DNA from: Sabellastarte sp. h YS-2021
Taxonomy: Eukaryota; Annelida; Polychaeta; Sabellida; Sabellidae
DNA length: 64,000 bases
NCBI GenBank assembly: GCA_964017235.1
Contig: OZ024935.1
Span: 91,015,207 to 91,079,206 of the forward strand
Direction of reading: 5' to 3'
Below the pieces are notes generated by a model. The model saw only the letters and a program-made list of their open reading frames with translations, ran no database searches and was not told the origin of the DNA. How positions within the stretch are numbered: the first letter of the stretch is position 1; the number at the start of each line of letters is the position of its first letter. Positions 1 through 64,000 of the stretch are shown one piece after another. A program made the position numbers and the translations under genes.

Positions 1-1155
1 TCATGGCATAGCTGAGTAATAGCTACTTTTAGGTTATCACTGTTGAGTAAATCACTTATAACTTGAAAAGTGTTGCATTTAGAGCATTTTGTTAAAATAT
101 GTTATTCAGCTACTTTTTTCATAGCTACAATATGGTGAGTAAGTTGGGTGTCTGTCTCAATAGCTAATTGAGTAATAGCTACTTTTGGGCTTTTCAGTAA
201 CTTCCATTATGAGTAAAATCACTTGTAACTTAAAAACTATTGCATTTAGAGAATTTCGTATAAATATGTTATTCAGCTACTTTTGGGCCAGCTATAACAT
301 AGTAAAATTTCAGACCTGTAGCTCATGGCATAGCTGAGTAATAGCTACTTTTAGGTTATCACTGTTGAGTAAATCACTTATAACTTGAAAACTATTGCAT
401 TTAGAGTATTTTGTTTCAATATGTTATTCACCTATTTTGGGGTCAGCTATAACATAGTGAAGTTTCAGACCTGTGGCTCACTTCATAGCTGAGTAATAGC
501 TACTTTGAAGTTCTCACTGTTGAGTAAATCAGTTATAATTGGAAAACTATTGCATTTACAGAAATTTGTGCAAATATGTTATTCAGCTACTTTTGGGTCA
601 GCTATAACATAGTGAAATTATAGACCTATAGCTCATGGCACAACTGAGCAATAGCTATTCTCAGGTACTGACTGTTGAGTAAATCAGCTATAACTTGAAA
701 AATATTGCATTTGGAGTATTTTGTTAAAATATATTGTTCACCTACTTTTGGGTCAGCTATAACATAGTGAAATTACAGACCTATAGCTCATGGCATAGCG
801 GAGCAATAGCTATTTTCAGGTTCTCACTATTGAGTAAATCAGTTGTAGCTTGAAAACTATTGCATTTACAGTAGTTTCCTTAAATATGTTGTTCACCTCC
901 TTTTGGGTCAGCTATAACATAGTAAAATTTCAGACATGTAGCTCATTGCATAGCTGAGTAATAGTTCCTTTGAGGTTCTCACTGTTGAGTAAATCAGTTG
1001 TAACTTGAAAACTATTACATTTAGAGTAATTTGTTAAATATGTTATTCACAGAATTTTTGGTCAGCTATAACATAGTGAAATTGCATACCTCTATGTCAT
1101 GGCATAGCTGAGCAATAGCTACTTTCAGGTTCTCACTGTTGAGTAAATCATTGTA
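1..1155 (+). repeat. 155-bp tandem repeat array
   Basis: The anchor 'gttgagtaaatca' and its variants recur at 364, 519, 674, 829, 984 and 1139, a strict 155-bp step. The first units are slightly longer (156-166 bp). Monomers carry 'gggtcagctataacatag' and 'gctgagtaatagctac'. Open frames here are short and incidental. Confidence 0.9.
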
Positions 1156-1334
1156 TCCACTGGATAGCCGCAGTGTGTAGAGAGAGATTTCACCATTACT
1201 GCTCTGATGAAAAAAAATATTATAGCTAGCTTTCTTAAGTTTGCAGTATATATTAATAACCATAAAATGTTGTCTGGGAATATTTTTGGCCTCATTTTGA
1301 GAAACAAGATGGCTGCCACAGGTGTTTTTTGTCA

Positions 1335-1920
1335 GTCATGAAAAGTGCTTATATCTCCCTTATTATTGATCCTAGAGGTTTGGGATGATAAACCAACCTG
1401 TAGGAAATCATGGGGTGGCAATCTTTTGGTGTGGTCAGATTTGACCTTCAATGACCCCTCCTTCAACTTCAAACAAGGATAGCCAAACTTAAAAGTGCTT
1501 ATAACTCGCTTATTATTGGTCCCAGAGGTTTGGGATGGTAAACAGACAGGAAATCATGGGCTGTGAATCTGTTGATATGGTCCGATTTGACCTTGGAACC
1601 CTCCTTCAAGGTCAAATGAGGATAGCGAAAATTGAAAGTGCCTACAACTCGCTTATTTTTGGTGACAGAGATTTGGGATGGTAAACCATCCCATAGGAAA
1701 TCATTGGCTCGGAATCTTTTGGTATGGTCAGATTTGACCTTTGGACCCCTCCTTCAAGGTCAAATGAGGACAGCCAAGCTTAAAAGTACTTATAACTCAT
1801 TTATAATTGGTCCTAGAGGTTTGGAATGGTAAACCATAGGAAATCATGGGCTGGGAATGTATTTGTGTGGTTAGATTTGACCTTGGACCCCTTCTTCAAG
1901 GTCGAACGAGGATATTGCAT
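1335..1920 (+). repeat. 150-bp tandem repeat array
   Basis: There are four diverged units, each with 'tataactcgcttattattgg', 'gaggtttgggatggtaaacc' and 'ggaaatcatgggctgggaat'. Each also has an inverted pair, TTTGACCTT ... AAGGTCAAA. Steps measured from 'tattattg' are 143-150 bp. Confidence 0.85.
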
Positions 1921-2195
1921 TTGTAGTATTTCTTTAAATATGTTTTAACCTATTTTTTACACTTAAACAATTACCTTGTTATTTTCCTTCATAATACCAT
2001 TTACAGGGCACAACTTTTTTATCCTTTTCTTCTGTCAGCTTCGGAATTTCTTTCGAACTTGCTGTTCAGTTACCATTTACTGTATTTCTGTACAGCCCTT
2101 TTCCTGATAATTATTCTGTCCTCTAATCACCTTCACAAATCAAAAACACTCAGTCAGCTGACACAGTGCCCGTTCACGGGCACTCTCCTCTTGTT

Positions 2196-2600
2196 GTTCT
2201 ATTTCCATTGACAGGTATACTCCAAGTAATAAATTTTACAGCTTTGTAATTTTTAGTTTACTGATTAATCCTGTCATCTTGTTTTTGAATTGTCTTGTTT
2301 AATACTTTATCTTTATATACATTTTCTTTCTCTTAGAGGTTATTTTCTCTACTTAAACATTATTTAGATCTTTATATAGCTGACACTGCTCTAAAAGCAT
2401 CCCAATCTTTGTACTGTTTCACTACTTTTATACCTCATGGTGTTGAAAACTATTTCCCCAGGCTGTGGTGTATGGGCATCTCCTATGCTATTTTAAAAAA
2501 TTTATAGTATATGCATAAAATTTATGTCACACCAGTTTTTTCATAAATGGAAAATGTACCCTGGTGACTGTGGCTATGTCCGCTGCACAAGGAAGTAGAA
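2196..2600. other. Spacer with a tail module shared with 58.8 kb
   Basis: No gene is seen. The segment near 2370-2500 ('agctgacactgctct', 'tgtactgtttc', 'gtggtgttgaaaac', 'gggcatctc') recurs near 58770-58900 and more loosely at 55985-56075. It is probably the tail of another repeat family. Confidence 0.5.
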
Positions 2601-2619
2601 ATCATGCTACTTAATAGCT

Positions 2620-3370
2620 CTGCAAACAGGTACTCGAGCCTTGATAGATGAGTCAATCTTGGCTAGTACTCGACTCCATTTTGAGTATGGCTGTGAACGG
2701 TTACTCGAACATCGATAGACGAATCGGTTTTTCATACTGTTCGAGTCAATTTTCACTACTTGGTTACTCGCAAGGCATTGTATTATCCTCTGCATGATGA
2801 AACTTTATGTAAAATATGCTTCATTTCTGCATATTCGTCACATAATATCAATTGAAGTTGTAGTTTTCACTTAAAAACCTACAATTTGCTTCTTTTTCTA
2901 TAATATCTGGTTAAATAGAAGATATTTTTCTTCAAAAGTTTCGTTTCTGGTTTGTTTACAGAAGAGTTCTAATGGTAGGTACTAAATCTCGCGGTTACTC
3001 GAATTCGGGCCGGTTGTCAGTGGGCGAGTACTCGGGGCTGTTTTTCAGCACTCATAATAGCCCTAATTTTGAGTACTCGGTTACTCACAAGGTATTTTAT
3101 TATCGCCCACGTAATGAAACGTTTTTTGTAAAATATGCTACATTTCCGCATTTCCATCACATAATATCAATTAAAGTTGTGGTTTTCGCTTAACAACATA
3201 TAATTTACTCCATATTCTATAATATCTGGTTAAGTAGAAGTAGTTTTTCTTCAAAAGTTTCGTTTCTGGAATCGACTATTTGTTTAAGAAGACTTCCTAA
3301 TAGTAAGCACTAAATCTCTCGGTTACTCGAATTCGGGCCGATTGTCAGAAGGCGATTACTTGGGGGCCGT
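2620..3370 (+). repeat. Two-unit ~317-bp tandem duplication with TACTCGA words
   Basis: The block starting 'ggttactcgcaaggcattg' at 2762 recurs at 3079 in diverged form, including 'cacataatatcaatt' and 'cttcaaaagtttcgtttctgg'. The units are dense in TACTCG/GGTTACTCG words. No coding signal is seen. Confidence 0.7.
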
Positions 3371-3422
3371 TTTATAGCTCCTGTCCCAACCCTACTACTT
3401 AATGAAAAATATCAGTAAGGTC

Positions 3423-3647
3423 GAGTAAGAAATCTAAAATTCGCCGCATATCTGAAATTCGCCACATTTGAAAATACTAATAAAATAAATGAATTGTGGT
3501 GAGATTTGTTGACTATATAGTAAATTAATGCTTTTTGAACTGAAAAATACCATTTTTCAGACAAAAACATTATTTTCTTCATAAAATTAACTAAGGTTTT
3601 AGAGGTGGCGAATTTTAGATTCCTGGCGAATTTTAGAATTCTTACTC
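3423..3647. mobile_element. MITE-like element with ~50-bp terminal inverted repeats
   Basis: The left end GAGTAAGAAATCTAAAATTC is mirrored at the right end, which reads GAATTTTAGAATTCTTACTC. Each arm holds two copies of the AAATTCGCC word in inverted orientation. The interior is AT-rich and non-coding. I could not define a target duplication, so the superfamily is open. Confidence 0.65.
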
Positions 3648-3907
3648 TATATGATAAAACAAATTTACATTAAGTTCTCCACAACTGTAAAATACTTCAC
3701 GCATTATTTATGCTGAATTATGAAGTAAATACCCACTAAAATACTGAAATATATATTTGTTTCATTCGTTTAAACATGAATGTCAAAGGTTATATGTGAC
3801 AGGGTTATTGACCTAGTTTTCCTGCTATCTATTGCTTATTTCAGAAACTTTAAAATTTAATTAATTTTCATACAATAATATATAAAAAAGATATATCCGC
3901 ATGTAAT

Positions 3908-6118
3908 CAGGGTTGTTATATTTCCCGGGAAATACTGTATTTCCCAGAACAGTGGGAAATACCGGGAATTACCGGGAAATACCGGGAAATATGAATTCTG
4001 CAGTTTTTATAAATATACTTCCTTTTTAACCCAACAATGGAAGATACTGACTATTTATAAATAAAAAGATTGAGTGACTTAATGAAAATAAATGGCTAGA
4101 ATATCAAACTATTAAGGTTTTGAAATTCAGCACCATGGTTGGTGTTAAAAATTTCAAGGAAGAAACAATTTGCAAGTATGTAATAGATTGAGGTGATGAT
4201 GAGAAATGTTTTAACTATAATTCCCTCTTTTAAATGGGTACACTCTGGAAATCCAATTGAGCTCCTCTGAAAAGTGATGGTCAATTGTTAATCTCTTTCA
4301 AGGAGGATGAGGTTTTGATGACAAATGTTTTAACTATAATCCCCTCTTACTATTATTTATTATTATTATTTATTTATTATAGTGACATGTATATATTTTA
4401 CATTAACAATAAATACAGTAAATATATATATATAAAAAAAAATACCCAGCCCTCTATTAGGCTTATAAGTCACTTTGAAACTACAGTAAAATAAAATGTT
4501 GTGATGATGGAACATTTTACAGAACATTATATATAGAGCAGAACAAACAAGAAGACACATGTAAGCAGCAGGCAAAGTAATATGATTAATTCTCTAGAAA
4601 AGTTTTTCTTTTCATCCAAATGCATTCAACAAATTTTAAAAGAAATGCAGATTCACTGGTCATAAGTGTAATAAATAATTCATTTGGTGATAATAATTTC
4701 AGATTTAACAAATCAAATTTTATGTCAAGAAGAAACTTTTCACGCTCAGTCTCGTATCCACTACAGTAACACAAAAAGTGACATTCATCTTCAATTACAT
4801 TATCAGAACAAATTAAACAATTTGAAAGTCTTTCATTCAGTTGTTTTTGATAATATCTTCCAACTTCAATTTGTAAGGGTAAGATTCCTATTCTTAGTTG
4901 TGCAAGAAGTGATCTCTGGGATCTAGTCGATTTTACTAAATAATCTTCTGCATTGATATCTTGTTTAAATTTAGTGTAGTTTCTCAGCTTAGGCTTAAAC
5001 CCTATATTATTTGACCAGTGAACATGCATTAAATCAAATAGATCTTCTTTGATATTTTCCAGATTTAACAATTTGCCATCAATAATATAATCAACTTTGT
5101 GTAATTCTTCCAAAATATTACATAAATCTCCACACCAAGAATGTTCATTAAAGTTTATTAATTGATATTCAACAACCCTTTTAGTCAGGCGATCTTGATT
5201 CATTTTAAGAAGCCTATTCCAATACCTAAAGGCACATGTATAAAAATGATACTGAACATTAAGCCACCCCATTTCAGATTGAACAGCAAGGTTTGGAGCA
5301 TTCTTGTGAACACCTAGAAAGTATTTAATTGCTCTATTTTGGACTTGCTGCCCATATTTATGATTGCCATAACCCCAAACACTTGCACCATAGTCCAGAA
5401 TACTACTAACTCCACTGTTATATAACTTTGTAAATGTTTTGTAACCAATATTCTTAAACCGTTTGAATTTACTGATTATAGAACCCAGAGCCCTGCCAGC
5501 AGCACTGGAAATGGGTACACTCTTGAAATCCAATTGAGCTGTCTGAAAAGTGATGGTCAATTGTCCTGTACTCTGGTCATTGTTGTCTCTTTGGCAAAGC
5601 TGCCAGTATAATCCCTTTTCTACTTCTACATTACTAAAAGAAATGGGAGCAGTGTCAGTGACACAGGCTTAATACCATAAGTGTTAATCAGTATACATAA
5701 TATTCAAGTGTGATAGTAGAATAAGTTGTGAATTTATTACAAGGATAAAACATTATCAAAAATAGTTATGATTATATTTTTATTGAAACTCTGAAACTGT
5801 ATAGAACTAAATTTATATATTATATATTTGCCAATCTGTCAAACATTCAACATGAAGCCCAAAGATCCTATTTGGGGGTTGTATGATTTAGTTGTTACTT
5901 ATAAAAGTGTCTGTAAATTCAATTAAATTGAAATTCTGTAATTATGTACTATATAGAATGTGTTAATCTAAATAAATAAATGTTTCAGATGTATGTTTTG
6001 GTATTTTTCCCATCATTTTATACATATATTGAAGTCTAAAATGAGTATTTCCCAGTATTTCCCGGTATTTCCCACTTGGGGAGTATTGGACAGGGCGGTA
6101 TTTCCCATAACAACCCTG
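3908..6118. mobile_element. hAT-type non-autonomous transposon, copy 1
   Basis: The ends are CAGGGTTGTTAT... and ...ATAACAACCCTG. An exact 8-bp target duplication CATGTAAT lies at 3900-3907 and 6119-6126. CAGGG termini with 8-bp duplications are the hAT hallmark. Subterminal sequence is rich in GGGAAATAC/GTATTTCCC words. The element carries a LINE fragment (4351-5502) that is absent from the second copy at 15065-16149, which lies in the opposite orientation. No transposase is visible. Confidence 0.9.
4351..5502 (-). pseudogene. 5'-truncated non-LTR retrotransposon (LINE) pol C-terminus
   Basis: The minus-strand reading frame ends at 4586. It encodes the C-terminal part of a LINE polymerase: the post-RT region (VSSILDYGASVWGYG...) followed by a conserved tail with LLAQLRIGILPLQIEVGRY and a Cys/His cluster CLICSDNVIEDECHFLCYC. 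The 3' end lies on the left and finishes in an (AAT)n-type tail (4351-4382), as expected for target-primed insertion. The 5' end is truncated. Comparison with hAT copy 2 shows the insertion falls between 'cctcttac' and 'cactggaaatggg'. The first ~18 codons of the 324-aa frame (5503-5560) are therefore hAT sequence, not LINE. The clade (CR1, Jockey or similar) is not resolved. Confidence 0.8.
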
Positions 6119-6126
6119 CATGTAAT

Positions 6127-6424
6127 GAGCTTTCCAATGGTGTTTTAATTGTGAAAACTGTTATGTATTTACAGATTTACATGCGAAAGTCAAAGTGTTT
6201 TATGTCCTGTTAAAAAGCTAGGGTCATATTGGGACAGGTCCACAGCATTGCCACTTGTCGGGCTTGAATCAGATATACATTGAATTACAGATTAACAAAT
6301 TTCACATTGCATGGATAAAAAAATATTGGCAAGCAAAGTTTAGGTTCAAACAACAACTAAAACAAATGAAAACTAGGCAGTAGGAAACTATATGTGGAGA
6401 GTCTAGAAAGCAAGTCAAATTATG
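6127..6424. other. Spacer, nothing recognised
   Basis: Unique-looking AT-rich sequence without an open frame or repeat that I can link to another part of the window. Confidence 0.4.
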
Positions 6425-7215
6425 GCATCACTCTCTGGCATCACTCTGTGGCATCTGCTTACACGTATGCGTACGCATGAACATCTTCTCCAGAAGTACA
6501 AGGCCGAGAGACATGCTGTTACTTTTAAAAGATACCTTAACTATCGAGGATGATAAATCGTAAAATTCATGCAGATCTGTCTGTTCGTCTGTTCCCAAGA
6601 GCCGTAAGAAGCGAGGTACCCCCAACCAAAGTGTGAAAATTTCAACACTTTATCACAATTTTCTCATTGACTATTGCAGGGATTTCTCTCTTATCTTGCA
6701 TATATGTACTAGCCCACAGGTAGATTCCTTTGTGTGAGTATTAGACCTAGGTCTTTCTTAATTATTTTTTATGAATTTTTAAAATAATTTTTATGTCAGC
6801 TGACTTGTCAGTACGTGTACGTGTCCACGTGAACAACTTCTCCTCCTAAACTACAAGATCCAGAGACATGCTGTTTTTTTTAAAAGATACCTTAACTATC
6901 AAGGATGAAAATTGTTCAAGGCATGCAGATCTGTTCGTTCGTCTGTTCCCCAGAGCCATGACAAGTCAGGTCCCCCCACCCAAAGTGTGAAAATTTCAAC
7001 ACTTTATCACAATTTTCTCATTCATTGTTGCAGGGATTTTTCTCATATCTTGCATATATGTACTAGGCCACTAGTAAATTACCTTGTGTGAGTACTAGAC
7101 CTGGATCTGTCTTAATTTTTTTTATTAATTTTTTAAATAATTTTTAATGCATTAAAATTCATGAAATCATGCACTAAATCACTTATTTTCTCATTGATTA
7201 TTGCAGGGATTTTTT
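6425..7215 (+). mobile_element. Older Helentron-like head fragments (interrupted copy)
   Basis: Two diverged copies of the element head lie here. The first is near 6430 and lacks the palindrome. The second is at ~6793, starting ATGTCAGCTGACTTGTCAG. Each is followed by a CGTACG/CGTG-rich stretch, 'gaacaacttct', 'aaaagatacctta' and 'gtgtgaaaatttcaacactt'. The second copy runs to 'gcagggattttt' and resumes after 10333, so the 7216-10333 element has inserted into it. Confidence 0.65.
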
Positions 7216-7659
7216 ATGTCAGCTGACTTGTCAGTCAGCTGACATTATGTCGTCACTCTGCGGCGTGGGCGTACGCGTCCGCGTACGCGTCCGCGTACGC
7301 GTCCGCGTCCGCGTGAACAACTTCTTCTCCAAAACTACAAGGCCTAGAGATGTGCTGTTTTTTTTAAAAGATACCTTATCTATCGAGGATGAAAAATTGT
7401 TCAAGGCATGCAAATCTGTCTGTTCGTCTGTTTGCTAGAGACATTACAAGGGGGGTACCCCCACCAAAAGTGTGAAAATTTCAACACTTAATCACAATTT
7501 TCTCATTGACTATTGCAGGGATTTCTCTCATATCTTGCATATATGTACTAGGCCACAGGTAGATTCTCTTGTGTGAGTATGAGACCTGGATCTGTCTTAC
7601 TTTTTTTTTAATAAATTTTTTTAATAATTTTTAATGCATTAAAATTCATGAAATCATGC

Positions 7660-9235
7660 ACAAAATCATTTATAACTTGAAAAGTGTTGCATTTAGAGCA
7701 TTTTGTTAAAATATGTTATTCAGCTACTTTTTTCATAGCTACAATATGGTGAGTAAGTTGGGTGCCTGTCTCAATAGCTAAGTGAGTAATAGCTACTTTT
7801 GGGCTTTTCAGTAACTTCCATCACGAGTAAAATCACTTGTAACTTCAAAACTATTGCATTTAGAGAATTTCGTATAAATATGTTATTCAGCTACTTTTGG
7901 GTCAGCTATAACATAGTAAAATTTTAGACCTGTAGCTCATGGCATAGCTGAGTAATAGCTACTTTTAGGTTATCACTGTTGAGTAAATCAGTTGTAATTT
8001 GAAAACTATTGCATGTACAGTATTTTGCTTAAATATGTTGTTCACCTACTTTTGGGTCAGCTATAACATAGTAAAATTTCAGACCTGTAGCTCATGGCAT
8101 AGCTGAGTAATAGCTACTTTGAGGTTATCACTGTTGAGTAAATCACTTATAACTTGGAAATTATTGCATTTAGAGTATTTTGTTTCAATATGTTATTCAC
8201 CTATTTTGGGGTCAGCTATAACATAGTGAAGTTCCAGACCTGTGACTCATTGCATAGCTGAGTAATAGCTACTTTGAAGTTCTCAATGTTGAGCAAATCA
8301 CTTATAATTTGAAAACTATTGCATTTAGAGAATTTCGTATAAATATGTTATTCAGCTACTTTTGGGCCAGCTATAACATAGTGAAATTTCAGATCTGTAG
8401 GTCATGGCATAGCTGAGTAATAGCTACTTTAAAGTTCTCACTATTGAGTAAATCAGTTGTAATTGGAAAACTATTGCATTTAGAGTATTTTGTTGCAATA
8501 TGTTATTCACCTATTTTGGGGTCAGCTATAACATAGTGAAGTTCCAGACCTGTGGCTCATTGCATAGCTGAGTAATAGCTACTTTGAAGTTCTCATTGTT
8601 GAGTAAATCAGTTATAATTGGAAAACTATTGCCTTTACAGAAATTTGTGCAAATATGTTATTCAGCTACTTTTGGGTCAGCTATAACATAGTGAAATTAC
8701 AGACCTGTAGCTCATGGCACAACTGAGCAATAGCTATTCTCAGGCACTGACTGTTGAGTAAATCGGCTATAACTTGAAAAATATTGCATTTGGAGTATTT
8801 TGTTAAAATATATTGTTCACCTACTTTTGGGTTAGCTATAACATAGTGAAATTACAGACCTATAGCTCATGGCATAGCGGAGCAATAGCTATTTTCAGGT
8901 TCTCACTATTGAGTAAATCAGTTGTAACTTGAAAACTATTGCATTTACAGTATTTTGCTTAAATATGTTGTTCACCTGCTTTTAGGTCAGCTATAACAGA
9001 GCAAAAATTCAGACATGTAGCTCATTGCATAGCTGAGTAATAGTTACTTTGAGGTTCTCACTCTTGAGTAAATCAGTAGTAACTTGAAAACTATTACATT
9101 TAGAGTATTTTGTTAAATATGTTATTCACAGACGTTTTGGTCAGCTATAACATAGTGAAATTGCAGACCTCTATGTCATGGCATAGCTGAGCAATAGCTT
9201 CTTTCAGGTTCTCACTGTTGAGTAAATCATTGTAT
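7660..9235 (+). repeat. 155-bp tandem array
   Basis: About ten units of the monomer seen at 1-1155, anchored by 'gttgagtaaatca', 'gggtcagctataacatag' and 'gctgagtaatagctac'. Confidence 0.85.
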
Positions 9236-10050
9236 CCAACCTGTAGGAAATATGGGCTGGGAATCTGTTAATATGGTCCGATTTGACCTTGGAACCCTCC
9301 TTCAAGGTCAAATGAGGATAGCCAAACATAAAAGTGCTTATAACTCGCTTATTATTGGTCCTAGAGGTTTGGAATGAAAACCAACCTATAGAAAATCATG
9401 AGCTGGGAATTTTTTGGTGTGGTCGGATTTCACCTTGGACCCCTCCTTCAAGGTCAAATGAGGATAGCCAAACTTAAAAGTGCTTATAACTCGCTTATTA
9501 TTGGTCCTAGAGGTTTGGAATGGAAAACCAACCTATAGAAAATCATGGGCTGGGAATCTTTTGGTGTGGTCAGATTTCACCTTAGACCCCTCCTTCCAGG
9601 TCAAACGAAGATAGCCAAACTTAGAGTGCTTATAACTCGCGTATTATTGGTCTTGGAGGTTTGGGATGGTAAACCAACATATAGGAAATCATGGGCTGGG
9701 ATTCTTTTGGTGTGGTCAGATTTGACCTGGGACCCCTCCTTCAAGGTCAATTGAGGATAGCCAAACTTACAATTGCTTAGAACTTGCTTATTATTGGTCC
9801 TACAGGTTTGGGATGGTAAACAAGCTACAGGAAATCATGGGCTGGGAATTTTTTTGTGTGGTCGGATTTGACCTTGGACCCCTCCGTCAAGGTCAAACAA
9901 GGATAGCCAAACTTAAAAAGTGCCTATGACTCACTTATTATTGGTCCGAGAGGTTTGGGATGGTATACCATCCTAAATTCTTTGGCTGGGAATCTTTTGG
10001 TATGGTCAGATTTGACCTTTGGACCCCTTCTTCATGGTCGAACGAGGATA
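9236..10050 (+). repeat. 150-bp tandem array
   Basis: Five to six units with 'gcttataactcgcttatta' and 'aaatcatgggctgggaat'. The inverted pair TTTGACCTT/AAGGTCAAA surrounds a 'gacccctcctt' core. Confidence 0.85.
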
Positions 10051-10333
10051 TTGCATTTATAGTATTTCTTTAAATATTTTTAACCTACTTTTTACACTTA
10101 AACAATTACCTTGTTACTTTATTTCATAATACCATTTGCAGGGCACAACTTTTTTGTCCTTTTTTTCTGTCAGCTTCGGAATATCTTTCGAACATGCTGT
10201 TCAGTTACCATTTACTGTATTTCTGTACAGCCCTTTCCCTGATAATTATGCTTTCCTCTCATTATCACCATCACAAATCAAAAACATTCAGTCAGCTGAC
10301 ACAGTGCCCGTTCACGGGCACTCTCCTCTTGTT

Positions 10334-11815
10334 TCTTATATTGCGTATATGTACTAGGCCACTAGTAGATAACCTTGTGTGAGTATCAGGCCAGGAACTT
10401 TCTTAATTATTTTTTTATGAATTTTTAAAACAATTTTTAGTGCATTAAAATTCATGAAATCATGCACTAAATCACTTATAACGTGAAAAGTATCACATTT
10501 AGAGCATTTTGTCAAAATATGTTATTCAGCTACTTTTTCCATAGCTACAACATGGTGAGTAAATTGAGTGTCTATCCCAATAGCTAAGTGAGTAATAGCT
10601 ACATTCTGACTTTTCAGTACCTCCTGAGTAAAATCACCTATAACTTGAAAACTATTGCATATACAGAATTTTGTATAAATATGTTATTTAGCTACTTTTG
10701 GGTCAGCTACAACATAGTAAAATTTCAGACCTGTAGCTCATTGCATAGCTGAGTAATAGCTACTTTGAGGTTATCACTGTTGAGTAAATCAGTTATAACG
10801 TGAAAACTATTACATTTACAGTATTTTGTTTAAATATGTTATTCACATAATTTTTGGTCAGCTATAACAGAGTCAAATTGCAGACCTCTATGTCATGGCA
10901 TAGCTTACCAATATCTACTTTCAGGTTCTCACTTTGAGTAAATCATTGTATCCACTGGATAGCCGCAGTGTGTAGAGAGATTTCACCATTACCGCTCTAA
11001 CAAAAAAAAATATTATAGCTAGCCTTCTCAAGTTTGCAAGGTATATTAGAGGGTGCACCACAGTATTCTATTGGTAGGCTTTATGTCTAAATTAGGCCTG
11101 TGGGTAAATTACTTGCCTACTAAAAATGAGTAATTCTGCATTATCTCTAAAAGTATTGCAGATAGCAAATTTTTCTTAAATAACTCATTCACCTACTTTT
11201 GGGAGAGCTTTCACATGCTGAAGTTCCAGACCTGTAGGTAATTACTCACCTACTCAAAATGAGTAAATGCGAATTATCTCTAAAAGTATTGCAGATAGCC
11301 AATTTTTATCAAATAACTCATTCACCTACTTTTGGGAGAGCTTTCACTTGGTGAAGTTTCAGACCCGTAGGTAATTACTCACCTACTGAAAATGAGTAAA
11401 TTCGAATTATCTCTAAAAGTATTGCAGATAGCCAATTTTTCACAAATAACTCATTCGCCTACTTTTGGGAGAGCTTTCACTTTTGTGAAGTTTCAGACCC
11501 GTAGCTAATTATTCACCTACTCAAAATGAGTAAATGCGAATTATCTCTAGAAGTATTGCAGATAGCCAGTATTTCTCAAATAACTCATTAATATGAAAAC
11601 AACTTATAGGAAGTCATGGGCTGCAAATCTTTTCATGTGGTTAGATTTGACCTTGGGCCCCTCCTGCTTATTATTGGTCCTAGAGGTTTGCAATGTGAAA
11701 ACGACTTATAGGAAATCATGGGCTGCGAATCTTTTGATGTGGTCAGACTTCACCTTGGGCCCCTGCTACAGGGTCAAATAAGGGTAGCCAAACTTAAAAG
11801 TGCTTTCAGCTTGCT
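10334..11815 (+). mobile_element. Continuation of the interrupted older Helentron-like copy
   Basis: Sequence resumes at 'cttatattgcgtatatgtac', which follows on from the text broken at ~7215. It continues with 155-bp-type monomers (10440-10950), then a 133-bp array (11100-11590) and two partial 150-bp monomers (11590-11815). It ends abruptly where the Harbinger transposase region starts. No 3' hairpin is seen. Confidence 0.55.
11100..11590 (+). repeat. 133-bp tandem array
   Basis: 'tactcaaaatgagtaaat' and its variants recur at 11251, 11384 and 11518. Units contain 'ctcattcacctacttttggg', 'gagctttcac' and 'agtattgcagatagcc'. The same monomer fills 16150-17090. Confidence 0.85.
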
Positions 11816-12116
11816 TATTAACGAAAAATGCTGTTTATTTTGTAAACTATGTTAGTTGGCCTTTGTCGGTGGATACATCCAGCATCTGGCCACAGATGCG
11901 TCCTTAGTCTAGTTATCATTACTTTTATAGCAACACAGCAGGATGCCACCTTTTAATGGAAGACAGCTTCAGCAACAACTTAGGGCTTTTTTAGTTTTTA
12001 TTCAGTTACATATAATGATGTATTTGCTATTTCTACGTCGACCACAGCAACCACCATAAGCAGCACCTCCACCGCCACCACCACCAGCCATACAGAGACC
12101 TACAAGAAGGCACAAC
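11816..12116 (+). other. Presumed Harbinger 5' region
   Basis: Non-repetitive sequence between the end of the 150-bp monomers and the transposase. It includes a CCACC-rich stretch (12050-12090). I looked for a terminal inverted repeat shared with 19.6 kb and did not find one. Confidence 0.35.
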
Positions 12117-13316
12117 ATGTGGGTCAGGCCATGGCTACTACAGAGAGAGGAGAGGGCCTACCACAACATTGTGGCTGAACTGTATGCCACTGACATTCCA
12201 GGATTCACCAACTACATGAGGATGACCTCAGAATTCTTTGAAATGATAAAGACCAGACTGGAACCATGTCTAGCCAGGCAGGCCACCAACTACAGAGCTC
12301 CAATCAGTGTTGGGGAAAAGTTAGCCCTCACAAAGGTCAAAGTTGGGGTTTTACGTCCCGTTCAACAGCCAGAAGTTAGCCCTCACCATCAGATATCTGG
12401 CCACTGGAGAGTCCTACACATCATTATCCTGTCATTTCAGGGTTGGCAGATCCACCATTTCCAAGTTTCTACCAGAAGTCTGCAGGGCCATCCAGAATGA
12501 GTTCACCAGAGAGTACCTCAGATGTCCTACTACTCCAGATGAGTGGAAAGAACTGGAAAGGGAATTCAGGATCAGGTGGAATGTTCCACATGCCCTGGGT
12601 GCCCTTGATGGCAAGCATGTGGCCCTGAAGAAACCCAAGAACTTTGGAGCCCTGTACCACAACTACAAGGGGTTCTTTTCCATAGTAATGTTGGCCTTGG
12701 TAGATGGGCAGTACAAAATTAATTCAGATGGGTGGATGCTGGTACAGCTGGATCTTGCTCAGATGCCCAGATATTTAATGCCTGTCAGCTGAAGAGGAGG
12801 ATTGAGGATGGCAGGATAGGCTTCCCTGACCCAGCTCCTATAACCCAGGGTGGTAGAGATGTCCCCTACTTCATTCTGGCAGATGATGCCTTTGCCCTGA
12901 AGACCTGGCTCATGAAACCCTATGGCAGAAGGATGTTAACCAGAGAGGAAAGGATTGCCAACTACAGAATATCAAGGGGCAGGAGAGTTGTTGAGAATGC
13001 TTTTGGCATACTGGTCTCAAGATTCAGAGTGATGTTGACTACTATTGAATTACCCCTAGAAACAGTCAGGGATGTGGTCATGACCTGTGTGGTTCTGCAC
13101 AACATACTGAGAAACCAGTATCAAGGTCAACATGGTGGTCAAGAGCCTGGAGATGATGAAGATGATGATGTGCCTGGTGATTGTCGACTGATTGGTGGTG
13201 CTGCTGGTGGTGGTCCAGACAGAAACCCTGCGAGAGAAGCTAAAAGACAGAGGGATTACCTCAAGGACTACTTCAATAATGAGGGAGCAGTGGCCTGGCA
13301 AGATGGCAGAATATAA
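12117..13316 (+). pseudogene. PIF/Harbinger transposase (DDE_Tnp_4 type), frameshifted
   Basis: The product is a DDE nuclease that cuts and pastes Harbinger elements. Three blocks in different frames read as one HARBI1-like protein. They are an N-terminal part (from ~12117, 'YMRMTSEFFEMI'), a helix-turn-helix-like part ('IRYLATGESYTSLSCHFRVG') and the catalytic core. Acidic residues sit in GALDGKH (Asp codon 12607-12609), in [15 protein letters not shown] (Asp codons 12735-12737 and 12762-12764) and in VVENAFGIL (Glu codon 12993-12995). Break 1 is a 55-bp step made by a 14-bp duplication (12318-12331 = 12373-12386) around 41 bp of filler. Break 2 lies near 12720. The C-terminus ends after an acidic stretch. 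The MADF protein on the opposite strand at 17.6-18.8 kb is the usual second Harbinger gene. The initiator is uncertain. Confidence 0.85.
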
Positions 13317-13404
13317 CTCCTGCTGCAGTAACCAGTCCTTTTCAGGACTACCAATTATTCCAAAAACATTTAATCAGCTATGCTTGTTCCAAATAACCCA
13401 AACA

Positions 13405-13870
13405 TTACCAAACATAAGTCACGCCACCAACAAACAGACAAACCCAATGCCCAACATAAGTCACCCACCCAACAATCAGACAAACCCAATGCCCAACATA
13501 ATTCACCCACCCAACAATCAGACAAACCCAATGCCAAACATAATTCACCCACCCAACAAACAGACAAACCCAATGCCCGACAGAAGTCACGCAACCAACA
13601 AACAGACAAACCCAATGCCCAACATAAGCCACCCACCCAACAATCAGACAAACCCAATGCCCGACATAATTCACCCACCCAACAAACAGACAAACCCAAT
13701 GCCCGACAGAAGTCACGCAACCAACAAACAGACAAACCCAATGCCCAACATAAGTCACCCACCCAACAAACAGACAAACCCAATGCCCGACAGAAGTCAC
13801 GCAACCAACAGACAAACCCAATGCCCAACATAATTCACCCACCCAACAAACAGACAAACCCAGTGCTAAA
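13405..13870 (+). repeat. 42-bp minisatellite downstream of the transposase
   Basis: 'aacccaatgcc' recurs at 13441, 13483, 13525 and 13567 and onward, a 42-bp step, about eleven units. Units alternate between 'cacccacccaacaa' and 'cacgcaaccaacaa' variants. Because 42 is divisible by three, several frames stay open on both strands; I see no reason to treat them as genes. Confidence 0.9.
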
Positions 13871-14085
13871 CATAATTCTCAAAAGAAACACACAAGTTCC
13901 TAAATGGAATAAATATTGCATATATTTTGAAAGCTACATCCTAATTTTACTTACATTTGGTTTTTTTGGGGGAAAAATATTTGAAACAGAAATGTTTTCC
14001 TGGAAATCTTAAAATTAAAATCTTTTACTCCACTTCACAAATATTTAGGAAATATAACCACCAAACTGGTTTTCTTTACAATAAT

Positions 14086-14110
14086 GGGGGGGGGGGGGGG
14101 GGGGGGGGGG
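14086..14110 (+). repeat. Poly-G tract (25 G)
   Basis: An uninterrupted run of guanines. Similar runs are at 20081-20094 (14), ~29573-29593 (~21) and 63417-63438 (~22). A C-rich run lies near 47403-47417. Confidence 0.95.
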
Positions 14111-14139
14111 CTATGTTTGCAAAATAGTTTGTCAGTTCT

Positions 14140-15064
14140 TTGGTGTAGGTTCTGTTTGCTATTAGGTTTGTCTGTTTCTTGGTTGGTGGTTATTTTTATT
14201 GTGTATGGGAGACCTTCAGGCTCCGGCGGCTCCGCATTTTGTTTTCCTTATAACTCTGTAACCGTTAGGCGGATTCTTTTCAAATTTGGCAGGTTTAGGC
14301 AGTAGCCTTGGGGAATTTTTTTGAATATGCTGTGGTGACATTTCAACCAATCAGAGAGGTCACATGACCAAAAATGTCTTTTTTCGATGGGGAAGCTTGT
14401 CCGGATGATAACTTAAAGGAATTTTATCAATTCACCTTGGCAAATACATTCATTCTATTAAAATCTGGAAATCATTAGATTTTGGCAGTGATTGGTTAAG
14501 AAATGGCCGAGTAATTAATGATTAATTAATCATTATGAATTTTCCAAATAAGGAAAACACAAAAATGTTTATATCTCGAAAACCGTGCTAGATAGAGCGA
14601 TTTCGATGAAATTTTTGACCCGCAGGGTATCTCTGCAGAGTAGCCATTTTGAATGGCGGCCATTTTGAATTTTCGAATTTTTCGCAAAAATTGCAAAACA
14701 TAAAAATGCTTATATCTCGAAAACCGTACTAGATAGAGCGATTTCGACGAAATTTTTGACCCCCAGGGTATCTCTGCAGAGTAGCCATGCCAATTTTCAA
14801 AAAAAAAATTTCTCACAAAAAAAATGGCGGCCATTTTGAATTTTCGAATTTTTCACAAAAGTGCAAAACATAAAAATGCTTATATCTCGAAAACCGTGCT
14901 AGATAGAGCGATTTCGACGAAATTTTTGACCCACAGAGCGATTTCGACAAAATTTTTGACCCACATCTCTGCAGAGTAGCCATGCCAATTTTCAAAAAAA
15001 ATTTGTCTTGCCAAAATCTTGCCATGGTATCTCTGCAGAGCAGCTATCCCAAAGAGCTTTCACT
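14140..15064 (+). mobile_element. Helitron-like element body with ~170-bp array
   Basis: The leader at 14240-14390 ('ttataactctgtaaccgtta', 'ttcaaatttggcag', 'aatcagagaggtcacatgac') matches the leader of the element at 47671. Three to four array units (14550-15050) carry 'tatatctcgaaaaccgtgct', 'agatagagcgatttcga' and 'atggcggccattttgaattt'. It lies inside the Harbinger remnant. Neither end is sharply defined. Confidence 0.55.
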
Positions 15065-16149
15065 CAGGGTTGTTATGGGAAATACCGGGCGGTATTTCCC
15101 GCCTGGGAAATACCGGGAAATACCGCCCTGTCCAATACTCCCCAAGTGGGAAATACCGGGAAATACTGGGAAATACTTCATTTTGGACTTCAATATATGT
15201 ATAAAATGATGGGGAAAAATACCAAAACATACATCTGAAACATCTATTTATTTAGATTAACACATTCTATGTAGTACATAATTACAGAATTTCAATTTAA
15301 TTGAATTTACAGACACTTTTATAAGTAACAACTAAATCATACAACCCCCAAATAGGATCTTTGGGCTTCATGTTGAATGTTTGATTGGCAAATATATAAT
15401 ATATAAATTTAGTTCTATGCAGTTTCAGAGTTTCAATAAAAATATAATCATAACTATTTTTGATAATGTTTTATCCTTGTAATAAATTCACAACTTATTC
15501 TACTATCACACTTGAATATTATGTATACTGATTAACACTTATGGTATTAAGCCTGTGTCACTGACACTGCTCCCATTTCTTTTAGTAATGTAGAAGTAGA
15601 AAAGGGATTATACTGGCAGCTTTGCCAAAGAGACAACAATGACCAGAGTACAGGACAATTGACCATCACTTTTCAGACAGCTCAATTGGATTTCAAGAGT
15701 GTACCCATTTCCAGTGTAAGAGGCGATTATAGTTAAAACATTTGTCATCAAAACCTCATCCTCCTTGAAAGAGATTAACAATTTGACCATCACTTTTCAG
15801 AGGAGCTCAATTGGATTTCCAGAGTGTACCCATTTGAAAGAGGGAATTATAGTTAAAACATTTCTCATCATCACCTCAATCTATTACATACTTGCAAATT
15901 GTTTCTTCCTTGAAATTTTAAGCACCAACCATGGTGCTGACTTTCAAAACCTTAATAGTTTGATATTCTAGCCATTTATTTTCATTAAGTCACTCAATCT
16001 TTTTATTTATAAATAGTCAGTATCTTCCATTGTTGGGTTAACAAGGAAGTATATTTATAAAAACTGCAGAATTCATATTTCCCGGTATTTCCCGGTATTT
16101 CCCACTGCCCTGGGAAATACAGTATTTCCCGGGAAATATAACAACCCTG
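15065..16149. mobile_element. hAT-type non-autonomous transposon, copy 2 (uninterrupted)
   Basis: Ends CAGGGTTGTTAT/ATAACAACCCTG with an exact 8-bp duplication CTTTCACT at 15057-15064 and 16150-16157. The 1085-bp interior matches copy 1 (3908-6118) in reverse orientation but lacks the LINE fragment, so it shows the ancestral uninterrupted form. The target lies next to the 133-bp array. Confidence 0.92.
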
Positions 16150-17090
16150 CTTTCACTTGGTGAAGTTTCAGACCCGTAGCTAATTATTCACCTACTCAAA
16201 ATGAGTAAATGCTAATTATCTCTAAAACTGTTGCGGATACCCAATTTTTCTCAAATAACTCATTCATCTACTTTTGGAAGAGCTTTCACATGGTGAAGTT
16301 TCAGACCCATAGCTAATTACTCACCTACTCAAAATGAGTAAATGCGAATTACCTCTAAAAGTATTGCAGATAGCCAATTTTTCTCAAATAACTCATTCAC
16401 CTACTTTTGGGAGAGCTTTCACTCCGTGAAATTTCAGACCCATAGCTAATTATTCACCTACTCAAAATGAGTAAATGCTAATTATCTGTAAAAGTATTGC
16501 AGATACCCAATTTTTATCAAATAACTCATTCATCTACTTGTGGGTGAGCTTTCACATGGTGAAGTTTCAGACCCATAGCTAATTACTCACCTACTCAAAA
16601 TGAGTAAATGCGAATTATCTCTAAAAGTATTGCAGATAGCCAATTTATCTCAAATAACTGATTCACCTACTTTTGGGAGAGCTTTCACTTGGTGAAGTTT
16701 CAGACCCATAGCTAATTAACTCACCTACTCAAAGTGACTAAATGCGAATTATCTCTAAAAGTATTGCAGATAGCCAATTTTTCTCAAATAACTGATTCAC
16801 CTACATTTGGGAGAGCTTTCACTTGGTGAAGTTTTAGACCCATAGCTAATTATTCACCTACTCAAAATGAGTAAATGCGAATTATCTCAAAGTATTGTGG
16901 ATACCCAATTTTTATCAAATAACTCATTCATCTACTTTTGGGAAAACTTTCACTTGGTGAAGTTCCAGACCCGTAGGTAATTACTCACCTACTCAAAAGG
17001 AGTAAATGTGAATTATCTCTTAATAGTATTGCAGATAGCCAATTTTTATCAAATAACTCATTCACCTACTTTTGGGAGAGCTTTCACACA
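16150..17090 (+). repeat. 133-bp tandem array
   Basis: About seven units of the 11.1-11.6 kb monomer: 'ctcattcacctacttttggg', 'gagctttcacttggtgaag', 'tactcaaaatgagtaaatg', 'gtattgcagatagcc'. Confidence 0.88.
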
Positions 17091-17345
17091 CGAAAATGAA
17101 AAATTGTGAATATCTCGGAAAAGCTCTTTCTTCTCCTTTAATGCTTGGCGGGAGATACACACCGCGACAGTGGTCTTGTCAAAAATTTTTGTCTCCCCAA
17201 AAATGGTGGCCATTTTGAATTTTCAAAAGTTTTGCAAAACACAAAAATGCTTATATCTCGAAAACCGTGCTAGATGGAGCAAACTCAACAAAATTGATGG
17301 ATTTTAAGCTAAAAATGGATTTTAAGCTAAAAATGGGCTGATTAT
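17091..17345 (+). repeat. Single array-type monomers with 'tatatctcgaaaaccgtgct' core
   Basis: Contains 'gaatatctcggaaaagctc' and 'cttatatctcgaaaaccgtg' next to 'atggtggccattttgaattt', matching the 14.55-15.05 kb units. A short direct repeat ('gattttaagctaaaaatgg') lies at ~17300-17335. Confidence 0.6.
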
Positions 17346-17618
17346 TGGCCATATGGGGAGTTTATTTATTTTAATATTTTTTTTTATGTGGCCTTTTTTG
17401 GTTATGTGTGGTACCACGGGTTATTTGTTTCATGTTTGGGGTTGTGTAGGTGTTGAACTTTTTTTTTCTGTTTTTTTCAGTATTTGTACTGAACTGTACT
17501 GAACTGTTATGTTTTGGGAGGGGAATTGGAATAACTTGCAGCTGAATAATTGTTTTTGGAATATTTGGGTGGCCCTGAAAAGGGCCTGGCAGGTCAAAGA
17601 CCCGCCTTGACTGGATGG
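17346..17618. other. Spacer 3' of the MADF gene
   Basis: T-rich on the + strand; no gene or repeat linked to other parts of the window. It probably includes the 3' UTR of the minus-strand MADF gene. Confidence 0.35.
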
Positions 17619-18822
17619 CTACTGAGGAGGCTGCTGCTGTTGAGGCGGTGCTGTAGTGGTGATAGTGAAGAGTTGCGGCTGCTGCTGCTGCTGCTGAGGC
17701 TGCTCAATGATCTGTGTAGATGTCAGATCTGGTAGCTGGCTTAGTATTCCACTTAAGTTGTGTCTACTGCCCTCGTCCTGTACTGTTAGAACTGATGGAG
17801 GGTTGCCAAAGCCAAGTGGGCTTGGTGTGTAGTAGACGTAACTGCTGCTAGCTGTTGCTTGGGTGGAAGTAGACGCCTGTTGAGTGGTTGTTGGCAGTAT
17901 CCCGACCCTCTGGGATTCCGTGGTAATAGTGGCTGATCTTCTGGCTAGTGGTTGACGTCTATGGTTGCTCTTAATGCTTTCAATATCTCTAAAAATTCTG
18001 CCCTTGAGGTCCTCAAATTCCTCTTGGGTCATCTTTTCAGCCTCTGATGCCACGTAGTCAAAGAAGGGCTACCTGACTTTTGCTGCAGGAAACCTGAGAT
18101 CAATGTCCTCATCTGGTCAAAGTGCTCGAGTATCTTGGAGTCTGTTGAAACTGGTGTAGATGTGAACATAGGTTGACTCCTACTCTCCCTGAGGACACTG
18201 GACTCAAGGTGTTCTGTATCAATAGTAGATCCACGAGATTTGTCCTGCTTGCTGGTGTTTGGACTGGCCTCGAACCCTGAACTTCTGCTGGCCCCCTTTT
18301 GTCTGATGTGGGTCTTAAGGAAACCCATCTGATGGTAGACCCAGGACTGCCTCTTGGTCATCTCCCTTGGGGCTTGGCCAGATTGTAGTTTTGACAGCTT
18401 GCCATAACGCGTTCGCTGAGATTCGAACCATCTCCTGACATCAAAGGGCTGGAGCTTCAGTTCTGCAGAGATTTCTGCCCAGAGAGCCTCCTTCTTCTGT
18501 CTGTCATGGAAACGTGCATGCTCCTTGTCATAGAGCTCTGGATGCTCCTTCACAAACTCCACAATTGCGGTTTCTTGGCTGTCAGTGAAAGTTGAACAGA
18601 CCCTGGCTCTCTTGGCTGCCGAGTGACTCTCTGAATCCTCCTCACACCTCTCTTCTTCTTCGCAAGCTTCCTCAGTAAGTTCCAATCGCTCCTCAATCTC
18701 TTGTGTACCCTCCTCCGTCCTTTCCTCAATTCTTTCCTCCACCTTTCCACTTTCCTTCTCCCTCTCCTCTTGCCTCTCATCCATCTTCTTCTTTCCTCTC
18801 TTCCCTCCTTTCTCTTTCCTCA
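17619..18822 (-). pseudogene. Harbinger-associated MADF/Myb-like DNA-binding protein, one frameshift
   Basis: The minus-strand protein starts at MRKEKGG (18822; an upstream in-frame ATG lies at 18841). It opens with a very charged Glu/Lys-rich segment, then a MADF-type domain: 'FTDSQETAIVEFVKEHPELYD', 'KKEALWAEISAELKLQPFDVRRWFESQRTRYGKL'. A linker and a C-terminal region 'FFDYVASEAEKMTQEEFEDL' follow, with a Gln-rich tail. The two halves are in different frames; a 1-nt shift near 18060 separates 'LQQKSGSP' from 'FFDYVASEAEK'. In autonomous Harbinger elements such a protein binds element ends and helps import the transposase. Its orientation opposite the transposase at 12.1-13.3 kb fits one interrupted element. 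Confidence 0.8.
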
Positions 18823-18849
18823 TAACTCCAGTCAATAGCAAAAAAAAAA

Positions 18850-19620
18850 GTATCTCCTAACTGTAAAATTTGCCTTAAGCTCAAGTATTATATGATATTT
18901 AAAAAATTGAAAACCCCTACAAAACAGAGACGCACGTCTCTCAGTAGCCAACCAGTAACGACGAGAATGTGTGTGCGGTCGCTTATATAGTCCCAGACCC
19001 CCTCATTGCCTCGTTTTAATTTCCGACGTGCGGAAAACAGTCGGCTCTTAATCGGTTCTTAGTCCCAGGCCTCCTGGGGCGTCCTCAGATTGTCGCAGAC
19101 TAAATTTGTGTTGTCCCAGGTGGCCTGAGGATGCCGGCTTGGATTGGTTAGGGTCGGCTTCTCTTTGTCGGGGCTTAGTCCCAGACCCAGATTTCTTAGT
19201 CCCAGGACACCTGAGACGGTCTGAGGCTTCCCGGGACTAATGAAACCGATTCCCTTTCACACGCATGAAACTTCAAAGATCTGTTATGAGTCGGGGACTG
19301 CCAAACAGGCTTCCTGGAACTAAGCTACGGAGGCCTGGGACTAAGGGTCGCAGGATGCCTGGGACAACATAGGACTGTGTAAATTTGGGTCTGAGGAGGC
19401 CTGAGGAAGCCTGGGACTGGACATTTTGTTGATGGTGGGAAATGAGAATCGGTTTGAGTCGTGAGAAATATCAAACATGTTTGATTTCTCTCACGGCCAC
19501 AACCGACAAGTACCGACCCTTACAGGATGTCTGGGACTAAGCAAATATTTGAAACCGACTCCCAAAAACCCTTAATCGGGGAGCTTAGTCGTGTGGTGGA
19601 ACACCCACATTAAGGAATAG
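18850..19620. other. Harbinger upstream region with GTCCCAG/CTGGGACTAAG repeats
   Basis: The words 'agtcccagac', 'cctgggactaag' and 'gcctgaggaagcctgggact' recur about ten times in both orientations between 18990 and 19545. A palindromic stretch ('gagaaatatcaaac' / 'gtttgatttctc') lies at 19468-19494. This looks like a transposon subterminal binding-site region. No gene is seen. Confidence 0.5.
18982..18989 (-). promoter_or_regulatory. TATA-box-like site for the MADF gene
   Basis: TATATAAG on the minus strand, about 160 bp upstream of the MADF start codon and close to a GC-richer stretch. Assigned by position and sequence only. Confidence 0.4.
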
Positions 19621-20578
19621 CTAGAATAAATTATTGCTTTCACATAAAGATCAGTGGTGTGAATCAGTAGCATAAAATAAATACAATTAAATATTGATAA
19701 AGTAAACTGTATTTAATGCGAGGAGTTTGCTTTGAAGTGTGTATAAGCACATCATTTAACTCCAGTATTGTCACTTATCTAAATTAAAAAATGAATGACG
19801 ATTGTATCATGCAGACCGTTGGAAATATTTCAGCTGACAGCATTATTAAAAAACATTACACAAATACTTTTACTCAAAATGTAACACAGCCTAAAAAGTT
19901 TAATAAATCAATTTTAAAATAATGTGTATAAAATTGTAAATATTATGTTTTGTGCAAACAAAATAATAAAACAATGTCACCATGTACAACGCACAAAGCT
20001 ATCTCAAGGTTAATTTTAGGGTTCAAATAGTATTAACATTCTTTTTACTGCTATTCTTTATCTCCATCTTATAAATCACAGGGGGGGGGGGGGGTAGTTT
20101 CTTGGAGGAGGGGATAGATTCTGGTGGGGTCCATAATTTACCACCGTGGTACAGTTTGGAATCTACCCCAGGGTAGATGCTGGGCCCTCCCAGAATCTAC
20201 CCTGGTATAAAATGAAAGGGGGGGGGGGTATAATCTGGTAGGGCTTACACCGGGGTAACAACATTCAGCCAATAATGATCACCTAGAGATTCCTAATATT
20301 GATGTAAAAAATGTATTTTAGCAGTTGTTCCAATGGAATTATTTTTCATGCTATCATGCTTACAGGAATTTGAGATTGGTCCCCATTTATCATGACTCAC
20401 TTTTAGAGATTGTGATTGAATGTTATGTGTACTGAAGTGACCCCACCCAGATTGTTGGACACTTTTCATTTTGATCCTTCTTTTATGATGTTTATAATTT
20501 CCACAAGCACAGTCTAAGGCATGCAAAACTAGGTCATTGTTTACTTGTTATTTACAGCCTAAATTACTAAAATCAGTG
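19621..20578. other. 5' flank of the DIPK1-like gene
   Basis: AT-rich and largely unique. A G-run lies at 20081-20094, followed by a GGGTAGATTCTGG-rich patch with inverted words (20095-20250). 'ttgttatttacag' (20546-20556) could be a splice acceptor for the first coding exon, implying an upstream non-coding exon. No promoter motif is convincing. Confidence 0.4.
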
Positions 20579-20583
20579 ATGCT

Positions 20584-20634
20584 ATGCCGAGAAGAGGAAC
20601 GACTCCAGCAAGGAAGTGTAGAAACACTTTCTGG
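20584..20634 (+). CDS. DIPK1-like exon 1
   Basis: MPRRGTTPARKCRNTFW, ending exactly at a codon before donor GTAAGT. A nearby ATG at 20579 is in a frame that reaches a stop across the donor and is not used. Confidence 0.8.
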
Positions 20635-23600
20635 GTAAGTACAGAAATATTGGCTACACTTAAAAATTTGATAATTACTCTGAATAAATATCTAAAAACT
20701 GACTTGAAAAATGTCTCTGCAGGATGGGGCTTTTGAATATTCATTAAAGAATGGATTAATGAGTGTTTTTAGAGTACATACTATTAGTTTGATAATCAAA
20801 TATTATGTGGATTCTGTAATAAAGCATTTACAAGAAATGCTTCACTTAAAAGGCATAAAACAAACGTTCAAATACTGGGAATTTTGAGCTTTTGGAGTAT
20901 CATAGACAAAGTAGCGCTTGACACCCTGTGTTTTTCTTCAATTTAGGTCTTTAGTCATGTTCCACGTCGGCGTGTTGTGCAGTTCTTATGTGGTGTACTG
21001 TTAGTGTGGATAATCTACTCTATGCTGATTTACCTCCTGACTGATCACTGTGGTGGCTATACATATGTCAGGGCACTGGTAAGTAGCTCTCACATACACT
21101 CCAGTACCATGGTTTTCCAGTAATATGGTCTGCCTAGCCTATTACAGTCAAATTTTTGTAAACTGGGCCTGCTCGAAGAGTAACACTGTATGCGGATGAG
21201 AGAAGGGTCTTATCTAATATATATCCTTATCATAACATATTTCTGGGGGGCCACGGTGGCAGAGTGGTAACACTCTCGCCTCCCACGTCTGAGGCCGGGG
21301 TTCGATTCCCGGCACGGCCTCAAGTGGGAAAGCTGGTAGTTGCTTGCTGTTGGTCGGCAGTTTACAGTACAGAACCCTAACAAACTCTATGTACTGGTTT
21401 CCTCTGCCCTTCCAACTACCCGTCGTGATATGACCTGTACAGTGTTGAAAGCGATGTAAAACCCCAAATAAATAAACAGAACATATTTTTACTTTCCTTA
21501 TTGATCAATATTGAAATGTTGATCCATGAGATGTTTTCCTTGGGAGACCCTCTGAACTCTTTCACAAGTTTTAGTAGTGTTCTGAAATGTAAACAAATAT
21601 GGCAGTTCTTTTTTTGCAGAGAGTAATTGTTAACAGAATAATGATACAAAAGGCAACATAATCTTCAAATTTTGAACTTTATTTTAATGAAAGACAGCTG
21701 AGCTGCATCCATGAAATAACATGTTCTGATACTGATATTGTACCCTACATTGTCGATATTGGCATAGCTAAATATGAGAAAACCAATATAACCAGCTGTA
21801 CAAGAACTACACTTGCTTGGATCTTCAAATTGCACACCCTTCAAATGCTGTGGACCTATCCCAATATGAACCTAGTTGTTGAATGGGAACTAAAATGCCA
21901 AAGTTGACTTCTTTTTAACATGCCCTCAATAATTCTTCTCCCCTTTTTAGGCAGGTTGCGTGTAACCAACCCACTTTTTGGATTGATGTGTCCGACGTCT
22001 TTCCATCTGTTCATCAACATTTTCGTTTCTGGACTCTAATTAAAAATGTTTTGTCCAATTGAATTCAAACTTGACAGGGTGATAGATCTAAGTTACTTTT
22101 GAAATTGGTGTAATTCCGTCTGTTCGTTTGTCCGTTTTTGGTCTGTTTGTCCATCAACATTTCCGTTTCCGGACTCTAACTCGAAAACACTTTGTTTAAT
22201 CGTATTCAGCTTCACAGGGAGATAGATCACCATCATAGCTATGTTGCTTTCGAAATTGGTGTAATTCTCTCTGTTTTTTGTCCGTTTGTCCTTCAACATT
22301 TTCGTTTCTGGACTCTAACTCGAAAAACGCTTTGGCTAATCAAATTCAAACTGTACAGAGATAGATCACCATCATAGCTAAGTTGCTTTCGAAATTGGTG
22401 TAATTCCATCCATTCATTTATTCGTTTATAGCATAGATACAATTATGTAACCTAGATTACAAGTTTTACATTTGTTAGCACGTCTAACACATTCACCTTA
22501 ACTGGGTGACCTAACATTTATTTCCTTGTTTCTGAATTTAATTACAGCAGTCGCTAACCTTATTGCTGCCTGCACAACCCGCCTTTTGGGGCATTTGTGA
22601 CCCTCTTGTCTTATTCCTTCTTTCTTAGGTATATCTTATTCTATTCTTTTTCAGGTATTTGTTATTGTATAATGACATTCAATTAGTGTCGTCGTGAATG
22701 TAGAATAACATACAGTTGTGTTTCAGCCTTAATTAATTTTACTTGTGTTTTTCTTGAATTTTGTAATAGTGTGAACAGTATCGGCTGAGGAATGCTGCAG
22801 GATCTTTGTGTTATGACTTATGCTATGAAAACCTACCTCTTCTCTACCGTTGCTATGGTGACAACGAACATTTCAGGGTATGTATGTTTCTTATTGTGTA
22901 AACAGCATTTTCAGTTGCGGATTTGTCAGTAGTCCTTGGAAAAGTTATTGTAATACTAGTGCTAGGAAGATGTTGCAAATTTCAGTATTATCGCTGGCTG
23001 GCTCATTACCAAGCAGTGATCGGTAAAATTTAAATACAACCATTTCTTTCTATTCTTTGTAGCCTTTTTGTCACATTAAAAATCTTATTTTGTGAAAATA
23101 TTGTTCATTCACCAGACTGGTTAAAATAACAAAACTAGACATAATACAAAACTTTGAAATAAACAGAAACACCTTTTGGTTTTCCTGCTGTAGTCAAGGT
23201 GACCATAAAATGAGCCAATCACGGGCGAGGATGCATAAAGCATGGCATGGAGTGAGCTAGACATTTGTAAATAGCTTTTAGGTTATACTTTGGCTATATT
23301 TGTGGTAATTTGTGTTCATTTTCCCTGTTTTTGTTTAATATTTGATTTTTATTGTCTTTTTCACACTTTTGACTCCATGATCGGCGATGATCGATCTCTA
23401 TTGACATTATTCCATTTTGAGCATTGACAGGTAAATCCTTGGCGATATCCTAGCACTGTGTAATACAAAACTGAAAGCACTATCGAGTCCACCAGGAAGT
23501 GTTCCGAAAATTTGGAATCATTTTTGTTACATATTCTGCACATTCGTATAATATTGTTATATTCATTTATGATATTTTTTTGTATATATCAGTCAGGAGG

Positions 23601-26600
23601 TATTCCGATTATGGTGTACTAATAGACTCAGTCTGGTACTTTTTTATGCATTCTGTACATAATTATACATTGTATTATATTCAGTTGCAAAAACAAAAAC
23701 AACTAGAGTTTTATTGCGTTAATACACCTTACCTAGTGGACAAATGCATTTGTCCGGCGCCCTGCCGGTCACGCCAAACGTTAGAAAAAAACGTCCTGAG
23801 CTGGGCTCTGGTCGGGACCGGTAGTGTCCTGTTTACTCGCCAGGTGGCTGTATAGCCCGCCTGCCGGCGCACTGCGCATGCGCTCTTCCTCTTTTTGTTT
23901 GGCGCGAAAGGAGACAGTCAAATTTTTGACAAAGTTTTGTTATTGGATATTATTATTTAAAACAGTTGTTTTGTGCTACGAATTTCGAAGTTCTTAGTAA
24001 AGTATCATGGCATCTCCAGGAAATCTTAAAGGGCAGAGGCGCGGCACGTGTGGCCATGCAATGGCTGCCTTTAACTTACACGAAAAGTGTGCCAGATGTC
24101 GGGACAAGAAAATGGGTGAGGATCCATGTGTTAAAGGTCTGGAATGTGTTATTTGTGAAGGTTTTAGTGATTCCCAGCGGGAGACTTTGTCTACCCCTGC
24201 TTATAAAATCCGTAAAGACAGAAAGTCTGGAGCTTTAGTTTCTCCTAAGGACATTACTGTAATCAGCTCTGTGGAAATGGAAGGCCATGCTTCTCCTCCG
24301 TCTGCGCAGGTTTCTGCGCACGCACCTGCTCCATCCACTTCTTCTGATTCCTCTGTGTCGTTTGTGACTTCAGCCCAGTTAGAGGCTATGTCGGATAGAT
24401 GGACAGAACATTTCGCGTGTTTTGAAGCGCTCTTGTCACGAGGAAATGTGTTCAGCATGCCTAAATCTTCTGCTACAGTTTCAGCTCACCCTGTCTTGTC
24501 TGATAAACCTTTCATTGATCCATCTGCCCGGCCTACCGGTCCGGTAGTGAACCCGGCAGAGCAGGATCTTAAGGTGACAAAAGCTGATGCCAAAAAGAAA
24601 AAGGCTTCTAAGCCTAAGACTGTTAAAGCTAAAAGCACTAGTAGTGCTCAGCCGGTGCCTGCTGCCACCATCCCCGGTCTGGGCGATGCTGTGCAGGAAC
24701 CAGTCTTCCAACCTGTTTCATCCTTTGACACCTCTCTTGCCGATCAGACAGTACAAGCTACCGGTCAAAGTGCTTCCAGGGTATCTTCCGTCCCTCAGAC
24801 CGTTCATGAGTCTTTTGTCACCGGTCCTGATGTGGGATATGATGTGGCACCTAGTTCTCTTGCCGGTGCCGGTTCCAACCCCCTACCGGAGCAAGTTTAC
24901 CGGGATCCTCCGGTACAGGATATCTCTGATGACGGACTCTCTGATGAAGATAATTCTTTGGTTGAAGAAGGTGAAGTGTCTTCGGATAACCTAGAAAAAC
25001 AAGAACAAACTGAAGATATGACATTTAGGGAGACTGTGAGGTCTGTGCGTTCGTTTATGGGGTGGGACTATATCCCGGTGTTTGAAAGCGACCTAGCTGA
25101 GCCCGACAAGTCAAACAACCCCTGGAGGGGCAAGCACCCCAGGAAGCCTGCTCGTATCTCAGTAGCCATGCCACTGGACGATTGGCTTTTCCAAAAGTTA
25201 GAGAAACTTAATACCACAGTGGCTGAAGGATACCCTTCGAGAGCGCATGATTCCGCAGGCCTTAAAAAGGATCAATTTATAAAGATTCCTAAGTCACAAG
25301 GCAGATTGTATCAAATGCACACCCTGAGACAAGATGGTCCGCACCGACCAGGGAAAAGCCTATTTAGCTGGAGCAACGGTGAGGCTAAGGTCAACTCACA
25401 GTTTCCAAGGATTGTGAAGGCTTCGTATCCACCCTCTGGCCCACCTTTCAGGCCCATTTCCCAGGAGTACCTGTGAAGGTGGGAGCGTTGTGCTCGGGAA
25501 GGAAGCTACGTTGTTAACAGCGCCGCTGGATTTAATCGCTGTGCTTCTGAGCTACAGGAGAGAATTGCTTCAAATGTGTCTTTTTTGTGCGGCAAACTCA
25601 ACAAGGGAAAAGCACCTAAGGACGTTTCCCAATCTCTTAGAGACATTAAAGACTTGCTAGCCTTCCACCAGAACGTTTCCATGGCTATGGGAACGGCATT
25701 GCAGCACTTGGCGGACAGTTTGTTTGTCCATTTAGCAAACCTCATTCTTCTCCGCCGTGACTCATATTTAGAGTTTGTAAAACCAGGAATCAAGCCAGAC
25801 ACTTGGAATCTTCTTAGGAACGCACCCATGTTTGGTTATGGCCTATTTCCGGACTCGGTGCTGGGTGCTGCTGAACAGGATGTTATTAAGCATGAGTCCA
25901 CCGGAGTCGCTCCAGGACCCGGTCCGGGTGCCTCCCAGCGCTCCAATTGGAGAGGGAACTTTAGATATAAGCCATATGATAGGAAAGACTCGCAGCGACG
26001 CACTGAATCTTCTGAACAAGAGCTCCAACCATGGAGGCAGTTCTCCAGGAATAGAGGTAGAGGACGAGCACGGGGCAGAGCAAACTCTCGTTTCTCTAAA
26101 TCCCGTGGCTTTAAGCCATATAAATGACAATCACAGTTTTGCAACCCAGCAGGTTCTCAGTGCTCCGGGTTTGAAAGTAGTAAAGCAAAGTGGTCCTCTA
26201 GAACAGACTTTAAATTGTCAGAGTTGCAAACAGAGTGTGTCATGCGTAGGTGTTGTAATTCCTGTTCTTTCTGTAACTTCTCCCGGGCAGCCGCAAAAGA
26301 AAGGCCTAAGACCCGGTCTTTGTCGGAACAGAATAAAGCTTGTAGAAGGTGTTTCTTGTGTAAATCATTGTCTTTTTGCCCCATCTGTTCAAAATGTCCC
26401 ACATGTTGTCACAGAGACCAGTGTTGGGGGAAGGCTTCAGAACTTCTGGCAAGTTTGGCAAAAGTTGGGTTCCAATCCCAGGGTAGTGTCAGTTCTGAAG
26501 GACGGGTATTCTCTTCCATTCAGGGAAAGGCCACATCTCAGCCGCTTTCCCTTGGTTGTGAGCAAGTACGCAAATCCCACCAAAAGCAAGGCCCTCGTGG

Positions 26601-29600
26601 CAGCTCTATCCGCCCTAAGACAAAAACAAGCAGTGGAAAAGGTGGTTGTCCAGTCTTCCCTGGCTTTTTACAACCGACTTTTTCTGGTCCCAAAACCCAA
26701 TGGGAAATGGAGACCAATTCTGGATCTAAGCAAACTCAATCTTTTCCTAGCCACCGGCACTTTCAAGATGGAAACCCTGGAGACAATTCGTTTGTCTCTG
26801 CAAAAAGGGGAATGGGTCACGTCGCTGGATTTCAGCGACGCCTACTTCCACATTCCCATAGCTCAAAGGTCCAGGAAGTTTTCACCTAAACAAGGTCAGT
26901 TTTCAGTTCACTTCCCTTCCCTTTGGTCTGGCCACGGCTCCCTTGGAATTCACCAAAGTGGTCAAAGAGGTCAAGTTGATAGCTCAAGCCCGGGGTATCT
27001 GGATCCACCAGTACCTCGACGACTGGTTGTTACGAGCCCCTTCCCAGGCAACTTGCCTACAACATACCCGGATCCTCTTGGACCTGTGTCAAGAGTTGGG
27101 TTGGTTGGTAAACATGCAAAAATCAGAGCTGGTTCCCCAACAGGTTTTCAACTTCGTCGGTTACCGGTTCGACCTGTTGACCGGTCGAGTCTTACCCACT
27201 CAGGACCGGTGGTCAACTCTCAAAGAGAAGGTGCAGTTCATCAAGAACAGGAGTTCTTGCACCGTCCGGCAGTTCATGTCTCTGATAGGTCTTCTGACTG
27301 CCACAGAGAAGCAAGTTTGGTCAGGGCGCCTTCATATGAGGCCTATTCAGTGGCACTTGAAACGCCATTGGCATGTACCGGAGATCCTAGAGAAGGTGAT
27401 TCCGGTGCCCGTGTCACTCCATCCTCATTTAGATTGGTGGCTGAAAGAAGAAAACGTGCTTCAGGGTCAATTTTTGCATCCGCTTCAGCACGCTCTACAA
27501 GTCTTTACAGACGCTTCAAACGAAGGTTGGGGCGCTCACTTAGGAGACTCCACTGCAAGAGGCGTTTGGTCAGAGCAAGAACAAAGGCTTCACATAAATT
27601 TTCTGGAGCTCAAAGCTGTCTATCTGGCCCTAAAGAGCTTCGAGCATCTTTGTCGGGGTCAAATTGTTCTGATTGCCACAGACAATACAACGGTGGTCTC
27701 TTACATCAACAAGGAAGGGGGTATAAGATCAGGCTCTCTTTGTGCCCTCCTGTGGAGAATTCTGACCTGGTGCCATTCCAAGGGAATAGTCCTGAGGGCC
27801 CGGCACATTCCGGGTCGCTTGAATGTGATAGCCGACAAGCTGTCGAGACACAATCAGGTGATTCAAACAGAGTGGTCGCTGGATCCACAGGTGTTCAGTC
27901 AGTTGTGCTCCAAGTGGGACCTTCCTCGGGTAGACTTGTTTGCCACCAGTTTCAATCACAAACTCCCCAGGTTTGTTTCACCGGTTCCGGATCAAAAGGC
28001 CTGGGCAGTGGACGCTCTAAGTCTATCATGGGAGAACCTGGATGTGTATGCCTTTCCTCCGGTATCTCTTCTCAACCAGGTGGTCTCCAAGATGGTGGAT
28101 CAAGGTTTTCTCAGAATGATTCTAGTGGCTCCGGGATGGCCGAACATGCCCTGGTTCTGGGACCTAGTACGGCTTTCAGTTCAGGTGCCCTATCAGCTCC
28201 CACTTCAGAGGGACTTGGTGACTCAACCGTTCAACGGGGTTCTTCACCGGAACCTCAGCAATCTGAACCTACATGCTTGGCTCCTCGAGCCTGCTCCATC
28301 AAGCAACAACGTTTCACTGAGGAAGTGGCAACACGAATTGAGGCTCCTCAGAGACTCTCAACCAGAGCCGTGTATAACTTAAAGTGGGCCATTTTTGTTA
28401 AATGGTGCGATTCGCATGAGGTGGACTTCAGGTCGCCCTCTATAAGCCAAATCGCGGAATTTCTTTTGTATCTGTTCAAAGAAAGAAACCTGCAGCCTAG
28501 CACAATAGATGGCTATAGAACTGCTATTGCGGACATGGTGGGCAACGATAGGTTAGCCATTAGTAAGGATGAGAACCTATCCCGTCTTTTGGACAGTTTT
28601 CACAGGGATAAACCCAAGGGCAGGAGGGGCATCCCTTCTTGGAATCTTTCACTGGTGCTCCATCAGTTGACTAAGGCTCCCTTTGAGCCCCTGCGGAAAG
28701 CCTCTCTTAAGCACTTGACTTTTAAGATGGTTTTCCTGTTAGCTTTGGGTTCAGGCAAGAGGCGTAGTGAGGTTCATGCCTGGCTTTTCAAGAATATCAG
28801 ACACCAGGAAAATTGGACTCAAGTCTCTTTTTATCCTTCTCCCAGCTTCATTTCCAAGAACCAGTTGGCTAAGGAAGGTTCAGCCTCGGTGGCTCCGGGG
28901 GTTATCCCTGCCTTAGCTCCCTCATTGGACAGGTCCCTTAGAGAAGATAAGTCCCTCTGTCCTGTCAGAGCCTTGCGCTACTATCTAGATAGAACCAAGG
29001 ACATTCGAGTGGGTAAGGAGTTGGTTTTCGTATCCTTCCGCCTGGGTTTTCAGAAGGATATCGTCCCAGCTACAATTTCTTCTTGGATCAAGCAGACAGT
29101 TCTCTTATGTTATCAGCTGTCAGATGAAGAGGCCCAAAACCTACATCAAGTGAGAGCTCATGATGTCCGGGCTTTTGCAGCTTCTAAGGCTTTTCAGGGA
29201 GGGGTCTCGTTGGACCAGATCCTCTCAGCCTGTCACTGGAAAGCTCACAACACTTTCACACAGTTTTACCTCAAGGACTGGGCTTGGGCTGATTCCGAGC
29301 TTTACCATTTGGGTCCCATTGTGGCTGCTCAGCAAGTCCACAGGGATTAGCTTGGGGTTGTTCATGATGTGTACATATGTATATATATATATATAAAAAA
29401 AAAAAGGGGGCTCTTGGATGGCCATGATCCCAAGTGGTTCCAGGGGTTTCCCCGGTATTCCTTGGTCCTGACTTCCTTCCTCTACTTGGTATCGGATCTT
29501 TTTCCCCTCTCTCTGCCTGTGCACTTCGTTGGAGTTTTGGCACAGTTTCTTTCAAAAGAAAGGGGGTGGGGTGGGGGGGGGGGGGGGGGGGGGTGACAGA

Positions 29601-32600
29601 GGTGTTCCTAGGGTAGGTTTATTTAACCTTTACCGGGTCCACTTCAAGAGATATCAAGAAAGTTGGGGAGTTCACCTTGTGGCTACCCACCATCCACTGG
29701 GTAGTTATTCTGCATCTGTCCACTAGGTAAGGTGTATTAACGCAATAAAATAGAAAATTTAATAGTAAATTAAATTTTTATAAGTTAATACCTTACCTAG
29801 TGGACAGGGGGAGTCCCACCCTACCTTCCCCGCTATTCTAAGCCAAAGGGGGTTTTTCTCTAAGGTAGACAACAAAAAGAGGAAGAGCGCATGTGCGAGC
29901 ATGCGCAGTGCGCCGGCAGGCGGGCTATACAGCCACCTGGCGAGTAAACAGGACACTACCGGTCCCGACCAGAGCCCAGCTCAGGACGTTTTTTTCTAAC
30001 GTTTGGCGTGACCGGCAGGGCGCCGGACAAATGCATCTGTCCACTAGGTAAGGTATTAACTTATAAAAATTTAATTTACTATTAAATTTTCTAATTGCTT
30101 TGCAAGAGAAAAAGAAATTGTTTTTGCATAGCAAAAACAAAGCATTCCAAAAGTATTAATGAATCTGTAGAAATGACCATCTTCCTCTATTTAATATGTA
30201 TTTTCCATTTAACCCAAAATACAAGGTTTCGTAGATGAATGTGTATATTTTTTTTTGTGTTTTACGCAGAAATTTAAGATGGCCGCCAAAATTGGCAGGA
30301 AAGCGATTTTTGGGAAAAGTCACCAGTAGACTGCATATACCCTGTGGATAAAAAAAATTCGTTGATATCACTCTAGCTCGCTCCGTTTCCGAGATAAACG
30401 TGTTGTTATGTTTTACGCAGAAATTCAAGATGGCGGGAAAACGATTTTTGGGGCAAGTCACCAGTAGACTCTGCAGATACCCTGCGGGTCAAAAATTCTC
30501 TAGCTCACTCAGTTTCCGAGATAGACATGTTTTTTTGCGTTTTACGCAGAAATTCAAGATGGCAGATACCCTGCGGGTCAGAAAATTTGTTGAAATCGCC
30601 CTAGCTCACACGGTTTCTGAGATAAACCCGTTTTTGCGGTTTACACAGAAATTCAAGATAGCCGCCAAAAGTGGCGGGAAAACAAATTTAGCAAAACCTT
30701 GCCAGTAGACCCTGCATATACCCTGTGGGTCAAAAAAAAAATTTTGTCACTCTACCTCGCTCCGTTTCCGAGACAAACACGTTTTTGCATTTTATGCAGA
30801 AATTCAAGATGGCGGCCAAAAATGGCAGGAAAATTTTGGGGGGAAATTCATCAGTAGACTGCAGATACCCTGCGGGTCAAAAATTTCTTTGAAATCACTC
30901 TGGCTCGCTCCGTTTTTCTGCTTTACCCAGAAATTCGAGATGGCCACCAAAAGTGGCGGGAAAACGATTTTGGCGAAAACTTGCCAGTAGACTCTCCATA
31001 TACCCTATGGGTCAAAATTTCATTGAAATCGCTCTAGCTGGCTCCGTTTCTGAGATAGATGCATTTTCGCTTTTTATGCAGAAATTCAAGATGGCCACCA
31101 AAAGTGGCGGGAAACAATTTTTGCCAAAACTTGCCACTAGACTCTGAAGATACTCTGTGGGTCAAAAATTTCATCAAAATCGCTTTAGCTCACTCCATTT
31201 CCGAGATAAACGTGTTGTTATGTTTCATGCAGAAATTCAAAATGGTCACTAGAAGTGGCAGGAAAACGATTTTGGTGAAAACTTGCCACTAGACTCTGTA
31301 GATACCCTGTGGGTAAAAAATTTCGTCAAAATCGCTCTAGCTCGCTCCTTTTCCGAGATAAACATGTTTTATGCCGAAATTTGAGATGGCCGCCAAAGTG
31401 GGGGGAGAACAATTTTGGCGAAAACTTGCCAGTAAACTCTTAATATACCCTGTGGGTCAAAAATTTCGTTAAAATCGCTCTACCTCACTCTGTTTCCGAG
31501 ATAAACACATTTTTGCACTTTACGAAGAATTTCAAGATGACCGACAAAAGTGGCAGGAAAACTATTTTTTGGGGGAAATTCATCGGTAGACTCTGCGGAT
31601 ACCCTGTGGGTCAAAAATTTTGTCGAAAAATCGCTCTAGCTCGCTCTGTTTCGAGATAAACGTGTTTTTCCGTTTTACCCAGAAATTCAAGATGGCCAAC
31701 AAAAGTGGCAGGACAACGATTTTGATGAAAACTTGCCAGTAGACTCTCCATATAACCCGTGGGTCAAAAATTTTGGTGAAATCACTCTATCTCACACCGT
31801 TTCTGAGATAAACGCATTTTTGCATTTTACACAGAAATTCAAGATGGCCACCATACATGGCAGGAAAACAATGTTTTGGGGAAATTCACCAGTAGACTCT
31901 GCAGATACCCTGTGAGTCAAAAATTTTCATCGAAATCGCTCTAGCTCCCTTAATTTGAAACTTAACAGGATGCGAGGGCACCACCTAGGCTAGGTTGCTT
32001 TCGAAATTGGTGCCATTTTTAAAAACAAGATGGCCACCATGGCCACCATCTTGAAACTCTATTTCTGTTCTCTAACTCGAAGACCTTTCTGCTGATCAAT
32101 TTGAAACTTAACAGGGTGGTAGCGCATCACCTAGACTAGGTTGCTTTCGAAATTGGACCCAAAACATGTTTTTAAATTGTGAATGCTTATCGGGATAACT
32201 TAAAAAGCACTTCACCTAATCACATGAAATTTGGCAAGTAGGTTTGAGGTATAGATGTCTGGATATCGTCAACTTTTGAGAGTGATCTGATACAAAATGG
32301 CCAACTTATTAACGATTAACTAAACTTGAAAATTTTATTTCATAAAAATGTAAATATACTATACCATATGAAAACACTTGGGTAGGCGTGGCTTGGCGTT
32401 CGGTGACCGCCACGTACACCGTACATAGAATTTAAATATATGAGGGGAGACCCTCTTTAAACCTATATACTTGCTACCTTTGACCCCTGGTGACCTAATT
32501 CACTCTGCCATGCGCAGTAATACAGAAATAGTTCATTCTTTTTGTGGCGGTTGAACTATCAACAGGCGTTTTGCTACCTTTTTAAAAAGACCTGCATTTA

Positions 32601-35600
32601 CACGTTTTTGAAGCTCTGTGAGTACTTCTTTGCTGTTTTATTCACTTTTCCTCCATTTTATTTACCTTTTACTTCAATTTCTGGTGAATTTATTGTATAC
32701 TTTGGGCATTATTTACGTATTTCTTCATAATTCGTATTATCGCTCATCTGGTCACGTGGTGTTAGAATGTCGGATTACCTTTGGAGATATTCATTTCCTT
32801 TGTAAATTAATTCTTTTTATGCACTTCTACAGGCATTTTTATTTTAATTTACGGTATTCCTTCATTCTTTCAACGAAATTCTTCGTTTCTCCACGTATTT
32901 TGACCGTATTGACTGTGCATTGTTTTTCACGTAGTTACCTATTTGGTATTTTCGCTCATCGGGTCACGTGGTGTCAGAATGTTGGACTTCCTTTGGAAAT
33001 AATCATTTCCGCGGTGAATTAATTCATTTATGCACTTATACAGGCATTATAATTCACCTTTTACGGTTTTCCTTCATTCTTTTTACGAAATTCTTCGTTT
33101 CACCGCGTATTTTGACCATATTTTTGAGCTTTTTACGAATCATTCACCAGGTCATGTGACGATGACGTCACATCCAAAATGGAGGTCAACCGATCGGTTG
33201 TCAGAAAATATTCATTTTCATAGTGATTACAGCATTTCCAGGTTTGTTTATACATTCCTTCTACATATTTCTTTGAATATTATTATGTCAGAGCATAATG
33301 TGTAATATTTTCAATTGTTAACGCATTTTTCATAGCGTAACATTACGGTATCTACTGCCTACCATTCACGGTTCTTTACTTGTTCAGGCCCTTTCATTTG
33401 ACATTTCTGGAATTCGGATCCTGGTTTCAGTGTTTTGGGGTTCAATTCTGAGCCTAGGGTCTCCATTTTAGCCTTTCTCCACCTTCAATTTTGGAGGTTG
33501 GGGGTTTACGGCTTCTGGGGAGGACTTTGTCTTCCACCTTTTGGAGATCCATTTCACTGTTGCTGGTTTCCTACATTCCAATTTTATGTCAATTGGTCAT
33601 TTGGTTTCTCAGTCCATTTTTAGTCCTTTGGCCTCTTTTGTGCCTAGGCTTCAGTCTAATCAGACTGCTTTTTGGACTGGGATTACCTTCTCAAGACCAT
33701 TCATGTTCAGGGTCCCTTAGAAGAGTTTATCAGTTGAATCCAACTGATTTTGCTACTTCCTTAACTCTACTCCATTCATTTTCTAAATCTAGAAAATTTT
33801 TGTTTGGGGTTTGGTGGAAATCTTCTGTTACTCAACAGCTTTCTATTGTGTTTTCACCATTTTTTAGATCTGACGATCAATGGGCACATCTCCCTTTTGG
33901 GTATGTTGGGGGTTCCTCTGTCTACAGTTAACCTTTAGGCAGACTTCAGGAACCCTATTCCAATTTTTTTTTTTTGTGCCAGTCTGTTGGACTATATGGG
34001 TGCTTAGGACTTCATCCTTTAATCTTCTCCTCAGAAGATTTTCAAGCTTCCTGTCTAACAGAATTAGGGAATAAATTTGACTGCTCTTTTCTTTTGATCA
34101 GTCTTATTTTTCTCTAAGTCAACCACTTTTCCAGGCTTAGAAGTTCCTTCATGAGGCCAGATACTTACTTTCTGTCACTCATTCATTTTGGGATTTTCTT
34201 ATTCTAAGTTTTGTAGGTTGGGTAATTACCCAATTTTCCTTCTAAAACTTAGTTTTGCCAAGTACAAAATCCTCTTCAGAGGGTTTTTTGGGTTGACTTC
34301 TTCAGGTTTCCGGACCTGGGATCTAGCCTGAAGGGGTTCTTAAGACCTTCTCTTCCCTAGGTAGAGTTCCTCTGCTATTAGGGGAGATCTGAGATGGACC
34401 TTAGGGTCCTTATTTCTGTGGGATTTTTTCCTTCAGTCCTGTTTTGTTGATCACTTATTCAAGTTGATTGACAAGGCAATACTTTCTCAGTGGTCTTTTT
34501 CATCCACCATTCTTTGGACATCTGTTTCAATGGGTCTTCTAGCTACATTTTAGCTGGTTGATCTATGGCCTTTTTTCAGCCATCTTTGCACTTTATTTTG
34601 AGAGATTTCTTTATCCATTTCCCTCACTTGTGCTTAGTCACTTGGTAGGGTTAATTGGTCCTTTTTTGGTCTTATGCTGTTTCTTGTGATGTCTCTCTTG
34701 GGAGACCATTTCTTCTCACATATAACAGTATAAGCAGAAGGCTTTCATGTGGCCCTTACTCAAGGTGCCTCTTTTAAGCTATCTGCATTAGCCTCTTGAG
34801 GCACACCAATTAGGACCTTTTTTCCTCCCATCCAGGGAGTTTTCTCTCTAACTTAGTGCTTTTAGGATGTGGTTCCTTTCCAGGTTCCAACATTCTGATG
34901 GTGGAATGCCTTCCAGAGGTAGAGGCTCAGCCTCAACCTCTATTATGGTGTCCTTCAGGAGATAAGAGGTTGTTTTACTCAAATTTTCACTCTTACTTCC
35001 AGATCCCTCCACTTGCCAGTGGGAGGTCAACTGATTCCAGTGGTCTCTCAGATTCCACTTTCCTGATTCTTTCAGCTCTTCTCCACAGAAGAATGCTGTT
35101 CTTTGTCATTCAGTCTCACACTGTCTGTTCACATGAGCAGTTCAAGTATCTTGAGCTCCTGTTTTCCTGATTTTTCAGGGCATTATCCTTGACAAAGATA
35201 TACTGGAAACCACAATTAGATTTATATCTTTTCCTGGTTTTCCAGACTATCAGGATGCAACTTATCAGTTGATCATTTTCTCAATTGGCCAGTGGACCAC
35301 TTCTCTTCCTCAATTTGCCTCCTTTCTCTCCTTTGGCTCCTTTGGTTCACTCTTGCTCATAGTTTTGCTTTTGGGCAAGGTGTACCACTTTGTGGCAATG
35401 CCTTATGGTCTAGCCACTAGCCTTTCAGGATTTACTTCCTTAGTCAAGGAAGTAAGGAAAGTTGGCTTTGAGGTTGGGCATCTCAGTGCACATGTGACTA
35501 CAAATTGGCTCATTAGAGCCAATAGTTGTCAGAGGCTCTTTTTTCAACTCTATTAGAGTTGACTTTCATCTTGGAGTGGTTCTTAGCAGGAAGTATTTAC

Positions 35601-38600
35601 ATCTGTTTCTTTAACAGGTCTCCTTCCTGGGTCAGGTTCTTAACCTGTTTCTTAATTACCTCTCTAACTGGGCTCCTTATTTCTTTTGGCTTCCACTTGG
35701 AAGCCGCTTCTTCAAGGTCCCTACACATGACACTTCTTCTGTGTCATCTCAGGACACTTGATTTTCCTTCTCAAAGGTGCTCTGGATTTTCCATTCCTTG
35801 ATCCTTCTATGAAGGTTCATTCAAGATGGTACTATCCTGGGAACTATGTCTTTGCATACCTCCCTTTAATTCCCTAGTTTTTACATCTACTTTCATGGAT
35901 GTTTCACTGCGGGGTTTGGGAGTTCTTTGTGCTCTGTGGACCACCTAAGGTCTATTTTTGATGTAGCAGTCCAGTCTGTGCATCAGTTCTAGAGCTCATA
36001 GCTGTCCTTTTTGCTCAGACATTTGTTCCTCTTTTATCCTTTCATCAAAGGATCATCCTTTCAGCCTCAAACAACTCAGATGTCTTGTTCTCAAGACATT
36101 TGTTCCTCATTTGTAAGGGATTCTTCAGATAGTCCAGGTAACACTGTTGTCTGGGCTTTCTTTTTATCAAGACAGCTTCCACTCTTGGGACATGTGTATT
36201 TTGGCATCTTTTGCCATTATTTTTACAAGAACAAGTCTGTTCTTCCACCTCATGTTCCAGGGGCATGAATCTTTGGCAGACCATCTCTGGAGGTCTTTTC
36301 TCACCTTTCATATAAGGTGGCCCTTCAATTCTTGGATCTTCAGATGGTAGTCTCAGACTTCTCATCTTATTTAGATCTCTTTTGCCATGTGATTCAATCA
36401 CAAGCTGCTCTTACATGTGCCTCCTGTGCTAGATCCTTAGGCTCTGGCAACAGATGCCCTGGAGTGTTTTGGTCCGGAGTACTTATTTTACTCCTTCCCT
36501 CCTTCAGCTCCTTGTCCTCTATGGCCATGAAGTTAATCAACTTTCAGAGCTGTATCATTATTCTTGTAGCCTTTCCTGGTAATTGCCAGGTTTGGCCTCA
36601 AGATCTCCTTTAAGAAAGCCATTGGCTCTTCCTCTTATTCTTTTATAACAATCTCATCTAGAGTTTTGTTATTTATTTTTATGGAGTTCCTTTCTTCAAG
36701 CTTTCTGGCTGAAGTCTCCTTTAACAAGAATTTTCACAGGAGGGGTCTTGGAGGATTTTTATCCTCCATAACTGTCTATGAAGCAATGTGGAACTGCTTC
36801 AAAAAACTTGTGAGAAACATGGCCACTCTGCTATGCTTCAACTGTCCCATTTATTGCTGTTTGTTCCTTTTAAGGAATTATTTTTCAGACAATAGGGATA
36901 CAGGTCAGCTCTCTCCAGGTACTACTTGGAGTTGGGTTCTTATAGGAGCTAGGAAGTCTCATTTAGAGCTTCTTTAAGTCCAGAATTAGGGTAGTCGTCA
37001 CCTACCTGTTTGGTACTTAATCCTTGGTTCTGCAGGCTCTTACCAAGGCTCCTCTTGAACCTTTTCATTTGCTGAGCCAAGTTTTTCACATTTTAGACAG
37101 TCTTTCTTACTCCCTTTCTTTGGGAAGGAGAAGGAGTGATTTTGTTTCCTTTATTTAAAGGTTTTCTCTCACTCTTTAGGGATGGCCTAAGTCATCCTTA
37201 AGTCAGATCTTACTTTCCTGGCTTAAGCCAGTTTTCTTCAGAAGGCTCTTCCTGCTTTGACTTTTTGTCTTTGGTCAGGATGACTTAGAAGACCTCTCCT
37301 TTTTTTTTCAGTCAGATTCCTAAGATACTTTCTATCTAGCTATTCTGACTTAAAAGGATTTCTTCTTGGTCTTTCTTCTGAAGTCCAAGAGGGTGATATT
37401 GCTGCTCAGACAATATCTTTTTGGATAGCACTTTATCCTTTATTCCCTCAATCTCTGTTCCACAGAGAATGCATCTCTTCATGGTGTCAGGGCTCATCAT
37501 GTCAGGGCACAGGGGTCTTCCTGGTCCTTTAGGGGTGGAATCCCACTCCTAGTCAACATGAGATCCTGCACGTGGAAGAGCCATTCCACTTTTACATCCT
37601 TCTATTTTAGGAATGTATTTCCTTCAGAGATGTTGTTCTTAAGAATCTCTTATGATTTCTTAAGTGGAGTGGACATCCTTTTCCACTCAGCCATTTCTCT
37701 CTCTTCTACTTAAATTCCTCAATTTAAGTCCATCTGAAACTTTTAGTTTCAGAAAAAGGGGGGTGGCATTTCCCTTTTAGGGAATCTATTCTTCATCTCT
37801 ATTTTCAGAACCGTGCTTCTTAGTGCCTCTGGGCATGTTCCTATTCTGAGCACAGGGCATACTTATGCCTTCTCCTTTGAGCTGACCTAATAGGGTGTAG
37901 ACAGCAGTGCTGAAGTTAGTGCAGTGGTTAATGCTACTCACTTAGCTCACTCGAGTTATTGCTTCAGCACAGAGGTTTTGGGTTCAATTGCATTGCACTA
38001 GGAAGTATCCTTTTGTAGCAATTTAACCTTAGGGTGGTTTTCCTCAGTCTGTCTTTTTCCCACCATCCTTCCATGTGGGCATTCAACCCAAGTGTTTTCA
38101 TATGGTATAGTATATTTACATTTTTATGAAATAAAATTTCATATTTTTAAATGTAAAATGCATTTTTATGAATAAAAATGTATATACTTACCATATGAAA
38201 ACAGCAAATCACCCTCCCGCCTGCCCCGCTTTTAAAGACCTTTTTCCAGCATTTATGTTTATTCACAAAAAGAATGAACTATTTCTGTATTACTGCGCAT
38301 GGCAGAGTGAATTAGGTCACCAGGGGTCAAAGGTAGCAAGTATATAGGTTTAAAGAGGGTCTCCCCTCATATATTTAAATTCTATGTACGGTGTACGTGG
38401 CGGTCACCGAACGCCAAGCCACGCCTACCCAAGTGTTTTCATATGGTAAGTATATACATTTTTATTCATAAAAATGCATTTTACATTTAAAAATATGAAA
38501 TTTAATGAAAAAATGAAACATCTTTAATATCTCAAAAATGGTGCGAAATTATTGACCTGCAGGGTACATGCACAGTCATCTGGCACATTTTGTTAAAAAT

Positions 38601-41600
38601 TGTTTTCCCGCCATTATAGACAGCCATCTTGAATTTATGCGTAAACAAAAAACGCATTTACCTCAGAAATGGTGCAAGATAGAGAGCGATTTCGACAACA
38701 TTTTTGACTCCAAGGTTATATTCAGAGTCATCTAGCACTTTTGCAGAAATTTGTTTTTCCGCCACATGAATTTCTGCGTAAAGCACAAAAAAGCATTTAT
38801 CTCAGTGCAAGAAAGAGTGATTTCAATGAAAATTTTGGCCATCAGGGAATACGCAATCATCTGGCACTTTCAAGAAAGAATTTTCCTGCCTTTTTGCAGG
38901 CAGATTGAATTTTTGCAAAAATGGAAAAACATATTAAACAGAGCAAGATAGTACTTTTGGCAAAATCATTAATGATGATTTGAAGTTTCTTTTTTCTTGA
39001 GAAACAATACTCTAGTTTGACATTTCTTCTATGAACTTGTAAGAAGTTTTGTCATTCATATGTCAGTTTTTTTATCTTTTTATTTGCATCCACACACACA
39101 CATGAAGATGCGTTTGAATTTTTCAGTTGTTTCACTTCAACAACACCCATACTGGCAAAGTACTGCTATCACACTTAGAAGGTATCCATGATAACCAAAT
39201 CTCCCTGGACAATACTTACAGGTAAAGTTTCTGTTCGATATTATTCTTCATTAGTCCTTATTAAGCGGCCCGTCAGGGACACTTATTTGTTGTCAGGGAC
39301 ACTTATTTGTTTTCACGGGCCGCTCGTTTTTGTTAGCAAAATCTTTTTTCTTATTTTTTATTGGGAAATCTTTGTATGAATTCAGAATTAAGTGAAATTG
39401 TATGGAGAAAAAAGTCACATTTGTTCGGGAAAACAGTCAATAGTTTGTTTTATTATTGACCAAAAGCTGTATTTGTCTTTAATAGGGGGACCTACAGGCT
39501 GGGAGGGGAAGAAAAAAATTCTAGAAAATAAACCCATGGGGGTAATATTTTCTAGAAAACATTCCCCTGGGGAAAGATTTATGGGAGGGGAGGATTTAAC
39601 TTTTAATTTTACACCGGGCACCACTTATTATGCATCAACAAGTGACAATTTTTCGTTAATATTTCGGAAACTGTGTAACCTACAGATAGGTTGTATACAC
39701 CATTGAAAAGGTATTTTTACAGAGTTTCTTTACATTCTTTTGTTGTATGTACTTATAATAATATTGTAATCTTTATTTGTGACAGATATATTTTGTATAT
39801 ATCATTTTGGACATTTACGTATTATCAAAGTATCATAAAAGGTATACTAAACAGTTAACATAAACACAAAACCAAAAATTTTTTGTTATGAGATAGATAT
39901 TATGTCACACTTTATGCTGCTAAATCTTAGTGGCAGCACGTATCACAATCATACACCTCAGGGGTTTCTGAGATATAGGCCAGATAAGATTTTCAAGATC
40001 AAGGTCACAGCAAGGTCAAAGGCCAAATCATAGTCACAGCATGACTTCCAGACAGACATCCCCCAATCAATGTCCCACCAAGCACAAAATTAAAATAAAA
40101 ACATGGTTTTTGAGATACAGTCCAGACAAGATTTTTCCAGCCGCCTGCCCAACAAACCACTGCCCGCCTGCCCAGCCAGACATCATGGTGAAAAGAATAC
40201 CCACATAGCCTTTACAGGCTGTCAGGTTAAAATAACTTGTGGTGAAATGATATTTATTAAGAACCTTTCAGTCTTATGATTAGCAAGTGCACTTCCATCT
40301 TAATATTATTTTATTCTATGCACCTAAAAATCTGGTAGGTATATTGATTGGTAGTTGAAGGTGTGCGCTGTCATAGTGTGACCCTGATATGACCTTTGAC
40401 CTTGACTATGCTAGAATGTCTTCTACAATATTTGATACATATTACTGTTACAAAAATATACATTAGTGCAACTGATTTTGATTAGTATGTGTACCCTTAC
40501 CTATCTCCTTGACGGCCATACTGTAATCAACAAATTGATCAGTTAAATAACTTTACACCTTCATAACTTTTAGTGTACAAATTAATTCTATCATCTTGCT
40601 ATTAAATTGTCTTGTTTTAATACATATATTTTATATTTTCTCATGCAAAAAGATGCAAGAAATACATCAGTCGGATTATTTTCCTGTTCTATAACAGCAA
40701 TGACTTATATATTCTGCAGATATCCTGAAGAGGGCGCTCAACTCAGTGACTTTAACTCGGCACTAGAGAGTTTGCTGGTGACAAAGCTGGGGGAGGGAGA
40801 TCACAGTGAGAGAATACGAGAGATCTGGCGATTTGCCGACTTTAACAACGATGCTAAGGTAAAAACTAAAATGCCAGAACTCTGGTTAGTGCCGGTGAGG
40901 AATAGGATATGATTGGCTATGACTTACGGTTGGGGGTTACTGGTAGGGTGGGTTGGTGCATCTGGTTGTTATGTTGGTTCTTTGGCACTCTTTTAGTGCT
41001 GTGATTTCATTTTAAATTTTGGGTTCAATGTTCGGTGTCTCTTGAAAATTAGTGAAATTTGATCTGGTGTGAGTGTCGAATCAATGCTTGTGAAAAAAAA
41101 AGTGAAAATACAGTAGTCTGACATAAAAAACACGTAATTTTGTTGAAGGTATAGTAAAAACATAACATACACAGATATTTTTGATGCTGTGATTTCATTT
41201 TACCATCTTCTCCATAATATACAAGTTTATAGTTGGGTGAAAATAAGTTCCATGTCATGTGCATTGTTGGTGATTATGTCCACCCCCCTGGGGGGTGGAT
41301 ATATTATTTTTGCTTTTTTCGCCGTCCGATGTCCGATGTCCGTTGTCCGATGTCCGATGTCCGGCGTCCGGCGTCCGATGTCCGGCGTCACGCATGGTTT
41401 CCGCTCATTTAAAGGAAAAGTATTAGAGCTATTGTCACCAAATTTGGTATGCAGGCTTATTGGGTCAGTAGCTTGCTTGGGATTGCTTTTGGCTGTTGTA
41501 CCTCTTTTGCTTACTGAGTAATACTTAAGTACAGCTATTTTCAGTACCCATTGGTTTCCGTGCATTTAAGCCAAAATAATTAAAGATATTTTACTACAAT

Positions 41601-44600
41601 TTTGAATACAAGATTGTTATGTCCATAGCTCGCTTGGTATTGCATTTGGGACTGATAGCTTTGTCAGTACATGAGTAATAGCCATTTAGGTACTTCATTG
41701 TGTATTTTCAGTACTACTTTTGAGTAATTTGCTCCTATCTCCTTAACCGTGCGAGATAGAGCGATTTCGGCAAAATTTTCGACCCACAGGGTATCTGAGG
41801 AGTGTACTCTTTGCAATTTTCAAAAAATTTTCCCCTCCCCAAAAATGGCGGCCATTTTGAATTTTCGAATTTTTGCCAAAAATGGCAAAACACTAATTTG
41901 CTTCTATCTCCTTAACCGTGCGAGATAGAGCGATTTCGTCAAAATTTTCGACCCACAGGGTATCTGAGGAGTGTACTCTTTGCAATTTTCAAAAAATTTT
42001 CCCCTCCCCAAAAATGGCGGCCATTTTGAATTTTCGAATTTTTCCCAAAAATGGCAAAACACAAATTTGCTTCTATCTCCTTAACCGTGCGAGATAGAGC
42101 GATTTCGTCGAAATTTTCGACCCACAGGGTATCTAAGGAATGTAATATTTGCAATTTTCAAAAAATTTTCCCCTCCCCAAAAATGGCGGCCATTTTAAAT
42201 TTTCGAATTTTTGCCAAAAATGGCAAAACACAAATTTGCTTCTATCTCCTTAACCGTGCGAGATAGAGCGATTTCGTCAAAATTTTCGACCCACAGGGTA
42301 TCTGATAAGTGTACTCTTTGCAATTTTCAAAAAATTTTCCCCTCCCCAAAAATGGCGGCCATTTTGAATTTTAGAATTTTTGCCAAAAATGGCAAAACAC
42401 TAATTTGCTTCTATCTCCTTAACCGTGCGAGATAGAGCGATTTCGTCGAAATTTTCGACCCACAGGGTATCTAAGGAATGCAATCTTTGCAATTTTCAAA
42501 AAATTTTCCCCTCCCCAAAATTGGCGGCCATTTTGAATTTTCGAATTTTTGCCAAAAATGGCAAAACACAAATTTGCTTCTATTTCCTTAACCGTGCCAG
42601 ATAGAGCGATTTCGTCAAAATTTTCGACCCACAGGGTATCTGAGCATTATACTCTTGGTAATTTTAAAAAAATTTTCCCCTCCCCAAAAATGGCGGCCAT
42701 TTTGAATTTTCGAATTTTTGCCAAAAATGGCAAAACACAAATTTGCTTCTATCTCCTTAACCGTGCGAGATAGAGCGATTTCGTCGAAATTTTCGACCCA
42801 CAGGGTATCTAAGGAATGCAAGCTTTGCAATTTTCCCAAAATTTTCAGCTCCCCAAAAATGGCGGCCATTTTGAATTTTCGAATTTTTGCCAAAAATGGC
42901 AAAACACAAATTTGCTTCTATCTCCTTAACCGTGCGAGATAGAGCGATTTCGTCGAAATTTTCGACCCACAGGGTATCTGAGCATTGTACTCTTGGTAAT
43001 TTTCAAAAAATTTTCCCCTCCCCAAAAATGGCGGCCATTTTGAATTTTCCAATTTTTGCCAAAAATGGCAAAACACTAATTTGCTTCTATCTCCTTAACC
43101 GTGCGAGATAGAGCGATTTTGTCGAAATTTTCGACCCACAGGGTATCTAAGGAATGTAATATTTGCAATTTTCAAAAAATTTTCCCCTCCCCAAAAATGG
43201 CGGCCATTTTGAATTTTCGAATTTTTGCCAAAAATGGCAAAACACTAATTTGCTTCTATCTCCTTAACCGTGCGAGATAGAGTGATTTCGTCGAAATTTT
43301 CGACCCACAGGGTATCTAAGGAATGCAATCTTTGCAATTTTCAAAAAAATTTTCCCCTCCCCAAAATTGGCGGCCATTTTGAATTTTCGAATTTTTGCCA
43401 AAAATGGCAAAACACAAATTTGCTTCTATTTCCTTAACCGTGCCAGATAGAGCGATTTCGTCAAAATTTTCGACCCACAGGGTATCTGAGCATTATACTC
43501 TTGGTAATTTTAAAAAAATTTTCCCCTCCCCAAAAATGGCGGCCATTTTGAATTTTCGAATTTTTGCCAAAAATGGCAAAACACAAATTTGCTTCTATCT
43601 CCTTAACCGTGCGAGATAGAGCGATTTCGTCAAAATTTTCGACGCACAGGGTATCTAAGCAATGCAATCTTTGCAATTTTCCAAAAATTTTCCCCTCCCC
43701 AAAAATGGCGGCCATTTTGAATTTTCGAAGTTTTGCCAAAAATGGCAAAACACAAATTTCCTTCTATCTCCTTAACCATGCGAGATAGAGCGATTTCGTC
43801 GAAATTTTCGACCCACAGGTATTTGAGCATTGTATTCTTGGCAATTTAAAAAAAAATTTCCCCTCCCCTAAAATGGCGGCCATTTTGAATTTTCAAATTT
43901 TTGCCAAAAATGGCAAAACACAAATTTGCTTCTATCTCCTTAACCATGCGAGATAGAGCGATTTCGTCGAAATTTTTCAACCCACAGGGTATCTAAGGAA
44001 TGTAATCTTTGCAATTTTCAAAAAATTTTCCCCTCCCCAAAAATGGCAGCCATTTTGAATTTTCGAATTTTTGCCCAAAATGGAAAAACACAAACTGGCC
44101 TTAACCGTGCAAAATAGAGTTATTTTGTTGAAATTTTCGACCCATAGGGTATCTAAGAAATGTACTCTTGGCCATTTTCAAAAAAATTTCCTTTTCCCAA
44201 AAATGGCGGCCATTTTGAATTTTCAAATTTTTGCCAAAAATAGAAAAACAGGAATTTGCTTCTATCTTCTTAACCGTGCAAGATAGAGTGATTTCGTCAA
44301 AATTTTCAACCCAACCAATGCAAAAAGGCATGAAGCTGAAATAATTTACATCTACACTAACAAATATTTAAGCATCATTGATATATTTTACAAATGAAAC
44401 AGGGTCTTGTAAGACTACTGTACAATTTGGGCAAAAGGTTCATGGGTGGACATTACACATGATAATGTGTGTTCTTCTATGCTATCCTGTTTCTATTCGC
44501 ATCTACTATCAACAGGGCGGCCTATTTCTAGTTTCTAAATGTTTTACAGAGACCGAATTTCAAATGTTTGAACCAAACTTTGTTTTCAGGGCAGTCAAGG

Positions 44601-45746
44601 AGAAAAACCACCTCACCCCAGCACTTACTCTTTTTACCATTAATCTGCTTTTAAAATTGTACTCTTTTCAGTGGCAAATGGCTAGTTCTTGCCCAAGCTT
44701 ATTACTTCAGCCACTAGGGTTATGTTTTGGGGTGTACTTCTTTGTGTCTTTATGCTGGCCAGAATGATTTAATTTTGGAAAAGATACATGCCAAATTTTG
44801 ATAAAATCATGGAAATTTGACCTTTTGTGAGTTGATCACTGAATACTCGTTTGTTCTGTCTTTCTCTTTCAGCACCTTTTTTCCCCCCACATTTATCAAA
44901 TTGAAATTATTTAGATTTTTACAACATTTAATCTGAAAGATTGTAAGACACACACAAAAAAATTAAATCACATTGCCTAATATCATTTGTTGTATTTTTC
45001 TTTTATTCTTTTTACCTATTCAACAGATGTCCTTAGCTGAAGCCAAATCTATCTGGTCACTACTACAAATCAAAGACTTCTTCATGCACTTCATCTTCAG
45101 CGACACCTCTCACGTCCCACAAATCCTTGGTACTTGTGGTGACACCTACTTCCTTCAAAATGTTGCCTACACTAAACTCTACGCCACCAAAGATGAAACC
45201 AGTCTAATACATTGGGTTTTCCCCAATTTGCATCATATTTGGTGGCCCGATTGGGCGGCAAGAGTCAAACTCTGCATGGGGCTTCTGGAATTCAATGTCG
45301 AGGCTTATCAGCATAAAACAGATGGAGAATTTTACTTGTGCAATATTACTGTGGATAACCTGGGCTATACGGAGAATTACGAGCCCAAATTTGTGGATTT
45401 GAGTCAAGTTGTGCCAAAGAAACAGGTGAGGACAGCTATGCAAGTGACATCTTGCAATGCGGATGAAGATTGCGCGTATACGTCGCAGTGCGTGACGAAA
45501 TGCAACCTGACATCGCGGAAATGTACTGATGATCTAGTCCGACCTTCACTGTTTTATTTGTGTCAATTAATCAGGCCATTTATATTGACAGATGCCCCGA
45601 GGGTGATCAGAGGAGATCTGTTACATCTGTTCTCCAGGTGCAGTAAGCTCCAGGGTTACATGAGAGATTTAGCATTGCAGCACAGCTTAGTCTATACTGA
45701 CCTCAGGTCATTGTTATGGAGAAGAGTGTCTAGCACCATTACTTAG
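20584..45746 (+). CDS. DIPK1/FAM69-family divergent protein kinase-like, six exons
   Basis: Joining 20584-20634, 20947-21078, 22770-22877, 39127-39221, 40720-40858 and 45027-45746 gives 1245 nt, 414 aa, with GT/AG at every junction. The family comprises ER type II membrane proteins with a Cys-rich lumenal part and a divergent kinase fold. Seen here: a basic N-terminus with Arg pairs (MPRRGT, PRRR), one membrane span (VVQFLCGVLLVWIIYSMLIYLL, residues ~26-49), and a Cys-rich segment (CEQYRLRNAAGSLCYDLC). An EF-hand-like loop DFNNDAKMSLAE is split by intron 5. The kinase-like region has NLGYTENYEPKFVDL. The C-terminal Cys cluster is CNADEDCAYTSQCVTKC. Length matches family members (~430 aa). The residue before ITVDNLGY is Asn where relatives, as I remember them, have Asp. 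Which paralog (A, B or C) it matches is not resolved. Confidence 0.92.
20947..21078 (+). CDS. DIPK1-like exon 2 (membrane anchor)
   Basis: Acceptor 'ttcaatttag', donor GTAAGT, 44 codons, phase 0. Encodes VFSHVPRRR followed by the single hydrophobic span and LTDHCGGYTYVRAL. A second AG eight bases inside the exon would break the frame. Confidence 0.85.
21243..21479 (+). mobile_element. tRNA-derived SINE with 9-bp target duplication
   Basis: The head has pol III box A (TGGCAGAGTGG, 21257-21267) and box B (GGTTCGATTCC, 21299-21309) in a tRNA-like context. The 3' end is 'gtaaaaccccaaataaataa'. AACATATTT flanks it at 21234-21242 and 21480-21488. It lies in intron 2. Confidence 0.88.
21949..22611 (+). 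mobile_element. Helentron-like element, GGCGGGTT-head family, copy 1
   Basis: Starts AGGCAGGTTGCGTGTAACC and ends near 'acaacccgccttttggggca', so AGG(C)GGGTT is mirrored by AACCCGCCT. Inside are two to three ~120-bp units with 'tccggactctaactcgaaaa', 'gatagatcaccatcatagct' and 'gctttcgaaattggtgtaat'. It shares layout with 56074-56612. Located in intron 2. Confidence 0.7.
22770..22877 (+). CDS. DIPK1-like exon 3 (Cys-rich)
   Basis: 36 codons, phase 0, acceptor 'tttgtaatag', donor GTATGT. Encodes CEQYRLRNAAGSLCYDLC and YRCYGDNEHFR with four cysteines typical of the family. Confidence 0.88.
22878..23702 (+). other. Start of intron 3, nothing recognised
   Basis: AT-rich intronic sequence, no repeat or gene identified up to the Helitron terminus at 23703. 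Confidence 0.4.
24007..26127 (+). pseudogene. DIRS gag-like gene with one in-frame TGA
   Basis: A single frame runs from ATG 24007 to TGA 26125-26127, interrupted only by TGA at 25474-25476 (after PISQEYL); the following codons RWERCAREGSY remain open. The N-terminus has a Cys/His cluster (CGHAMAAFNLHEKCARC, then CVKGLECVIC). The middle is Ser/Pro/Val-rich and low in structure. The C-terminus is Arg/Gly-rich (NRGRGRARGRANSRF), suiting nucleic-acid binding. Function as a structural protein is inferred from position and composition. The frame stays open past the final TGA into the Cys-rich leader of pol. Confidence 0.75.
26128..28382 (+). pseudogene. DIRS reverse transcriptase-RNase H, two frameshifts
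   Basis: A Cys-rich leader (RRCFLCKSLSFCPICSKCPTCC) is in the gag frame. The frame changes near 26435. The next block has KLGSNPRVVSVLKDGYSLPF, RLFLVPKPNGKWRPILDLSK and RT motif A (SLDFSDAYFHIPI). The frame changes again near 26885. The last block has LPFGLATAPLEFTKVVKEV, the YLDD catalytic motif (HQYLDDWLLRA) and RNase H acidic residues in VFTDASNEGWGAHL, INFLELKAVYLALK, IATDNTTVVSYINK and RHIPGRLNVIADKLSR. It ends at 28382, overlapping the recombinase frame. The second shift deletes a few residues after RSRKF. Confidence 0.88.
28270..29350 (+). CDS. DIRS tyrosine recombinase
   Basis: The open frame to TAG at 29348-29350 encodes an N-terminal SAM-like core-binding part (RAVYNLKWAIFVKWCDSHEV, QPSTIDGYRTAI) and a catalytic domain. 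Visible catalytic residues are Arg in LGSGKRRSEVHAW, the HxxR motif in QVRAHDVRAFA, His/Trp in LDQILSACHW and the Tyr in NTFTQFYLKD. It overlaps RT-RNase H in another frame, as in known DIRS elements. No obvious initiator is seen, so the start is approximate; expression by frameshift or an internal start is possible. It would integrate the circular DNA intermediate. Confidence 0.85.
29712..29807 (+). repeat. DIRS internal complementary region
   Basis: The left half (CTGTCCACTAGGTAAGGTGT onward) is the reverse complement of the left terminus. The right half (to ACCTTACCTAGTGGACAG) is the reverse complement of the right terminus. The join AATAAAA|TAGAAAA predicts the circle junction. Confidence 0.88.
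30270..31950 (-). repeat. Minus-strand ~150-bp tandem array
   Basis: Plus-strand units read 'aaattcaagatggc', 'ggcgggaaaacgattttggc', 'cttgccagtagactctg', 'taccctgtgggtcaaaaatt' and 'cgtttccgagataaac'. On the minus strand this is the family core 'gagatagagcgatttcg...accc(a)cagggta' shared with 14.6, 41.7 and 48.1 kb. About eleven units. Confidence 0.85.
33640..37790 (+). repeat. Dense field of short perfect hairpins
   Basis: Perfect stems of 8 bp or more with loops of 0-4 nt include 33729-33748 (loop AATC), 33778-33797 (AATC), 34021-34040 (CCTC), 34218-34233 (16-nt palindrome), 35434-35453 (AGTC), 35504-35523 (ATTA), 35544-35562, 36080-36099 (TTCT), 36749-36768 (TTTT), 37708-37729 (9 bp, CCTC) and 37734-37752. 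Stems of 7 bp include 35688-35705, 36036-36053, 36227-36244, 36388-36402, 37218-37231 and 37452-37468. Many 5-6-bp hairpins fill the gaps. Confidence 0.85.
35270..37560 (+). pseudogene. Relict DIRS pol: RT, connection and recombinase pieces
   Basis: Pieces align in order with the 26-29 kb copy. MPYGLATSLSGFTSLVKEV ... TNWLIRA (35397-35519) matches LPFGLATAPLEFTKVVKEV ... DDWLLRA with equal spacing (41 residues each). LTGLLISFGF and SRSLHMT (35661-35730) follow. Next is FNHKLLLHVPPVLDP ... TDALE (36391-36465), matching FNHKLPRFVSPVPDQ ... VDALS. LVLQALTKAPLEPFH and LGRRRSDF (37027-37143) match the recombinase region with its Arg. HGVRAHHVRAQ (37480-37511) matches the HxxR motif. The YLDD aspartates are lost and stops are frequent, so it is not functional. 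Confidence 0.8.
37907..38000 (+). other. tRNA-like segment inside the hairpin-rich DIRS
   Basis: Box A-like TTAGTGCAGTGGTTAATGC (37915-37933) and box B-like GGTTCAATTGC (37982-37992) are spaced as in tRNA-derived sequence. A 9-bp stem GTGCTGAAG (37907-37915) / CTTCAGCAC (37962-37970) brackets the first half. It could be a SINE head or an RT-priming remnant. Confidence 0.4.
39127..39221 (+). CDS. DIPK1-like exon 4
   Basis: Acceptor 'aatttttcag', donor GTAAAG, 95 nt ending in phase 2. Encodes LFHFNNTHTGKVLLSHLEGI and HDNQISLDNTY; the split Arg codon is completed by exon 5. Confidence 0.8.
39263..39345 (+). mobile_element. Minimal Helitron-like remnant
   Basis: AAGCGGCCCGTCAGGGACAC ... CACGGGCCGCT forms a terminal palindrome. 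Inside is a tandem 'gtcagggacacttatttgtt' pair. It resembles the ends of the element at 53502-54484 ('cccgt/cctga...gggcacttatttgtt', 'gttagcaaaa'). Confidence 0.5.
39930..40215 (-). mobile_element. Fragment of the 56.7-kb (145-bp array) family, minus strand
   Basis: The reverse complement shows 'gacagcctgtaaaggct', a GGGCAGGCGGG-rich stretch, 'ctgtatctcaaaaaccatg' and 'ggcctttgaccttgctgtgac', matching 56685-56950 in order. A plus-strand trace of the same monomer is at 40360-40410. Confidence 0.55.
40720..40858 (+). CDS. DIPK1-like exon 5
   Basis: Acceptor 'tattctgcag', donor GTAAAA. The first base completes an Arg codon, then YPEEGAQLSDFNSALESLL and REIWRFADFNNDAK. It ends within the EF-hand-like loop. 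Confidence 0.88.
41280..44310 (+). mobile_element. Helitron-like element with CCACCCCCC palindrome head and 169-bp array
   Basis: The head is the palindrome CCACCCCCCTGGGGGGTGG (41280-41298). It is followed by a GTCCGAT heptad repeat (~41325-41395) and a leader with 'caccaaatttggtatgcagg'. The array runs 41715-44310. I found no 3' hairpin terminus, so the right end is approximate. It occupies most of intron 5. Confidence 0.6.
41715..44310 (+). repeat. 169-bp tandem array, ~15 units, with 5-unit higher-order period
   Basis: Each unit has 'ctatctccttaaccgtgcga', 'gatagagcgatttcgtc', 'ttcgacccacagggtatct' and 'aatggcggccattttgaatt'. The base step is 169 bp. The blocks beginning at 42549 and 43395 are the same variant, 846 bp (5 units) apart. 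Right-hand units degrade. The 74-aa frames in every unit are by-products of the repeat. Confidence 0.93.
44311..45026 (+). other. End of intron 5, nothing recognised
   Basis: Unique AT-rich sequence with a pyrimidine-rich stretch before the exon 6 acceptor 'attcaacag'. Confidence 0.4.
45027..45746 (+). CDS. DIPK1-like exon 6 (kinase-like domain, C-terminus)
   Basis: 239 codons plus stop. Contains the EF-hand second half MSLAEAKSIWSLLQ, GTCGDTYFLQNVAYTKLY, WAARVKLCMGLLEF, NLGYTENYEPKFVDLSQVVP, the Cys cluster CNADEDCAYTSQCVTKCNL and the end LRSLLWRRVSSTIT. A single large terminal exon. Confidence 0.93.
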   Translation: MSLAEAKSIWSLLQIKDFFMHFIFSDTSHVPQILGTCGDTYFLQNVAYTKLYATKDETSLIHWVFPNLHHIWWPDWAARVKLCMGLLEFNVEAYQHKTDGEFYLCNITVDNLGYTENYEPKFVDLSQVVPKKQVRTAMQVTSCNADEDCAYTSQCVTKCNLTSRKCTDDLVRPSLFYLCQLIRPFILTDAPRVIRGDLLHLFSRCSKLQGYMRDLALQHSLVYTDLRSLLWRRVSSTIT

Positions 45747-46191
45747 GTGTTAAAATGATACAGTAAGGTATCGAAATAGCGTTCAATAATTCTGGGCAAT
45801 ATTCTGATGTTAAGGTTTAGTTTGTAGTGTAATGGATTCAAAAAATTAATACCAGGGTAGCATCACTAGCAGGGCCTTAGAACTTGGAACGGGTTGTTAG
45901 CATGGTTTCTTGGTGTCGAGAGCATTTTACTGAAATACAATGATGAGATTTTACAACTGCCATCTCACTTGTCAACACGTGTTATTGGAGGAAAACTTAA
46001 AACATTGGAAAACAAACCCAAAAATCTGAGGAAATTAGAAGCTCTTATCCAGTATTATTTTTTTTTGCTTTTGCAGAGTTTTATAGAGATTTTGTTGAGC
46101 AGACCTGCCATGTTTTGGTAAATAAGTTACAACACTTTATAACCTACATCTCACATGTAAATATAATGGAAAGGAAACGTAAAATATTGCA

Positions 46192-46197
46192 AATAAA
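46192..46197 (+). terminator. Candidate polyadenylation signal 1
   Basis: AATAAA 446 bp after the DIPK1-like stop codon. Confidence 0.45.
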
Positions 46198-46556
46198 CCA
46201 CAAATTTGAATAAATTTGCATCTTTATCTCATATTTTTGTGCATTTGGGTACTATTACTATGATTTTGTTGAGAGGAAACGTCCATGTTTGTTTGGGGTG
46301 TTCTAAAACATGGAGTACTGGGATCAGAATGTTTTTCATTAGCAGCCTCCCGATGTACACATTATTGATACCGACCGTTCCCTGCTTAGAACAAAACAAA
46401 ATCTATTATTTATACTGTCACTGGTATCTCAGTACAGAGTGGTGCTGTGAAAGCCTTCAGAATTTTGGGTTCTGTGTTTCTGTTTTATTGGCAAACTTTT
46501 CGTCTAGTTAAATCATCGAACTGAAGCTAATAACTAGTAGAAGTACAGAAACATGT

Positions 46557-46562
46557 AATAAA
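46557..46562 (+). terminator. Candidate polyadenylation signal 2
   Basis: AATAAA in 'catgtaataaagtcc', 811 bp after the stop. Either or both signals could be used. Confidence 0.4.
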
Positions 46563-46899
46563 GTCCAGTTCCTAAATCATAATAATCATAATACAAATTA
46601 TCTGATTCAGAAGATATTTTGAATAAGTTCTGTGAGGTGTTGTACATGTATATGTGGGAGAGTGGCCCATCCCTGTTGTTATCTGAGAGATCGTACTCCT
46701 GACATATTTCCTGTGAGCAATAAACAAACAGATACAGAGAGAACAAATATAAATGAAGCAATCTCGATCATTCTACTTGCAAAAAAGACTTAAACCTTAC
46801 AAAATCTACCAACCAGAAGTAGAAAGTTGAACCTTTTCCTGCAAAGATTTCACCTTGAAGCTCTTCATTCATAGTTATGTGCAGAGTGCCAAACCACCC

Positions 46900-47110
46900 C
46901 ACATTGGGATGTCAACCTTGTAAGAAATCGTGGGCTTGGATTCCAAACTTTAAATGCCTATGTGTCTGTTATTATTGGTCCTAGAGGCTTGGGCTGTGAA
47001 ATTCAAGCTTCAAGAAATCCAGGGGTAGGAAGCTCTTGATTAAATTCACGTTGGTCACCTTGCTGAAGATTAAATGGGGGATGGCTAAACCTTGAAAGGG
47101 CTTTATAATG
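46900..47110 (+). repeat. Single diverged 150-bp-type monomer
   Basis: 'tattattggtcctagaggct', 'aagaaatc' and 'gatggctaaaccttgaaagg' match the 150-bp monomer of 1.3-1.9 kb. The rest of 45747-46900 shows no feature beyond the poly(A) signals. Confidence 0.6.
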
Positions 47111-47176
47111 CACTACATAAAATTGTATGCTCCTCATATGGATGCTTAGTAAAGGGCTAAATAACTAGGGTGCTTG

Positions 47177-47495
47177 CTGGCAGGGTTTTTTTTTTTTTTT
47201 TAAGGGGTGTAAATAAACTGTTTCTCTCTTTTTTTTCCCTCTCTTTTTTCATATAGTAATAAAATCCAGCTTGGGAGGTCATAGAGGAATGTGTGAAGTA
47301 CAATACCCTTTATTTATCAAGTTAACTCTGTATGCCAATGTACAAGCCATCTGTGTATGGCTGATTTTTGTAAGCTCCTGATGGGGGGGTTGTCCACCCT
47401 CACCCCCCCCCCCCCCCATCCCCCAGGATAAGGCAGAAACTGGTGCAAAAAGGATGAATAAAAATGAATTATGCTGGAAAAAAAAAACAAAAAAA
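47177..47495 (+). mobile_element. Retroposed cDNA with poly(A) tail and 14-bp target duplication
   Basis: AACTAGGGTGCTTG lies at 47163-47176 and again at 47496-47509. The insert ends in 'atgaataaaaatgaattatg' (an AATAAA signal) followed by an A-rich tail, and begins with a T-run. This is the signature of LINE-mediated retroposition. The parent transcript is not recognised; no coding frame is evident. Confidence 0.8.
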
Positions 47496-47670
47496 AACTA
47501 GGGTGCTTGGTCGTTTTGGTGGATAGTGATATACATCTGATCTCCGGTGTGCTAGGTCTAGTTATTATTACTCTGAGTAATTATTATTTCATGGATACCT
47601 CAAAAGATAGTGTTGAGTTGATTATTATAATGATTGTAGTTGGTGTAACCTTTTGTTATAAGCAAGTATG

Positions 47671-49385
47671 AAGCGTCCCTTGTGGGATGCTTGTTTGTAT
47701 TCAGGAGAAAGGGGAGAGAGAGAGAGGCTCTGCCTGCTCTGCCAGCTCCCGCATTTTCTGTTGGCTATAACTAAGCAACCACTGTGCGAATTCTCTTCAA
47801 ATTTGGCACATTTATGCATTAGACCTGGAAAAATTTTCTGAAGATGGTGTTATAACATTTTGACAAATCAGAGAAGTCACGTGACCAAAAGACTGTTTTT
47901 AAAAAGGGTATGCTTGTCCAGATAATAACTTAAAAAGCCCTTCAACTATTCACATAAAATTTAGTAATTAAGTTTGTGATATAGATGTCTGGAAATCTTT
48001 AAATTTTGGAGGTGATCCAATAAAAAATGGCCAACTTATTATTGATTAGCTAAACTTTTCAATTTTATTAATGATGAAAATGGAAAAGCTTTAATATATC
48101 TGAAATGGTGCAAGATTGAGTGATTCCAACAAAATTTTGGACTTGCATTGTATATGAAGAGTAATCGTGCACTTTTTGCCGAAATTGTTTTTCCATCATC
48201 TGTAAAACGCAAAAACATTTATCTCAGTACCAGTGCGAGATAGAGCAAGTTCAACAAATTTTATTATCTGAAGGGGATACACACAATGATCTGGCATTGT
48301 TTTCCCAACGTTTTTGGGAGGTATCTTGGATTTCCGTGTAAAATGCAAAAACACATTTATCTTGGAAACAGTGCGAGATGGGGTGATTTTGACAAAATTT
48401 TCAATCAACAGGGTACATGCAGAGTCATATGGCACTTTTTGCCAAGAATAATTTTCCCTCCATTTTTGGTGGCCATCTTGGATTTCTGCGTAAAACACAA
48501 AAATGCATTATCTTGCGTGATAGAGCCATTTTGGCAAAATATTTAACGCCAAGGGTATATCCAGAGCGATATGCCACTGTTTGCCAAAAATAGCTTTTCC
48601 ACCATTTTGGTGCCCGTCTTTATTTTCTGCGTAAAATGCATTTATCTCGGAAGCAGTGCGATATAGAAAGATTTCGATCACATGTTCGACTTGCAGGGTA
48701 TGCACAGTCATCTGCCATTTTCAGCCAAAAATCATTGCTCTGCAATTTGTGGCGGCCATCTTGAATTTCTGCATAAAACGCAAAAACGCATTTATCTCGG
48801 AAACAGTGTGAGATACTGTTCAATAGATATTGTTCAATAAAATCTAAATCTGAAGCTATACATAGAGTGATCTGCCACTTTTTGCCAAAAATCGTTTTCC
48901 CAATATTTTGGTGGCCATCTCGAATTTCTTTTTAAGATGCATTTATCTCGGGGAAACGGTGCGAGAGTTAGAAAGATTTTGATAAAATTTTGGACTCGCA
49001 GGGTACATGCAGTCATCTGCTATTTTACCCAAAAATTGTTTTCCCTGCCAATTTTGATTTATATATAAAACACAAAAACGCATTAATCTCATAAACGGTG
49101 CGAGTGATTTCTGTGAAAATTTAAACTCACAAGGTATACACAGAGTCATCTGCAACTTTTTTGCCAAAATTGTTTTCCCGCCATTTTGAATTTCTGCATA
49201 AAATGCAAAACAGAGAAGCATTTTCCTGCCATTTTTTTGCAGACAGGTTGAATTTTGTACAAATGGAAAAACATATTAAACTGACCAAGAGAATCATTTC
49301 AGCAAATTCCTTAATACTCAGTGGGACGCTTTGTTTTTTTGCTGTGCAAAACAATTTCTTTTTCTCTTACAAAGCTATACTCTAG
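47671..49385 (+). mobile_element. Complete Helitron-like non-autonomous element, AAGCGTCCC family
   Basis: The head is AAGCGTCCC-TTGT-GGGATGCTT (47671-47692). Its inverse GGGACGCTT recurs at 49323-49331. The 3' end is 'aaagctatactctag', with CTAG at 49382-49385 followed by T. The body has a leader ('gctataactaagcaacc', 'ttcaaatttggcac', 'agtcacgtgacc') and an eight- to nine-unit array (48080-49250) with the 'gagatagagcgattt' core. Non-coding. Confidence 0.75.
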
Positions 49386-49759
49386 TTGTTATTGTAGTGA
49401 TTATTATATCCCCAGACGAAAGTCGGGGATATATTGGATTCAGGTCCGTCGCGCCGCCGCCGCCGCCGCCGCCGCCGTAGAAATTTCCTTGTGGACGCGA
49501 TAACTCAAAAACAAATTAATATTTTTTTTTCAAACTTGGTACACATGTTAAGGGTGCCCAAAGGAAGATCCCTATTTTAAGGTGACCTTAAACTCCCAGT
49601 AAAAAAGAACTTATGGCCACCTTAAGGTCAGAAATTGCACTTTTGGCCACTTAGAGCCCTGTAGGTCACAAACTATGATGCTCAGCTGGCTGAAATTTTA
49701 CCTGACAACACATTAATATGTTCTTAGTACATGTGCCAAAAATCATGACTTTAAGTTGA

Positions 49760-51480
49760 GGAGAAAATTGTGTTTGAGGCCCATAAATACCCCCACTTAG
49801 GGATTTTTTGCTATACTTTTCACATATTTTGCCCTATAATTTGGAAGTGATAATTCTGATGAGTCTCAAACTGCGCTAGGTATAACTTTGATATGTAATC
49901 CTTGTCTGTAGAAAATTTTAGGGCTGTAGGTTTACCCAAAGGGGTCGACTTAAGGTCTCAAAAGTGCCCACAGAGACCCAATTTATGCACTTTTTGCCAC
50001 TTTCAAGCACTGTAGCTTTCAAACTATGTCTCTCATCTAAGTTAAATATCATCTGGGAATATATCTATGTGTTTTCTTATATGTGCCCCAACATTTAGGC
50101 CTTTAATAGACAGTTAACCTGTGTATCAGGACCATAAACACCCACCCGAGTGACCCTTATAAGACATTTTTCACATCTTTTTCCCTGTAACTTGGAAATG
50201 GTAAGTCTGAGAAGTTTCAAACTGTATTAGATATATATTCTGTGTGTAATCTTAGTATGTAACAGATTTTAAGTCTGAAGCTTTAATTTTGAAGGTCAAA
50301 TTGAGGTCTCTAAAAGGCTCCCAAAGACCCAATATTTGGACTTTTTGCTACTTTTAAGCCCTGTGACTGTCAAACTATGTGACTGATAGAGCTCAAATCT
50401 TATCTGAGAAGATATTAGTATGTTATTTTTATATGTGCCAAAAATTAAGGCTTTAAGAAGACATTTAACCTGTGTATGAGGACCATAAATCCCCACCCGA
50501 GTGACCATTTTTAGACATTTTTCACATATTTTTCCCTGTAACTTGGAAATGGTAAGTCTAAGAAGTTTCAAACTGTATTAGATGCATATTCTATGTGTAA
50601 TCTTAGTATGTGACAAATTTTAAGTCTGAAGCTTTAATTTGAAGGCCACATTTAGGTCTCTAGAAGGCCCCATAAAGACCCAGTATTTGGACTTTTTGCC
50701 AATTTTAAGGCCTGTGACTGTTAAACTATGTGACTGATAGAGCTGAAATCTCATCTGGGAATACATTATTATGTTCTTTTTACATGTGCCAAAAATCAAG
50801 GCTTCAAGTAGACATTTAACCTGTGTATGAGGACCTTAAACACCCACCTGAGTGACCCTTTTAAGACATTTTTCACATATTTTGCTCTGTAACTTGGAAA
50901 TGGTAAGTCTGAGAAGTTTCAAACTTTATTAGATACATATTCTATGTGTAATCTTAGTATGTAACAAATTTTAAGTCTGAAGCTTTAATTTGAAAGCCAC
51001 ATCGAGATCTCTAAAAGGCCCACAATGACCCAATATTTGGACTTTTTACCACCTTTAAGCCCTGTAACTGTTAAACTATGTGATTGATGGAGCTGAAATC
51101 CCATCTGGGAATGCATTATTATGTCCTTTTTACATATGCCGAAAATCAAGGTTTTTAGTAGACATTTAACCTGTGTATGAGGGCCATAGACACTCGCCCA
51201 AGTGCCTTTTTGGACATTTTTTCCGTATTTTGCCCTGTTATTTGGAAATGCTTAGTGTGACAAGTCTTAAACTGTATTATATATAATTTTTGTTTGTTAT
51301 GTATGTCCCCCAAAAAGTTTCAGATCTGTAGTTTAATTGCTAAGGTCTCTTTAACAATTGTAAAATGCCCACAGAAACCCAATTTATGGATATTATGCCA
51401 CTTTAAAGCCCAGTAACTGTCAAACTATGTGGGTTATAGAGCTGAAATCTTTGAATTTTTAAAAGGAAATGCCTGTCTAT
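49760..51480 (+). repeat. ~350-bp tandem array, 4-5 units
   Basis: 'acatttaacctgtgtatgag' recurs at 50461, 50812 and 51162, with a variant at 50110, a 350-351-bp step. Units contain 'ccctgtaacttggaaatggt' and 'ggactttttgccact'. Confidence 0.9.
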
Positions 51481-52204
51481 TTAAATTTTGAATATTAATA
51501 ATGTTATGGCTATCTTAGTCTTTTAAGAACTTATTTTTGTGTGTTATACCTCTGCTTGCTGAGTTTTTCACTTTTTAAAATGAAACTGGTTAAACATATT
51601 CAAGTAGACAAAATGGACACTTTAAGTGAGCTTTAAGTCCCAATATTAATGAAATTATATCCTTATGTAGTAAAACTAGGGGATTTTTAACCCTCAACTA
51701 GCCCAGTTTTATTCAACTTGCCTCAGTTAATTTTGGCACAGCTCCTACAGTTATGAACTCATTTCAGTTGATAATCACATACTTAAAATTCTCAATTCTT
51801 TTTGTATTTGAGTACCCCTTTTATATAGATTGTTTGTTTACCATTTATGCTCAACCCACATCCCCCACCCGGATTCCCCCCACCCACCTCTGGGACCTCC
51901 AGCTATATTGAGTGACACTAAATAAACAAAGGTATTTAATGATATCAGATGAGAAACAAAGAACTCAATGGGGTTGCAGATCTTGTGTAATAGTGAGAGA
52001 GGTGTGGAGAAGGGGAGAGGGGTGGGGGTGGGAGGTGGTGGGCTTCATTACATATAACACAAAGGGGAGTCAGAACTGAGATTGTGTCACATATTTAGGT
52101 TGCATATATATGGACCACATATATAGGTATAGAGGAAATGAATAATTGAAAACAATTTGCAAATTCTAAAAATAATATAATAACATAATAATATAAATAA
52201 TTTT

Positions 52205-52450
52205 TTTTTAAATAATATTTTATTTGTGAACAAATATAGAAACAGATATGCGCTTTTGGGATTATGAATTTTAGAATGGACATTGAATCATCAATCATTT
52301 AAATACTTTGAAGGAAGATTGAAAAATATGATGAGTTGAGTTAAAAATAATATTTTATTTGTCAACAAATATAGAAACAGATATGCTCTTTTGGGATTAT
52401 TATTTTAGAATGGACATTCAATCATCAATCATTTAAATACTTTGAAAATA
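52205..52450 (+). repeat. ~134-bp tandem duplication
   Basis: 'aaataatattttatttgt' through 'caatcatttaaatactttg' occurs twice in succession, inside the ATATCCCC-family element. Confidence 0.8.
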
Positions 52451-52674
52451 GGTTTAGAGTTATCATTGCAGGAAGATTGAAAATATAATTTGAGTTATGT
52501 ATTCGGCGTCTGGGGATACACCATCTTCCTTGGGGAGATATAAACAGAGTAGATTGATGTGCTGAAGTTAATATAATAATGGGTAATTATGTTTTAAAAA
52601 ATTCCCGATCAAAACCTGTGGCGTGAGTGATGACCTGTCTGGGGATATGTTGGCGCCGAGTTGGCCCAATCTAG

Positions 52675-53150
52675 TTGTTTTATGGATTCATCAAAATGTA
52701 ATATTATATGAACTTATTATTATTATTATATTTATAACTGTTTATTATGACTGATTATTATGTTGTGGGTTCTTTAAAATAATATATTATTGTTTTGTTT
52801 TTGCAACTGCATATTGTTATTATAACAAGTTGTAATATAAGAGTAACTATAAGTAACATTTGGCATTGGCGGTGTAGATGTGCAATGTCATGCTGTGACC
52901 TTGATTTAACCTTTGACCTTGGTTCTGCCAGAATGTTTTCTCCAACTATATTTGAGATACATTTCACCTCTCACAAAGATATCTGGAATGCTGCAACTGA
53001 TTATTTCATTTAATTGTACTGTGGTATATCCAGTGACAGCTATACTTCAATTAATAAATTTCTTTTAGTTTACTGATTGTATTCTGTTATTTTGATCTTT
53101 ATCTTCACATGCATTTTCTCCCTCATAAGTGTTATTTCTCCTGTGTTATT
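52675..53150 (+). other. Spacer with one 145-bp-type monomer
   Basis: 52865-52960 ('gtgtagatgtgcaatgtcat', 'tttaacctttgaccttgg') matches the 57-kb monomer. The rest is AT-rich with no gene. Confidence 0.5.
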
Positions 53151-55976
53151 ATGTCGGTTGACTTGTAAGTCAGCTGACATTATTGCATCACTATGTGGCG
53201 TGCGCGTTGGCGTCCGCGTGAACAACTTCTTCTCCAAAAGTACAAGTCCCAGAGACATGCTGTTATTTTTTAAAAGATATCTTATCTATCGAGGATGAAA
53301 AATTGTTCAAGGCAAGCAGATCTGTTTGTTCCCAAGAGCCATTACAAGTGAGGTACCCCCCACCCTGAGTGTGAAAATTTCAACACTTTATCACAATGTT
53401 TTCTTTGATTATTGCAGGGATTTCTCTCTTATCTTGCATACATGTACTATAAAACTAGTAGATTCCCATGTGTGAGTATCAGGCCTGTATCTCTCTTAAT
53501 TAAGCGTCCCTGAAAGGGCACTTATTTGTTTTCGCCTCAGTTTCCTCACCGCCGCATTATGGTCTCCCTTGAATGGTTTTCAAACCATATTTGGCAGTTA
53601 TATACCTTAGGCGTGGGAAAATTTTTCTGCATGCTTAAATTTGACCTTTGACCTTTATGAAGGTCACATGATCAAAAACAATTTTTTTGAAGTACATCCC
53701 CTGTTATCGCAGTTCAGGAAAAACTACTTGGTACAGAGCCTTATAATTTGACACACCTGTTCATACTATTGAAAACGCGAGCTGATTAGATTTTGGGAGC
53801 AATCCCTTGAAAAATGTCACATTTATGAGTGATTTTCTGACACCTTCCAATCTGAAAGCCTTAAATTTAGGGCCATAAAATGTACTGGGAGGTAATAGGA
53901 AACCATATGTGGAGGGTCTAAATAGCCGGTCAGTTTTACCCCACGGCCCCCCTTATGGGTCAAACTGGGGTAATAAAATAGCTGATTTTGAGTTTTTGCC
54001 TTATATCTCCTTTATTGTTGCTTTTATAGCTTCAGAATGTATTAAGAGGTATTGGGAAAGCATATGTGGAGAGTCTAAATAGCCAGTCAGTTTTACCCCC
54101 CGACCCCCCCTTATGGGCCAAACTGGGGTCATAAATAGCTGCTTTGGAGTTTTGCCTTATATCTCCTTTATTGTTCGTTTTATACCTTTAGAATGTATTA
54201 AGAGGTATTGGGAAAGCATATGTGGAGAGTCTATATAGCCAGTCAGTTTTACCCCCCGACCCCCCCTTATGGGCCAAACTGGGGTCATAAATAGCTGCTT
54301 TGGAGTTTTTGCCTTGTATCTCCTTTATTGTTGCTTTTATAGCTTCAGAATGTATTAAGAGGTATTGGGAAAGCATACGGCGCAGCTTTGTGCATTCTTA
54401 GCTTTACAGCATGCTTATTATAACCACAAAGCATTTTAAACTTTCAGGGATGCTTCGCTTTTGTTAGCAAAAGCATTCCTCTAGTTTTTTTTTTTATGAA
54501 TTTTTAAAATAATTTTTTATACATTAAAATTCCTGAAATCATGCACTAAATCACTTATAATTTGAAAAGTATTGCATTTACAGCATTTTCTTAAAATATG
54601 TTATTCAGCTACTTTTTCCATACCTACAACATGGTGAGTAACATGGGAGTCTATCTTAATAGCTAAGTGAATAATAGCTACTTTTTGACTTTTCAGTAAC
54701 TTCCATGATGAGTAACATCACTTGTAACTTGAAAACTATGGCATTTAGAGAATTTTGTATAAATATGTTGTTCAGCTACTTTTGGGTAAAATTGCAGACC
54801 TATATCTCATTGCATAGCTGAGTAATAGCTATTTTCAGGTTATCACTGTCGAGTAAATCAGTTGTAACTTTAAAATTATTGCATTTAGAGTGTTTTGTTT
54901 AAATATGTTATTCACCAAATTTTTGTGGCAGCTATAACATAGTGAAATTGCAGATCTGTAGCTCATTATATAGCTGAGCAATAGCTATTTTCAGGTTCTC
55001 ACTGTTGAGTAAATCAATTGTAACTTGAAAACTATTCCATTTACAAGATTTTGTTTAAATATGTTGTTCACCTACTTTTGGGTCTGAGCTATAAGATAGT
55101 GAAATTACAGACCTGTAGCTCATGGCATAGCTATTTTCAGGTTCTCACTGTTGAGTTACAGTATTTTGTTTAAATATATTGAAATTGCATAGTGAATTAC
55201 AGAGCTTTAGCTCATTACAAATTGGAGCAATAGCTACTTCAAGGTACTCACTGTTGAGTAAATCAGTTGTAACTCGAAAACTGTGCCATTTAGAGTTTTG
55301 TTAAAATATATTGTTCACCTACTTATGGATTAGCTATAACATAGTGAAATAGTAGCCCTGTAGCTCATGGCATAGTTGATAAATAGCTTCTTTGAGGTTC
55401 TCACTGTTGAGTAAATCACTTGTAACTCGAAAACTATTGCATTTAGAGAATTTTGTTTAAATATGATATTCACCTACTTATGGGTCAGCTATAACATAAT
55501 GAAACTGTAAACCTGTAGCTCATGGCATAGCTGAGCAAGAACTACTTTTAGGTTCTCTTTGTTGAGTAAATCAGTTGTAACATGAAAACTATTGCATTTA
55601 GAGTATTTTCTTTAAATATATTATTCACTCACTTTTCAGTCACCTATAACATACTGAAACTACAGACCTGTATTTCATTGCATAGCAGTGCAATAGCTAC
55701 ATTCAGGTTCTCACTGTTGTTAAAATCCATTGTAACTTGATAACTATTGCATTTATAGTATTTTCTTTAAATGTGTTATTAACCTACTTTTAAGTCAGTT
55801 ATACCACAGTAAAATTGCAGCCCCTTAACTCATTGCATAGCTTAGCAAAAGCTACTTTGAAATTCTCTCTTGAGTAAATCAGTTGTAACTGGAAAAGCTC
55901 TTTCACTTCTACTCCGAAACTCAAAACACACAGTCAGCTGACACAGAGCCTGTTCATGGGCACTGATTGCTTGTTT
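53151..55976 (+). mobile_element. Helentron-like element, older copy, split by a Helitron
   Basis: A head with AGTCAGCTGACATTAT (53169-53184) and 'ggcgtccgcgtgaacaactt' leads into 155-bp-type monomers (54545-55900). The tail has CAGTCAGCTGACACAGAG and a decayed GAGCCTG-TTCA-TGGGCAC hairpin (~55946-55963). Sequence is interrupted at ~53502-54484 by another element; both flanks rejoin to match 10390-10430. Confidence 0.7.
53502..54484 (+). mobile_element. Complete small Helitron-like element nested in the Helentron copy
   Basis: Starts AAGCGTCCCTGAAAGG. Its inverse CTTTCAGGGATGCTT lies at 54441-54455. The 3' hairpin GCTTTT...AAAAGC (54457-54474) is followed by ATTCCTCTAG|T, a canonical Helitron end. 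The insertion is between A and T of 'cttaatta|ttttttt', as Helitrons do. Inside are a leader with 'ggtcacatgatcaaaa' and three ~120-bp units ('gtattgggaaagcatatgtg'). Confidence 0.85.
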
Positions 55977-56073
55977 CTCCTGTTCTGAAAGTCTCCTGAT
56001 CTTTGTACTGTTTTACTTCTTTCCAACGGTCTTTTACTAGACTGTTGGAAACGGGCATCTCTGATGCTATTTT

Positions 56074-56612
56074 AGGCGGGTTGCGTGTAACCAACCCGCC
56101 TATTAGATTGATGTGTCTGACGTCCATCTGTCCGTCAACATTTTCGTTTCCGGACTTTAACTCGAAAACGCCTTGTTCAATCAAATTCAAACTTGACAGG
56201 GAGATAAATCACCATCATAGCTAAGTTGCTTTTGAAATTGGTGTAATTCCGTCAATTTGTTTGTCCGTTTTTTGTCCGTTTGTGGGTCAACATTTTGGTT
56301 TCTGGATTTTTTCTCAAAAATGCTTACAAACAGAAACCTTACAACTAGATCACCTGTGGGTATTGCAATTTCTTGTGAAAATAAATTATGGTAAATTAAT
56401 GCTCTACACTTACTTAGTTTCAGTCCTATATTTAGTATATTGTAGATAGAATAATGTAACCTAGATTACAAGTTTTACATTTCTTAGCACGTCTAACACA
56501 TTAACCTTAACTGGGTGGCCTAACATTTCTTTCCTTGTTTCTAAATTTAATTACATTAGTCACAAACCTTATTGCTGCAACTCGCCTTTTGGGGCATCTC
56601 TGACCCTCTTGC
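56074..56612 (+). mobile_element. Helentron-like element, GGCGGGTT-head family, copy 2
   Basis: The head AGGCGGGTTG-CGTGTAAC-CAACCCGCCT is a near-perfect palindrome. The body has 'ttccggactttaactcgaaa' and 'gataaatcaccatcatagct'. The tail 'ctcgccttttggggcatctc' matches the end of 21949-22611. Confidence 0.7.
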
Positions 56613-56684
56613 TTTTGTTCTTTCTTATAATTGTTGCATCTAATTCTGTTTGTATTTTCCTAATTGTTGAATAATTAGTTTTTA

Positions 56685-58690
56685 CCCCACAGCCCTTAAG
56701 GGCTGTCGGGGTATTGTTTTCACCCATGGTGTCCGGATGGGTGGGCGGGGGTCGTTTGGGGAAAAAAGTTTTTCCAGGCTGTATCTCAGAAACCGTAGTG
56801 ACCTTAAGTTTGAAAATCTTGTCTGGGCTATATCTCACAAACTGTAAGGTGCAGAAAGTTGATAATTGACAGGGACATTGGTGGGGATTGTAGGTGTGCA
56901 ACGTCATGGTGTGACTTTGATTTGACCTTTGACCTTGCCGTAGTGACCTTGACCTATAAAATCTTATCCGGGCTATATCTCGGACACCGAAAGGTGTAAG
57001 AAGTTTATACTTGCTAGGGACATTGGCTAGGGGGTGTAGGTGTGCAACGTCATAGTGTGACCTTGATTTGACCTTTGACCTTGCCGTAGTGACCTTGACC
57101 TAAAAATCTTGTCCGGGCTATATCTTGGAAACAGTAAGGTGTAGGAAGTTGATACTTGGAAGGGACATTGGTTAGGAGGTGTAGGTGTGCCTCTTCATGG
57201 CGTGACCTTCATTTGACCTTTGACCTTGCTGTAGTGACCTTGACCTATAAAACTTGTTCTGGCGATATCTCCGAAACTGTAAGGTGCAGAAAGTTGATAT
57301 TTGACAGGGACATTGGTGGGGGATTGTAGGTGTGCAACTTCATGGTGTACCTTGATTTGACCTTTGACCTCGCCGTAGTGACCTTGACCGTTAAAATCTT
57401 GTCTAGGCTATATCTTGGAAACGGTAAGGTGTAGCAAGTTGATACTTAGTAGTAACATTGGTTAGGAGGTGTAGGTGTGTATCAGCATGGTGTGACCTTG
57501 AATTGACCTTTGACCTTGCCGTAGTGACCTTGACCTATAAAATTCTTGTCCGGGCTATATCACGGAAACAGTAAGGTGTAGGAAGTTGATACTTGGAAGG
57601 GACATTGGTTAGGAGGTGTAGGTGTGCCTCTTTATGGCGTGACCTTGATATGAACTTTACACTTGCATTAGTGACCTTGACCTATAAAACTTGTCCTGGC
57701 GATATCTCCGAAACTGTAAGGTGCAGAAAGTTGATACTTGACAGGGACATTGGTGGGAGATTGTAGATGTGCAACATCATGGTGTGACCCTGATTTGACC
57801 TCGCTGTAGTGACCTTGACCTTTAAAATCTTGTCTAGGCTATATCTTGGAAAAGGTAAGGTGTAGCAAGTTGATACTTGGTAGGGACATTGGTTAGGAGG
57901 TGTAGGTGTGCATCATCATGGTGTGACCTTGAATTGACCTTTGACCTTGCCGTAGTGACCTTGACCTATAAAATTCTTGTCCGGGCTATATCACGGAAAC
58001 AGTAAGGTGTAGGAAGTTGATACTTGGAAGGGACATTGGTTAGGAGGTGTAGGTGTGCCTCTTTATGGCATGACCTTGATTTGAACTTTGCCCTTGCATT
58101 AGTGACCTTGACCTATAAAATCTTGTCCTGGCGATACCTCAGAAACTGTAAGGTGCAGAAAGTTGATACTTGACAGGGACATTGGTGGGAGATTGTAGAT
58201 GTGCAACATCATGGTGTGACCCTGATTTGACCTTGCTGTAGTGACCTTGACCTTTAAAATCTTGTCTAGGCTATATCTTGGAAAAGGTAAGGTGTAGCAA
58301 GTTGATACTTGGTAGGGACATTGGTTAGGAGGTGTAGGTGTGCATCATCATGGTGTGACCTTGAATTGACCTTTGACCTTGCCGTAGTGACCTTGACCTA
58401 TAAAATCTTGTCCGGGGTATATCTTGGAAACTGTAAGGTGTAGGAAGTTGATACTGGGTAGGGACATTGGCTAGTGTGTAGATGTAAAACGTCATGGTGT
58501 GACCTTGATTGACCTTTGACCTTGCCGTAGTGACCTTGACCTCTAATACCTTGTCCTGGCTATATTTCGGAAACCATAAAGTCTAGGAAGTTGATATTTG
58601 GTAGGGACATTGGTTAGGGGGTTATAGCTGTGCAACGTCATGGTGTGACCTGGATTTGACCTTTAATCTTGTATATCTAATACTATCTAC
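56685..58690 (+). mobile_element. Element with CAGCCCTTAAGGGCTG head and 145-bp array
   Basis: The head palindrome CAGCCCTTAAGGGCTG (56690-56705) is nested between CCCC and GGGG. It is followed by a GGGTGGGCGGGGG stretch and 'ggctgtatctcagaaaccgt'. The array follows. I found no 3' hairpin. Confidence 0.6.
56880..58690 (+). repeat. 145-bp tandem array with TGACCTTTGACCTTG cores, ~12 units
   Basis: 'gccgtagtg' recurs at 56937, 57083, 57228, 57372 and 57518, a 144-146-bp step. Each unit has 'gtgaccttgatttgaccttt', 'gaccttgacctataaaatct', 'gctatatctcggaaac' and 'gttgatacttggtaggga'. Confidence 0.93.
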
Positions 58691-59480
58691 TAATGTAGAT
58701 TGAGCACTGTTAAAGTCATATTATAATTCATATTAGTTTTACTTTTGCAACTTCCCATTCCCATTCTCTACTTAAACATTATTTGGACACTGACACTGCT
58801 CTGAAATTATCCCAATCTGTGTACTGTTTCGCTACTTCTATATCTCGTGGTGTTGAAAACCCAGGCTGTGGGGTACGGGCATCTCTAATGCTATTTTCCT
58901 ATTGTAGTGACTATTAGATTTTAAAAACATGTAAATAATGCCACAGTGTGTGTAATTCCATTGGGGCCATCCTTCAAACTTAAGCAGAAATTTTCACATA
59001 AAGATTAGATAATTGGTTTTAATTTTGCTTTATTATTGTCTTTATATTCACAATTTTACAATGAAAGACACTTCAACACAACAAAAAAGACATAAAATAA
59101 AAAAAAATTATATAATACATTACAGTATGTAACAACATAAATAGCTTAATTATAATAAATATACCATGATGACGGCTGTAATCTAGAAATAAAGTCCCTG
59201 GGGAAACAGGCAGTAGCATATGTCCATTATGCCATCCTCTATAGCTCATGGAAAATACGAACCTGAGGACTTTATTTCTGGTGTAAAGACCGGCTACATA
59301 GGGAATGTATTTCATTGCAAAAAATGCTTACCATTTTGCCACGCTATGTTTTGGCTATACATTATTGCTGGAGATAATGTATGGTAAAAATGTGTGGACT
59401 GCAGGGTTTTTAGGTGTCTTCGCACCTCTGCTCTTTATATTTAGGTGTCTGCGCACCTCTGCTCTTTATAATTCATTTTT
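58691..59480. other. Spacer with tail module and a short tandem pair
   Basis: 58770-58900 repeats the module at 2370-2500. 59407-59470 holds two copies of 'ttaggtgtctgcgcacctct'-'gctctttat'. The rest is AT-rich with no gene. Confidence 0.45.
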
Positions 59481-62400
59481 ATGTCAGCTGACTTGTCAGT
59501 CAGCTGACATTATGTCGTCACTCTGCGGCGTGGGCGTCCGCGTCCGCGTGAACAACTTCTTCTCCAAAACTACAAGGCCTAGAGACGTGCTGTTTTTTTT
59601 AAAAGATACCTTATCTATCGAGGATGAAAAATTGTTCAAGGCATGCAAATCTGTCTGTTCGTCTGTTTGCTAGAGACATTACAAGGGGGGTACCCCCACC
59701 AAAAGTGTGAAAATTTCAACACTTAATCACAATTTTCTCAGTGACTATTGCAGGGATTTCTCTCATATCTTGCATATATGTACTAGGCCAGAGGTAGATT
59801 CTCTTGTGTGAGTATGAGACCTGGATCTGTCTTACTTTTTTTTTAATAAATTTTTTTAATAATTTTTAATGCATTAAAATTCATGAAATCATGCACAAAA
59901 TCATTTATAACTTCAAAAGTGTTGCATTTAGAGCATTTTGTTAAAATATGTTATTCAGCTACTTTTTTCATAGCTACAATATGGTGAGTAAGTTGGGTGC
60001 CTGTCTCAATAGCTAAGTGAGTAATAGCTACTTTTGGGCTTTTCAGTAACTTCCATCATGAGTAAAATCACTTGTAACTTAAAAACTATTGCATTTACAG
60101 AATTTCGTATAAATATGTTATTCAGCTACTTTTGGGTCAGCTATAACATAGTAAAATTTTAGACCTGTAGCTCATGGTATAGCTGAGTAATAGCTACTTT
60201 TAGGTTATCACTGTTGAGTAAATCGCTTATAACTTCAAAACTATTGCATTTAGAGAATTTCGTATAAATATGTTATTCAGCTACTTTTGGGTCAGCTATA
60301 ACATAGTAAAATTTCAGACCTGTAGCTCATGGCATAGCTGAGTAATAGCTACTTTTAGGTTATCACTGTTGAGTAAATCGCTTATAACTTGGAAACTATT
60401 GCATTTACAGTATTTTGTTTCAATATGTTATTCACCTATTTTGGGATCAGCTATAACATAGTGAAGTTTCAGATCTGTGGCTCATTGCATAGCTGAGTAA
60501 TAGCTACTTTGAAGTTCTCACTATTGAGTAAATCACTTGTAACTTAAAACCTATTGCATTTAGAGAATTTCGTATAAATATGTTATTCAGCTACTTTTGG
60601 GCCAGCTATAACATAGTAAAATTTCAGACCTGTAGCTCATGGCATAGCTGAGTAATAGCTACTTTTAGGTCATCACTATTGAGTAAATCAGTTGTAACTT
60701 CAAAACTATTGCATTTACAGTATTTTGCTTAAATATGTTGTTCACCTACTTTTGGGTCAGCTATAACATAGTAAAATTTCAGACCTGTAGCTCATTGCAT
60801 AGCTGAGTAATAACTACTTTGAGGTTCTCACTATTGAGTAAATCAGTTGTAATTGCAAAACTATTGCATTTAGAGAATTTAATCTAAATATGTTATTCAG
60901 CTACTTTTGGGTCAGCTATAACATAGTAAAATTTCAGACCTGTAGCTCATGGCATAGCTGAGTAACAGCTACTTTTAGGTCATCACTATTGAGTAAATCA
61001 GTTGTTACTTGAAAACTATTGCATGTACAGTATTTTGCTTAAATATGTTGTTCACCTACTTTTGGGTCAGCTATAACATAGTAAAATTTCAGACCTGTAG
61101 CTCATTGCATAGCTGAGTAATAGCTACTTTGAGGTTATCACTGTTGAGTAAATCGCTTATAACTTGGAAATTATTGCATTTAAAGTATTTTGTTTCAATA
61201 TGTTATTCAGCTACTTTTGTGTCAGCTATAACATAGTAAAATTTCAGACCTGTAGCTCATGGCATAGCTGAGTAATAGCTACTTTGAGGTTATCACTGTT
61301 GAGTAAATCACTTATAACTTGTAAACTATTGCATTTAGAGTATTTTGTTGCAATATGTTATTCACCTATTTTGGGGTCAGCTATAACATAGTGAAGTTCC
61401 AGACCTGTGGCTCATTGCATAGCTGAGTAATAGCTACTTTGAAGTTCTCACTGTTGAGTAAATCAGTTGTAATTGGAAAACTATTGCCTTTACAGAAATT
61501 TGTGCAAATATGTTATTCAGCTACTTTTGGGTCAGCTATAACATAGTGAAATTACAGACCTGTAGGTCATGGCACAACTGAGCAATAGCTATTCTCAGGC
61601 ACTGACTGTTGAGTAAATCGGCTGTAACTTGAAAAGTATTGCATTTGGAGTATTTTGTTAAAATATATTGTTCACCTACTTTTGGGTTAGCTTTTGGGTT
61701 AGCTATAATATTACAGACCTATAGCTCATGGCATAGCGGAGCAATAGCTATTTTCAGGTTCTCACTATTGAGTAAATCAGTTGTAACTTGAAAACTATTG
61801 CATTTACAGTATTTTGCTTAAATATGTTGTTCACCTACTTTTAGGTCAGCTATAACAGAGCAAAAATTCAGACATGTAGCTCATTGCATAGCTGAGTAAT
61901 AGTTACTTTGAGGTTCTCACTCTTGAGTAAATCAGTTGTAACTTTAAAACTATTACATTTAGAGTATTTTGTTAAATATGTTATTCACAGACGTTTTGGT
62001 CAGCTATAACATAGTGAAATTGCAGACCTCTATGTCATGGCATAGCTGAGCAATAGCTTCTTTCAGGTTCTCACTGTTGAGTAAATCATTGTATCCAACC
62101 TGTAGGAAATCATGGGCTGGGAATCTGTTAATATGGTCCGATTTGACCTTGGAACCCTCCTTCAAGGTCAAATGAGGATAGCCAAACATAAAAGTGCTTA
62201 TAACTCGCTTATTATTGGTCCTAGAGGTTTGGAATGAAAACCAACCTATAGAAAATCATGAGCTGGGAATTTTTTGGTGTGGTCGGATTTCACCTTGGAC
62301 CCCTCCTTCAAGGTCAAATGAGGATAGCCAAACTTAAAAGTGCTTATAACTCGCTTATTATTGGTGCTAGAGGTTTGGAATGGAAAACCAACCTATAGAA

Positions 62401-63173
62401 AATCATGGGCTGGGAATCTTTTGGTGTGGTCGGATTTCACCTTAGACCCCTCCTTCCAGGTCAAACGAAGATAGTCAAACTTAAAGTGCTTATAACTCGC
62501 GTATTATTGGTCTTGGAGGTTTGGGATGGTAAACCAACATATAGGAAATCATGGGCTGGGATTCTTTTGGTGTGGTCAGATTTGACCTGGGACCCCTCCT
62601 TCAAGGTCAATTGAGGATAGCCAAACTTACAATTGCTTATAACTCGCTTATTATTGGTCCTACAGGTTTGGGATGGTAAACAAGCTACAGGAAATCATGG
62701 GCTGGGAATTTTTTGTGTGGTCGGATTTGACCTTAGACCCGTCCGTCAAGGTCAAACAAGGATAGCCAAACTTAAAAAGTGCCTATGACTCACTTATTAT
62801 TGGTCCGAGAGGTTTGGGATGGTAAACCATCCTAAATTCTTTGGCTGGGAATCTTTTGGTATGGTCAGATTTGACCTTTGGATCCCTTCTTCATGGTCGA
62901 ATGAGGATATTGCATTTATAGTATTTCTTTAAATATTTTTAACCTACTTTTTACACTTAAACAATTACCTTGTTACTTTATTTCATAATACCATTTGCAG
63001 GGCACAGCTTTTTTGTCCTTTTCTTCTGTCAGCTTCGGAATATCTTTCGAACAACTGTATTTCTGTACAGCCCTTTCCCTGATAATTATGCTTTCCTCTC
63101 ATTATCACCATCACAGATCAAAAACATTCAGTCAGCTGACACAGTGCCCGTTCACGGGCACTCTCCTCTTGTT
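59481..63173 (+). mobile_element. Complete Helentron-like element, sister of 7216-10333
   Basis: Head ATGTCAGCTGACTTGTCAG, a short CGTCCG repeat, a 155-bp array (59900-62095), a 150-bp array (62096-62910), the tail palindrome and the hairpin GTGCCCG-TTCA-CGGGCAC (63144-63161). Long blocks are almost identical to 7216-10333, but the 155-bp array holds about four more units and the CGTCCG repeat is shorter. Non-coding. Confidence 0.78.
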
Positions 63174-64000
63174 TTCGAACTGTCACTTTTTATTTGGTCA
63201 CAGAAGACTTATATATTTTGAGATTATGCAGTATACTCTATATGGAGAACCAATGTGGGTTGTACATAGATTTAAGTGGAACCAGCCTTGGTGTCATAAG
63301 ATGCTGTTACTTTGCAGATATAAGTTGAAGTTAGCCCTAACTAGAGCAGATTCCCATAGATATTGGAGGTTCTAGATACACAGTTTTCTATTGGAAGATT
63401 TATAGAGTTAAAGGTAGGGGGGGGGGGGGGGGGGGGGGCTTTACTTGCTGGCACATTTTGGTTTTTGGGGAAAAATGAGTTGCCACATGTAGTAATAAGT
63501 TAACACTTTGCCACAGTGTATGACATTTATCACTCAAGACAGTGGATGTAATTTTTACTCATATTTTTCAACAGATGAAATTAAAAAAAGAAAGTATAAT
63601 TATTGCGAATATTGCAGATGCCATTAGAGTAACAATTTACAGTAAATCTAGTTTCCTTGTTGGCAACTTTTACAGCTTTATAGTCTACTTGCCCATTTCT
63701 CAAACATCTGTTCCCCTTCTCGCCCACCACATGTACAAACTAGCCCACCTTCATGACAGAATGTATGTAACAAATTTTAAACTACATCTGATCACATCAT
63801 TCTCGTGCAGGATATATTTTTAGTCGAAAACTATCTCAGAAACTGTGGTGTTTATGGCCCATTGTCTCCCTGCACAGTAGTATGCACACTATTACTTTAT
63901 ACTCTGAATGTGCATGTATTTTCCAATATATCTTCTTAAATATATATATATAAACTTGTCTGTCAAGAGGTATCTATTTTATATTTGCATAATTATATGA
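63174..64000. other. Terminal spacer, no supported gene
   Basis: A G-run lies at 63417-63438. Open frames at ~63180-63375 and 63542-63823 are unrecognised and may be chance. A TATATATATA stretch lies near 63940. Confidence 0.4.

Follow-up and report, generated by a model that had tools for sequence, protein, structure and literature searches.

Introduction

Genome-scale ordered RNA structure is a feature of RNA viruses. In MS2-type single-stranded RNA viruses, packaging signals are dispersed stem-loops whose stems vary and whose loops share the motif (x)xYA (PMC6281560). Among retrotransposons, Dictyostelium DIRS-1 carries inverted terminal promoters that give rise to sense and antisense RNA, and the element is under RNAi control (PMC5633606). 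No account of how DIRS elements choose their own RNA, or of how non-autonomous copies are carried, was found in the parts of the literature surveyed. Hairpins can also be created and maintained by template switching (PMC8794818).

Here we analysed a window, a 64,000-nucleotide stretch of the Sabellastarte sp. h YS-2021 genome, in which a first-pass annotation had described positions 33640–37790 as the interior of a DIRS retrotransposon rewritten into dozens of perfect short hairpins.

A non-autonomous DIRS1-like element

The segment 33640–37790 forms the interior of a DIRS1-like element at about 32333–38500 that is structurally complete and non-autonomous; all features below lie on the forward strand, which is the element's sense strand. 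The left inverted terminal repeat (ITR, 32333–32546) is 100% complementary over 185 nt to the right ITR, which with its extension occupies 38264–38500, and the end words are common to 29/30 (left) and 28/30 (right) of the fetched copies. An internal complementary region (ICR, 38086–38203) matches both ends: 54 nt (38086–38139) are 100% complementary to the left end of the element and 73 nt (38131–38203) are 99% complementary to its right end. A 212-bp leader unit is tandemly duplicated at 32728–33122. The longest open reading frame, counted from stop to stop, has 157 codons' worth of sequence (157 aa), and tblastn detected islands of reverse transcriptase (RT) and tyrosine recombinase. The earlier view of the segment as DIRS-derived and non-coding holds. 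A coding relative, L044, matches RVT_1 (7.1e-19) and Phage_integrase (1.7e-4, below the Pfam cut-off); no Pfam match named as a methyltransferase domain was obtained for pol at E 0.01, and no known RNA family was found within the element. The one copy checked for target-site duplication, L018, lies in a 133-bp satellite without an evident one. With DIRS1-like retrotransposons this element shares its ITRs, an ICR that matches both of its ends, the RT and tyrosine recombinase of its coding relative and the lack of an evident target-site duplication in L018. It is set apart by its non-autonomous state and, across its clade, by an array of stem-loops with the loop ANUC together with wide folding. 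None of the titles listed in the literature searches describes such an array and folding.

The element is a young, high-copy member of its clade. A 36-nt interior word has 492 matches in the genome, and at least 38 matches to the interior show 98–100% identity (36 of 1341 candidate places scored), 35 of which, the window's own copy included, span the whole 4.15 kb. All copies compared come from this one genome and carry the labels of the sequences found in our searches: L044, L046 and L053 are coding copies, L050 is an old copy, and L034 and L035 are DIRS copies of another clade. The search for other copies, suggested together with the original claim, showed that the hairpins are shared with the near-identical copies and many of them with coding relatives that have the same ends. 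Since the ITRs are identical, near-identical copies exist and many of the hairpins also occur in coding relatives, the hairpins were inherited and not made in the window's copy, and the notion of a rewritten interior was misleading. Post-insertion decay is ruled out by the identical ITRs and shared hairpins, and an assembly artefact by near-identical copies at many places and by diverged copies that share hairpins. A pattern search for an older-looking arm adjoining element sequence gave 0 matches, and when viral and genome contigs were searched with the RT protein, no relatives turned up beyond this genome. Matches of ITR 18-mers in viral contigs (L001–L003) occurred at about the number estimated for chance.

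Excess of short hairpins and stable folds

Perfect stems with loops of 0–5 nt were counted and compared with 100 dinucleotide shuffles. The segment 33640–37790 contains 18 stems of at least 7 bp versus 1.33 in shuffles (sd 1.20, max 5), 12 versus 0.45 of at least 8 bp and 26 versus 5.61 of at least 6 bp, which bears out the unusual density that had been proposed. The reported dominance of four-nucleotide loops was likewise found: they close 10 of the 18 stems of at least 7 bp, the others having loops of zero (2), one (3), two (1) or three (2) nucleotides and none of five. All five AATC loops listed in the first-pass annotation are at their given positions. Two of them close short stems, of 5 bp at 36535 and 6 bp at 33658, and the stem at 37539 includes a G.T pair. 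The DIRS copy at 24007–29350, which had been said to lack a comparable density, shows a much weaker excess that is nevertheless not flat (6 versus 1.73 stems of at least 7 bp; 1 versus 0.57 of at least 8 bp), and the other-clade copy L035 also has some (6 versus 1.53 of at least 7 bp). L034 was left out as a stem control, its counts being inflated by a 78-nt AT run.

Fold energy is below that of dinucleotide shuffles along most of the element and weakly so in the leader. In 120-nt windows of 33640–37790 (n = 34), the mean z score was −2.41 on the forward and −2.05 on the reverse strand, compared with −0.21 and −0.25 in the 24–29 kb DIRS copy. The leader (32547–33640) is weakly folded (z −0.85/−0.34, n = 9) and has an excess of perfect stems of at least 5 bp with four-nucleotide loops (7 versus 0.5). 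Low fold energy was also seen in coding relatives (L044, z −1.71), and the other-clade copies L035 (−0.47) and L034 (−0.09) stayed near their shuffles. The gap between the strands is weak (L044, p = 0.03; the element, 0.054; L053, 0.16; L050, 0.70).

A shared ANUC loop on the sense strand

A single class stands out among these hairpins, defined by a stem of at least 5 bp, the loop ANUC (ANTC in DNA) on the sense strand with a free second letter, and a closing pair that is usually A-U or U-A; the motif itself was found after looking at the data. On perfect stems of at least 5 bp, ANTC loops number 11 in the element (0.09 expected), 9 in L044 (0.12), 10 in L047 (0.10), 12 in L049 (0.05), 6 in L048 (0.14), 4 in L050 (0.09), 8 in L045 (0.10), 4 in L046 (0.05), 7 in L053 (0.08), 5 in L051 (0.11) and 6 in L052 (0.01). 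The reverse-complement loop, GANT, is absent from such stems in all 11 clade copies including the element, and no ANTC loop sits on a perfect stem in the other-clade copies L035 and L034. ANTC is the top three-letter loop motif, with 31 of 78 pooled four-nucleotide loops (the element, L050, L044 and L053) versus 0.57 expected. The closing pair is A-T or T-A in 35/38 distinct hairpins, and loop position 2 is nearly evenly composed (T11, G10, C9, A8). Across homologous loops, variation was 0.21, 0.34, 0.11 and 0.33 at positions 1 to 4, position 4 thus varying about as much as position 2. For one hairpin, loop position 1 is A in 580 genomic matches (control 5) and another letter in 19 (control 12), with T, G or A at position 2 among the 100 matches listed. 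ANUC loops account for just 4/18 of the stems of at least 7 bp in 33640–37790.

The class is concentrated in the leader and 5' gag (L044, 7/10, p = 0.0005; the element, 8/13 with duplicates counted once, p = 0.003; the cut was chosen after looking in both). The leader unit carries hairpins at 32783–32798 (AUUC with a single G.U pair; also present in L044) and 32872–32887 (AUUC), both doubled by the duplication, at 32995–33010 (AAUC) and 33085–33098 (AUUC). They are followed by 33204–33219 (AUUC), 33439–33454 (AUUC with a single G.U pair; not preserved in L044), 33652–33667 (AAUC), two 8-bp stems with AAUC at 33729–33748 and 33778–33797, the latter absent from the coding copies L044, L046 and L053, and 33825–33838 (ACUC). 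Further downstream lies 35432–35455 (AGUC), whose 10-bp stem has a single mismatch in L044 and which L035, L034 and the 24 kb DIRS copy lack. It is followed by 36227–36244 (AGUC), a 7-bp stem that L044 retains under the loop AGGU; 36530–36543 (AAUC), whose 5-bp stem contains an A.C pair in L044; 37530–37551 (AAUC), with nine pairs, one of them G.U, and two fewer in L044, where the loop is AAUU; and 37943–37958 (ACUC), which includes a G.U pair and of which L044 has deleted the greater part.

Conservation of pairing

The hairpins are lineage-wide in the clade, and the one-stranded ANUC core has mostly kept its pairing by changes on both sides. In seven ANUC stems aligned across nine copies, 96.0% of 347 cells are paired versus 33.8–51.2% when the structure is slid, and 9/43 pairs changed on both sides versus 0–3. 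In none of 500 shuffles did the paired cells, the double changes or the covariation score reach the observed value, while 180/500 reached the observed number of pair types; the structure was taken from one of the aligned sequences, and the compensations represent few independent events. These seven helices are conserved structure with covariation above slid and shuffled controls, and other stems show this weakly or not at all. Single hairpins illustrate the pattern. Two compensatory pairs distinguish 33204–33219 from L044; 33729–33748 differs from it by two more, with the stem kept and the loop shortened; a U-A pair at 33652–33667 is C-G in L049, L050, L044 and L046; and 33825–33838 shows no change in any of the nine coding and non-coding copies that make up alignment A1, L050 having AUUC. 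Among the other hairpins, 37733–37753 has AAA/UUU in the element, GGG/CCU (one G.U) in L044 and AGG/CCU in L046, and the closing pair of 35504–35523 is C-G in the element and U-A in L044 and L046, the last with U.G at the next pair.

From L044 to the element, 46/51 aligned pairs of ANUC stems are still paired, while identity inside these stems is just 0.714 versus 0.642 outside. Of the ten L044 hairpins, five keep stem and loop in the element, two the stem only, two are broken and one is deleted. Comparing the element with L044, L046 and L053, the paired fraction is 0.91 for ANUC stems versus 0.62 in long-range control stems. L044 ANUC stems remain paired at 41/49 aligned pairs in L048. The old copy L050, whose leader aligns badly, keeps few of them, with 26/43 aligned pairs still paired (60%, about the control level). 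Several pairwise tests of local stems gave null results: there was no stem protection from L044 to L046 (22/31 kept versus 304/452 controls, p = 0.84) or from the element to L050 (15/29 versus 170/362, p = 0.7), and no excess compensation from L050 to L044 (11/105 versus 166/1545, p = 1).

Origin and possible role of the hairpins

Because they share one loop signature and their folding is largely kept by matched arm changes, the ANUC hairpins look like working parts and not like random damage. We consider it likely that the structure of the sense strand has been selected. The complete explanation that we favour, on balance and by a modest degree of confidence, is that the clade's sense strand, as RNA or as a single DNA strand of the same sense, was selected to fold and bears a loop that is read by Gag. 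The shared loop would be recognised by a protein, with the Gag (ORF1) of the element as the likeliest candidate, and the hairpins would form a dispersed packaging or assembly signal; such a use by Gag or in packaging is quite possible, somewhat short of an even chance. Free of coding, the non-autonomous element may retain about half of its coding relative's signals and add its own through the duplicated leader unit and further hairpins, and could thereby be carried by proteins (Gag, RT and recombinase) that are produced elsewhere.

The likeness to MS2-type packaging signals lies in the many short stem-loops, variable stems, single loop motif and genome-wide spread (PMC6281560); the differences are that the carrier is a retrotransposon, that the loop is ANUC and not (x)xYA, and that the hairpins cluster 5'. 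As in viral genome-scale ordered structure, fold energy is reduced along most of the element in coding and non-coding members, here in a tyrosine-recombinase retrotransposon clade and not in two other-clade copies of the same genome. More tentatively still, this clade might have a virus-like dispersed packaging code, an array of ANUC-tetraloop stem-loops that is dense in the leader and 5' gag and is read by its Gag; the non-autonomous offspring would have retained part of this code, doubled and enlarged it, and in this way reached about 490 places. The ANUC loop with its covarying stems, common to coding and non-coding members, is a directly testable candidate signal, and the array probably exemplifies selection acting on the structure of an element that is not a virus.

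The first-pass annotation had offered hairpin-templated repair, template switching and selection for a structured genome as causes, the last of which is supported for the ANUC class. Neutral fold-back, in which RT or replication repeatedly jumps onto the nascent strand, so that one arm is copied over its partner, and hairpins pile up without coding constraint and are perfected in the same way, is an unlikely but serious alternative. Stems are perfectly Watson-Crick with short loops, those of at least 7 bp are commoner in the non-coding element (20 versus 1.6 expected) than in coding L044 (12 versus 2.07), and non-ANUC local stems are weakly conserved (0.68–0.71 paired versus 0.62 in controls). 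Multi-base arm changes, as in described template-switch hairpins (PMC8794818), cluster at 35432 (relative to L035-clade DNA) and 36388, where reverse-complement arm copying is suggestive at the two sites looked at, and the two outer, adjacent A-U pairs at 32872 are U-A in coding relatives. A one-strand loop signature with a free second letter, leader and 5' gag clustering and the absence of GANT are not predicted, however, unless switching was both strand-specific and sequence-directed, and L035 and L034 lack ANUC loops on perfect stems. Repair or switching alone leaves the signature and its long-term conservation unexplained. It may have made or perfected some of the other hairpins, which are probably a mix of general compaction and template-switching products.

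General compaction, in which the sense RNA is folded against antisense pairing, RNAi or other double-stranded RNA responses and loop identity is incidental, would fit a mostly structured element and the RNAi-controlled sense and antisense transcription of Dictyostelium DIRS-1, yet it leaves the roughly 100-fold excess of ANUC loops and their 5' clustering unexplained, and we regard it as improbable. Less probable still is that the hairpins work as folded single-stranded DNA at the cDNA or circle stage, in strand transfer, recombination or circularisation. A circular cDNA stage has been proposed for DIRS elements (PMC3266345; PMC5633606), and pairwise changes show no preference for G.U over A.C (element to L044, 17:24 versus 283:251); but in most copies the excess of one-mismatch stems is larger for G.T than for A.C (by ratio not in L044 or L050), and the ends and ICR already serve circularisation in the published model (PMC3266345). 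Palindromes bound as double-stranded DNA are unlikely, as the 38 stems differ and share only the loop and self-complementarity. Finally, the 169-bp tandem satellite at 41726–44313 has a raw hairpin density above that of the segment because one unit repeats; the peak at 42–44 kb is this satellite, which 33640–37790 is not.

Hairpin density and the host element

The segment 33640-37790, which the first-pass annotation had described as a DIRS interior filled with perfect short hairpins, carries 18 perfect stems of at least 7 bp, compared to 1.33 in dinucleotide shuffles (at least 8 bp: 12 vs 0.45). As had also been noticed, four-nucleotide loops dominate, and no five-nucleotide loop occurs among the perfect hairpins counted there. 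Fold energies in 120-nt windows match this high count, with a mean z against shuffles of -2.41 (+) and -2.05 (-) and 56% of windows below -2 (n = 34), whereas the DIRS copy at 24-29 kb, already reported to lack such density, reaches only -0.21/-0.25. That copy (24001-29350, +) belongs to another clade and has long ORFs with RVT_1, RT_RNaseH and Phage_int_SAM_1; its protein fits a degenerate FTK.VKEV pattern with 1893 genome matches (control: 4). The leader of the hairpin-rich element (32547-33640) folds weakly (z -0.85/-0.34, n = 9). Raw hairpin density in the window peaks at 41726-44313 because the unit of a 169-bp satellite (15.4 copies) contains hairpins.

This segment forms the inner part of a structurally complete DIRS1-like element (~32333-38500, +) with inverted terminal repeats (ITRs) of 185 nt at 100% identity and an internal complementary region (38086-38203) complementary to both element ends, an architecture described for DIRS1-like elements (PMC3266345). 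Its longest ORF spans 157 aa, stop to stop. A search of the 1.786 Gb host genome with the interior gave 38 matches of 98-100% identity from 36 scored of 1341 candidate places, 35 of them, including the window's own copy, covering the full 4.15 kb. A 36-nt interior word matched 492 times at up to three mismatches (control: 0), with zero mismatches in all 100 matches listed. Based on these many near-identical copies, the element was recently amplified and its hairpins were inherited. Subfamilies are marked by 54 variable columns, each common to at least two of the 30 aligned copies.

Coding and non-coding relatives

Sites that share this ITR end, mostly at a different spacing, supplied diverged copies. 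Four are non-coding (L047, L049, L048 and L050; identity to the window element 0.965, 0.953, 0.896 and 0.775), while L044, L045, L046, L053 and the deleted copies L051 and L052 form one lineage with long ORFs or pieces of them. Within this lineage, L044 (identity 0.682) carries ORF1 (Gag) and pol ORFs that match RVT_1 (7.1e-19) and, weakly, Phage_integrase (1.7e-4). This coding lineage is also folded (z+/z- of -1.71/-1.13 in L044, -1.58/-1.08 in L045 and -1.59/-1.09 in L046), the deleted L051 (-0.71/-0.49) and L052 (-0.97/-0.73) less so. Two DIRS copies of another clade are hardly folded (L035, -0.47/-0.40; L034, -0.09/-0.02), although L035 still shows a stem excess (6 stems of at least 7 bp vs 1.53 expected). 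The older copy L034 contains a 78-nt AT run that gives rise to the majority of its 68 zero-loop stems.

A sense-strand ANUC loop class

A single loop signature on the sense strand, A-N-U-C, emerged from the loop listing and was hence defined post hoc. Perfect stems of at least 5 bp with this loop number 11 in the window element (0.09 expected), 9 in L044 (0.12), 7 in L053 (0.08), 4 in L050 (0.09) and 4 in L046 (0.05); L052 (6; 0.01) and L051 (5; 0.11), kin of L044 that were outside the pooled motif scan, possess the motif too. On such stems the reverse-complement loop GANT was absent from each of 11 family members, and ANTC loops were absent from L035 and L034. Across 38 distinct ANUC hairpins (G.U allowed), 35 are closed by A-U or U-A, and loop position 2 is T in 11, G in 10, C in 9 and A in 8. 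With a cut picked post hoc, the hairpins cluster 5': 7/10 in L044 fall within the first 1251 nt, a stretch holding the leader and the start of ORF1, whose first ATG is at 816 (p = 0.0005), and 8/13 in the 5' part of the window element (p = 0.003, duplicated leader unit counted once).

Conservation of pairing

Covariation was analyzed across nine copies for the seven ANUC helices found in the 5' region of L044, with the structure drawn from one of the nine sequences. Of 347 cells, 96.0% are paired, compared to 33.8-51.2% with the partner slid, and 9/43 pairs show both-sided changes (0-3 when slid). For the share of paired cells, the count of double changes and the covariation score, no shuffle out of 500 came as high; the number of different pair types was not distinctive, with 180/500 shuffles reaching it. 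From L044 to the window element, 35 of 51 aligned pairs are unchanged, five changed on both sides to Watson-Crick and one to G.U, four became G.U on one side, one G.U became Watson-Crick and five broke. Of L044's ten ANUC hairpins, the element keeps stem and loop in five and the stem only in two; two are broken and one is deleted. Pairing is kept in 41/49 pairs in L048 and in just 26/43 in L050. Identity to L044 inside vs outside the hairpins is 0.714 vs 0.642 in the element (p = 0.07) and 0.893 vs 0.731 in L051, only modestly higher inside; therefore pairing, more than letters, is conserved.

Genome-wide, one leader hairpin was matched 580 times with loop position 1 as A (reversed-pattern control: 5) and 19 times with another letter there (control: 12); position 2 is T, G or A in the 100 matches listed. 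Homologous ANTC loops differ at positions 1-4 in 0.21, 0.34, 0.11 and 0.33 of comparisons, position 4 thus being poorly kept. The varying pair at 33652, counted by eye in 100 listed of 564 places, is C-G or U-A in 94, U.G in 4 and C.A in 2; the C-G/U-A variation may represent a single old double change.

ANUC loops account for 4 of the 18 stems in 33640-37790. For 7/18, one or more of the coding relatives L044, L046 and L053 have a stem of at least 7 bp at the homologous place; two of the 18 fall in sequence missing from all three. Pooling all local stems of at least 6 bp against long-range control stems, 22/114 changed pairs were compensated from the element to L044 vs 112/1383 in controls (p = 0.00026), and 14/36 stems were kept vs 58/393 (p = 0.00075). 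The kept-stem excess was absent between L044 and L046 and from the element to L050, as was the compensation excess from L050 to L044. Without ANUC loops, local stems retain a weak signal (0.68-0.71 paired vs 0.62). Template switching, a hairpin source discussed in PMC8794818, may have contributed to some hairpins, as one-arm cluster changes are seen at 35432 and 36388.

Possible function of the array

The features of the array (one strand only, loop specificity, independence of stem sequence, covarying stems, high density in the leader and 5' gag) suggest a folded sense strand recognised via the loop. Dispersed packaging signals (PMC6281560) offer an analogy on which Gag would be the protein recognising the hairpins; the L044 ORF1 translation has a basic, RG-rich tail at its end, compatible with RNA binding. 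Alternatively, the folded RNA may shield against antisense RNA or RNAi (context in PMC5633606), or the hairpins may act in single-stranded cDNA. Evidence from G.U pairs is mixed. Among the titles listed on retrotransposon RNA structure, DIRS hairpins, non-autonomous DIRS and ANUC-type tetraloops, none described such an array, and no title linking a packaging signal with a nonautonomous retrotransposon was found.

Other hairpins in the window

Outside the element, the minus-strand satellite sequence ggtcaAATCtgacc (1441, 1734, 9722, 10012, 62582, 62871) forms a 5-bp ANTC hairpin. The blocks 7216-10050 and 59481-62909 are alike: both carry the 30-nt hairpin atgtcagctgactTGTCagtcagctgacat (7216, 59481), an identical 16-nt palindrome (7629, 59864) and arrays of 155-bp and 146-bp satellites with similar units (7825-10050, 60059-62909), and look like one mobile unit carrying satellites. 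An Rfam Histone3 3' UTR stem-loop at 17546-17591 (-; 35.8 bits, gathering 34) suggests a nearby histone gene or remnant.
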